DNA of 42,093 bases. Source: a virus. Shown in pieces: positions 1 to 42,093 of the stretch (positions within the stretch are counted from its first letter, which is position 1; the number at the start of each line of letters is the position of its first letter). The position numbers and the translations under genes are program-made. Location: positions 1-42,093 of IMG/VR virus record IMGVR_UViG_3300018405_000005; one strand, given 5' to 3'. A model generated the notes under the pieces. The model searched no databases and was not told where the DNA came from. It was given only the letters and a program-made list of their open reading frames with translations.

Positions 1-123
1 CATAGTTGGTGAGCTCTTCAGTAGCAACCAAGATTCCAGCTGCATGCTTTCCGGCGTGAGATGCGTGCCCTTCGATTTCACTGACAAGGCGCATATTCGG
101 ATAGCGCTCAATAAACTTTTGCC
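1..123. repeat. Direct repeat of the window ends (circular assembly overlap), left copy
   Basis: The first 123 bases are identical to bases 41971-42093. The polymerase reading frame stays open and continuous across the junction when the two copies are merged, giving a circle of about 41,970 bp. This is the pattern left by assembling a circular or terminally redundant phage genome. It is too short to be a typical long terminal repeat, but a real short repeat cannot be excluded from sequence alone. Confidence 0.93.
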
Positions 124-1381
124 CTGCCTCCGTGGTATCGAATGTATCTGCAATACACATTGCGGCTCGTGCATCACCTGAGCTTCGTTCAATGATAGCA
201 TCTTTAACTTCACTTGTTTCATAAGCAGGTATCTCCAATGACTTGGCAAATTCCCCAATTGCTGACTTAGCTTTCAAACGGTTGATGTTAGCTAGACAGC
301 GAACCTTGTTTTGCCCATACTTGCGCTTCAGATATTTAACTACGTTTTCACGCTTAGCATCTGGGAAGTCCACATCAATATCAGGCAAGTCGTGACGGTT
401 GATATCAATGAAACGTTCAAAGATTAGGTCATGCTCAATTGGGTCAACTTCTGTGATGCCCATCAGGTAGCAGACAAGCGAACCAGCGGAAGAACCACGT
501 GCTGGCCCAACCATCATTGTACGCTTGGCTTGCTTAATCATATCTTGAGTAATTAAGAAGTAGTCTGTGTAGTCTTTCTCTTTGATCAGATTAAGCTCTT
601 TGTGAAGACGCTGCTCATAGCGTTCATCCCAAACATCTTTTGTCTTTGAGAAGTCCATAGCCTTGATCAAATCATGATCACCATCCCAGTGAACCATGCC
701 AGCTTTTGGAATGTCAAAATGCTCAATTTGATCTGCGATTTCACGAGTTAGTGAAACAGCAAACTCATCACCATACTCAGCCATCCATTCCGCTTCTGAA
801 AGGATGTGTTGAGGATAGATTTCTAAGTTGAAGCTATGCACCACCCCGTCACCTCGACCTTTACGTGCTCCTGCAAGGAGTTGGTACACGTCTTTGTCTT
901 TGAGCTTTGGATAGTTATTGGTAACAATTGCGACCTTCTTTCCATCCTGTGCGATGTTGTTTGGATGAGCTTGTCCACAATAAGTCCAGTTGGCTTTCTC
1001 GTGAGCAATTGGAGATATAACGACCACATCATCCAAGCTGGTAAGGTTTGAATAGTTGAGTCGAGGGATGTAGTAGAAGTTGTCAAATGCTTTGGATGTA
1101 AGCTCATAAATGCGCTTGAGACCCTTGGCATTCTTGGCAATGAATATCCAAGGCAACGATGCATTGCGTTGCTTGCTATCATCAGGTAGACAGAATAAGC
1201 GAACGCCATAGATTGGTTTAAAGCCATGCTTCTTACTCGCTTTCTCAAGTTGTACGTGACCAAAAGTATTGTTGAGGTCAGCGACCCCAACAACACCATC
1301 AGTAGCGTACTCATGAATGTTTTTCATATGCAGAAATGACTGCTTGAAAGAGAATTCAGTTTGTAACGCTAGATGAATCAT
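1..1381 (-). CDS. dnaE: DNA polymerase III alpha subunit-like (family C) polymerase, N-terminal 460 residues
   Basis: This is the first part of a 939-residue polymerase whose remainder lies at 40532-41970; the gene crosses the arbitrary ends of the window. It is expected to copy the phage DNA. Visible in this part are an N-terminal PHP-like domain (about residues 1-220), the GPARGSSAGS palm motif (about residue 290) and the catalytic PDIDVDF motif (about 331-337, two metal-binding aspartates). The PHP metal sites look lost: the usual HxH near the start reads HLALQTEFS, and the usual TDHGN reads ADLNN. Built-in proofreading by the PHP domain is therefore unlikely. The start ATG at 1379-1381 overlaps the stop of the DnaQ-like exonuclease gene by one base (TAATG), which argues for coupled translation of polymerase and proofreader. 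The family assignment is firm. Confidence 0.95.
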   Translation of the reverse strand, partial: MIHLALQTEFSFKQSFLHMKNIHEYATDGVVGVADLNNTFGHVQLEKASKKHGFKPIYGVRLFCLPDDSKQRNASLPWIFIAKNAKGLKRIYELTSKAFDNFYYIPRLNYSNLTSLDDVVVISPIAHEKANWTYCGQAHPNNIAQDGKKVAIVTNNYPKLKDKDVYQLLAGARKGRGDGVVHSFNLEIYPQHILSEAEWMAEYGDEFAVSLTREIADQIEHFDIPKAGMVHWDGDHDLIKAMDFSKTKDVWDERYEQRLHKELNLIKEKDYTDYFLITQDMIKQAKRTMMVGPARGSSAGSLVCYLMGITEVDPIEHDLIFERFIDINRHDLPDIDVDFPDAKRENVVKYLKRKYGQNKVRCLANINRLKAKSAIGEFAKSLEIPAYETSEVKDAIIERSSGDARAAMCIADTFDTTEAGQKFIERYPNMRLVSEIEGHASHAGKHAAGILVATEELTNY

Positions 1382-1944
1382 TACTTGATTACTCCTGTTG
1401 CACATAGGTGTTTGTAACAACGAATCATTGCTGTTACGTCAGCTTTTGCTCTGTGAGCATCAGGGAACTGCTCATTGAACAAGTGTTGGTAAAGATTGCT
1501 CAAAGACATACGACGTTGCTCAATGTGCATTGTCTTTTGAACTGTACAAACCTTTTCTGGTGGGAATGGGAAGTGTACAATCTTACCAATACGAGAAATC
1601 TCGTTTGCCATCATTGCTGTATCAAATGCACAGTTGTGAGCAACCCAAGCATGAACACCAACATGGAACTTAGCAATCTGTGGAAACACTTCACAGAACA
1701 ATGGAGCATCTTTAACCATCTCTGGAGTGATGTGAGTGATCTTAGTAATCTCCTGTGACACCTCACCAAATTGAGGGCGGAGGAAAGTATCAATTTCATC
1801 AATCTTCTCGATGACACCATCTGAGCGATGAACCAATTTTGCCATGTAAAGCTCAATGATTTCAGGTTGCTTTTCCATTTCCTGAACTTCTGGTTTGATT
1901 AGACCTGTTGTCTCTGTATCAAACGCTACTACAATTTTTTCCAT
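1381..1944 (-). CDS. DnaQ-like 3'-5' exonuclease (proofreading)
   Basis: A 187-residue DEDDh exonuclease, the fold of the Pol III epsilon subunit. The three motifs are complete: FDTETTG (D9, E11), HNCAFD (residues 103-108) and HRAKAD (H164, D169). It should remove misincorporated 3' nucleotides for the family C polymerase encoded immediately downstream, whose PHP domain appears inactive. No clamp-binding peptide or extra domain is obvious. The start is supported by GGAG seven bases before the ATG. It lies just after a minus-strand hairpin (1961-1985), so its expression may be partly separated from the genes before it. Confidence 0.93.
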   Translation of the reverse strand: MEKIVVAFDTETTGLIKPEVQEMEKQPEIIELYMAKLVHRSDGVIEKIDEIDTFLRPQFGEVSQEITKITHITPEMVKDAPLFCEVFPQIAKFHVGVHAWVAHNCAFDTAMMANEISRIGKIVHFPFPPEKVCTVQKTMHIEQRRMSLSNLYQHLFNEQFPDAHRAKADVTAMIRCYKHLCATGVIK

Positions 1945-1960
1945 GAGTATTCTCCGGTTA

Positions 1961-1985
1961 GTTAAAAGCCTCTTTGCAGAGGCTT
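1961..1985 (-). terminator. Hairpin with U tract, leftward intrinsic terminator candidate
   Basis: On the minus strand an 8-bp perfect stem (AAGCCTCT/AGAGGCTT) with a GCAA tetraloop is followed by TTTT. It lies between the methyltransferase gene and the exonuclease gene. The U tract is short, so read-through into the exonuclease-polymerase pair is likely. Confidence 0.65.
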
Positions 1986-2000
1986 ATATTATATTATATT

Positions 2001-2504
2001 TTACTTTTCAGATAAAGGCTTACGTAGTTGAATCATCAGCGCTAAATTCTGTTCACAATCACCCATGATAAAGTTTGTGACAATATCCATAGGCTCAAGT
2101 TTCTTTGTTTTGTAGTAAGTGTATGTGTAGAGCTTTTCAAATGTACGCTCTGTGAATACATTACAGTGTGTAATATCACTAGCCTGCATATGGCTGTTGT
2201 AGTAAGGAACAACAATGTTGATGTGACCACCTGGCTTTAGCACTCGACGAATCTCTGTCATTAGGAACAGAATGTTCTCAACGTGCTCTAGCAAGTGATA
2301 ACAGTGAATCATATCAACTGAATTATCTTCAGCAGGAATACTCATTGTATTGGCATCCCAGCCCATTGCCAAGTCAAGCGGAACAGCACCATCAATGTGT
2401 TTATTGCCAGCCCCAAGATTCAATACCAAACCTTCTTTTGATTGTAGGATTTCGCTGTAGTTACGCATCATCCCTAGATTGAATAGATCAATCAATGTTT
2501 TCAT
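2001..2504 (-). CDS. Class I SAM-dependent methyltransferase, substrate unknown
   Basis: A 167-residue protein with the Rossmann-type methyltransferase pattern: SAM-binding LNLGAGNK (about 28-35), an acidic residue after the next strand (PLD, about 44), HLLEHV (70-75) and RRVLKPGGHINIVVPYY (about 87-103), typical of Methyltransf_11-like enzymes. It should transfer a methyl group from S-adenosylmethionine. No DNA-methylase catalytic motif such as DPPY or a PC motif is visible, so a nucleic-acid target is not shown; a small molecule, lipid or protein target is equally possible. It overlaps the end of the HAD-DUF3310 gene by 17 bases, and AAGGAGA six bases before the ATG supports the start. Confidence 0.85.
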   Translation of the reverse strand: MKTLIDLFNLGMMRNYSEILQSKEGLVLNLGAGNKHIDGAVPLDLAMGWDANTMSIPAEDNSVDMIHCYHLLEHVENILFLMTEIRRVLKPGGHINIVVPYYNSHMQASDITHCNVFTERTFEKLYTYTYYKTKKLEPMDIVTNFIMGDCEQNLALMIQLRKPLSEK

Positions 2505-3183
2505 ATTTTGTCTCCTTGATCATTTGAACCATTTGTTGAATCTTGTTCAAGTCTTTTACACCATCTTTATTTTTGTAGCGCAAGATATACTTGATTACAT
2601 TACCTTCCATGCCATTAAGGTCATTTGCTGCATTGATAACACCAGGCTCAATCACCAAGTCCTTGTAGTGGCTTCCGCCATGTTGATATTGGAACACTGG
2701 TAGTGACATCAAGCGGGCAACCTTTAAAGCCTTCTCTGTGATACCTAGTTGCTCACAAATAAGCTGATCAGTAAGATTGCCAAGACCGACTGCTGGAGTC
2801 TCACCAAGGAACTCACCCGTGTTTGGCATAACCTGAACAGCACGGTCATCCCAAAACTCTTTGAAGAACTTGTGCTTGGTAGCAGTAATATCTACAATTG
2901 GAATGTTATAGTGATCACACCACTTTCTAATTGCCATATCTGCTAAATCAGACTCAGCAGGGTCAGATACGCGAGCTGTATAAATCCACACTTCTTTCCC
3001 TTCGCTGACAGCTTGTTTAACCTTTTCAACCATAGCAGGGACAGGCTTGCCAATATGCTCAACACCTTTCCACCCATGGTATTCCGCTAGTGTACCATCA
3101 AGGTCAACGGCAATTGCATAACGCTCGGCTTTGCCACCGTGATTATCTTGTGCTGCCATTTCTGCAAATGTTGGTTCGCTCAT
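2488..3183 (-). CDS. HAD-like phosphatase fused to a DUF3310 domain
   Basis: A 231-residue two-domain protein. Residues about 21-120 carry HAD superfamily motifs: DLDGT (D27, D29), YTAR (68-71) and WDDRA (111-115), with a conserved lysine likely just before. Residues about 171-222 match DUF3310, the small phage domain seen in nucleotide-kinase-like proteins (HYKDLVIEP, GNVIKYILRYKNKDG, DLNKIQQM). It presumably acts on nucleotides or another phosphorylated metabolite during phage DNA synthesis, which fits its place next to thyX; the exact reaction is unknown. The start chosen (3183) has GGAG six bases upstream. An upstream ATG pair at 3213-3216 overlaps the thyX stop and could also start translation, adding 11 residues. 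Confidence 0.85.
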   Translation of the reverse strand: MSEPTFAEMAAQDNHGGKAERYAIAVDLDGTLAEYHGWKGVEHIGKPVPAMVEKVKQAVSEGKEVWIYTARVSDPAESDLADMAIRKWCDHYNIPIVDITATKHKFFKEFWDDRAVQVMPNTGEFLGETPAVGLGNLTDQLICEQLGITEKALKVARLMSLPVFQYQHGGSHYKDLVIEPGVINAANDLNGMEGNVIKYILRYKNKDGVKDLNKIQQMVQMIKETKYENID

Positions 3184-3215
3184 AATCATCTCCAATTTCT
3201 CTGTTGTTGTCATCA

Positions 3216-3929
3216 TTACTTAGCGTTGCGTACTTGGTCAATTAATTTGATGTAAGGAATTAGCTCATCAGTGCCATCAAACTTGTCATGGATGATTGAT
3301 TCCAAACGATTAAGTGCATATGTCTTGCCATCACGCAAGAACTCTGCAAACTCAGGGAATGCTTCTACAACACAATTGTACATGGCATCCATCACTTCAC
3401 GATACTCGCCCTGTGTACGAGAGCTTGCACGAGAAGCCATCATGTCACTCAGAGAGCGGAGGTTGAACTTGGCAGTGATGTTGGTTGAGATGTTTGTAGG
3501 GAGAATGCCACGAGCATCTTCAATCGGAACACCAGCTGAAACAAGGTCATCATATGCTTCTTGAATCATCTCCATTGCATCATCATACATAGCTTTTTGC
3601 AATGGAGTCTTGATGCCTGGTCCAGTGATGTACTCAAAGCCATCCATGTTAAGTATACGCATAGTTTGCTGTGCATAGCTACCAGTGCGGTTGCGAACAA
3701 ACTGATGAGTAAAGGCGCGTGATACGCCTTCGATGCAGAATGTGAAGTCTACAAATTCCCAGCTTGACTTGATTGTATTGACCATGTACTCAAGCTGTTC
3801 TTTCTTTGCTTCTTCCGACATGCCAATTACATTCTCTAGCATATCAACACCCATATTCAAACGAGTGTTCTTTGTGAAGATTAGAGTGTCAACAGGGTTT
3901 GTAGTATGTGCAATTAGTGTTACTTTCAT
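3216..3929 (-). CDS. thyX: FAD-dependent thymidylate synthase ThyX
   Basis: A 237-residue flavin-dependent thymidylate synthase, which makes dTMP from dUMP using methylenetetrahydrofolate, FAD and NADPH. The signature segment reads RNRTGSYAQQTMR (residues 79-91), preceded by EGVSRAFTHQFV. The classical RHRxxS motif has Asn in place of His, while both arginines and the serine remain. The C-terminal part (NLRSLSDMM, SRASSRTQGEYREV) matches the conserved substrate-binding helix region. The ATG overlaps the TGA of the upstream FAD-type gene (ATGA), and AGGA lies eight bases before it. It supplies thymidylate for phage replication. Confidence 0.93.
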   Translation of the reverse strand: MKVTLIAHTTNPVDTLIFTKNTRLNMGVDMLENVIGMSEEAKKEQLEYMVNTIKSSWEFVDFTFCIEGVSRAFTHQFVRNRTGSYAQQTMRILNMDGFEYITGPGIKTPLQKAMYDDAMEMIQEAYDDLVSAGVPIEDARGILPTNISTNITAKFNLRSLSDMMASRASSRTQGEYREVMDAMYNCVVEAFPEFAEFLRDGKTYALNRLESIIHDKFDGTDELIPYIKLIDQVRNAK

Positions 3930-4816
3930 TTTCTGATTCCTAGCATTCTATCGTAAGCTGAAGTTTTCATCATTGACTCAATTCGATCAATGTCTTGTAC
4001 TACATCATCCAAAAGGACTTTGCGCCATGTAGCGTGGCGACCAAGAGAATAGATATTGTGCTCTGATGATATTTTGTACATCAGGTCTTTTCTGTATTCC
4101 TCCTCAAGCGGAACAAACTTGCCAAACTCTTGACGGTAGTGGCTTGTTACAGTGTTGAAGTCACTAACAATCCCAAGAGTTGTCAATAGCTCATCAATCA
4201 CTGTATCACCAACAGGGGCAACAGACTCAACAATCAATTGATTGCAAGTAATTGACGCTCTGTATATTGGCGTATTGCCAGGGAAGTAAACAGTCTGATA
4301 CATGTCACAATTTTTGATTTCTCGTGTTGAGACATATATAGGCTTTTGCTTTTCCGCTTTCTTGATTGGAGTCTCAATCCCAAGCTTGCTGGCTAGGATT
4401 GGCAAAGGAAGCGTGCTGACAACAGGTCGCTTCAATTCACTCAAGTTCGCATTACTACCATAAGAAATACGATTATCAAGATGATTGAGCATAAGCTCAT
4501 GGAAATTAGCAGGCGCCACATAACGTACAGAACTGCTAATGTCACTAATGCTGCGGTCATAATAACCTCCAGTAACCTTATAGCTGTATAAGTTACTCAA
4601 GAACAAACTAGGCTGAACAAACTCACCCATATAGAAAATGCCCTTGTGCACTTTAACTTTCTTGAAAGGTATTCCAGTCAGCTGGCTAACCTTGTCAGTA
4701 CGAAAGCGGAGTAAAGCTTTATGAGTATTCGGTGTGTCTAAGTATTCATGTATCACGGCATTTTTGAACGCATATCCTGCGAGGCATCCCGTAAGCCCTG
4801 CTCCAAGTATAACCAT
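3926..4816 (-). CDS. FAD/NAD(P)-binding oxidoreductase-like protein
   Basis: A 296-residue protein that begins directly with a dinucleotide-binding Rossmann motif (VILGAGLTGCLAGY, residues 2-15). A later segment (SLGRHATWRKVLLDDVVQDI, about 258-277) resembles the second FAD-contact region of UDP-galactopyranose mutase and amine-oxidase type flavoproteins. The middle is divergent and the protein is shorter than typical members (about 350-400 residues). It is translationally coupled to thyX by an ATGA overlap, so a role in thymidylate or flavin chemistry is tempting but not shown. A glycan-modifying role is the alternative. The family call is moderately secure; the reaction is unknown. Confidence 0.65.
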   Translation of the reverse strand: MVILGAGLTGCLAGYAFKNAVIHEYLDTPNTHKALLRFRTDKVSQLTGIPFKKVKVHKGIFYMGEFVQPSLFLSNLYSYKVTGGYYDRSISDISSSVRYVAPANFHELMLNHLDNRISYGSNANLSELKRPVVSTLPLPILASKLGIETPIKKAEKQKPIYVSTREIKNCDMYQTVYFPGNTPIYRASITCNQLIVESVAPVGDTVIDELLTTLGIVSDFNTVTSHYRQEFGKFVPLEEEYRKDLMYKISSEHNIYSLGRHATWRKVLLDDVVQDIDRIESMMKTSAYDRMLGIRK

Positions 4817-4835
4817 ATTTTTAGTTCCATGTAAT

Positions 4836-4864
4836 AAAGAAAATGGGAAGCTTTTCAGCTTCCC
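4836..4864 (-). terminator. Hairpin with GAAA loop and U-rich tail, leftward terminator candidate
   Basis: On the minus strand a perfect 8-bp stem (GGGAAGCT/AGCTTCCC) closes a GAAA tetraloop and is followed by ATTTTCTTT. It lies between the end of the gene at 4942-5526 and the FAD-type gene, so it should reduce transcription into the thyX operon. Confidence 0.75.
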
Positions 4865-4941
4865 AGTTTCGAATCAACTCTGGTCAATTATCAGTTACAT
4901 GGATGGGTTGATAAAATACGTGCCCAGAGTATCATCTATGC

Positions 4942-5526
4942 TTATGCTTCAGTAGTAGCTTCAACACCAGCAATTTGGTTTACCATAGCGTGGATTGCTA
5001 GGTAGTGAGATTGGTGACGCTTAACGTTCTCTGATGTTTCTTCGTTGCCATCAGTACCTTGGATGAACGCAATTGCTTGCTCTTTTGAACAAGTTGGGTT
5101 CGCAACAAGGAAGGCATAGAACTTGCCAGCAAAACCTTGTTTGCCACCGCCGTTACCACCTTTTGATTTCTTGAACACTTCAAGCTCATTTTTCTTAGCG
5201 TAAGCACGAATAAGAGCAGCAGCAGATTTTTCAGTGCCGTTGATTGCTTCAGCAAGAGTAGCAACAGCGCCATCAAAACCTTCTTCAGTTGAAAGGTCAA
5301 CACCTTCAACTGCTTCAAGAAGCTTCTGTTCTTTTTCTTCTTTGCTTACTGCTAGACCAGCATCAACCATGAATTGGTTGAACAGGCGTGTAACGTTTTT
5401 GAACGTTGCACCAGCAGAGATCATGTCAAGTTTGATTGCATCTTCTTCTTTGCCAGCTTCATGTGCTGCGTCAAATGCTTCGCGGATTGCAACTTCTACT
5501 TCATTTTCATTAACTTGTTCAGGCAT
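4942..5526 (-). CDS. Conserved phage protein, paralogue of the 17176-17862 product
   Basis: A 194-residue acidic, mostly helical protein of unknown function. Its second half (about residues 130-185) aligns with residues about 66-120 of the protein encoded at 17176-17862. Shared positions include GFA then (K/D)(F/Y)Y, (Q/K)A(I/K)AFI.G, ET..NVK.H..HYL and a following I.A. A glycine- and lysine-rich linker (about 120-130, KKSKGGNGGGKQG) precedes the shared domain, as an alanine/lysine stretch does in the other copy. The N-terminal part is rich in Glu and Ala. It stands as its own unit, with a 132-bp leader before it and a terminator-like hairpin after it. GGAG lies before the ATG. A DNA-binding or abundant accessory replication role is only a guess. 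Confidence 0.8.
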   Translation of the reverse strand: MPEQVNENEVEVAIREAFDAAHEAGKEEDAIKLDMISAGATFKNVTRLFNQFMVDAGLAVSKEEKEQKLLEAVEGVDLSTEEGFDGAVATLAEAINGTEKSAAALIRAYAKKNELEVFKKSKGGNGGGKQGFAGKFYAFLVANPTCSKEQAIAFIQGTDGNEETSENVKRHQSHYLAIHAMVNQIAGVEATTEA

Positions 5527-5658
5527 GGGATACTCTCCAGTTGTATTTGTTAGGGGAAAAACTAAATAACCTTTTAGGCTAGGACTTAAATATAACCTAT
5601 AGGCTTGTTTAAGGGAAGCGTTTTTGACAAATTTCTTATAACTTTTTAGCCCTTTTTA

Positions 5659-7227
5659 TTAACTAAATACGGATTCGGTTATATTGAAATATTTGCCTTT
5701 CTTCTCCACTCTGATACGAATAGCTTGTTTCAGAGTTTCTGTTTGTGGCATGAACTCAGCAACTGTTTTGGTTGGTGTTCCGCCTCTGTACTTAATCCAG
5801 TGATGGGCTTTCTGTCTTGCAAACCCTCTGTGCTCAAGGCAGATGTGCTCTTTGATAACCCGTGAGCCGCAGTGGTACTTAACAACCAGTGTTGTAGGCT
5901 TCCCAAATCCTGGCTTTTGTTCATATGTGACATGGTCTACTTTCAACCAATGAGGTTGTCCATCATCAATGATATGAGCATTGGCTGCATTAGGAGTCAA
6001 ACCATGCTCTCTAGGGAATTTGTATCCACAGCGTTCACAAATGCGAACAGCTGCGTGAACCAATAGGTTACACTTTGGACACTCCTTCATGATTGGCTCA
6101 CCACCACCTTTGCCCTTGCCTTTGATTTTGATCAATGGGTCATTGATTGGCCCAAGTCTTTCAAAGTTGCCAGCAAAGTCAAGTATCAGGCAATTCTCTT
6201 TGCCTTCATAAGTACGTGAGCCACGACCTGCTATTTGTACATGAAGCACTGGTGATTCAGTCAAGCGTAGAACACCAATCAAGTCAATTGCTGGATGGTC
6301 AAAGCCAGTTGTCAATACATCAACGTTAACAACACAACGATATTTGAAATTCTTAATATCATTGATAACCTTGTCACGGTCAAATCCATACTCATGCATT
6401 CGACTGTGAACAACAATTGTTGGAATACCTTCTCTGTTCAACCACTCTGCTATGTGATCAGCGTGATCCATATCAATAGCAAACAACAACCATTGCTTTC
6501 TGTCTTTGCCTCGCTCAACTATCTCTTTCAAGATAGCATCAGTGACAGCCTTTCTGTCATACTTCTGAGCCAAGTCTTTGAGGTTGAAGTCACCACCTGT
6601 CATCCTTACATCCTCAGCATCCATCTTAAATGATGTGCCCTCAGCAGTAAGCGGAGTCAGGAATCCTTCTTTGACAAGTTGAACAAACTTCTCTTTCTTA
6701 GTCCAGTCAACAATAACATCATCAAATAGATGCTCATCACCTTTGCCATAGATGTAGCCAGTGCCAAGGCGATAGTATGTAGCGGTGAATCCAATGACAG
6801 TTGCTTCAAGTTCTCTGAGTAGCTTTCTGTACATTGACTCAGGGTCATATGATACACGATGGCACTCATCAATAACAACAAAGTCAAAGTCTTTGAAAAG
6901 CTCTGGGTTACGATAAGCAGACTGAACGCCTGCTACCGTAATATCACCAATCTCTTTTCTACCACCAGATGCTGAATACATGCTGACTTTCTTGCCAGTG
7001 AACTTCTCAATTGACTTGTAGTTCTGGTCTAGGATTTCCCACACGTGGGATAAAACTAGAACCTTAGCACCACGCTCATTAGCCCATTGAATAAAGTCAG
7101 CAATACAGTATGATTTGCCAGCACCAGTAGGGTATGCTACAATTGGATTCTTGCCAGGCTTTGTAAAGATGTATGAAGCAATAGCTGGTGTTGACTCTGC
7201 TTGATAATATCTTAATTCAATTCCCAA
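5659..7227 (-). CDS. Superfamily 2 DEAD/DEAH-box helicase with C-terminal zinc finger
   Basis: A 522-residue SF2 helicase. Visible motifs are the Walker A PTGAGKS (33-39), the DECH box (120-123), TAT (148-150) and the motif VI-like QIAGRGSR (331-338). After the second helicase lobe a four-cysteine zinc ribbon is present (C383, C386, C397, C400). It probably unwinds or remodels DNA during replication or recombination. The reading frame starts with TTG at 7225-7227, with AAGGA nine bases upstream and 16 bases of overlap with the nuclease gene. No ATG close enough would keep the conserved LRYYQ start, so the TTG start is preferred. It resembles the UvsW/RecG-type phage helicases only in general layout. 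Confidence 0.93.
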   Translation of the reverse strand: MGIELRYYQAESTPAIASYIFTKPGKNPIVAYPTGAGKSYCIADFIQWANERGAKVLVLSHVWEILDQNYKSIEKFTGKKVSMYSASGGRKEIGDITVAGVQSAYRNPELFKDFDFVVIDECHRVSYDPESMYRKLLRELEATVIGFTATYYRLGTGYIYGKGDEHLFDDVIVDWTKKEKFVQLVKEGFLTPLTAEGTSFKMDAEDVRMTGGDFNLKDLAQKYDRKAVTDAILKEIVERGKDRKQWLLFAIDMDHADHIAEWLNREGIPTIVVHSRMHEYGFDRDKVINDIKNFKYRCVVNVDVLTTGFDHPAIDLIGVLRLTESPVLHVQIAGRGSRTYEGKENCLILDFAGNFERLGPINDPLIKIKGKGKGGGEPIMKECPKCNLLVHAAVRICERCGYKFPREHGLTPNAANAHIIDDGQPHWLKVDHVTYEQKPGFGKPTTLVVKYHCGSRVIKEHICLEHRGFARQKAHHWIKYRGGTPTKTVAEFMPQTETLKQAIRIRVEKKGKYFNITESVFS

Positions 7228-8072
7228 AACATTTCATCCTTTTCATATTGATCACATGGTTTGAAATCATCACATACAACATTTGCATAAGTACAGCGCC
7301 AAATGCCATTGTCTTCAACATCAACATGCTTGCAGTTCTTGCAAGAACGCTTCATTGGCTTCTTGTCAAAGCAAACTTGACGAGCGTCACAAAGCTTACA
7401 CTCAAACCAAGTTGGTTGGTTGTTGCCAATTCGGTCTGAAAGAACTTCAAGCATGATCACTTCCGCTTCTTTACGTTGTAGCTCTTTGAAGTGCGCCTCA
7501 TCAAAGTCTTCCCATTCAAGATAGATTGTTGAGTCATTCTTGTTGTAAGCCATATACAGAGCTTTGGTCAATTTGCGATAGCCCATATAGGCTTGCATCT
7601 GATCATAGTGGCCAGGCTTTGATACTTTAACTTTGTTCTTTAACAGGTCTTTGAATGACTTGTCATTGTGAGTCTTGAACTCTGTAAGGAATGTCATTCC
7701 CTTGTATGTCTCAAAGAACTCAGAGCCAGGGTGGAACACACCCTCTCCATCGATGTGACCCTTCCAGTGACCTGCAACACCTGACACACTAGCTTGATCA
7801 TTCTTGACAACAATGCCCAGCTTCTTCAACTCAGCTGTTAAGACTGGCTCCATGCGATGCCCTTCATTGAACAGGCGGAGAATACGAGCTGAGTGCTTAA
7901 CAGTGTAGCAGTCATAGTGAGCCAATTGCATTTGGCGGATACATTTGTTACCGATTGAAGACAAGCCATTGTAGCCACGTAGGTCTTGTTCAATTTCAAT
8001 CTCATTTAGACGCCACATCATCTCCTGTTCAGGAGTGCGCTTCTTCTTCAGAAGACTTCCAATTTTTGCCAT
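7212..8072 (-). CDS. RecB/Cas4-like PD-(D/E)XK nuclease with cysteine clusters
   Basis: A 286-residue nuclease. The core reads GHIDG (D108), TEFKTH (E131, K133) and YDQMQAYM (about 157-163), the D, ExK and QxxxY motifs of RecB-family exonucleases. After the core, cysteines at about 225, 228 and 234 (CKLCDARQVC) and 244, 247 and 260 (CKNC ... WRC) suggest an Fe-S or zinc site, as in Cas4/AddB-like enzymes. It should degrade or process DNA ends for recombination. It is coupled to the SF2 helicase gene by a 16-base overlap, which suggests they work together as a nuclease-helicase pair. No helicase domain is fused to it. Confidence 0.85.
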   Translation of the reverse strand: MAKIGSLLKKKRTPEQEMMWRLNEIEIEQDLRGYNGLSSIGNKCIRQMQLAHYDCYTVKHSARILRLFNEGHRMEPVLTAELKKLGIVVKNDQASVSGVAGHWKGHIDGEGVFHPGSEFFETYKGMTFLTEFKTHNDKSFKDLLKNKVKVSKPGHYDQMQAYMGYRKLTKALYMAYNKNDSTIYLEWEDFDEAHFKELQRKEAEVIMLEVLSDRIGNNQPTWFECKLCDARQVCFDKKPMKRSCKNCKHVDVEDNGIWRCTYANVVCDDFKPCDQYEKDEMFWELN

Positions 8073-8093
8073 AATAGTATTCCAAGGTGTCTA

Positions 8094-8121
8094 CAAAAAA
8101 GGCAGCCTACAAGAGACTGCC
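8094..8121 (-). terminator. Hairpin with U6 tract, leftward terminator candidate
   Basis: On the minus strand a 7-bp stem (GGCAGTC/GGCTGCC, one T-G pair) with a 7-base loop is followed by TTTTTTG. It sits about 20 bases before the start of the nuclease gene and after the DUF669 gene, so it would divide the single-strand-annealing genes from the nuclease-helicase pair. Confidence 0.75.
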
Positions 8122-8185
8122 AAGGGGGATTGCTAACAAATAAAACTTTGATCAACTTATCAGTGGTTGAACACAAGTTGAGAAA

Positions 8186-8611
8186 TTACTCTACAGCTTT
8201 GTAGCCTTTGATTTCGTTCTTTGCTGGCCATTCAGATGTTTCAGGCTTGACAGAAAGCTTGATCATCATGTCTTGGTCATGCAAGTCAACAGTATCTTCA
8301 AGCTCACCTTCAAAGCCAATTGCTTCACAGATTGATTTCAAATCAGATTGTGCAATTCGAACAGCAGTTTCATTTTTGTTGATGATGTTTAAGTTAGTGA
8401 AGACAAAACGACCTTCTGACTTAACTTCTTCACCATCAATTTCAACGTCTTCAGTGATACGGAACTTAAGAGCAATGTATTTGCCATCTTTAAGTTTTGT
8501 ATCTTTAAGCTCAGACTTAACGATTTCAGCTGGGTACCAACCTGCAGGCAGTACAGTGAATTCCATTGACTCAGCTTCTTCTGGTACGAAAACGTTTGGT
8601 AATAGTGCCAT
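8186..8611 (-). CDS. DUF669-family protein, probable single-stranded DNA-binding recombination partner
   Basis: A 141-residue protein of the DUF669 type: N-terminal PAGWYPAEIVKSELKDTK, then YIALKFRITE, then a strand-rich middle and a C-terminal WPAKNEIKGYKAVE. DUF669 proteins are usually encoded beside Sak4 or ERF-type annealing proteins in phages and are thought to bind single-stranded DNA. Here the Sak4-like ATPase gene is directly upstream, which fits. The two genes are separated by a strong hairpin (8645-8672), so their ratio may be set at the RNA level. Confidence 0.8.
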   Translation of the reverse strand: MALLPNVFVPEEAESMEFTVLPAGWYPAEIVKSELKDTKLKDGKYIALKFRITEDVEIDGEEVKSEGRFVFTNLNIINKNETAVRIAQSDLKSICEAIGFEGELEDTVDLHDQDMMIKLSVKPETSEWPAKNEIKGYKAVE

Positions 8612-8644
8612 GATAGTGTTCCTTATTTGGTTCAGTTTCAGTTT

Positions 8645-8672
8645 CTAAAATAGGCGGTAGGATTACCGCCTA
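8645..8672 (-). terminator. Strong 9-bp hairpin with TTTT tail between two recombination genes
   Basis: A perfect 9-bp inverted repeat (TAGGCGGTA/TACCGCCTA) closes a 4-base loop. On the minus strand it is followed by TTTT. It lies between the Sak4-like gene and the DUF669 gene. The tail is short, so partial termination, or mRNA 3'-end protection after processing, are both possible. Confidence 0.65.
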
Positions 8673-8690
8673 GACGTAGTATAAAAGATT

Positions 8691-9398
8691 CTAAGCGGCT
8701 TTTCTAGCCTTTTTAGCTTTAATCTTATTAAATAATTCAGTGAGGTTAGGAACGCTGTCAGCGTCCTTGGCAAACTCACCTTTAGGGTCAAGTGCACCAG
8801 AGCGGTCTTTTGCAAAGATGCGACGAGTAGGTTTTGTCTGTAGGAATGGCAAACCTTTACGGTCTGTATCCATATAGAACAATTCATCTACTAGGTAAGG
8901 CACCTGATTGCCCAGCACTTTACCTGGCAGCAATAGCTCAGTGTATAACACTCCGCTATCTTCATCCTGAACATCAATCTTCTTACAAGTGAAGACAGTG
9001 TTGACATCCTTCAGGTCACGGAACTTCTTAAGCATTGGAATCATAGCGTGAGCCAACGCTGCATATGCTTGACGACCATCCTTGTGCTTTGGAAGTTCTT
9101 CTTCAATCAGAACCTCAGCAATCTCAGATAGTGAGTCAAGACAGATTGTTTCCCACTTGCCATCTTTGTTGTTCTTCTTGATGTACTCGTAAGCATCATC
9201 AAGGTCTTGCAGAGTGCTAATCTCAATGAATGGCACATCTACTTCAGACAGAGACAGCAAGCCTTGCTCAGCGGAAATAAGCAAAGGCTTTGGAGCTGTA
9301 GCACACAGACGTGTCTTACCAACACCTGCGCCACCGTAAACAATACACTTAACACCATTGAATTCAATCTCTGATGTTTGTTGAATCTTAATTGCCAT
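8691..9398 (-). CDS. Sak4-like RecA-core ATPase (single-strand annealing recombinase)
   Basis: A 235-residue P-loop protein of the phage nucleotide-binding AAA_24/Sak4 type. Walker A is GGAGVGKT (22-29) and Walker B is ICLDS (84-88). It ends in a lysine/alanine-rich tail (KIKAKKARKAA). Sak4-type proteins anneal or pair single-stranded DNA with help from an SSB. The genes nearby encode a DUF669 protein, RusA resolvase and a RecB-like nuclease, so a homologous recombination or replication-repair module is likely. The ATG overlaps the stop of the upstream gene (TAATG). Confidence 0.85.
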   Translation of the reverse strand: MAIKIQQTSEIEFNGVKCIVYGGAGVGKTRLCATAPKPLLISAEQGLLSLSEVDVPFIEISTLQDLDDAYEYIKKNNKDGKWETICLDSLSEIAEVLIEEELPKHKDGRQAYAALAHAMIPMLKKFRDLKDVNTVFTCKKIDVQDEDSGVLYTELLLPGKVLGNQVPYLVDELFYMDTDRKGLPFLQTKPTRRIFAKDRSGALDPKGEFAKDADSVPNLTELFNKIKAKKARKAA

Positions 9399-9808
9399 TA
9401 TTCTTCATCCTTAGCAACTGGAACTACTTTGATTGATGGTAAGCTAGGCTTGACAGTAATGTAATCATCAAGCTCAGCAGATGCTTCATCAGACAGCTTG
9501 TCATAGACTTTCTTGTCAAGCTCAAACTTAACACGAATTGCATCTGATGCTTCTTCTGAAAGAATATCCTGCTCAAGAGCTTCTTCAATTTCAGATTGGC
9601 TGAATGAGTATGTCTGACCATATGTGCCAGTGACCATAAAGCCACCAACTTCAGACTTCAGAGTGCCAAGGTTGTTTTTGCCAAATAGCTCTTCAAGGAT
9701 GCTTGCACGCAAGTCACGCTCTTGTGATTGAAGCTCTTTGATTTTAGCAGCAATGTCTTGTTGCTTTTGGATGTTCTTCACTAACTCTTCAGATTGAATC
9801 TTTGCCAT
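9398..9808 (-). CDS. Conserved phage protein of unknown function with N-terminal coiled coil
   Basis: A 136-residue acidic protein. Residues about 5-45 (KNIQKQQDIAAKIKELQSQ...) are heptad-like and probably form a coiled coil; the rest is mixed strand and helix with many Asp and Glu. I do not recognise the family. It lies inside the recombination module between RusA and the Sak4-like gene, and overlaps the latter by one base. The start at 9808 (MAKIQSEE) is chosen because GGAGAG lies just upstream; a longer reading upstream would overlap the end of rusA. Confidence 0.75.
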   Translation of the reverse strand: MAKIQSEELVKNIQKQQDIAAKIKELQSQERDLRASILEELFGKNNLGTLKSEVGGFMVTGTYGQTYSFSQSEIEEALEQDILSEEASDAIRVKFELDKKVYDKLSDEASAELDDYITVKPSLPSIKVVPVAKDEE

Positions 9809-9810
9809 GG

Positions 9811-10215
9811 TTACTCTCCAGTATCTAACAAATGCTCCATCCCTCTTGGGATACAAGGAGCTGCTTCTGAAATGCGGATGTAGCAGCCACCATCAGGTGA
9901 AGCTACTGTTCCACGATATACACATAGTTGATCAACTTGGCTATCATCACCCCATATGTGTGCATGGGATATAGCATCTTGCAGAGGCTTGACTAAGTTG
10001 TCCAAGTCACGCTTGCGTTTATCAGGCATCCAATAGACTACATCAATCCTAACTTTGCAATCAATTGGCTCCATGCCTGCTAACTGCTCGTGAGCATCAT
10101 TAATAAGCTGATCACGAAATTTTTTGCCCTTGGCAGATATGAACACACCACGTTGAGTCTTAACATAGTAATTGTTCACACTAGGCGGAAATGCAGTAAA
10201 CAATTCACATATCAT
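9811..10215 (-). CDS. rusA: RusA-type Holliday junction resolvase
   Basis: A 134-residue RusA-family endonuclease that cuts Holliday junctions and other branched DNA. The family start FPPSVNNYY (9-17) and the acidic triad are present. With the start used here the aspartates fall at D70 and D72 (KRDLDN) and D91 (WGDDSQ), the same spacing as in E. coli RusA. The ATG at 10213-10215 has GGAG seven bases upstream; a TTG nine codons earlier is less likely. The gene start lies inside the end of the 54-residue ORF before it. It probably resolves branched replication or recombination intermediates before packaging. Confidence 0.92.
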   Translation of the reverse strand: MICELFTAFPPSVNNYYVKTQRGVFISAKGKKFRDQLINDAHEQLAGMEPIDCKVRIDVVYWMPDKRKRDLDNLVKPLQDAISHAHIWGDDSQVDQLCVYRGTVASPDGGCYIRISEAAPCIPRGMEHLLDTGE

Positions 10216-10369
10216 TGAACAACTCCATAAGATTTCTAGCAATCTTGTCAGCTTTGCTTTGATTAATGTCCTTCTCTGTAATTAGCTTGTCTGCTAGTTG
10301 GAAGCTGTATTGAACCTTGCGTTGGTCAATTAGCTCAATTGCATATTTGATCAATTCAATATTATTCAT
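10205..10369 (-). CDS. Small coupled ORF, 54 residues, unknown function
   Basis: A small reading frame (MNNIELIKYAIELIDQRK..., ending ...MELFNDM) that fills the gap between the primase-helicase gene and rusA. Its ATG overlaps the primase stop by eight bases (ATGAATAA), and its end overlaps the rusA start by 11 bases. This tight fit and the amphipathic helical sequence support a real gene. No family is recognised. It could be a small accessory factor for the primase or resolvase. Confidence 0.7.
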   Translation of the reverse strand: MNNIELIKYAIELIDQRKVQYSFQLADKLITEKDINQSKADKIARNLMELFNDM

Positions 10370-12599
10370 CCAATAAACTCTCCATTATCTGAACACAAGG
10401 AGTGTTCTTCTTTTTACAGGTTGGGTGACCATCAAGCAGCCTGACCATACCCATGCGCTCCATTGAACGTAGCGTTCTCTCAACAAACTCTTTTGTTGAC
10501 ATCTTGCGCTCTGCTGCCAATGCATCCATCTTTGAGTTCATTCTATCAATGAGAACTGTTCTCTTAACAACCTTTGCCTTTCTTTGTTTAGGGCTTGTGC
10601 TGCCATGATTTAGAGCTGCAATCAAACGCTCTTTGAGGTGCTCAATAGCAAAGTTGTACTCATTGCTGCTTCGCATATAAGCCAAGTTGTGGTTGATGTT
10701 TTCCATCTCCCAGTCTATCATTGACTTACCCCACAGCCAGCAGCTATCATCAATCTCAATATCTCCGCTTGTCCAATGATTGAACACTGTGGCAAGGGCT
10801 GCAAACTTGATCATCTTGTGAGCCATACGTGAAGCCATATTCTTACTCACAGGGTCATCTTCCCATTGAGTCTCATACATTTCAGATATGTCACAATACT
10901 CTTCAAATTGTGCATCAGTGAGCTTAACAATGTGAGGCGTGAAGTCAGTAACTGCCTGTACTTTACTACCTTCAAGAATCAGCAACTTGTACTGCTCTAC
11001 TATTTCTTCATCAAAGTCGTATGTAAAGCTTCTGTTTCTGTCACGGTTAATCTTTGGCTTATCTACAACTCTGAACACTGTTTGTCGTGGCAAGAAGCCA
11101 GACTCAAGTGCATTCATATCTTTAAGTGAACGAGACAGTGATTCTTCAGTTGATTCAAGAACAAAGCTAGGCGCTGGTGCTCTGAATCTCTTCAGGCTGT
11201 TTTCTTCACTTGAGTATGAGCGAGTTGATGAGTAACTCAAATAACCAGAGTTCAAGAAGTTTTCCATAACATAAGCGGAAAGCTCATCTGCGTTACCAGA
11301 CTTTGCACCAAGCATGATGCCAGCTTCCTGCATACAGATTATTCTTGAGCGACCACACTCCAAATCTTTGTGTAGTGGTTTTGGTGCTGTATAGTTGTTG
11401 GCACCAAGAAAGCTTATTGCTCCATCACCTCCAGATAAATTAATGATTTTGCCATTCAAGCCACCTGAAAATAGCTCATTGAAATACTTACTGATTTGAC
11501 CTTTGCCATAGCCTGTGCCTGCTGAAACTGTAAAGGACAGATTCAATCCAGACAGCTGGTCAGACATAACATTCCACTTTGCCCCACAAATGGCAGCAAG
11601 AGAGCCAAAGCACATCGAGAATGCAAACTCATTGCATGGTCGAGGCATGTCTCTCATTATTTGGTGGTACAAGCGACCTGTTCTGCCTGGCGGTACAGGT
11701 GGAGGTGTGTATTTTGCTTCCTCTTTTTCAATCGTAGGTATCTCAAATGACTGCGCTTCTTCGTCTGAGGCTCTTTGGATTCCGCCATCAACTAATCTCT
11801 CCAAATCTTTCATTCGTGTTAGCCAACGCTCTGTTCCCGCTTCTACAGATGATTCCATAGCTGAGCGGAGCATTGACAAGATTATTGCTCTGGAAACTCC
11901 ATCCTTTGCAAGTTGGAATGAAAGGTTTCTGAGCGACTGGTGGAACTCCTTGCCTGAGCGGATGTTCTCGAACATCTCATCAAGCGTCTCCACTTCTCCA
12001 CTTGACTTGCTTTCACCACTCTCACGTGTGCGCTCCTTAACTTCTTCAGGTGCAACATGGATGGTCTGAAACTTGTCTCCTTCAAAGTAGCTGAAGTGCT
12101 GATAGCTCTCTGGATTGTCTGAGCGTGGTAAGAACCAAATCTGTGACCACGTGTCCATCTCATGAGCATATTTAAGTGCGCATCCATTGGCTGTCAACTC
12201 ATCAATGAGTTGAGACATATTTGTATGCAGCTCATGAGACTCAATTGGGTTGCTAAGCTCAATGATACCACGATACTTGTGATAATCATCAGAGTGACTA
12301 TGAGTTGTATACAAAATATGAGAGTAACCAAGGGCACAAAGCGCATTGTGACACTCTCCAATTGTAGGAGTTTTGTTACCGTTAATGCCACCATCACCAT
12401 CAATGATAAGTAGGCTAGAGTATTCCAAGTGTTCATCGCATCGTCCTGGTTGTGTTAAAGCACCACGGATAAAACCAGTACCGAGCTTATTACCCTTCTC
12501 ACACTTCTCAAAGATTTTGTCCATCTCAGGAAGTGTCATTGAGTAAATCTCAGCCTTGGAATTTGCCTTTTCAGATGCTTGTACTGTAATCTTGAACAT
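10362..12599 (-). CDS. Primase-helicase replication protein (AEP-like primase plus DUF3987-type ATPase)
   Basis: A 745-residue protein. The N-terminal third resembles archaeo-eukaryotic-type phage/plasmid primases: SSLLIIDGDGG (D67, D69), then ILYTTHSHSDDYHKYRGIIELSNPI, where YTTHSH and the following arginine are typical. The central and C-terminal part resembles DUF3987 helicase-like domains, with PPGRTGRLYHQIMRDMPRP, a P-loop-like SAGTGYGKGQ and a strongly charged C-terminus that may bind DNA. It is expected to make primers and unwind DNA at the fork. The ATG at 12597-12599 is preferred over a GTG two codons earlier. A hairpin and a promoter candidate lie just upstream. Confidence 0.85.
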   Translation of the reverse strand: MFKITVQASEKANSKAEIYSMTLPEMDKIFEKCEKGNKLGTGFIRGALTQPGRCDEHLEYSSLLIIDGDGGINGNKTPTIGECHNALCALGYSHILYTTHSHSDDYHKYRGIIELSNPIESHELHTNMSQLIDELTANGCALKYAHEMDTWSQIWFLPRSDNPESYQHFSYFEGDKFQTIHVAPEEVKERTRESGESKSSGEVETLDEMFENIRSGKEFHQSLRNLSFQLAKDGVSRAIILSMLRSAMESSVEAGTERWLTRMKDLERLVDGGIQRASDEEAQSFEIPTIEKEEAKYTPPPVPPGRTGRLYHQIMRDMPRPCNEFAFSMCFGSLAAICGAKWNVMSDQLSGLNLSFTVSAGTGYGKGQISKYFNELFSGGLNGKIINLSGGDGAISFLGANNYTAPKPLHKDLECGRSRIICMQEAGIMLGAKSGNADELSAYVMENFLNSGYLSYSSTRSYSSEENSLKRFRAPAPSFVLESTEESLSRSLKDMNALESGFLPRQTVFRVVDKPKINRDRNRSFTYDFDEEIVEQYKLLILEGSKVQAVTDFTPHIVKLTDAQFEEYCDISEMYETQWEDDPVSKNMASRMAHKMIKFAALATVFNHWTSGDIEIDDSCWLWGKSMIDWEMENINHNLAYMRSSNEYNFAIEHLKERLIAALNHGSTSPKQRKAKVVKRTVLIDRMNSKMDALAAERKMSTKEFVERTLRSMERMGMVRLLDGHPTCKKKNTPCVQIMESLLDE

Positions 12600-12614
12600 A
12601 TGCACTATTCCACA

Positions 12615-12644
12615 ATAAAACCCGTGCAGACTACCTGCAACGGG
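12615..12644 (-). terminator. Hairpin with TTTT tail just before the primase gene
   Basis: On the minus strand CCCGT-T-GCAG pairs with CTGC-ACGGG (9 bp with one bulged T, 5-base loop) and is followed by TTTTATT. It is 15 bases upstream of the primase start. It could end transcripts coming from the small-gene cluster. If the promoter candidate at 12649-12677 is real, it would instead form the 5' end of the primase mRNA and could stabilise it. Confidence 0.65.
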
Positions 12645-12648
12645 TCTT

Positions 12649-12677
12649 ATATTATATAACTATATATAGACTATCAA
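12649..12677 (-). promoter_or_regulatory. Candidate sigma70-type promoter for the primase operon
   Basis: On the minus strand TTGATA (12672-12677) is followed after 17 bases by TAATAT (12649-12654), or after 15 bases by TATAAT. The area is very AT-rich, so a match by chance is possible. The predicted start would fall at the hairpin before the primase gene. Confidence 0.4.
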
Positions 12678-12712
12678 TAAAGAACTTTTTATTATAAGTA
12701 TATAACTAACAG

Positions 12713-12973
12713 TTATAAGCAGACTATGTTTTGTTCATGAACTTCTGTGATAATGCGCCTGTCAGCAAGCTCTGTGATATTCATCAGCGGAATCATGCTG
12801 CGCTTGTATAGGTCATCAAGCTTGTCATAATCATATTGCATAGACCACTTCTCGCCAAATGTATTAAACATGATTTGACGACAACGTTCTTTTGTCTCTG
12901 CCTCAATGATGACAAAGCGATTAGGGAATGTGTGGCCACAGCCAAATGTAAATATTTGAGTTTGACGTTCCAT
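12713..12973 (-). CDS. Small conserved phage protein, 86 residues, unknown function
   Basis: An 86-residue protein with the pattern TFGCGHTFPNRFVIIEAETKERCRQIMFNTFGEKWSMQYD, split here by family-like conserved blocks FGCGHTF, EAETKE and FGEKW. Similar short proteins of unknown role are common in phages. No transmembrane segment is seen. It is the last gene of the small-gene cluster and is followed by an AT-rich leader and a hairpin before the primase. Confidence 0.75.
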   Translation of the reverse strand: MERQTQIFTFGCGHTFPNRFVIIEAETKERCRQIMFNTFGEKWSMQYDYDKLDDLYKRSMIPLMNITELADRRIITEVHEQNIVCL

Positions 12974-13293
12974 TACAAGTCCTCCAACTCTGCAATTTCA
13001 ATAACTACACTCTCAAGTCTTTCTTTGACTTCAACTTGAGTCACAAGTGCTTTAAGCAGCGCGTAATTCTGCACCAAGTCTATTACCTTTTGCGTAGTGT
13101 CAAGACCTAATGAAGCTAGTGTTTCCTTAGTGTTTGCAATCTTCACTTCAGAGTGAGCTTTTATGAAGTCAGGAATCTCAACACCTGCAATTGTGTGGTA
13201 TCCATTCTTTCTCGGCATCTCACCCCAAACTTTTGAATACACTGCACTTGCTTCTTCAGCAGCCTTCTTGTCAATCTTTTCTTGAATGCTCAT
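12973..13293 (-). CDS. Hypothetical protein, 106 residues, helical
   Basis: A 106-residue charged, mostly helical protein with no recognised family. Its C-terminal half (about 60-104) looks able to form a coiled coil (TQKVIDLVQ... VKERLESVVIEIAELE). It overlaps both neighbours by one base (TAATG type), so it is part of a translationally coupled string. Confidence 0.65.
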   Translation of the reverse strand: MSIQEKIDKKAAEEASAVYSKVWGEMPRKNGYHTIAGVEIPDFIKAHSEVKIANTKETLASLGLDTTQKVIDLVQNYALLKALVTQVEVKERLESVVIEIAELEDL

Positions 13294-13586
13294 TATATGT
13301 TTCTCCCATCATTGATTGCTTTTTCATTGATTTGCTCACACTCGCTGATTGATTTCCAGCGGCTGCTCATAACAGTGGTTCGTACTGAAGATGGGTCAGA
13401 ATTTGACATGAGCAAATTCAAGCGCTCTTTATCAGCATCAGACTGGTTTGCCAACAAGCGGTTTGCCTTGCGAAGCTTTTTGTTATTTGCCATTAACTGC
13501 AAGATTGCTGGTGCCAATAGAGCAGCAGTAATTGAACCACCTACCAAGTAAGCAACCTGCTCACTAGTCATTGTAAAATCCATCAT
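13293..13586 (-). CDS. Small membrane-anchored protein with coiled-coil tail
   Basis: A 97-residue protein with one hydrophobic segment near the N-terminus (about 11-31, VAYLVGGSITAALLAPAILQ) and a charged helical tail (NNKKLRKANRLLANQ...). It is probably inserted in the inner membrane with the tail in the cytoplasm. The start is placed at 13586 because AAGG lies nine bases before the ATG; the gene begins inside the end of the preceding gene. Its location in the early arm suggests host takeover rather than lysis, but this is not shown. Confidence 0.6.
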   Translation of the reverse strand: MMDFTMTSEQVAYLVGGSITAALLAPAILQLMANNKKLRKANRLLANQSDADKERLNLLMSNSDPSSVRTTVMSSRWKSISECEQINEKAINDGRNI

Positions 13587-13887
13587 CACATTCACCTTCT
13601 AGGTATGAGATTGCTTTGTCCATGCGCCATTGGTACAACTCAGCCAAGCGGATTTCTGTATCAAGCGCATTCTGTAGTAGTTGAAGAGCTGTATCAGAGT
13701 CAACTTCAATCACTGTTGTGGAGATATTCAAAGTCACCAATTTATCATGAGTGTCTTTGTTCTTATTAATTGAATCAATCTTTGCTTTGATATCATCAAT
13801 TTTGCCAGCTGAGATATTGGGCTTGCCAATAAGCTCACGAATATGTTTTGCCTTTGTGGCAACCTTTTGGTATGATTCAACCTTCAT
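13564..13887 (-). CDS. Hypothetical protein, 107 residues, coiled coil
   Basis: A 107-residue protein of lysine-rich helix (about 1-50) followed by a strand (TLNISTTVIEVD) and a second helix containing LYQWRMDKAISYLEGE. The family is not recognised. One base overlaps the gene before it, and 23 bases overlap the membrane-protein gene after it. Confidence 0.65.
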   Translation of the reverse strand: MKVESYQKVATKAKHIRELIGKPNISAGKIDDIKAKIDSINKNKDTHDKLVTLNISTTVIEVDSDTALQLLQNALDTEIRLAELYQWRMDKAISYLEGECDDGFYND

Positions 13888-14198
13888 TAGAATTTACCTC
13901 TGTGTCGCATGTCTATGTAAACAGAAGTTCGACCGTTGTAGCCCATAAATCTGATCACCTCATGGGCAAATACAAACTTCTTATTAATGTGTTTAAACTT
14001 GATAGAGTTAGCATGGTGAATAATATCACAACGGTCTCTATGACCATCACAAATCAAATGATAAAGCTCATTCATCAAAGTCTTTTGTTGGCGATAGTTA
14101 TCACACCACACTAGCACGACTGGCTCATCTGCATAGACTGCTTCTTTCCAGCTTGTGAAATGCTTGAACTTAGCATCCATATACTCTTTGTTAGCCAC
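13887..14198 (-). CDS. Hypothetical protein, 103 residues, GTG start
   Basis: A 103-residue protein (ANKEYMDAKFKHFTSWKEAVYADEP... ending MRHRGKF). It has alternating hydrophobic strands and a His-rich middle (HANSIKFKHINKKFVFAHE). The GTG at 14196-14198 is preferred because GGGAG lies eight bases upstream and the start overlaps the previous stop by eight bases (GTGGCTAA), as at several junctions nearby. An ATG five codons earlier has no ribosome site. The function is unknown. Confidence 0.6.
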   Translation of the reverse strand: MANKEYMDAKFKHFTSWKEAVYADEPVVLVWCDNYRQQKTLMNELYHLICDGHRDRCDIIHHANSIKFKHINKKFVFAHEVIRFMGYNGRTSVYIDMRHRGKF

Positions 14199-14763
14199 GA
14201 TGAGCACTCCCATCTTCAGATTGATCAGGATTGAATCGCCCAAGAATATAATCTGGGCGACGTTGATCAGGCTGAGGACAAGCAGCAACAATTCGCCAGC
14301 CTGAGTTTAATGCGCCTTGGAGCTGGTCTGTACAAGCATCTTCTAGCAGCATCATATCATTGTATGTAGCAAGGGCACTGCCAGGCATATGGACTTCACA
14401 CTTGTTATTGTATGTGTTTCCGCTTGGTAGCTCAAGCTGCTCCAATGACTTCTCATTCACCTTGCTAAACAGAAGCGCTGGGTCAACTTGCTTAACAATA
14501 GTCTGCTTCAATACCATCTCAATGCCTTTCTCAAGCAAGTCCAGATATTGCTCAGCAGTAAGGGTGATGTCATCTGATTCCAAATCAACTATGTCTCGAC
14601 TGTGGTAGCCGTTGCCGTCATCAGGAGTAATAAGCGGAAGAAGAGTAAACGGCTCAGTGCCGTCTACTTTGCGAGATAACTCAGTGTGCATCTTCACATA
14701 TGAATCATAAGAGTCATATTGGTTGATTCGCAGCTGAACTGCATATAGTTTAATGTTAATCAT
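14191..14763 (-). CDS. Hypothetical phage protein, 190 residues
   Basis: A 190-residue protein with a C-terminal block (GALNSGWRIVAACPQPDQRRPDYILGR) that is typical of a phage family in which a single-page summary function is unknown. The middle holds a helical stretch (LTAEQYLDLLEKGIEMVLKQ). It starts at the second ATG (14761-14763), where GGAG lies seven bases upstream and the start overlaps the previous stop. It is the largest gene of the small-gene cluster. No catalytic motif is evident. Confidence 0.65.
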   Translation of the reverse strand: MINIKLYAVQLRINQYDSYDSYVKMHTELSRKVDGTEPFTLLPLITPDDGNGYHSRDIVDLESDDITLTAEQYLDLLEKGIEMVLKQTIVKQVDPALLFSKVNEKSLEQLELPSGNTYNNKCEVHMPGSALATYNDMMLLEDACTDQLQGALNSGWRIVAACPQPDQRRPDYILGRFNPDQSEDGSAHRG

Positions 14764-14972
14764 TAGCATACTCCAAATGCACAGTAAATGATGGCATCTC
14801 GTAGTGATACAAAGTAGCGAGTGCGAGCATACCAGTTGAATTTGCCTTGACCTTCCACTTTACGGATGCGATAAGGCTTGTCTTTGCCTTCAATCATGAC
14901 CAGATAATGCTTATCTTCTTGGCTCTTAAAGTTGCGGTGTACTTTATATGATGGTAAAATCTGCTTAGCCAT
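14763..14972 (-). CDS. Small basic hypothetical protein, 69 residues
   Basis: A 69-residue lysine- and arginine-rich protein (MAKQILPSYKVHRNFKSQ...), probably a small beta-rich fold. It is expressed from a GGAGAAGTATCATGG ribosome-site cassette that also serves the gene at 14965-15270. Function unknown. Confidence 0.65.
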   Translation of the reverse strand: MAKQILPSYKVHRNFKSQEDKHYLVMIEGKDKPYRIRKVEGQGKFNWYARTRYFVSLRDAIIYCAFGVC

Positions 14973-15270
14973 GATACTTCTCCAATTCGCCTTCTCTTAC
15001 ATCCCTGTATTGCCACCATGCCTCACAACTCTCTGGGCCAGAGCCTGTAACTTGCAAAGTCCTGTGCATCCACTTCCAGAAATGCACCTTGTCACCAAGC
15101 ATGATAGGCGTGCTCAAAAATACAAGCTGTCCACTCTTTGTTTCTATAGAATTTGGCGTAAAAATCCAAGTAATTAGCCAAGCTCCACATATGTATCCTG
15201 CAAGCTTCACTAAATAAAACAAGATAATTAAAAGCACAATTCCAATTGATCTTAACTTTGTCTTATCCAT
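14965..15270 (-). CDS. Small membrane protein, 101 residues
   Basis: A 101-residue protein with a strongly hydrophobic segment at about 9-37 (IGIVLLIILFYLVKLAGY... ITWIF), long enough for one or two membrane passes, then a soluble tail with several Trp residues. It ends in EKYHG, where the codons double as the ribosome site and start of the next gene. Function unknown; an inner-membrane host-takeover or exclusion protein is one option. Confidence 0.6.
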   Translation of the reverse strand: MDKTKLRSIGIVLLIILFYLVKLAGYICGAWLITWIFTPNSIETKSGQLVFLSTPIMLGDKVHFWKWMHRTLQVTGSGPESCEAWWQYRDVREGELEKYHG

Positions 15271-15406
15271 GATACTTCTCCACTAGTTTGGTCAGTTTAG
15301 CGGAAAGTGAACGCTTTTCCTGTAGAAGCGAGCGTTTGTACTGTTGCTTAGTCATGATAACAGCGTGTTGTGGGCGCTTTGAAGCAGATGATTTAAGGTG
15401 TTTCAT
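15263..15406 (-). CDS. Small basic protein, 47 residues
   Basis: A 47-residue, very basic protein (MKHLKSSASKRPQHAV... QEKRSLSAKLTKLVEKYHG). GGAG lies before the ATG and a good promoter candidate (15443-15471) lies upstream. Its stop overlaps the next start by eight bases (ATGGATAA). Its size and charge would suit a nucleic-acid-binding or host-inhibiting peptide; nothing more can be said. Confidence 0.6.
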   Translation of the reverse strand: MKHLKSSASKRPQHAVIMTKQQYKRSLLQEKRSLSAKLTKLVEKYHG

Positions 15407-15442
15407 TGTAGTATTCTCCAGTATTCTGTAATTCGAGTTTAT

Positions 15443-15471
15443 AATATAAAGGATATTTTTGTGAAAGTAAA
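15443..15471 (-). promoter_or_regulatory. Candidate sigma70-type promoter inside the small-gene cluster
   Basis: On the minus strand TTTACT (15466-15471) is followed after exactly 17 bases by TATATT (15443-15448). It lies in the only real gap of the cluster between 15406 and 15475, about 37 bases before the gene at 15263-15406. Confidence 0.5.
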
Positions 15472-15474
15472 GCT

Positions 15475-15624
15475 TTAATTAAGATATAAAGCCAGTGCGA
15501 TAACTAAATCGACAATTACGAACTTGCCTAGACCATAAGCAAAGCGATTCAATCGTGTGTCATCTAGGTTTTCTATGTCCTCACTCCACTCTAAGCCAGC
15601 AAGGAATGCTATGATTGGTTGCAT
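15475..15624 (-). CDS. Small protein with C-terminal hydrophobic segment, 49 residues
   Basis: A 49-residue frame (MQPIIAFLAGLEWSEDIENL... ending VIVDLVIALALYLN). The C-terminal 15 residues could span or insert in a membrane. Its ATG lies inside the last codons of the preceding gene, with GAGGAA just before it. No family is recognised. The coding call rests on tight spacing and the ribosome site. Confidence 0.55.
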   Translation of the reverse strand: MQPIIAFLAGLEWSEDIENLDDTRLNRFAYGLGKFVIVDLVIALALYLN

Positions 15625-15857
15625 GATTCCTCCACATCAGTTAATTCATGCATTTCCGCTTGAGAATACCAACGGTCATCACAAGGCATATAGTATTGCA
15701 TCAGTGGTGTGGCATCATCTGGACAAACATCTTCTGCCTTTTCCCACCATTCAATATTGAACTCACACGGTCTGATTGTATCCCAAGTGCATTCTTCACC
15801 ATTCTCAAAGATGAATCGAATGCGAATAAGTGTGATTGTGCTAGCTATTTTAGGCAT
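15609..15857 (-). CDS. Hypothetical protein, 82 residues, Trp/Cys-rich
   Basis: An 82-residue acidic protein with several tryptophans and cysteines (CTWDTIRPCEFNIEWWEKAEDVCPDD). The ATG at 15855-15857 overlaps the previous stop by eight bases (ATGCCTAA), and AGGA lies before it. A metal-binding role is possible because of the cysteines, but no clear site is formed. Function unknown. Confidence 0.6.
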   Translation of the reverse strand: MPKIASTITLIRIRFIFENGEECTWDTIRPCEFNIEWWEKAEDVCPDDATPLMQYYMPCDDRWYSQAEMHELTDVEESCNQS

Positions 15858-16194
15858 CAGGGTATTCCTCGCTGTAGTAAGTTGAGAAGAAGACACCATT
15901 TGAGTACACTGGCAAGCCTGAAGCACTCAATCCAAGCAGCACCTGACGTCCTGCAAATGACGGCTTGAGGTATGTTGAGCCAGCACGTGGTGTGAAGTTA
16001 TCACGATTGTAAGCTCTGCCATCACTGAACAGGAAGCCCAAGTCACCAGTTGGGCAACGGAATGTCTTTACTAGCGTTGGAATAGTGTCCAAATCAAGTG
16101 ATTCAAGCATCTCACGAGTGATTGCGTCTACTCCAGTGTTTGGATTGGCTGGCTTTTCAAGCAAGCGGATTTGTGCATCAGTTAGTTTGCGCAT
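15850..16194 (-). CDS. Hypothetical protein, 114 residues
   Basis: A 114-residue protein beginning MRKLTDAQIRLLEK and continuing as a probable beta-rich domain (GDLGFLFSDGRAYNRDNF... VLLGLSASGLPVYSNGVFF). The family is not recognised. It follows the 61-residue membrane protein in the cluster with three bases between them. Confidence 0.6.
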   Translation of the reverse strand: MRKLTDAQIRLLEKPANPNTGVDAITREMLESLDLDTIPTLVKTFRCPTGDLGFLFSDGRAYNRDNFTPRAGSTYLKPSFAGRQVLLGLSASGLPVYSNGVFFSTYYSEEYPDA

Positions 16195-16197
16195 GTG

Positions 16198-16383
16198 TTA
16201 TTCTCCTTTCATGCACTCAATTGCGGCTGCGAGCAGGATAGTGACCAGAAGTGCGGTGCCAATGCCTGCATAAATGTTACTAAATATGTCTGTCAGGTAG
16301 AAACAAGACAGTACAAATGTGATAGAAGTGATGGCTGGGTAGATATAGTCATTAAAGACTGCTGATTTAAGTAGTTTTGCCAT
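16198..16383 (-). CDS. Small two-pass membrane protein, 61 residues
   Basis: A 61-residue protein with two hydrophobic segments (about 12-34 and 36-56, the second AGIGTALLVTILLAAAIE). Its ribosome site AGGATAG overlaps a copy of the heptamer TATCCTA (16390-16396) that is otherwise concentrated in the repeat region at 16932-17156. It could be an early holin-like, exclusion or host-membrane factor; there is no direct evidence. Confidence 0.6.
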   Translation of the reverse strand: MAKLLKSAVFNDYIYPAITSITFVLSCFYLTDIFSNIYAGIGTALLVTILLAAAIECMKGE

Positions 16384-16388
16384 TGCTT

Positions 16389-16733
16389 CTATCCTATCAA
16401 TGTTGAGTATTTAGGCGAGTAAATCTTGATGCCATCAATGCGAGGCGTGTCCATATAGCTGCCACCAGTCGATGCCTGCTCTGATTTGTACCATTCTAGG
16501 AAGTTACTAAACTTGAGCCAATCAGTGCAAATGTATGTTTTGCCATTGCCATCACAAGCATACTCGAAAAGCTTTGTCCATTGCTTGTATATCCGCTTTG
16601 TTGTGATGTCTCTTGATGCTCCTTTGATGTCCATAACAGCACCAATACAGCGCATCTTCCTTTGTACAGGTCGCTCCAGATATAATGTAACAGCATCCTC
16701 AGAAGGGTGATGCTTAATCATGTGTTTTGCCAT
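16389..16733 (-). CDS. Hypothetical phage protein, 114 residues, possible HNH/AP2-like remnant
   Basis: A 114-residue basic protein. The segment YKQWTKLFEYAC... YICTDWLKFSNFLEWY resembles the W..M...C...C..W..FSNF..W pattern of phage HNH/AP2-like endonuclease accessory domains, but no catalytic histidines are arranged as in HNH. The likeness is weak. GGAGG lies five bases before the ATG, one of the best ribosome sites in this arm. It is the first gene after the repeat region at 16741-17170. Confidence 0.6.
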   Translation of the reverse strand: MAKHMIKHHPSEDAVTLYLERPVQRKMRCIGAVMDIKGASRDITTKRIYKQWTKLFEYACDGNGKTYICTDWLKFSNFLEWYKSEQASTGGSYMDTPRIDGIKIYSPKYSTLIG

Positions 16734-16740
16734 GTTGACC

Positions 16741-17170
16741 TCCAGCGGAGTTTTAAGGTTATAGGGTTACGGGGATAATAATAGCCTACCTATATAGATA
16801 AGTAAACTAGGCTATTCTCGTAAACCTCCTGTTGTATACGAGGCGTTACCCCTTACCTAGTACCTTTATAAGCCTACTAGGTAAAGGCTCTTAGAATCGC
16901 TTAGAGCGATTAAATCGCTTATCCTCCCGACTATCCTATTTATCCTACGAGTATCCTATTTTAGTAGGATAAAGGAAGTCTTTGATTTATAAGGGGAAAT
17001 AGGGGAAAATCCCTACCATCCTATTAATCCTACAGGGGTGTGTGTGCGCAGGTGCGAGAGAGAGAACAGGGTAGGCTAGGATAGTAGGATAGAAAGAGTA
17101 AAATAGTAATAGAATTAGTAACTTATATATCCTACTACTATCCTACTACTATCCTATTTATCCCCTAGCC
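16741..17170. repeat. Gene-free repeat region with iteron-like heptamers and inverted repeats; candidate replication origin or control region
   Basis: No credible gene lies between 16734 and 17175. The left half has three perfect inverted repeats: AATAGCCTA/TAGGCTATT (16780-16788 with 16808-16816), TACCTAGTA/TACTAGGTA (16854-16862 with 16875-16883) and AATCGCT/AGCGATT (16895-16901 with 16905-16911). The right half has the heptamer TATCCTA at 16932, 16941, 16952, 17128, 17139 and 17150, and its complement TAGGATA at 16965, 17077 and 17085. The core ATCCTA also occurs at 17018 and 17027. The last three are spaced exactly 11 bases. TG and CA steps are rare apart from a short TGTGTG block near 17038-17058. 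Clustered repeats at helical spacing are typical of initiator or regulator binding sites. Confidence 0.75.
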
Positions 17171-17175
17171 AGCCC

Positions 17176-17862
17176 TTATGCCTTCATGATTTTTAGGGCT
17201 TCTGTCTGAGCATCAGCTGGTTTGATGCCTTTTGCATCCACAAATTCTTGTAGTGCTGACAGCTTGTCTAGCTCGTTTTGCTCCAATCCTTCCTTGTCAA
17301 AGTTGCTAAGGTGCTGGCGAATTAGTGTGATAGTCTTGAACTCTCCCTTGGCAATCTTAGCAAATAGGCTGATTAGCTCTTTCTTTGCGTTGCGCTCCTG
17401 TTCTGGCTCTGGCTCTGCCTTAGCTTTCTTGCTAGTGCCAGTCGCTTTCTTCGCTGTGCTCCCACCACTTACAGAGCGGAGTACTGTCTCACCAGAGCGA
17501 ACTGTCTCTGCCAGCGCCCAGATATTAAGGTAATGAGTGAGGTGGTTCTTGACGTTGTTAGTAGTCTCGCCGTATTCCTCTGACTCACCCATGATGAATG
17601 CCTTGGCATCTGCCTCGCTTCGAGCATCCTCAGCCAGCCAATTGTAGTAATCTGCTGCGAACCCGCCTGCTGCCCTCTTAGCCTTTTGTGGCTGTGCTTC
17701 CTTCCAAGCCTCATTAAGGTCTTTGGCTGTGTCACCTCGCTCTTTACCCCAAGCTAGGTAGATGTCTTTGGCTCCTGCTATTCCGCTATTAATAGAAAGT
17801 GTAGCTGCCTCTGAGATAGTAGAAGCGGATGTAAGGTCTTTCATTAGTTCTAAGATAGTCAT
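17176..17862 (-). CDS. Early protein of unknown function, paralogue of the 4942-5526 product
   Basis: A 228-residue protein, first of the leftward arm. Residues about 66-120 (GFAADYYNWLAE... GETTNNVKNHLTHYLNIWALAE) match the C-terminal domain of the protein encoded at 4942-5526. A charged linker (about 140-162, KKATGTSKKAKAEPEPEQER) separates this from a helical C-terminal domain (about 163-228, KKELISLFAKIAKGEF... DEL-type helices). It is encoded between the divergent control region and the repeat region, so it is made first and could be a regulator or initiator acting at the nearby repeats. That role is inference. The ribosome site AAGGA lies before the ATG. Confidence 0.75.
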   Translation of the reverse strand: MTILELMKDLTSASTISEAATLSINSGIAGAKDIYLAWGKERGDTAKDLNEAWKEAQPQKAKRAAGGFAADYYNWLAEDARSEADAKAFIMGESEEYGETTNNVKNHLTHYLNIWALAETVRSGETVLRSVSGGSTAKKATGTSKKAKAEPEPEQERNAKKELISLFAKIAKGEFKTITLIRQHLSNFDKEGLEQNELDKLSALQEFVDAKGIKPADAQTEALKIMKA

Positions 17863-17919
17863 AAGTATTCCTTAGTATTCTTTAGTATTCGATTGCTGAC
17901 CTCGTTGGCCAGTGAGATA

Positions 17920-17948
17920 ACTATACGATTATTTGAGACAAAAGGAAA
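17920..17948 (-). promoter_or_regulatory. Weak promoter candidate for the leftward arm
   Basis: On the minus strand TATAGT (17920-17925) makes a good -10, with TTTCCT 17 bases upstream as a poor -35. Other AT-rich -10-like boxes lie at 17978-17990. The real start of the leftward arm must be in this region, but its position is not settled by the sequence. Confidence 0.3.
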
Positions 17949-18003
17949 GAACAATTTGCTATAAGAAAGTGGCTGGATATAACCTTATAGTATAAGCGGT
18001 CAG

Positions 18004-18084
18004 TGGGAGGGGGAGGGGGTAAATTCAGGGGTCAAAGGCAGGGTGTCTACCTCACGCAATTTTCTCACACTTTTCACCCTCCCA
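18004..18084. other. G-rich tract with distant C-rich complement; possible G-quadruplex or hairpin
   Basis: The plus strand carries runs GGG, GGGGG, GGGGG and GGGG between 18005 and 18031, which fits a four-run G-quadruplex pattern. TGGGAGGG (18004-18011) is an exact inverted repeat of CCCTCCCA (18077-18084), so a competing 8-bp hairpin is possible. It lies about 85 bases upstream of the rightward promoter. Confidence 0.5.
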
Positions 18085-18168
18085 GTACAACACCAACCCC
18101 AAAAATATAATATTATAGAAAATAACACCGTACGCTGTACTCTATATAAATTATTTTTAAACTGCACC

Positions 18169-18197
18169 TTGACTTTTCAGGCGAAAAGAGTTATACT
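18169..18197 (+). promoter_or_regulatory. Sigma70-type promoter for the virion gene arm
   Basis: TTGACT (18169-18174) and TATACT (18192-18197) are separated by exactly 17 bases and lie 31 bases before the first virion gene. This is the best-matching promoter in the window. It suggests the structural arm is read by host RNA polymerase, in agreement with the absence of a phage RNA polymerase gene. Confidence 0.8.
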
Positions 18198-18228
18198 CGG
18201 GGTAGAACTGGTAAGTGTGGTGGACACA

Positions 18229-18627
18229 ATGAATCTTGAAGCAAAAATCAAAGAAAGAGCAGCTGAGTTTGAGAACCTCTCAGAAGACGAGTGTGTTCAA
18301 CTTGTGCTGTGTGCTAAGGCACTTTCACTTGATGAGTGCTTTGATTTCTTGTTGATTGATAAAGAAACATTGTCTCCATCGGAAACAAAGTTTGCTCAGC
18401 TGTTGCACAAGCGTGGTCGTGCAATTGGCGTGAAGGATGCAGCAGACAAATTGTTTGCACACATGGCTACTCGCAATGGCGGTCAATCCGCGCTTGAATA
18501 CCTCAAACAGTTTTCCGGTGATTTCTCTGTTGAGGTTCAACCTGCTGGCGGGAGTGGCTTCCAGTTCAACGTAACAATTCCTGAGCCAACGGCTAAAACT
18601 GAAGCTAAGGTATCAACTGGACAATGA
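18229..18627 (+). CDS. Probable terminase small subunit
   Basis: A 132-residue helical, acidic protein (NLEAKIKERAAEFENLSEDECVQ...) directly before and coupled (ATGA overlap) to the large terminase. Its size, position and helical content suit the DNA-recognition subunit that selects phage DNA for packaging. No helix-turn-helix can be claimed with certainty. The open frame extends upstream to 18043, but that part lies across the promoter and is not translated in the main transcript, so the ATG at 18229 is chosen despite a weak ribosome site. Confidence 0.7.
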   Translation: MNLEAKIKERAAEFENLSEDECVQLVLCAKALSLDECFDFLLIDKETLSPSETKFAQLLHKRGRAIGVKDAADKLFAHMATRNGGQSALEYLKQFSGDFSVEVQPAGGSGFQFNVTIPEPTAKTEAKVSTGQ

Positions 18628-20045
18628 TTGTAAATTATGTCGCATCACCTACCATGGCTCGGTTCCATAACAGTCCTGCGTTTGTTCGCAGTCTGTTTGG
18701 CCCAATCGGGTCTGGTAAGTCTGTTGCATGTGTTATTGAAATGTTGCGTATTTCATTCCAAGTGCAAGAGCCAGAGTACAACTCTGACTATCCATTTGGT
18801 GTTCGAAAGAGTCGTTGGGTAGTGGTTCGTAACACATATCGAGAACTGATAGATACCACTATCCAAACATTCTTTGACTGGTACCCTGAATCTCAGGGCT
18901 TGTTCCACAAGCAGGATATGAAGTTCACAACTATCCAGCAATTGCCAGACGGCACTACTGCTCATGTTGAATTTCTATTCCGTGCTCTGGACAAGCCTCA
19001 GGACATCAAGAAGCTGCTATCGCTGGAAGTTACTGGTGGTTGGCTTAATGAGGCTCGTGAGATTCCAAAGGCTATCATGGATATGTTGATTGGTCGTTTG
19101 GGTCGTTACCCACGTAAAATCAATGGCAAAGGTGGTGCTACTCGTCACTGTCTGATTATGGATACCAACCCACCAGATAGTGACCATTGGTACTACAAAG
19201 TGTTCGAGGTCATGAAGCCAGAAGGTTATGAGATATTCTATCAACCATCTGGTTTGTCACCAGAAGCGGAAAACATAGCCAACCTTCCAGAAGGCTACTA
19301 TGAGAAGATGCAATCTGGTAAAGACCAAGAGTGGATTAACGTTTACGTTCATGGGCAGTATGGTTTCGTGCAAGATGGTAAGCCTGTTTGGCAAGAATAC
19401 AAAGATGACATTCATCACACTGATGAAGACATTCCTGTTCCAACGTCCATCCCAATCACAATTGGTATTGACTTTGGTTTGACTCCTGCTGCTATCTTTG
19501 GCATCAGAACGCCAACTGATCAAATCTGTGTATTTGATGAGCTCGTTGCTGAAGATATGGATGCGAAGACATTTGGTCGTCTGTTGAAACAGAAAATCAT
19601 GTCTGAGTATCCAAACCATACATTTGATGTTTATGGCGACCCTGCTGGTGACTTTAGAGCACAGAGTGACTCATCCACTCCATTCATGATGCTATCATCT
19701 GCTGGGGTCGCCGCCACTCCAACCTGGACTAATGACCCAGTGATTCGGATTGGCGCAGTGTCTCAGGCACTTAAACGACTTGATTCAGCTGGCAACCCTG
19801 GCTTTATCATTGGTCCAAAAGCAAAGATTATCCGCAAAGCTATGGCTGGCGGTTACAAGTATAAACGTTTACAGGTGTCTGGTGAAGAACGCTACATGGA
19901 CAAACCTGATAAGAACCGTTACTCTCACCCTGCTGATGCTCTTCAATATATGGCACTTGGCATGGGTGAAGGAACAACACTAATAGCGTCAGAGAACTCA
20001 GGCAAAGAACTTGATTACAGCCACGCTAACAAGGGTATTGTATAA
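18624..20045 (+). CDS. terL: Terminase large subunit (packaging ATPase-nuclease)
   Basis: A 473-residue terminase. Its ATPase domain has Walker A GPIGSGKS (26-33) and an acidic catalytic segment GGWLNEAREIP (about 137-147). The nuclease domain shows IGIDFG (about 274-279), YGDPAG (about 333-338) and HPADALQYMALG near the C-terminus, each with an aspartate expected at the metal site. It pumps DNA into the prohead through the portal and cuts it at the end. It is followed at once by the portal gene (TAATG overlap). Its sequence style is close to podovirus headful-type terminases, but the packaging mode is not proven. Confidence 0.95.
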   Translation: MIVNYVASPTMARFHNSPAFVRSLFGPIGSGKSVACVIEMLRISFQVQEPEYNSDYPFGVRKSRWVVVRNTYRELIDTTIQTFFDWYPESQGLFHKQDMKFTTIQQLPDGTTAHVEFLFRALDKPQDIKKLLSLEVTGGWLNEAREIPKAIMDMLIGRLGRYPRKINGKGGATRHCLIMDTNPPDSDHWYYKVFEVMKPEGYEIFYQPSGLSPEAENIANLPEGYYEKMQSGKDQEWINVYVHGQYGFVQDGKPVWQEYKDDIHHTDEDIPVPTSIPITIGIDFGLTPAAIFGIRTPTDQICVFDELVAEDMDAKTFGRLLKQKIMSEYPNHTFDVYGDPAGDFRAQSDSSTPFMMLSSAGVAATPTWTNDPVIRIGAVSQALKRLDSAGNPGFIIGPKAKIIRKAMAGGYKYKRLQVSGEERYMDKPDKNRYSHPADALQYMALGMGEGTTLIASENSGKELDYSHANKGIV

Positions 20046-22210
20046 TGGCAAAACAACTAGATGATGAACAAGTCTTATCAATAATCAGTCGTGAGCTTAA
20101 TGCCTCTGTTGGTGGTGATAAGTGTGCAATTGATAAGAACCGACAGGATGCAATGTCAGCCTATCTTGGTGATAAGGGTGAAGTTGTTGAAGGTCGCTCA
20201 TCAGTTGTATCAACTGACGTGGCTGATGCTATTGAGTGGATTATGCCTGAGGTTGTTAAGGCATTCACTCAGAACAATGAGGTTGTGACATTTGACCCAA
20301 CTTCCGCAGATGACATTCGTCAAGCGGAAATTGAGTCACGTTATGTTTACGACACTCTGATGAAGGACAACAATGGCTTCATCACCTTGCATACATTCAT
20401 CAAAGATGCATTGTTGCAAAAGAATGGCTTCATCAAAGTCTTCTATGAAGACAACACTGAAGTAAGCAAGGAAAGCTACACTGGATTGACTGAGCCAGAG
20501 CTTGAAATGCTTAATGCTGACCCTGAGTTAGAAATCACTGGCCTAACAGAAACAACCTTTGAAGATGAGAGTGCATCAATCACAACTTATGATGTGAACT
20601 GTATTCGTCGTCGCTTTGATGGCAAAGTAACTGTCATCCCTGTTGCACCAGAAGACTTCCGCATCAATAAGAAGCACAACTCAGTAGATGTGAATACAGC
20701 TCGATTCTGTGCTCACACAATGCTGAAAACAAAATCTGATTTGCTAGAAGATGGCTTTGATAAGAAAATTATTGATGACCTACCTGATGAATCTGATGAA
20801 GAAAGCACTCGCAGCGACTACCGCTTTGCGATGATGGGTGAAGCAACCCAAGGTGCTTTCAACAATGGTGATGAATCACAGACAATGTATGAAGTGTCTG
20901 AGTGCTACATCCGTATGGACATTGATGGTGATGGCATTGCTGAGCGCTGTAAAGTTACAGTTGCTGGTATTGAAAGCCCAACACATGTCCTTGAGATTGA
21001 AGAAGTAGACAGCTGGCCATTTATCTCTGCTACTGCTATCTTAATGTCTCACAAATTATTTGGTCTGTCTATCTATGACCGCTTGAAAGAAATCCAAGCA
21101 CAGAAGACAGCCCTATGGCGTAACATGCTTGACAACATGTACCTGCAGAACAACCAGCGTACAGTAGTTGTTGAGAGCATGGTTAACCTGGATGACCTGC
21201 TTGTCTCGCGTCCTGGTGGTATCATTCGTGCTAAGACCAAAGATGCAGTGCAGCCATATGTGACTCCACCGCTAGGACAAGATGCATACCGAATGATGGA
21301 TTATCTCGACCAGGTTCGCGCAGGTCGTGCAGGCGTCTCTCCTGAAGGCTCTATCCATGATACAGCAATGGGAGATAGTGTTGGCTCTCAAGGTCTGGAA
21401 AAGCTATTAAGCCAGAAGGAAGAACTTGTTGGGTTGATGATTCGTGTCTTTGCTGAGACTGGCATCAAACCACTTTGTAATAAAATTCGTGACTTGCTTG
21501 TCAAGCATCGTGATGTTATTGACAACTATGAGTTCCGTGGTGAGTGGATTGAAGTCAATCCATCAACCTGGACTGCTCGTACTAAGTCAACTGTCAGAGT
21601 TGGTACTGGCTCTGGTAACAGAAAAGAGCAGGCAGCTGCTATCATGCAAGTTCTTGGCTTCCAAGAGAAGGTTCTACAGAACCCTCAACAAGCACTTGTA
21701 ACCGAGCAGCAAGTGTTTGCAGCCCTTAATGACTTTGCTAAGTTCTCTGGCATGCCAGGTGTTGGTGCTTACTTCCTAGACCCTGCCTCTCCAGAGGGTC
21801 AACAGAACAAAGCCCAAGTTGATGCAAACAACAAGGCGCAACAAGAAGCTGAACTTAAAGAGAAGCAGCTGCTTGCTCAAACTCAAGAGAAGATTGCTCA
21901 AGCTGAAACAACTAAGGCGATTGCTGCTCAACAATCTGTCGAACTTAAAGCACAGCTTGAGAATCAGAAACAAATGCATGAGCTTGAGAAGTCCCAATGG
22001 GATACTGAGCTCAAAGCACTTAAACAACAGCTTGATGAAGCTAAGACTCTTGGTGACCAAGAGATTAAACGAGAGCAAATTGCTCATAGCTACTATCAAA
22101 CTGATATGACTGCTGCTGTTGCATATGCTCAAATGGAATACCAGCAGGAATCAAAAGAAACTGGAGAGAAAGCAGATGATAGACGAGAGAATAGCGAAGC
22201 TGGAGATTGA
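20045..22210 (+). CDS. Portal protein
   Basis: A 721-residue portal, large like those of P22 and SU10-type podoviruses. The conserved start region reads GRSSVVSTDVADAIEWIMPEV (about 52-72, only part needed for recognition), then a run typical of the clip and wing (KDALLQKNGFIKVFYE). A long Gln/Lys/Glu-rich helix (about 600-690) fits the C-terminal barrel that projects into the capsid. It forms the dodecameric DNA gate to which terminase docks. Its end overlaps the start of the following gene by 35 bases. Confidence 0.93.
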   Translation: MAKQLDDEQVLSIISRELNASVGGDKCAIDKNRQDAMSAYLGDKGEVVEGRSSVVSTDVADAIEWIMPEVVKAFTQNNEVVTFDPTSADDIRQAEIESRYVYDTLMKDNNGFITLHTFIKDALLQKNGFIKVFYEDNTEVSKESYTGLTEPELEMLNADPELEITGLTETTFEDESASITTYDVNCIRRRFDGKVTVIPVAPEDFRINKKHNSVDVNTARFCAHTMLKTKSDLLEDGFDKKIIDDLPDESDEESTRSDYRFAMMGEATQGAFNNGDESQTMYEVSECYIRMDIDGDGIAERCKVTVAGIESPTHVLEIEEVDSWPFISATAILMSHKLFGLSIYDRLKEIQAQKTALWRNMLDNMYLQNNQRTVVVESMVNLDDLLVSRPGGIIRAKTKDAVQPYVTPPLGQDAYRMMDYLDQVRAGRAGVSPEGSIHDTAMGDSVGSQGLEKLLSQKEELVGLMIRVFAETGIKPLCNKIRDLLVKHRDVIDNYEFRGEWIEVNPSTWTARTKSTVRVGTGSGNRKEQAAAIMQVLGFQEKVLQNPQQALVTEQQVFAALNDFAKFSGMPGVGAYFLDPASPEGQQNKAQVDANNKAQQEAELKEKQLLAQTQEKIAQAETTKAIAAQQSVELKAQLENQKQMHELEKSQWDTELKALKQQLDEAKTLGDQEIKREQIAHSYYQTDMTAAVAYAQMEYQQESKETGEKADDRRENSEAGD

Positions 22211-22451
22211 TGCTGCTTTAGGTGATCAGAAACGTCAAATCTTCAATGATCACATTAAGCCATTTATTGAAGCAAAAGAACGCGTGCTCTTTGAAGCATT
22301 TCAGAATATTCATGCCCAAGACATTGCCAAGCTGCAGGCAATTAAAATGCAGCAAACTGTATTGGCAAGTCTTGAAGCATATTTCCGTGAGTATATCGAC
22401 ACAGGTAAACTCGCAAAACATGAACTGGAGAAGTTAAATGAGAATCAATAA
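22176..22451 (+). CDS. Small helical protein between portal and scaffold
   Basis: A 91-residue, almost entirely helical protein (IDERIAKLEIDAALGDQKRQ... HELEKLNENQ). GGAG lies before the ATG; the gene overlaps the portal end and the scaffold start (14 bases). Its size and place suggest a capsid assembly helper. No family is recognised. Confidence 0.7.
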   Translation: MIDERIAKLEIDAALGDQKRQIFNDHIKPFIEAKERVLFEAFQNIHAQDIAKLQAIKMQQTVLASLEAYFREYIDTGKLAKHELEKLNENQ

Positions 22452-23559
22452 AACTGCTACCTACCTCCGCCCTGAATACTACCAGCAGTTTGAAGAAGGT
22501 AGTGACCTTGGTGGTGCTCAGGCGCAAGATGTTGAGTCACGAGTCGAGCAGGCACTGTTCGGCGGCGATGAAGCAAATACGGATGCTGATGAAGTACCTG
22601 GTGACGACGAGCTTGATGCTCTATCTGAAGGTGACGACTCAGAAGCGGAAGAAGATGATGCTGATATCGATGATGACACCGAAACTGACCAAGAAACTGA
22701 TGGTGAAGACGGTGATGTGACTTTGGCAAGTGCACTTGGTCTGGATGATGACAAGCTGACATATGACGAAGAAGGCAATGTTGTCTTCAATGCACTCATT
22801 GACGGTGAGACTAAGCCAGTAACCATTGATGAACTTGTTAAGTCCTACCAGCTAGAAGGACATGTTAATAACAAGTCTATCAAGCTGGAAAATGATCGTA
22901 AGGAATTTGAACAAGTCCGTGATCAAGCATACAATGAGCTAGCAACTCGTTTGCAAAGTGCTAATTCTTTGGTTGAGGCAGCGACTCAAAGTCTAACTGC
23001 TGAATTCCAAGGTATTGACTGGGATCAATTGCGTTACTCAGACCCTGCTGAATGGGCTGCACAACGTCAACTATTCCAAGAACGTGCTGCGCAAATCGAG
23101 CAAGCAAAAGCTCAAGTGGCTCAAGGCCAACAACAGTTGACAGAAGAGCAGCAACAACAGGTGCAGCAACAACGTCAACAGTTTATTGAAGGTGAAATGA
23201 GCAAGATGATTGCTGATAACCCTTCATGGTCTGACCAAAATGTTATGGCTCAAGAAGTTGGTGAGATTGGTAAGTTCTTAAATGAGCACTATGGCTTTAG
23301 CCCTGAGGAAGTTGCAAACAACATGGATGCTCGCTTGATGCGATTAATCCAAGATGCACGCAAACTCCACAGCGGAAAACAGTCTGTTCAGAAGAAGAAA
23401 ATTCCAGACAATATTCCAAAGTTCCGTAAGCCTGGACAAAACAATGGCAACCGTGCATCACTTGCTAAGGCTCGTGAAGCCAAAGCTCGTAAGCAAGCAA
23501 TCCGTAAATCTGGTGGCTCTATTGATGCAATCGCTGCCGCAATCGCTGACCGAATGTAA
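22438..23559 (+). CDS. Scaffolding protein
   Basis: A 373-residue protein with a very acidic, Asp/Glu-rich N-terminal part (about 40-95), a long Gln-rich coiled-coil middle (about 190-255, many Q repeats) and a basic C-terminal tail (KAREAKARKQAIRKSGG). This charge layout and its place directly before the coat protein are typical of phage scaffolds, whose basic C-terminus binds the coat protein during prohead assembly. Identity by sequence family is not certain. Confidence 0.85.
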   Translation: MRINKTATYLRPEYYQQFEEGSDLGGAQAQDVESRVEQALFGGDEANTDADEVPGDDELDALSEGDDSEAEEDDADIDDDTETDQETDGEDGDVTLASALGLDDDKLTYDEEGNVVFNALIDGETKPVTIDELVKSYQLEGHVNNKSIKLENDRKEFEQVRDQAYNELATRLQSANSLVEAATQSLTAEFQGIDWDQLRYSDPAEWAAQRQLFQERAAQIEQAKAQVAQGQQQLTEEQQQQVQQQRQQFIEGEMSKMIADNPSWSDQNVMAQEVGEIGKFLNEHYGFSPEEVANNMDARLMRLIQDARKLHSGKQSVQKKKIPDNIPKFRKPGQNNGNRASLAKAREAKARKQAIRKSGGSIDAIAAAIADRM

Positions 23560-23570
23560 GGAAAAATACA

Positions 23571-24548
23571 ATGGCACAAGTAGCTGGTGCAAAGAGCACC
23601 TACCAAGAACCTATCTTCACTGGTGGTAACCGTGAGGATTTATCTGATGTACTTTATGATGTATCCCCTACTGATACACCTTTCCTTACAATGTGTAAGA
23701 AAGGCAAAGCTGATGGTACTTATCATGAGTGGCTAACTGATGAACTGGAAGAGCCAGTTAAAAACGCAGTTATCGAAGGCCACGTTGCTGAGCCTAAGAA
23801 GGCTGGCTCTCGCGTACGTATTGGTAACTATACTCAGATTCTTGAGAAAACTGCATCTGTTACTGGCTCTCAAGAGAAAGCCAAAAAAGGTGGTGGTATC
23901 AAGTCTGAAATGGCTTACCAAATCACACGTCGTATGAAAGAAATTAAGCGTGATCTTGAGCGAACAGTTATTGGTGAAAGCCCTCAGATTGCTAAAGCTG
24001 GTTCTGATACTGTTGCTCGTGAAATGGCATCATTTGTCAACTTCATGGATGATTCTTCATACATGGCATTGGCATCATCTGGCGTAACAGCACCAACTGG
24101 TGATGGTAAGACTCAAGCAGTGCCAGGTGCACTAACAGTGTTCACTGAAGACCACTTGATTGCTGCTCTTGCTAAGATGTGGACTAACACAAGTGGTTCA
24201 GAAAACATCTCTGCGATCATGGGTGCTTCTATTCGTGGTAAGTTCTCTAAGTTCCAAAGTGCAGCGACACGTTATGTGTCTACTGACAATGCTCGTCTAC
24301 AAGCATCCATTGATGTTTATGACGGTGACTTCCACACAGTAACTGCTGTACCTGACCGTTACTCAAACCCTGCTTCTGTGTTCCTAGTTGACTGGGATTA
24401 TGTGTCGATTGATGACTACCGCCCAATCTTCACCCAAGACCTAGCAACAACTGGTGATGGCAAGTCTAAGCAGATCATTTGGGAAACTACTTTGAAAGTT
24501 GGTAATCCTAAAGCTCACATGGTTATTGATGGTGCGAAAGCAGCTTAA
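23571..24548 (+). CDS. Major capsid protein (SU10-type, HK97 fold)
   Basis: A 325-residue coat protein of the SU10_MCP/DUF5309 family. It has the family start TYQEPIFTGGNREDLSDVLYDVSPTDTPF (recognised in parts: NREDLSD, SPTDTPFL), the EKTASVTGSQEKAKKGG block and the C-terminal WETTLKVGNPKAHMVI. It builds the icosahedral shell. Two possible N-terminal cleavage points cannot be judged. A strong terminator follows it, as expected for the most abundant virion protein. Confidence 0.93.
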   Translation: MAQVAGAKSTYQEPIFTGGNREDLSDVLYDVSPTDTPFLTMCKKGKADGTYHEWLTDELEEPVKNAVIEGHVAEPKKAGSRVRIGNYTQILEKTASVTGSQEKAKKGGGIKSEMAYQITRRMKEIKRDLERTVIGESPQIAKAGSDTVAREMASFVNFMDDSSYMALASSGVTAPTGDGKTQAVPGALTVFTEDHLIAALAKMWTNTSGSENISAIMGASIRGKFSKFQSAATRYVSTDNARLQASIDVYDGDFHTVTAVPDRYSNPASVFLVDWDYVSIDDYRPIFTQDLATTGDGKSKQIIWETTLKVGNPKAHMVIDGAKAA

Positions 24549-24572
24549 TAGATAAACATTAGAACTACCCAC

Positions 24573-24619
24573 GGGCGTTCTCATTATGGCTTTTGCTAGG
24601 ATGGGTGCGCCCTTTTTTT
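24573..24619 (+). terminator. Intrinsic terminator after the capsid gene
   Basis: GGGCG (24573-24577) pairs with CGCCC (24608-24612) across a 30-base loop, followed directly by seven T. A second pairing, CCCA (24568-24571) with TGGG (24602-24605), crosses the first, so a pseudoknot or alternative fold is possible. Read-through must occur because the following genes have no clear own promoter. Confidence 0.65.
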
Positions 24620-24640
24620 CGTATCTGGAGAGAGAGTGAA

Positions 24641-25012
24641 ATGACTGGTAAATTAGTAGCACGCGATTATGACCCACAAACTGGTATCACTGAAGAGTTT
24701 TACCACAATGAACAAGAAGGCACAATCACAATCCGTCGCCTTCAAGATGTTGAAGGTCAATTGAATCAAAACAAGGCAATGTTTAATGAGCACAATGGCA
24801 TTGGATATGGCGATAGTAAAGGTGCACACCTTGTTGCCCGTATTCCGCTAGTGGTTGTAGAAAAGTGGAAAGAGCAAGGCTTTGATTGGTTCAAATCAAC
24901 TGACATTGAACGTCGTCGCTGGCTTGATAAGCCTGAGAATGCATTCCTCAAAGTAAGACCTGGCAAGCTAGCAGGCACAACCAAGAACCCATTATCATCT
25001 AAGGTGAGCTAA
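24641..25012 (+). CDS. Small virion-operon protein, 123 residues, possible head completion factor
   Basis: A 123-residue protein (TGKLVARDYDPQTGITEEFYHNEQ...). The N-terminal half is strand-rich and the C-terminal half is basic (DIERRRWLDKPENAFLKVRPG). It sits between the coat protein and the adaptor, where SU10-like podoviruses have small conserved genes. GGAGAG lies before the ATG, which excludes a longer upstream reading that would run into the terminator. Function not recognised. Confidence 0.75.
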   Translation: MTGKLVARDYDPQTGITEEFYHNEQEGTITIRRLQDVEGQLNQNKAMFNEHNGIGYGDSKGAHLVARIPLVVVEKWKEQGFDWFKSTDIERRRWLDKPENAFLKVRPGKLAGTTKNPLSSKVS

Positions 25013-25638
25013 TGGACTATACTGAAATAGTTAATGCTGCCAAGATGTACGCTGATCGTAATGACATAGAAGTCACACAGTCAATGGACATCTTTATTAT
25101 TATGGCAGAAGCAAGAATTAACCGTAAGCTGAAGACCTATGAACAGACTCATAGAATCTTTACAGCAACAAAAGACAAGCAAGAGTTTTATTCTCTGCCA
25201 GAAGATTATAATGGCATGCGTGCTATTCAGTTCAATACTGGTCTTGTGGACGAGCAAGGCTCCAAAGCTATACCACTTGAGTATGTTACACCTGAGACTA
25301 TTGCTGAGTATCAGTCAATGAACAAAAGTAACTACTATTACTCAGTTGTTGCTCAACAGATTCAAGTGCATCCTACATTACCATCAGGTGGCACTCTTGA
25401 ATTATTGTTCTACAGAAAAGTACCTAGTCTTAATAGCCAAAGTAAGTCCAATTGGTGCTCTGAGAACAACCCGGATATTTACATTTCAGGTTTATGTGCT
25501 GAGATTGAGTTGTTTGTTAAAAACTACGAAGCTTCTCAGCTATGGGATCAACGTATGTCAAGAGCTATCAAAGAGTTATCAGATAATGATTATGACAATC
25601 GTTGGGCTGGCAACCCACTCCAAATGAGAGCGGAATAA
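25012..25638 (+). CDS. Head-to-tail adaptor protein (SU10/P22 gp4-like)
   Basis: A 208-residue protein with the helical bundle start typical of phage adaptors (EIVNAAKMYADR... FIIMAEARINRKLKTYEQ), then a beta segment (QIQVHPTLPSGGTLELLFYRKVP) and a C-terminal helical part. It forms the ring beneath the portal that receives the tail. It is coupled to both neighbours by one-base overlaps. Confidence 0.85.
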   Translation: MDYTEIVNAAKMYADRNDIEVTQSMDIFIIMAEARINRKLKTYEQTHRIFTATKDKQEFYSLPEDYNGMRAIQFNTGLVDEQGSKAIPLEYVTPETIAEYQSMNKSNYYYSVVAQQIQVHPTLPSGGTLELLFYRKVPSLNSQSKSNWCSENNPDIYISGLCAEIELFVKNYEASQLWDQRMSRAIKELSDNDYDNRWAGNPLQMRAE

Positions 25639-28109
25639 TGGCATTAATAAAGATTGCAGACTGGGTCGCAGAGACTACAAATACAATTGGTACAGGTGAT
25701 GTCCAACTTACTGGTCAGATTGTTGGATTCTCACCATTCTCTGAAATTGGCGATGGTAAAGTTTATTACACAATCCAAGAAGGCTTTGATAAAGAAGTTG
25801 GGATTGGCACACTTGATGCTTCAAATAGTGTTTTGAAGCGTACGCAGGTGATTGCAACTATTATCAACAACAAGTACTCAACTAATGCAACTCCAATGAA
25901 CTTGAATGGCTTTGGAGAAGTATACTGCACAATATCATCACATTTGATTAATGGAATCATTGACCACATTGAAAGCTCTGAAAAAAGCATTTCTGATATT
26001 GAAAAAGAATTGGCTAAAATTACAGGTGATCTTTCAGGTTTTGTTACTCATGATGAGCTGGCATCTCACCCAGCAAGTGCAATACCAACATCAATATCTG
26101 GTGTAAGTGTTCAGGAATCACTAGATTCAAAGGCAACAAAAGAAGATATTACAAAGTCCCAAGGTGACATCATAGGCGGCTCGATATTTAAGGGGTCGAA
26201 CGGCGAGACTGTTAAGGTTGGGGATGTGGTTGAACCTGGCATTACTCACCTTCGCGTGCTGGTTGGTGGAAAGCCCACTATTGTTGCAATGTCGCCTATT
26301 ATTAGCGGTACGGTCAGCTCAATAAATAAGGCGGGTGCGATAATTGACGGGGTATTTGTAGGTTTTACTCAATCAAATAACCTTGAGTTTTTCAACGCAG
26401 GCGATAAATCCGCTGTTGACAATATGATTGAGAGATTCAATCTTAATCCACTAAGTCATGCAATCGGAACTCAAATATCTACTGGTTCTATTGTATTTGA
26501 GTTCATCGATTCAACAGGACCAATAACAGAAGAAAACTTCAGGGCAACTACTGCGATACATTCCAGGGACTTTGGGGTTAAGTCTGACGGCGTGACAGAT
26601 GACACTGCTAACCTAACAAAGGCATTTAATTTTGCCTTGCTCAGTGGTGGCGGTACGGTGCTAGTTTCTTCTGGTGAGACTGTTATATCAAACTTAATAG
26701 TGCCAGTAGGCATAACGCTTCTCGGCCTAGGCGGCGAGCCAAGTCCATTCGGTATTTATAGCTTCCAGGACCCTAGCATTGGTCAGTATGACGTGGTGTC
26801 GAGGGGTGCAACAATATTCAAAGTGCTTGCTGGCAGTAATGGGATAATCTGCCCTGAAACATCAACAAGAGCTGGAACTAGGTTAGAAAATTTCGCAATT
26901 GAAGGTCCAGAGGAAGGCGGAAGCCAATACGGTCTTCAAATGCACCAAACATCAACCTCAACTAAGAACGTCACTGTGAACCGATTCCCTGACGGCGTAG
27001 GTGTTGAAATAGGAAAGAGCTGGCGAGCAACGCATTACATGTTGCAAATACGCAACTGTGGTTTGGGCATGCACTTAAACGGTAATATCGGAGCCATAAA
27101 CGGTGTATCTTGGTATGGGCTGCTTATCGAAGAGTGTGCTGCAGGCCTTTATCACGAAGGTGCTCCTGGTGGTTTGGCTAGTATCGCCAACTCGTTTATT
27201 TCACCTGTGATTGAGGCAATACGCATTCGAGCAGGTTTGCAGTGGCCATCGCATGTAACATTGAGTCAGCAAGTTAAAGATGATACTGGTTATACTGAAG
27301 AAAATTTTACGGCAGGCATTGTTATAGATAGTGATGCTGGATTTAATTTTCAGTCGCTATACACTGAGGCGATTACAGGTCCACATTTATGGTTAGGGGA
27401 AAACTCAAAAGTCTCACTAACTGGCGGAATTTGTGAGTTCGACCTTAATAGCGTGGAAACATACACAGGACCTAAGTTTGATGTTTATCGCGGCATGGCG
27501 ACATTTAACTCAGTTAGATTTGTTTATGACCCAACTAGAAATCCAAACACGGCGATATTCAGAGTAAACGAATTTACCGATTTCATATTTATGGGTAACA
27601 AGTTTTCAGCGGATAGGTCTGTCAAAGAATACTATGTTGATGGGTATGGCTCTACTCTTACGTATACCAATGGGTACTACCAAGAGAAGAATGGACAACC
27701 AATTGCACTAAGGCCATCCGATGCAACTTATGGTACAATTCAAGCCGAAACGTTAATTACTGAACAGCATTATCATACACCCACACAATCAAATCAGAAT
27801 AGAACGTTTGAATTAGATACTGAAGTAGAGCCACAAAGGTTAATTGTCACATCAATATTTGATGATAATTCATATACCACCACTGTGAATTACACTGACG
27901 TAAGTTCTGTCAAAATAGGCACTCGATTAACAGTAATACATAAAATATTTTCAGCAAGTGGAGCAACGTCTGAGGTAACTATGGATTGGGGGGCAAATTT
28001 ACGCGGTAATCCTTACACAGTAACGGATAGTAATGTTTATGTGATTACTGAATTTACTTTTACAGAAGGTGGGTTTACGCAAGTATCGCAATCACAAGTG
28101 GCACAATAA
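25638..28109 (+). CDS. Tailspike with pectate-lyase-like beta-helix
   Basis: An 823-residue tailspike. The N-terminal 100 residues (MALIKIADWVAETTNTIGTG, then LTGQIVGFSPFSEIGDG, then FGEVYCTIS) are the common virion-attachment domain of podovirus spikes. A helical linker follows (about 115-180). At about 312 the sequence FGVKSDGVTDDTANLTKAF marks the start of a parallel beta-helix of the pectate-lyase type, which probably binds and cuts a host surface polysaccharide. A separate beta domain ends the protein (about 720-823). Base and codon use from about 26165 to 27750 differ from the flanking ends (more GGC, TCG, AGG, AAC), in line with exchange of the receptor-binding module. Confidence 0.9.
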   Translation: MALIKIADWVAETTNTIGTGDVQLTGQIVGFSPFSEIGDGKVYYTIQEGFDKEVGIGTLDASNSVLKRTQVIATIINNKYSTNATPMNLNGFGEVYCTISSHLINGIIDHIESSEKSISDIEKELAKITGDLSGFVTHDELASHPASAIPTSISGVSVQESLDSKATKEDITKSQGDIIGGSIFKGSNGETVKVGDVVEPGITHLRVLVGGKPTIVAMSPIISGTVSSINKAGAIIDGVFVGFTQSNNLEFFNAGDKSAVDNMIERFNLNPLSHAIGTQISTGSIVFEFIDSTGPITEENFRATTAIHSRDFGVKSDGVTDDTANLTKAFNFALLSGGGTVLVSSGETVISNLIVPVGITLLGLGGEPSPFGIYSFQDPSIGQYDVVSRGATIFKVLAGSNGIICPETSTRAGTRLENFAIEGPEEGGSQYGLQMHQTSTSTKNVTVNRFPDGVGVEIGKSWRATHYMLQIRNCGLGMHLNGNIGAINGVSWYGLLIEECAAGLYHEGAPGGLASIANSFISPVIEAIRIRAGLQWPSHVTLSQQVKDDTGYTEENFTAGIVIDSDAGFNFQSLYTEAITGPHLWLGENSKVSLTGGICEFDLNSVETYTGPKFDVYRGMATFNSVRFVYDPTRNPNTAIFRVNEFTDFIFMGNKFSADRSVKEYYVDGYGSTLTYTNGYYQEKNGQPIALRPSDATYGTIQAETLITEQHYHTPTQSNQNRTFELDTEVEPQRLIVTSIFDDNSYTTTVNYTDVSSVKIGTRLTVIHKIFSASGATSEVTMDWGANLRGNPYTVTDSNVYVITEFTFTEGGFTQVSQSQVAQ

Positions 28110-28145
28110 CCACGGAACAAAACATCTTACAATACTAAAGCGGAC

Positions 28146-28203
28146 AGGTAGGCCAACTGAAAGGAAATTAGTCATTGCTTTCTGCTTCCTTATTTGGCCA
28201 CCT
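28146..28203 (+). other. Imperfect long hairpin after the tailspike gene
   Basis: AGGT-A-GGCCAA (28146-28156) is complementary to TTGGCCACCT (28194-28203) with one bulged A, and inner GAAAG/CTTTC pairing is possible. It has no U tract. It may protect the 3' end of the spike mRNA. The 293-base stretch 28110-28402 holds no gene, only this hairpin, a terminator and a promoter candidate. Confidence 0.4.
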
Positions 28204-28236
28204 TTGACTGAGAATTATTTGCCGAGTCTATAGAAC

Positions 28237-28260
28237 AAAAGCCCCTTCATGGGCTTTTCT
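28237..28260 (+). terminator. Intrinsic terminator after the tailspike gene
   Basis: A perfect 8-bp stem AAAAGCCC/GGGCTTTT with a 6-base loop, followed by CT. The stem itself supplies the U run. It would separate the head-tailspike genes from the lysis cassette. Confidence 0.75.
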
Positions 28261-28321
28261 ACATCCATCGCTTTTCCTGCTAGCTTCTTTTAATTATAAT
28301 TAGCTTGTGGTAAGCAAATAA

Positions 28322-28350
28322 TTGGAAATAAAAAAAAAGGAGATTATCTT
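28322..28350 (+). promoter_or_regulatory. Candidate promoter for the lysis and tail genes
   Basis: TTGGAA (28322-28327) and TATCTT (28345-28350) are spaced by 17 bases and lie after a terminator and before the lysis genes, where a promoter is needed. The -35 is only a partial match. A run of nine A and a GGAG with no nearby start codon also occur here. Confidence 0.35.
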
Positions 28351-28402
28351 TTAATTATCTGTATTATATTTATTCAATGTTTTAACTTTTTGAGTGTTTT
28401 CT

Positions 28403-28582
28403 ATGAATATTGGTGAAATGCAAAAGAAAACTAATTCAATTCCTGGAATTTGCATCCCTGGTATTTCCATCTCAGGAACTCCAGTAAGTAATTTCACAGG
28501 AACTTGGTATGAGGTTCCTAAAATCGACACCACATGGGAGTATGCTAAAGCTATGCCAAATGGCATTATTTATTCAAAATAG
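28403..28582 (+). CDS. Small protein with IPGI repeats, 59 residues
   Basis: A 59-residue frame (NIGEMQKKTNSIPGICIPGISISGTPVSNFTGTW...). Two tandem IPGI-type units are followed by a Trp/Tyr-rich segment. The ribosome site is poor (GAG eight bases upstream). No family is recognised. It is the first frame after the promoter candidate and ends nine bases before the next start. Confidence 0.5.
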   Translation: MNIGEMQKKTNSIPGICIPGISISGTPVSNFTGTWYEVPKIDTTWEYAKAMPNGIIYSK

Positions 28583-28591
28583 GTGCTTTTT

Positions 28592-28873
28592 ATGAAAGAG
28601 GTAGTAGTTGCCATAGTGGGAATTGCAGTTAGTGTTGCTAGCAGCGTTAGCTCATCATCATACTTTATTGGCTCAAAGATTGAAAATCATGAGAGTCGAA
28701 TAACTGCTATTGAGGTCAGAAATGACAAGTATGATGCAACCCAAAAGGAGCTACTTCAATCATTACAGACCATAAAGGTTGATGTAGCAGTAACTAAAAA
28801 TAATATTCTTTGGATGAGAAATAACAATGACACAACTGAATTTACTTACAATAAAAAGAATACCTCAAAGTGA
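28592..28873 (+). CDS. Membrane-anchored coiled-coil protein, possible holin or lysis regulator
   Basis: A 93-residue protein with an N-terminal hydrophobic segment (about 3-27, VVVAIVGIAVSVASSVSSSSYFIG) and a helical tail (HESRITAIEVRNDKYDATQKELLQSLQTIKVDVAVTKNNILWM). This layout is common in phage holin-region proteins (one membrane pass plus cytoplasmic coiled coil). AGGTG lies before the ATG at 28592. It overlaps the DUF5675 gene by 47 bases in another frame. Confidence 0.6.
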   Translation: MKEVVVAIVGIAVSVASSVSSSSYFIGSKIENHESRITAIEVRNDKYDATQKELLQSLQTIKVDVAVTKNNILWMRNNNDTTEFTYNKKNTSK

Positions 28874-29222
28874 TTTAACTTTGGGCATTCTTAATTTTGG
28901 TAACTTTCGATGCTTCACATTGGAGTTGCCTGACCTTGATAACAAACAGAATGTATCATGTATTCCAAAAGGTACATATCTTGCAGGAAAACACATGTCT
29001 CCTAGTAAGGGGCACTGTGTTGCCATCAAGGGTGTTCCAATGCGCAGCAATATTTTGATACATGTCGGTAACTATACATCTGACATTCTTGGCTGTATAT
29101 TGGTAGGTGATAGTGTTCGTGATATTAATAATGATGGCAAGTATGATGTCACAAATTCACGTAACACTTTCAATAAATTAATGGATTTGCTTCCAGATGA
29201 ATTTCTGGTAAGGATTGAATAA
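28827..29222 (+). CDS. DUF5675-family protein, candidate lysis enzyme
   Basis: A 131-residue protein with the DUF5675 pattern: LGILNFGNFRCFTLELPD, SCIPKGTYLAGKHMSP and SNILIHVGNYTSDILGCILVGD. The conserved His (ILIHVGN) and Cys (GCILVG) stand in an arrangement reminiscent of L,D-transpeptidase-type active sites. No other recognisable endolysin exists in the genome, and this gene lies between two small membrane proteins, so it may cut or remodel peptidoglycan. That activity is inference; the family is formally of unknown function. Confidence 0.75.
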   Translation: MTQLNLLTIKRIPQSDLTLGILNFGNFRCFTLELPDLDNKQNVSCIPKGTYLAGKHMSPSKGHCVAIKGVPMRSNILIHVGNYTSDILGCILVGDSVRDINNDGKYDVTNSRNTFNKLMDLLPDEFLVRIE

Positions 29223-29416
29223 TGGGCTCGGCATTGGCAAAAGGTGCAATCACCTTTTTAACTAACCTTGTTATGTCTTTGGCAACTGAAAAGTTCATTG
29301 AATGGTTCTTCTTTTTAGTTGCTGGCAAGTTTGCTGAATCAACCAAGACAAAGGTTGATGATGACTTTGTCAAGAAAACAGAAGAGGCATACAACACTTA
29401 CATGGAGAATAAATAA
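29222..29416 (+). CDS. Small membrane protein, candidate holin
   Basis: A 64-residue protein with a hydrophobic helix region (about 8-35, AITFLTNLVMSLATEKFIEWFFFLVAG) and a charged C-terminal tail (KTKVDDDFVKKTEEAYNTYMENK). Similar one- or two-pass proteins sit in lysis cassettes of many phages. It is coupled to its neighbours by single-base overlaps. Either this protein or the one at 28592-28873 could be the holin; no signal for a spanin pair was seen. Confidence 0.55.
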   Translation: MGSALAKGAITFLTNLVMSLATEKFIEWFFFLVAGKFAESTKTKVDDDFVKKTEEAYNTYMENK

Positions 29417-30045
29417 TGCCATTAGAGACAGCAAACACCATTGCTGAGCTTGATCAACGTTGGCCAAGAGGCGGTGAATCCGCCTCTCAAGGTGATGATC
29501 ACCTTCGAATGATCAAGGCAGTTTTGAAGAAGCAATTCCCTGGCAAAGGTGGCAACGGATGGGATAAGCCATTAACTATTGATGTTGATACTCTTAATAA
29601 CATCTTTAAATTGATGAAGCCTGTTGGCACACTTGAGTTCCGCTTGGATGACATCAACCCAGGGACGCTGTATGGCGGTACATGGAAGCTCATCAAAGCT
29701 GATGCCACAATCACATTTGGTGATGGTAATGCTCAGACTGGTCTTCCAGTTGGTGACAATTTGGTAGAAGTCCCTCTGCCAAAGCACACACACTTAGCGG
29801 AATTCAAAGGGGAGCAACTAGACACTCACAAGCACTCATTGCCATACAATAAAACTGGGTCTGGCGGTGGAGGCTCTGGCCCAGACGTGCTGGGCGGAAG
29901 TGGCTTAGAGACTGATGAAGTTTCTGCTGGTACTCCAAAGGGTGAAATCACAATTCAAGATTCTGGTGTTGAAGGTGATGATGCTAAAATTAACGTTCGT
30001 GGCGCTCGTGTTGCTATAAACGTTTGGGAGAAGGTGAAAGACTAA
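29416..30045 (+). CDS. Tail or fibre-tip structural protein with HxH motifs
   Basis: A 209-residue protein. The N-terminal part ELDQRWPRGGESASQGDDHLRMIKAVLKKQFPG is a familiar start of phage tail fibre and structural proteins. The later part has metal-binding-like HTH and THKH motifs (about 126-141), a Gly-rich loop and a C-terminal RGARVAINVWEKV, as in fibre-tip or short fibre proteins that trap a metal ion. It probably forms part of the tail. It lies between the lysis cassette and the tail hub gene. Confidence 0.75.
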   Translation: MPLETANTIAELDQRWPRGGESASQGDDHLRMIKAVLKKQFPGKGGNGWDKPLTIDVDTLNNIFKLMKPVGTLEFRLDDINPGTLYGGTWKLIKADATITFGDGNAQTGLPVGDNLVEVPLPKHTHLAEFKGEQLDTHKHSLPYNKTGSGGGGSGPDVLGGSGLETDEVSAGTPKGEITIQDSGVEGDDAKINVRGARVAINVWEKVKD

Positions 30046-31604
30046 TGCCAATGTTAAGCCTTAAAGAATTTGCTAGAAAAGGCTTGAACTCGGACATTGC
30101 ACCTGCCACATTGGATGGTAATTTTTTAACATATGGCAATAACTTCCGTGTGTATGACAATGCCATCCATCCATTTGGTGGGCATACTGAGTTTGCTGAT
30201 TTGCCTGCAAGTTCAAACATAGGTTTTATTTCCTATGTTTCATCAAAATCAGGTACATTTATTATACTTCTTGGAACTGATAAAATATATCACTATGATG
30301 GTGTTTTTACAGAAGTGCAACCTGATGACTTTACTCCTGTTTCAAATTCTCATGAGTGGTCTGTTGCAAAGCTTGATGCAATTCCTGTTATCAACCACCC
30401 AGAAATTGGCCCAATGTTTTTCAACTACTCAACTGCTAAGTATGAGTCACTCCCTTGGGACAAAACGCAAAGTTGGAAGGATGCAAAAAGAACAACTGAT
30501 ATCATAAGATCACACAAGCAATTTGCTTTTGCACTTGGCTTGACTGAAAGTGGAGTTGCCATGCCAGATGCAGTAAGATGGTCTGCACCTGCTGACATAG
30601 GTTCTGTTCCTCCAACTTGGGATGAGCTTGATGTTACGAGTACAGCAGGCTTGACATCACTAGGCGGAGGCGGAGGATCAATCATTGATGGTTTATCTTT
30701 GCGCGACTCATTTGTTGTGTATCGTGAGAGAAGCATAAGCGTATTTGACTACATAGGGGGTCGATATGTATGGCGCATTCGTCACCTTTCTGAGTCAGCT
30801 GGCTTACTTGCTCCTAACTGTATTGCCGAGGCAAAGGGTACTCATTACTTTATTGGCAATGGTGATATTTATAGAAATGATGGTACTAGTATTGAATCTA
30901 TAATGCATAAAAGAATCAAAAAGAATTTTGGCATGCAAATAAATCCATCATCTGCAAATACATCATTTACAATTCACAATATTAATAAATCAGAGATTTG
31001 GTTTTGTGTCCCTATTGGTTCATCAGATAGACCAAATTATGCATACATATATAACTATAATGACAATTCATGGGCTACTAGGGATTTGCCAAATACTCTG
31101 ATTTCCATATATGGCAAGTCACCAAAGAGATCAAATGTTTGGGATGATATATCTCTGACATGGGATGAGTTTACACAGCCTTGGAATGAACAAGAAGAAT
31201 CAGCATATGAAGACACTATTATTACTGTTATTCCTGGCGATGTAGGCGGAGGTAAATTAATAGTATTAGATACTCCAATCAGCTTGACTTCTGTGCCTTT
31301 CTCTACTATACTAGAAAGAACGGAGTTCGCCTTGGAGGGTGTTGGACAGGTCACTACTATCAATAAAGTATTTCCTTACATCACCGGTGCTGGCAAAGTC
31401 TTTATACAATTTGGTTCTCAGCAAAACGCAGGTGGTCCAACTCAATGGAAAACAGCAGTTGAATTTGACCCAGCAGCTGACAAGAAGATTGACCTGAGAA
31501 CAACAGGTGAGCTTCATTGTTTCCGCGTTTATGCTGATGATGTTAGCTCTGACTTTGCTTTTATTGGCATGGACATTGAATATGTTATGGCAGGAAGACG
31601 ATGA
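30045..31604 (+). CDS. Tail hub or nozzle protein (beta-propeller-like)
   Basis: A 519-residue strand-rich protein with repeated blocks of the type YxYDGxxTE/FIGNGDIYRNDG/FVVYRERSISVFDYIGG, which suggests a beta-propeller as in the P22 gp10 and SU10 nozzle proteins. It starts LSLKEFARKGLNSDIAPATL, a usual start for this family. It likely closes the tail beneath the adaptor. Its start is coupled to the preceding stop (TAATG). Confidence 0.75.
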   Translation: MPMLSLKEFARKGLNSDIAPATLDGNFLTYGNNFRVYDNAIHPFGGHTEFADLPASSNIGFISYVSSKSGTFIILLGTDKIYHYDGVFTEVQPDDFTPVSNSHEWSVAKLDAIPVINHPEIGPMFFNYSTAKYESLPWDKTQSWKDAKRTTDIIRSHKQFAFALGLTESGVAMPDAVRWSAPADIGSVPPTWDELDVTSTAGLTSLGGGGGSIIDGLSLRDSFVVYRERSISVFDYIGGRYVWRIRHLSESAGLLAPNCIAEAKGTHYFIGNGDIYRNDGTSIESIMHKRIKKNFGMQINPSSANTSFTIHNINKSEIWFCVPIGSSDRPNYAYIYNYNDNSWATRDLPNTLISIYGKSPKRSNVWDDISLTWDEFTQPWNEQEESAYEDTIITVIPGDVGGGKLIVLDTPISLTSVPFSTILERTEFALEGVGQVTTINKVFPYITGAGKVFIQFGSQQNAGGPTQWKTAVEFDPAADKKIDLRTTGELHCFRVYADDVSSDFAFIGMDIEYVMAGRR

Positions 31605-31762
31605 GTATACCAATTGAGCAGCCTCCACAAAGTATGGATAATGAGACAAAAGCTTGGGTAAACCGTCTTATGATTTCCATTGCAGGTGAATTTGAAAAAC
31701 TCAATCAAGAGCTTGAAGAATTAAACGAGCGTGTTGAAAAACTGGAGAGTAAAACACCATGA
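31601..31762 (+). CDS. Small coiled-coil protein, 53 residues
   Basis: A 53-residue frame (SIPIEQPPQSMDNETKAWVNRL...) whose second half (FEKLNQELEELNERVEKLES) is a clear leucine-heptad coiled coil. It overlaps the previous stop and the next start by ATGA on both sides, so it is surely translated. It could act as a small trimerising or linking part of the tail. Confidence 0.8.
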   Translation: MSIPIEQPPQSMDNETKAWVNRLMISIAGEFEKLNQELEELNERVEKLESKTP

Positions 31763-32178
31763 TTAAAATAGCAATTCCCCCTGTTGATATTCTTTACAGA
31801 GCATGGGGTGAAATAGAACCATTTATGCAAAAGGCAATTGATGAGTCAAATGCTGAGCTTGACTTGGATGCAATCAAGAAAAAGATTGACAACAGGGAAT
31901 TGCTAATTGCAACAATCTTTAAGGACAAAAATTTAATAGCTGCAGTTTCATTTGAAGTCACCAACTTTGAAAGCGGAAAGCGAGTGCTTCATATTAATCT
32001 TGCAGGTGGCAACCACATGGATTTGTGGTATGCTGACATTGATGAACTTGCTACCCAACTTGCTAAAAAACAGAATTGTTCTGAGGTTTATATTGTTGGA
32101 CGCAAAGGTTGGGAAAGACAGCTCAAGCATCGTGGATATAAACACGTGCACACAATAATTTCTAGAGAGGTTAAGTAA
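31759..32178 (+). CDS. GNAT-like acetyltransferase-fold protein in the virion operon
   Basis: A 139-residue protein with the layout of a short GNAT domain: helix, strands (ELLIATIFKDKNLIAAVSFEV), then CSEVYIVGRKGWERQLKHRGYKHVHTIISREV, where GRKGWERxLKxxGY resembles the C-terminal acetyl-CoA-fold motif. The pyrophosphate loop (Q/RxxGxG/A) is not clear. Such proteins occur before ejection-protein genes in several podoviruses. It may modify a virion or host protein, or be purely structural. Confidence 0.65.
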   Translation: MIKIAIPPVDILYRAWGEIEPFMQKAIDESNAELDLDAIKKKIDNRELLIATIFKDKNLIAAVSFEVTNFESGKRVLHINLAGGNHMDLWYADIDELATQLAKKQNCSEVYIVGRKGWERQLKHRGYKHVHTIISREVK

Positions 32179-32969
32179 TGGGTGGTTCAGTAGGTAAAAG
32201 CTCAAACAAGGGTGGCAATACCTGGTCTAACAATGTTTGGGGGCCACAGGGCGAAGCACTTGGTCAACTATATGACAAGGCATTTGAATTCTTTGATCAA
32301 ACCCCTGGTGGTGCAGTTGAAGGCACTGACAAGATTTTTAACACTGCTACTGGTGCATGGGAAGACCAGGCTGCTGGTGGTGCCTATGGGGATTCAGCTG
32401 ATATTCGCGATAGGCTTTTCAACATGATGGGAGGTCGCAGCAATGTTGGCTCTATGTATGAGAGCATTGTTGGTGGACCAGGCAACACCTATATTGACCC
32501 ATTGGTTGAAAGCATGCGCTCAGATGCATCTCAAAATCTAGCAACGCTGCAAAGTGGCAACGCTCTGGATGCAGCTGCTTTAGGACAAAGCGGAAGCTCA
32601 CGACAAGCTATGGAAAATGCAATGCTTGGCTCTGAAGTAAACCGTGCTTTGTCTGGTGACATTAACCAAGCTCGTGCTGGTGCATATGATCGCGACCTTG
32701 CAATGAAGATGGGAATTGCACAACAGGCAGATGCATCAAAGCAAGCAGAGCAAGACCGTCTGTTTGATATGCTTACAGGTGCAAACCAAGCACAAACAGG
32801 CGCAATTAGCAATATGGGCAATATGATGGGTGGAGCACTTGGTTCTCAGAATGCTTGGTTCAACCCATTGATGAATTTGGCTAACATTATTGGTGGCCCA
32901 ATTATGACAGGCTCTGGTTCATCAAGCAGCAAAGGTAAAGGTTTTGGTACTGGTGGAGGTCTTTGGTAA
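32178..32969 (+). CDS. Probable internal virion (DNA ejection) protein, Gly/Ala/Met-rich
   Basis: A 263-residue protein rich in Gly, Ala, Asn and Met, with a helical middle (QARAGAYDRDLAMKMGIAQQ) and a low-complexity Gly/Ser tail. It is like P22 gp7-type and other podovirus ejection proteins: first of a run of three or four such genes. It should be packed inside the head and released with the DNA to help it cross the cell envelope. The call rests on composition and position. Confidence 0.65.
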   Translation: MGGSVGKSSNKGGNTWSNNVWGPQGEALGQLYDKAFEFFDQTPGGAVEGTDKIFNTATGAWEDQAAGGAYGDSADIRDRLFNMMGGRSNVGSMYESIVGGPGNTYIDPLVESMRSDASQNLATLQSGNALDAAALGQSGSSRQAMENAMLGSEVNRALSGDINQARAGAYDRDLAMKMGIAQQADASKQAEQDRLFDMLTGANQAQTGAISNMGNMMGGALGSQNAWFNPLMNLANIIGGPIMTGSGSSSSKGKGFGTGGGLW

Positions 32970-33253
32970 TGCTTAACTTTCTTTCTATGTTACAAGGTGG
33001 TGCAGGTGCAGCTGCTGGTGGTGGTGCAGCATCAGGTGGTGGCAACCGTTTCTTTGAAGCACTAGGTGCTCAGAAGATGGGCGGTGGTGGTGGTGGCAAG
33101 CCATGGGATAGAGGTATTGGTATGCAGTATGCTAACACTGCAATGCAAGCACCTGACATGCGAGTCCAGCCTATGAATATGCGCCTTGGCCAACAACAAC
33201 GCCAGCAACAAATTAATCCGCTTATGCAAATGTTGATGCAAGGAGTACGATAA
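32969..33253 (+). CDS. Small Gly/Gln/Met-rich virion protein
   Basis: A 94-residue low-complexity protein: Gly-rich runs (about 12-45, with GGGGGG) then a Met/Gln-rich end (LGQQQRQQQINPLMQMLMQG). It sits between two ejection-protein genes with coupled start and stop. Likely another internal virion protein; no family is recognised. Confidence 0.65.
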   Translation: MLNFLSMLQGGAGAAAGGGAASGGGNRFFEALGAQKMGGGGGGKPWDRGIGMQYANTAMQAPDMRVQPMNMRLGQQQRQQQINPLMQMLMQGVR

Positions 33254-34320
33254 TGGCAGGAATCTTTGATTCATTAATCAAGGGTTACACAGACAGAGTG
33301 CTTGGTCCAGATACGTCTGGCCAAGTACAAGGCACTGCTAGTGCATATGCCAAGTTGCAAGATGCAATCAATAATGACTATGCACAACAGCAGAAGATGT
33401 TTGAGACTAACCCTCAAAACAAAGGCAAGGCTTGGGTTCCACCTAGTCCAACTGAGCGTCTCCAAGACCAAATCAATGCGATGATTGTAAGCGGAGACCC
33501 ACAATTGCAGGCTCGTGGTCTTCAGCTTGTAGGTACAATTAAACCATCAACTGCATCCAAGCCGGCTGCTATTCAAGAGTATCAGTTTGCTGTTAACCAA
33601 GGATACCAAGGCTTATTTGCTGATTGGAAGAAAGACCAGAAGTCTGGCACTACAGTCAATGTATCAACAGGAAGCGAGCGTGGTGTTTACCTCACGCCTG
33701 AAGAGAAGATGCAAGGTGGCCTTGACCCTGCTGCTCCATATGTTTGGACTAAAGATGGTCCAAAACCAGTACAGACTTCAAAAGAGTCTGAAGAGCAGAA
33801 GCCAATTAATGTTGCAGAGAAAACTGTTAATGACTTGGGTGATATGCTATTTGGTGAGCAAGGCATCTACAAAGATTACCAGCCAGGAACAGGCGGTCGT
33901 GCCAAAGAGGTCATCAAGGCCAATGTTGAGTCACTTCTACAGAATGACCCTCGTTATGCAATCTATGACCAGACTGTTACTGCATCACTATCACCATTGG
34001 CTCGTTCAATTGGTGGCGAGAAAGGTGCTCTTGCAGAAGGCGACGTACAGCGTGTTAAATCGTTATTGCCTATTACAACAGGCATTAACCCTGATACCCC
34101 TCAGGTTGCTAAGCAGAAACTTCAGCGTCTTGAAAGCTTGATCAAGCTTGCTCGTCAGAAAGGTGGCTTAACATCTGAAGAGATTAAGAAGTACACAACT
34201 GGCTTTGGTGGCACAGTTAAGCGTCGTGAAGCATCTAATGAGTATGGTGTGCCAGAGTCAATTTCTCGACCAGCACGTACACTAACATCATCAAGTGGCA
34301 TTAAGTTCACTGTGGAGTAA
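33253..34320 (+). CDS. Probable internal virion (ejection) protein, 355 residues
   Basis: A 355-residue mainly helical protein without recognised catalytic motifs. It contains a Gln/Ala-rich start ([21 protein letters not shown]) and a helical C-terminal half ([21 protein letters not shown]). Its position within the ejection-protein run supports a role in DNA delivery. It is followed after seven bases by the large ejection gene. Confidence 0.65.
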
Positions 34321-34327
34321 TATACAT

Positions 34328-36508
34328 ATGCCAAAAGTAACTGCAAACGGCAAGACCTTCAATTTCCCAGAAGGCACTACTGATGAACAAATCAGCCAAG
34401 CCGTTGATGAATACTTTGCTGGCTCAGCACAGGCTCCTGAGGAGCCTAGTGCTTTAAAGCAAGCAATGGGTGGTGTAGCAGATATGATTGAACAAGGCAC
34501 TCAAGGTCTTGATTTCAACCTGCTAAGAAACCAAGGGGACTTGCCTCAACAGAAGCCTGAGATTAAAGCTCCAGTGCTTCCTTTTGGCATGACACAAAGT
34601 GACATTGATGCTGCTAACAAGCGTCGTGTTGATAAGAACAAATTGATTGAGCGTATCGTAACAGACCCACAAGCTTTGGCTGCATACCGTATGGCTCAGA
34701 AGGAAGGCACAGGTGCTGCAATTGGCCAGTCAGCTCTCAGCGAACTAAGCGGATTATCAACTGGTGTTAGTGAGCTTATTGACCAGTACTTGCCTGAAGA
34801 GTTATCAAATGTTTTGAACTATCGTATTGGTGGTGATAACTTTGAGACTCCTGAGCAGCGTATGGAAGAGCGTGCAATCCAACGTGGCAAAGAGCGCCTG
34901 GTTCAAGGTGCTCGTGATGTTGCAAGCCCTGTAGCATCTGTAGTTGGTAAAACTGTTCCTTATCTAGCCTCAGATATAGCTCTAAGCCCTATTACTAACG
35001 CGATTCTATCTACTACGGGTAAGGGCATTACTACAGTAGGTAAAACGGCTCTACGTGGCGCTGAAGGGATAGAAACGGGGCTTAGAAAAGGCGGCTCGGC
35101 TATTTCTCAGCAGACTGCAGATATAGTTGACCCGCTAGTTGTTAGTATGCAGAATATTGCAAATCGACCTGTTATGAGCCCAGAGCTAGCAGCCTCATAC
35201 AAAGAGCTTGCTCGTGCTCCGCTTACTGGTGCTATTGAAGGTGGTGCCCACTATGACATGACAGCTGAAGAAGGTGCTGGCCAAAGTATGCTAGGCCAGT
35301 TCGCTGCCATGGGGCCAGCCAAAGCCATGCTTGGTCGTATGCCGAGTAAGCTTACTGATAGTGAGAAGCAAACACTCAAGACACTTGAGCGTCGTGGCTA
35401 TCGAGCAACTCCTGGTATGAAGACTGGTAGCAAAGTTCTTCAGGCAAAAGAGCAAGGCTTCCGTGGCGAGGCTCGTTTCCGTGATTACATGGATGAGCTC
35501 GATACAGCCAACCAGAAAGTTATTGCAGACTATGCATCTGAAGCAATGGGTTTGCCAAAACAAACTTCAGCGGATTTGACTCCAGAAGTGTTGAGTGGCC
35601 ATATGCAAAACTTGCGTAACCAGTACCAGCAGCTTGAGGCAAACACAACTGGCAAATTCTCACAAGACTCATTCAAGAAAATCAATGGCGTCTTGAAGAA
35701 TCTACAACCTGTAAAAGACCGCAATCAGTCACAGGCAGCTAAGCAACGCTATGCCACTGTTCTGGATGCAGTCAATGAAATGCGAACTGTGTTACAGCCA
35801 TTCCGTACCAAGGAAGGCAAGTTTGAGAAACAAGCATTTGATGGCTCTCGCTACCAAGCAGCATCACAATACTTGAATGATCAAATCAGCAGCGCATTCC
35901 AGAATGGTGACAAGATTCTTGCTCGTAACCTGAAGACAATCAAGGGTGAGCTTGATAAGTCAATTGAGTCTGGCATGGGCAAGGCACAGGCAAAAGACTG
36001 GCGTGACCTTAATGAGCGTTATGCAATGACTCGCTTAGTCATGGATAATGGCATGGACCCGCTGGGAGGTATCAATACTAATAAACTTACACAACACTTG
36101 ATGTCAGGTGATGAAGCAGTTCGCACCCTGACCTCAAAAGGCGGAAGAATCAAGAAGCTTCAAGACATTGCCAAGATTGACACAATGCAACGTCGACAAG
36201 CTGGTGCAGAAGGCTACTCTGGCTCTGGTGTTGACCTTGGTGACACTGGCAAGAGAGGCTTGTTAAGAAGTGTGCTAACAACTCCGCTCTCTGCTATGAT
36301 TCCAACATCCACACGTGCTGGTATGAACTTGTACATGTCTGGTTACCCAGCTGTTACAGGTTTGACAGGATTGCCTAAACCAGCAATTGGTAAAATCTCT
36401 CGTGCTCAAGAGCAAGGGAGTCAAAACGTCACTGATGCTGCAGAATGGCTAAGGGACAAATCCATGAGCGACTATGAGTGGCTCAAGAAAATGTTAGGGG
36501 AAGAATAA
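34328..36508 (+). CDS. Large internal virion (ejection) protein, 726 residues
   Basis: A 726-residue protein beginning [29 protein letters not shown], a common N-terminal unit of podovirus ejection proteins. It is followed by helical stretches and an Ala/Gly/Thr-rich, mildly hydrophobic middle (about 195-330) that could insert in a membrane, then a long helical C-terminal region. No lysozyme or transglycosylase triad is visible. The start at 34328 has GGAG ten bases upstream. Codon use is unusual between about 34957 and 35107 (ACG, GGG, CTA and ATA are frequent, TG and CA steps rare), unlike the rest of the gene. Confidence 0.75.
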
Positions 36509-36795
36509 TGAAATTACTTCTTACTGGAAATGGTGATAGCAAACCAATCCCATTGGTTGCAAATGCTGATGATTTCAAGGTGTCAATCATTGGTATTGCA
36601 AAAGGTGGATTTGACAGCAAGTGGACTGTTGAATATAGTCCTAATGGCAATGACTGGTTAGCACATGAGCAAATGACTGACCTTATTGATTCAGAAGCTG
36701 GCAATATCTTCTTTCAAGTTCCTAGTGTTCGAATCAATATCAAAGATATGACAACTGGCAGTCTTGAAGTTTATGCATATGGGAGTGTTGGCTAA
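36508..36795 (+). CDS. Small structural protein, 95 residues, beta-sandwich-like
   Basis: A 95-residue strand-rich protein (KLLLTGNGDSKPIPL... WTVEYSPNGNDWLAHEQ... VRINIKDMTTGSLEVYAYG). The WTVEYSxNGxxW pattern is common in small phage structural or fibre-associated proteins. It is coupled to both neighbours. Possible role in the tail or as a capsid decoration; not proven. Confidence 0.65.
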   Translation: MKLLLTGNGDSKPIPLVANADDFKVSIIGIAKGGFDSKWTVEYSPNGNDWLAHEQMTDLIDSEAGNIFFQVPSVRINIKDMTTGSLEVYAYGSVG

Positions 36796-37607
36796 TGGGC
36801 ATTGGAATTGGTTTGGGCATAGGCTTCCCTTCTGGCAAGGGAGGCTCTGCCAAAGTTGATGCAGACCTTGAGACAAAAGTCCAGGCACTACAGTCTCAAT
36901 TGCACACTTTGAGTAGAAAGGAGGCAGCTGTTGAATCAAAGCAATTGTCTGCCAATCAAATATTCAACGCTGAGAATCGTGGAGAATTCACAGGAAGCGG
37001 AAGCCTGAAGAATCTTGGGGAAGGCTGGTGGTATATCCCATCATCAAACACCAATGTCACAGGCAAACCTAAAGGAAGCACTGGTGACATCTTGGTGTAT
37101 CGCCGTGCTGTTGGCAAAGATGGTGTTGCAATGCTAGCCTTTGGCAATGACAAGGAAGGTGGTCAAGTTTGGGGTCAATATAAGACCAATGACACTGGCG
37201 GTTATCTGCCTTGGGTCAAGATGACAACAGGCTACATCTTTACAATTGATGAGATTGTTGGAGAGCTTAAAAAGCGTGGATTTGAACCTGCTAAGAATGG
37301 AAGTCCTGTAATACCACTTGCTACTTATTATGCAGGCTATGACACAACGATGCCAACTAAGTTGTCTGACCTTTCAGAGTTCCAATCATCTACATTTTCA
37401 ATTAGTAGAACTGATCAGGTGCCAGAAAGAATATTCATTGCAACTGATGTTGATCATGCAAAAGGCATCACTGGCATATCAGTAAATGGTGGACTTCCTG
37501 CGGTCTGGCCACATCGCGATTATGTCATTGGTGGCAAGAGCATGCGAGTGTTTTACAGCCCTGGTGGATTCCATGAGACCAGTGATAAAATTGAAATTAA
37601 ATTCTAA
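36795..37607 (+). CDS. Fibre-like structural protein with pyocin-knob-like domain
   Basis: A 270-residue protein: a Gly-rich start (GIGIGLGIGFPSGKGG), a short coiled coil (about 23-53), then a knob-like domain (about 72-142: GEGWWYIPSSN, GDILVYRRA, WGQYKTNDTGGYLPWVKM) as found in pyocin and fibre tips. A separate strand-rich C-terminal domain ends the protein (GITGISVNGG... RDYVIGGKSMRVFYSPG). Probably a receptor-binding or short fibre protein. Confidence 0.75.
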   Translation: MGIGIGLGIGFPSGKGGSAKVDADLETKVQALQSQLHTLSRKEAAVESKQLSANQIFNAENRGEFTGSGSLKNLGEGWWYIPSSNTNVTGKPKGSTGDILVYRRAVGKDGVAMLAFGNDKEGGQVWGQYKTNDTGGYLPWVKMTTGYIFTIDEIVGELKKRGFEPAKNGSPVIPLATYYAGYDTTMPTKLSDLSEFQSSTFSISRTDQVPERIFIATDVDHAKGITGISVNGGLPAVWPHRDYVIGGKSMRVFYSPGGFHETSDKIEIKF

Positions 37608-37618
37608 CAGAGGTTGAT

Positions 37619-39376
37619 ATGACAGAACTAACTGGTTACACCCCTGTGTCAGCACCTCTTAGCCCAGGTGCTGATGAGCGTAATACTTGGCCAACTCATG
37701 ACAACCGCTTTGGTCGTGGTGGTATCCGCTTTGTTGCTGATGAGGCAGAGCGGAATGCTATCCCAATGGAGCGTCGCTTTGGTCTAGTTGTGATTGTTGA
37801 ATCATTTGGTGCTGATGCTGAGAAGCGTTCATTTAAATGGAATGGCAAAAGTGTTGAAGGCAATGATGGTTCTTGGGAAGACTATGAGCTATCAACAATT
37901 CAAATACCAGCATCCGGTATCACTATTGTCAACCCTGATGGTAGCACAACTACTGGCATTGAGATTCTTGCACTTGATGGCATTGAGCTAGAAGGCAATG
38001 CCAAGGATGGTTTCACTCTCAAAGTAAGCGGAGGCTCAGGTGGAGTCTCTGTTGTTGAAACAGATGGGCAAAAGCGAAATTATGGCAACATAACTGATGT
38101 CAAAATTGAAAGCCCATTGGAAGCAAAGCCTGACCCCAATAACAACGGTGCTGTTATCATTGGGTTGAAGCATGATGCTTTTGAACCTATGCACAAGCCT
38201 AGTTTTCTTGCATATGTATCTGGCACAGAAGTGATTTCAAAAAGCTCTTTGCCAGCTACAACAGAAGAAATCAAGAACAATGCAAAGATTAGTTTCAAGA
38301 ACATTGTTTCACCTGATGGAATGTATATATCAGCCAATGCTGATATGGATGCATTCACAATTGAAGAAGCAGACCAGGGTGACCCAAACCTTACAGGCGG
38401 AACAAACTATGTAATTGCTCTTAGAGCTGATACTCAAATGAAGGCACCATATGATGGTCGTGTCCTTATTTATCTGTATGATGATAGTATCAACCCTTAT
38501 GAGCCAAAGGGCTATCTTGAAGACATAAATGGCAACCCAATAGTTGCTGAGAAGTTCTTCCGACAAGGTGAGCTGATCAAAGACATATCACTTGCAGCGA
38601 TTGTTAATGCCAAAGGTGATAAGACTTTTACTTGTCATGCAGTATCTGACTTCCAAGAAGATTTGAATCTTGAAGGTCGATTCTCTGGTGGTAGCGGTCT
38701 TCTCATCCAGGCAATTTCAATCAACAATAAAACAGGCACTGGCTTGTTGCAGTATGAGCTAGACACTGGTGAAAAGCTGCTTGTTGATTATACTGATGTA
38801 CACGGCTATCAACTTATGTTCAGCAACAGAAGCACAGAGATGGGCAAGTACGTTAGCAAGTATGAAGCATTCATCCAGAATACCTTGGGCAATATTTCCC
38901 TCCGCTATTCTTTTGATGAAACAGACAGACCTGTTCCTTGTGGATTGCCAATGAAAGGTAATGCTGATGTTGAGCTTGATACAACTGTTAACCAGATTCC
39001 TTCATCACAAATCAAAAGAGGTGAAGGCGCTATCAAGTTCAAGAAGGATGGCAAGGCTAGTATCTCTACATCATTCAGACTGTCAAATGACACAAAAGAT
39101 GATGCAGTGTTCAAGCCTCGTTGGTGTAAGGTTTCAGCTGATGGTAACACATTCACTGATATACCAGATGCTAATGCTGAGATTCCTGTAAGTGCAGGCT
39201 CTGTTAACTTAGAAGGGACAATTCCTGAATTTGAAATCAATGTGTTGGCAGGTGATAGAATAGCTCTAAGGGCCAAGACTGATAAAGGGCAACATGTATT
39301 CATCAAGACTATGAATGATATGTATCCTTTGACAGAAACAACAATTGACTTTAATGAGTTGTTTGCAAATCCTTAA
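37619..39376 (+). CDS. Large virion structural protein, fibre or decoration type
   Basis: A 585-residue, strand-rich protein with no recognised catalytic motif. It begins ELTGYTPVSAPLSPGADERNTWPTHDNRFGRGGIRF and has several repeated beta units. The C-terminal third (VKGNADVELDTTV-like strands, ISTSFRLSNDT, VSAGSVNLEG, VLAGDRIALRAKTD) looks like an Ig- or jelly-roll-type domain. It is the last gene of the virion arm and is followed by the convergent terminator. It may be a side fibre or a head fibre. Confidence 0.7.
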   Translation: MTELTGYTPVSAPLSPGADERNTWPTHDNRFGRGGIRFVADEAERNAIPMERRFGLVVIVESFGADAEKRSFKWNGKSVEGNDGSWEDYELSTIQIPASGITIVNPDGSTTTGIEILALDGIELEGNAKDGFTLKVSGGSGGVSVVETDGQKRNYGNITDVKIESPLEAKPDPNNNGAVIIGLKHDAFEPMHKPSFLAYVSGTEVISKSSLPATTEEIKNNAKISFKNIVSPDGMYISANADMDAFTIEEADQGDPNLTGGTNYVIALRADTQMKAPYDGRVLIYLYDDSINPYEPKGYLEDINGNPIVAEKFFRQGELIKDISLAAIVNAKGDKTFTCHAVSDFQEDLNLEGRFSGGSGLLIQAISINNKTGTGLLQYELDTGEKLLVDYTDVHGYQLMFSNRSTEMGKYVSKYEAFIQNTLGNISLRYSFDETDRPVPCGLPMKGNADVELDTTVNQIPSSQIKRGEGAIKFKKDGKASISTSFRLSNDTKDDAVFKPRWCKVSADGNTFTDIPDANAEIPVSAGSVNLEGTIPEFEINVLAGDRIALRAKTDKGQHVFIKTMNDMYPLTETTIDFNELFANP

Positions 39377-39380
39377 ACAA

Positions 39381-39410
39381 AAAAGCCCAGCAGTTAAGCT
39401 GGGCTTTTAT
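39381..39410. terminator. Bidirectional terminator between the converging arms
   Basis: A perfect 11-bp stem AAAAGCCCAGC/GCTGGGCTTTT (39381-39391 with 39398-39408) with a 6-base loop has U-rich tails on both strands. It lies between the last virion gene and the end of the ligase gene, whose stop codon is only three bases away. This is the strongest terminator in the window. Confidence 0.92.
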
Positions 39411-39411
39411 T

Positions 39412-40539
39412 TTATTCATAGTCTCGAAAGGCTATTGCAGTTGGATGGAATGGCTTGCCATCTTGTGTCCAATAAGCAAAGTCACAAGTCAACATCTTGC
39501 CAATGTATCGCTCTTTGTTTGTCATGACATAATACTTGAATGTCATCTCACCAGGGCAACTAACTGTGAATCTAATTTCACCATTAGCACCATTGTGCTT
39601 ACAAACAAGTCTTGCCCATCCTTCTTTTGATGGTATGATGTCAATGACTCGGAACTCTTCAGACTCCCAGCCTTTGAACTTGATCAGTGAGCCAGAGCGT
39701 TTGCCATCCTCATAACCTGCTGTCACAAGCTTGCCACGCACCAGAGAGTAGTCAGAGCGGAACATCAATCCTTCAAAGCCTTTTTCTCTCGCTTCCCGTA
39801 ACTTATCCCCTAGGTCTACGGGATTCTCCGGCTCGTAGTAAGTCGTTTCTACTACCTTAATAGGATAGCTTGTCTCGCCTTTAAAACGGCTTAGAATCGC
39901 TCCTAGCGAGTCCGAACGGCTGCCAAAAGTCTCATTTGAAATCATATCATAGATGTGATATTCAACTTTCTTGGTATTTGGCTGTTTCCGCTTAATCCAA
40001 CTAACCAAAGTCTGTAAAATCGTGCCATGCAAGTAAAGCTCACCATCTATTGTGCAGCCTTCTGGAATTACTCCATCAAGTTCTTCCAAGATGTGATCAA
40101 TAGTATTGATTGGCTTACCATTACGAGTGTAGGCAGTTAGCTTAACACCATCATTGTGAACCAAGCAACGGTTGCCATCAAGCTTGTTCTGCAAGTAGAA
40201 TCCCTTGCTGCGCAATAATGGAATATCTACATCAGATTGCTTCTTGGCAAGCATTGGCTTATGGAAGCCTAGCAAGTTCATAGGCTTCATTGTTTCCGCT
40301 ACTGAACGACTGTACACATAGCCTTTCTGTAGCTGCTTGTTGACACGGCTGTTGATTCGCGATTCAATTTGCTCATCTTGGTTGCGTCCAGCCTTGCCAT
40401 CTTCGATTGATTCGAACTGGAACTGTGGAGTCCCATCAACAACACCGTGCTCGATTTCAATCCCACCTGCGACTTCATAACACTTCCAGTAGCGGAGGTG
40501 TCCAGCATTGTCTCGAATAAATAGCTCATGCTCATCCAT
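39412..40539 (-). CDS. ATP-dependent DNA ligase with N-terminal WGR-like domain
   Basis: A 375-residue ligase. The nucleotidyl-transfer lysine lies in NKLDGNR (K119). Other motifs are IDGELYL (about 164-170, E167), EGLMFR (about 253-258) and SLIKFKG (about 283-289), with an OB-type C-terminal domain. The first about 75 residues (FIRDNAGHLRYWKCYEVAG..., ending in a QxxxG-type helix) resemble a WGR domain, which may bind nicked DNA ends. It seals Okazaki fragments and repair nicks. It is coupled to the polymerase by an eight-base overlap (ATGGATGA). The stretch 39781-39919 has a base composition very unlike the rest of the gene. Confidence 0.92.
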   Translation of the reverse strand: MDEHELFIRDNAGHLRYWKCYEVAGGIEIEHGVVDGTPQFQFESIEDGKAGRNQDEQIESRINSRVNKQLQKGYVYSRSVAETMKPMNLLGFHKPMLAKKQSDVDIPLLRSKGFYLQNKLDGNRCLVHNDGVKLTAYTRNGKPINTIDHILEELDGVIPEGCTIDGELYLHGTILQTLVSWIKRKQPNTKKVEYHIYDMISNETFGSRSDSLGAILSRFKGETSYPIKVVETTYYEPENPVDLGDKLREAREKGFEGLMFRSDYSLVRGKLVTAGYEDGKRSGSLIKFKGWESEEFRVIDIIPSKEGWARLVCKHNGANGEIRFTVSCPGEMTFKYYVMTNKERYIGKMLTCDFAYWTQDGKPFHPTAIAFRDYE

Positions 40540-42093
40540 TTGGGTTGACCTTATAGTATTGGTTTAAGTTAATAATCTCTGACACTTCAATTGTGCGCCA
40601 GTCGCCTTTTATAGTTCCACGTAGTAAGTACCAATCTTTGCCCACTCGACCAGTCTCTGCAATTTCCCGTCCAATTGCTTCATATTGCTTGCGACCAATC
40701 TTGCAGCTGACCATGTCGGTATCATCTTCCAACTTAAAGTTGAGATAGAATCGGTCTGTCTCAATGCGCTCACCACCGCGCTTCTCAAGGAACACTTGCT
40801 CGTTGAGGTCACGCAAGTTTCTATCAACAAGTTTCCCGATGATGACATACTCACCTTTGCCATCGACATCCCTGATGTAATGGACTTTGTCAACAGCTCC
40901 GCCTGTTGAGGACACTGGGTCTGTATACAGGAATCCAAAATAGTGCTGAGCTGGGAATAGCACATCGAGTTCAGTTGCTGGGTTTGATAGTGCTTTAAAG
41001 AGGCTTGGAGTAAGTTTTGCCTTTCCTTCTCTTGCTCTAAGAATTGTTTTAGCCTTAGCTGGCCCAATTCCTTTGATGTTTGTAAGCCCTCCAACAAGCG
41101 TTCGTCCATCATGACAACTCCATCCAAGTAGTGACAAGTCAGGGTCAACCGGAACATATTCAAAGTTCTCGTGAACCACAAAGTCGCGTAACAGCTTTAT
41201 TGCAGCGTCGTTATCAGTAGCATGGTTAAGACAAGCGACAGCAAATTCAGCAGGATAGTGACACTTACAGTAAGCAGTCCAGTAACTAACAAGACCATAA
41301 GAAACAGCGTGGGATTTGTTGAATGACCAAGAACCACTCGCTGATATGTCTGTCCACATTTGTTCACAAGTTGCTTCATCATACTCACCACTAGCCATAG
41401 CACCTTTGATGAACTTCTCTTTGTATCGACCAAAGAACTCATCACCCATAGACTTGGAAGCTGCACGACGCAAGTCAGATGTATCTTCCCAAGACAGCCC
41501 ACCAATTAGACGAGCCATGTTCATCATCTGTTCCTGATAAACTACAATGCCATAAGTATCACCAGTGATAGAGCGATGAGTGTCACTATAGTATGTCGCT
41601 TCTTCTTCACCAGTGGAATACTTGATATATCGAGCAGTACCACCAGAGTTAAGAGCGCCAGGACGAGCAAGAGCAGTGATTGCAACAATGTCATCAAAAT
41701 TATTTACTCCCATCTGTTTCACGATGATTTGAAGTGCCTGTCCCTCAAACTGGAACACACCATTCAAGCGGAGATTTGACATCATCTTGAATGTTGCTTC
41801 ATCATCTGTTGGAATGCTATTGAACCACTTGTATGGCTTGCCTAGCTGTTCCGCTACTTCTTCAAGAATTGAAAGAGTACGCAAGCCAAGGCAGTCAACC
41901 TTCAATAGACCTAGATACTCAGCATCTTTCTTGTCCATCTGTATAATGTCGTCACGGCTGTTGAGCGAGCCATAGTTGGTGAGCTCTTCAGTAGCAACCA
42001 AGATTCCAGCTGCATGCTTTCCGGCGTGAGATGCGTGCCCTTCGATTTCACTGACAAGGCGCATATTCGGATAGCGCTCAATAAACTTTTGCC
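40532..42093 (-). CDS. dnaE: DNA polymerase III alpha-like (family C) polymerase, C-terminal part
   Basis: This is the second part of the 939-residue polymerase that begins at 1381; bases 41971-42093 repeat 1-123. It shows EGHASHAGKHAAGIL (HAGKHAAG is a family C hallmark), the third catalytic aspartate in KVDCLGLRTL (about residue 486), YQEQMMNMARLIGG and FNKSHAVSYGLVSYWTAYCKCHYPAEFA. A helix-hairpin-helix follows (LTNIKGIGPAKAKTIL), and the C-terminus is OB-like. At 939 residues it is shorter than E. coli DnaE (1160), and the tau-binding end seems absent. A clamp-binding peptide is not obvious. It is followed directly by the ligase gene. Confidence 0.95.
   Translation of the reverse strand, partial: QKFIERYPNMRLVSEIEGHASHAGKHAAGILVATEELTNYGSLNSRDDIIQMDKKDAEYLGLLKVDCLGLRTLSILEEVAEQLGKPYKWFNSIPTDDEATFKMMSNLRLNGVFQFEGQALQIIVKQMGVNNFDDIVAITALARPGALNSGGTARYIKYSTGEEEATYYSDTHRSITGDTYGIVVYQEQMMNMARLIGGLSWEDTSDLRRAASKSMGDEFFGRYKEKFIKGAMASGEYDEATCEQMWTDISASGSWSFNKSHAVSYGLVSYWTAYCKCHYPAEFAVACLNHATDNDAAIKLLRDFVVHENFEYVPVDPDLSLLGWSCHDGRTLVGGLTNIKGIGPAKAKTILRAREGKAKLTPSLFKALSNPATELDVLFPAQHYFGFLYTDPVSSTGGAVDKVHYIRDVDGKGEYVIIGKLVDRNLRDLNEQVFLEKRGGERIETDRFYLNFKLEDDTDMVSCKIGRKQYEAIGREIAETGRVGKDWYLLRGTIKGDWRTIEVSEIINLNQYYKVNPNG
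41971..42093. repeat. Direct repeat of the window ends, right copy
   Basis: Identical to bases 1-123. It lies inside the polymerase coding sequence, so the reading frame continues through it into the left end of the window. Confidence 0.93.

Follow-up and report, generated by a model that had tools for sequence, protein, structure and literature searches.

The repeat cluster and its genomic setting

The DNA analysed here (the window, W, 42,093 nucleotides; IMG/VR record IMGVR_UViG_3300018405_000005) has identical ends, positions 1-123 and 41971-42093 agreeing over 123 bp, and its dnaE gene spans the contig junction (1381-2 plus 42091-40535; 82% to VA-RY-3). The contig thus represents a complete phage genome, about 41,970 bp long and circularly permuted. 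Annotated relatives are the Vibrio phages VA-RY-3 (V) and PVA7 (P) and the Cronobacter phage Ss1 (S), to which IMG/VR locus L044 (X) was added as fifth relative. Owing to the many frameshifted genes in the PVA7 record (PQ582223.1; 98 annotated features, mostly short CDS), its annotation is unreliable and its proteins were used as pieces only. The gene products of W include a primase-helicase (phrog_3022/DUF3987), RusA, Sak4, an SSB-like protein, a Cas4-type nuclease, a helicase, a polymerase exonuclease subunit, DnaE and a ligase homologue (the last assigned by synteny with relatives).

Between two leftward genes lies a non-coding gap, which is the longest in the gene list for 823-20045, the contig start (where dnaE lies) excepted, and which holds the whole of the origin-like region (Table 1). 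The 114-aa ORF beside it (16389-16733) matches part only of an HNH endonuclease family (phrog_953).

Table 1. Features of the origin-like gap and of the genes discussed with it, in window positions
Feature	Position	Strand	Remarks
Primase-helicase gene	10362-12605	-	SS1_45 family, phrog_3022/DUF3987; second candidate initiator
Non-coding gap	16734-17175		442 bp; no ORF of at least 70 aa
Left repeat group, TATCCTA	16932-16971	+ and -	16932, 16941, 16952 (+); 16965 (-)
Conserved element 2, AAGTCTTTGATTTATAAGGGG	16976-16996	+	sole place in window with at most 5 mismatches
Two partial ATCCTA copies	17018-17032	+	
Purine-rich GAGAGAGAGA stretch	17056-17065	+	comparable stretches in relatives and in the Sfi21 origin
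Inverted repeat pair, TATCCTA	17077-17091	-	copies at 17077 and 17085
AT core, TATAAGTTACTAATTCTATTA	17107-17127	-	presumed unwinding element; best PWM match in window (22.1; next 11.0)
Right tandem array, three TATCCTA	17128-17156	+	11-bp spacing; abuts AT core
SS1_01-family gene, 228 aa	17176-17862	-	candidate repeat-binding protein; N-terminal part conserved
Coding part of SS1_01 C-terminal module	17176-17403	-	about residues 154-228; switches with repeat type; mosaic breakpoint near 17400
terL	start 18624		1.5 kb from repeat gap

An earlier note, made from the letters alone, had described a cluster of nine exact TATCCTA/TAGGATA copies, two further ATCCTA cores and just two copies elsewhere. 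All nine were recovered, the cores were found at 17018 and 17027, and a count over the whole window bore out the outlying pair (16390 and 39861). The 11 copies in the window compare with 3.4 expected, a number that none of 100 shuffled sequences reached. In a blind scan of all 6- and 7-mers in 250-bp windows, the cluster ranked first in the genome, with 9 heptamers and 11 ATCCTA within less than 250 bp, where the best word of simulated sequences reached at most 4 and at most 5. Short repeats therefore stand well above chance in non-coding DNA here, as in iteron-type origins. The helical spacing held for one part of the cluster: the right array (17128/17139/17150) has steps of exactly 11 bp. 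Elsewhere in the cluster the steps measure 9, 11 and 8 bp, which leaves the right-hand array alone cleanly in helical phase.

Variable repeats and two constant elements

A gap of the same layout lies beside the SS1_01 gene in W, V, P, S and X, and each phage has a different repeat word: TATCCTA in W, TTATCCT in V, TCCCCT/TTCCCC in P, ATCCCC in S and CCCCCTA in X. The word differs even between the two Vibrio alginolyticus phages. Blind word scans of the complete genomes placed the gap as top cluster in V and P, as in W; in S it came top with 6-letter words and tied with 7-letter words. Conservation of the array in relatives, for which the earlier note had asked, thus extends to the orthologous position of the gap in four relatives and not to the repeat sequence itself. 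Lack of conservation, which that note had counted against an origin, is a misleading test, since the repeat sequence varies in relatives.

Two AT-rich elements are constant across the related phages, TATAAGTTACTAATATATATA (the AT core) and AAGTCTTTGATTTATAAGGGG (element 2), of which the first abuts a tandem array spaced 10-12 bp. By reading of the sequences, this array touches the AT core in W, V, P and S, and only a few bases part the two in X. In W the AT core (17107-17127) has the place, next to the repeats, and the predicted unwinding role of the AT-rich element of iteron-type origins. A 21-bp PWM trained on W, V, P, S and X gave scores of 22-25 in W, V, P and S. It also scored 25.0 and 24.0 in the untrained distant relatives L060 and L046 (best elsewhere 17.1), where the core has the primase-helicase gene on one side and the RusA gene on the other.

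When IMG/VR was scanned for exact copies of TATAAGTWNYTAATATATATA, 17 loci were obtained, including the L060 and L046 contigs as well as L136 and L137, both with replication genes of the SS1 type; the independent viral matches are fewer than 17, since some loci are near copies of one another. Several have repeats of their own, such as TGTCACA in L144 (9 copies), GGGTTAC in L133, L145 and L147, and ACCGTTA in L135. A heptamer occurring at least 5 times within 200 bp accompanied 9 of the 17 viral matches, as against 1 of 31 matches in bacterial genomes, and the bacterial matches were set aside as mostly AT-rich chance. The neighbouring genes include primase-helicases of several families; the core lies about 0.1-0.8 kb 3' of such a gene in L046, L060, L136, L137, L145, L135 and L149, and a variant core is likewise placed in L048. 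At L149 (position 567, Methylomonas MAG), possibly a prophage origin, the core is accompanied by six copies of ACTCCCA and lies near the gene of a DnaB-N/DUF3987 helicase. The AT core also stands beside CTGTGGATAAC sites that resemble DnaA boxes in L141 (8501-8640) and in L134, L140, L143 and L146, a family of phages or elements with no close relation to the window.

The pattern of element 2, AAGTYNTTGATWTATAAGGGG, matched 67 IMG/VR stretches and, when reversed, none. A strong heptamer cluster was present at 10 of the 67 loci, so element 2 is not always joined to iterons. In L198 and L205 it sits within GGTTACC arrays. In L192 and L233 it is accompanied by TATCCTA/ATCCTAC repeats; these two share a DUF5906 primase-helicase (93% identical), and no homologue of the window's genes was found in them despite the TATCCTA-type repeats. 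As L192 has no detectable SS1_01 or SS1_45 homologue, the heptamer neither requires nor by itself identifies either family. Both AT-rich elements hence recur in unrelated phages beside clusters of other heptamers, in many cases downstream (3') of the gene for a primase-helicase. A literature search for the AT-core and element-2 sequences gave no match for the first set and, for the second set, no phage-origin paper by title among the matches listed.

Candidate readers of the repeats

In the SS1_01 protein the N-terminal part is conserved and the C-terminal module falls into two types across the relatives (for P, the module was joined from two frame pieces before comparison). Between W and P, the N-terminal part is 85% identical and the C-terminal part is unrelated (z -0.7). 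The module of W matches that of V (z 34) and the module of S that of P (z 22.5); in X the beginning of the module is of the S/P type (z about 6). The repeat type splits in the same manner, W and V having TATCCT and P, S and X having C runs. At the DNA level, W matches P over 17410-18700 but V over 17078-17358, match boundaries which indicate that the module and the right array came as one block. This exchange of the module together with the iterons in the SS1 group makes the 17176-17862 protein a candidate origin-recognition factor. Inheritance as a block is expected of a reader protein and may equally reflect plain linkage, because the right arm and the coding end of the SS1_01 C-terminus are adjacent. 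Distant relatives keep the SS1_01 core only, without the C-terminal module; SS1_01 therefore cannot be a general reader.

No convincing or significant match to SS1_01 was obtained in Pfam, PHROGs or solved structures, Foldseek with its AlphaFold model (mean pLDDT 66) returned no match, and no relatives were found in bacterial genomes. An SDE2-like identity (E 0.0006) was set aside, the match covering a charged linker region. A distant SS1_01 paralogue of the SS1_35 family, which has the GFxAxFYxWL...NVKxH core in common with SS1_01, is encoded at 4942-5526; Ss1 and VA-RY-3 have it as well. Three AGTATTC copies at 10-bp spacing (17863-17892; also in PVA7) immediately precede the start codon of SS1_01, possibly an autoregulatory operator or leader.

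The other candidate is the primase-helicase. The statement in the earlier note that the phage has no recognised origin-binding protein was too strong, as primase-helicases of the P4 alpha kind, to which broad kind this protein belongs, can bind their own origin. Its C-terminus appears winged-helix-like in an AlphaFold model that is poor overall (mean pLDDT 47; residues 650-747 mostly pLDDT 70-83), and Foldseek with this model was uninformative. This C-terminus has no type switch (W-P 60%, W-V 47%). In distant relatives the origin-like region is found at the 3' end of the primase-helicase gene, unlike in W, where the gap lies 4.1 kb from that gene. Both proteins are candidates only, at about equal odds.

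A putative replication origin, its rivals and known systems

The gap at 16734-17175 is probably an iteron-type phage replication origin, judging from its sequence and that of its relatives. A phage origin, which the earlier note had thought plausible, is the best-supported reading: the orthologous gap in four relatives combines constant AT-rich elements with abutting lineage-specific repeats, the elements accompany other heptamer clusters near primase-helicase genes, and element 2 lies in an annotated origin, that of phage Sfi21. Cumulative GC skew, proposed earlier as a further check, does have its minimum at 15-18 kb; this support is confounded by the divergent gene layout, since a curve of this shape would arise from gene direction by itself.

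Under such a mechanism, a phage protein would bind the TATCCTA repeats of the left group, the inverted pair and the right 11-bp-phased array. Its binding would melt the adjacent AT core, aided by element 2, and the melted core would admit the phage primase-helicase, with DnaE-type synthesis then proceeding in both directions. The two AT-rich elements would be the constant parts common to other phages and the iterons the variable part; recognition could fall to the 17176-17862 protein or, alternatively, to the C-terminal winged helix of the primase-helicase.

Explanations by promoter, RNA or packaging function fit less well. The repeats might be operators through which a phage regulator, possibly the 17176-17862 protein, controls the leftward gene block with no origin role; the genes on either side of the gap do run leftward, a cluster of inverted and direct sites would be apt for cooperative repression, and a -10/-35-like pair is present on the minus strand at 16806-16778. 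Such a role is nevertheless unlikely: promoter-like sites occur at the shuffled rate (3 found against 2.2 expected) and none overlaps the repeat arrays, the best of them (18169-18197) faces the other way 1 kb off, and the constant AT cores recur downstream (3') of primase-helicase genes, not upstream. It is very improbable that the inverted repeat at 17066-17176 is a structured RNA with co-varying arms. Although both strands fold better than shuffles in W, V, S, P and X (z in W -6.1 for the minus and -4.0 for the plus strand), the preferred strand is inconsistent (minus in W, V and S, plus in P, about equal in X), L048, L060 and L045 have no unusual fold, and no Rfam family reached its gathering score. 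Further, a hairpin needs no helically phased direct array, and repeats also lie outside it (16932-16971). Rfam 'miRNA' matches, on both strands, were discarded as noise from the inverted repeat.

A packaging site of pac or cosB type, read by the small terminase subunit, would suit the closeness of terL, the circularly permuted contig (as expected of headful packaging) and the clustered repeats that lambda cosB also has. We hold this highly improbable, as the expected place of terS is the gene just upstream of terL (an SS1_03 homologue), with SS1_01 and the gap beyond it; moreover, the AT core of distant relatives lies beside primase-helicase and RusA genes, away from terL, and element 2 falls inside an annotated replication origin. 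An HMM search for terS identity gave no match bearing either way. The region could also be origin-like with a host protein as its decisive reader, the correlation with a phage protein being accidental linkage. The L192 locus, where TATCCTA and element 2 occur but no homologue of SS1_01 or SS1_45 could be detected, speaks for this, as do some AT-core matches with DnaA-box-like TTATCCACA nearby instead (judged by eye). Against it, the word varies widely between phages, even between the two from Vibrio alginolyticus, and DnaA boxes are not enriched in the window, so that a host reader, too, has little likelihood. A DnaA-dependent origin was rejected, TTATNCACA boxes with at most one mismatch numbering 38 in the window against 56.7 expected, with none inside the gap.

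A broader proposal may be made, to which we give an even chance: many unrelated tailed phages with primase-helicase initiators would share a two-part constant origin signal (TATAAGTWNYTAATATATATA plus AAGTYNTTGATWTATAAGGGG), surrounded by exchangeable iterons of each lineage's own, and in the SS1 group the iterons would be swapped as a unit with the C-terminal domain of an origin-recognition protein not named before. Since no two lineages have the same repeats, the origins of phages are difficult to locate; should the two AT-rich elements prove general, they would provide a sequence handle for origins in phages with primase-helicase initiators. The natural swap of domain and iterons between close relatives offers a ready-made test of origin specificity and, if the proposal is true, SS1_01, a family without significant Pfam, PHROG or fold match, would gain a function. 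Iteron-type origins as a kind are already known; of the arrangement of constant elements with swappable iterons and a linked protein module, no description was found in the limited range of literature searched.

Among known systems, the origin of Streptococcus phage Sfi21 (NC_000872, 34487-34784, listed as 302 bp; annotated 'origin of replication, phage inhibitory sequence') resembles the W gap in being non-coding, in having phage-specific short repeats in both orientations and an AT stretch with GAGAGAGA, and in the element TTGATATATAAGGGG, a likeness of which lies at 16976-16996 in W. It differs in its GTAACT-type repeats and in lying directly 3' of the primase gene, whereas the W gap lies 3' of SS1_01; it matches the 21-bp AT core weakly (10.8). 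Phage P4 (NC_001609) is similar in its octamer ori repeats, which occur in both orientations with a spacing of 10-11 bp, and in having crr immediately 3' of the gene for the alpha primase-helicase. Unlike W, P4 has two separate cis sites and the repeat GGTGAACA, a type-1 repeat read by the alpha C-terminal domain; the top words of the W gap are TATCCTA-type and not of this kind, and the P4 origin has no match to the AT core (best 6.8). In the lambda-type ori within gene O, a type-specific initiator domain is likewise inherited together with its iterons; there, however, the coding sequence of O contains the iterons and binding is by the N-terminus, while in W the repeats lie beyond the 3' end of the gene and the C-terminus switches. 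Iteron plasmid origins usually have longer iterons and a Rep protein family, and such a Rep was not found in W. The review PMC4980987 describes direct repeats beside an AT-rich unwinding element in these plasmid origins, and this is the arrangement of the W gap.
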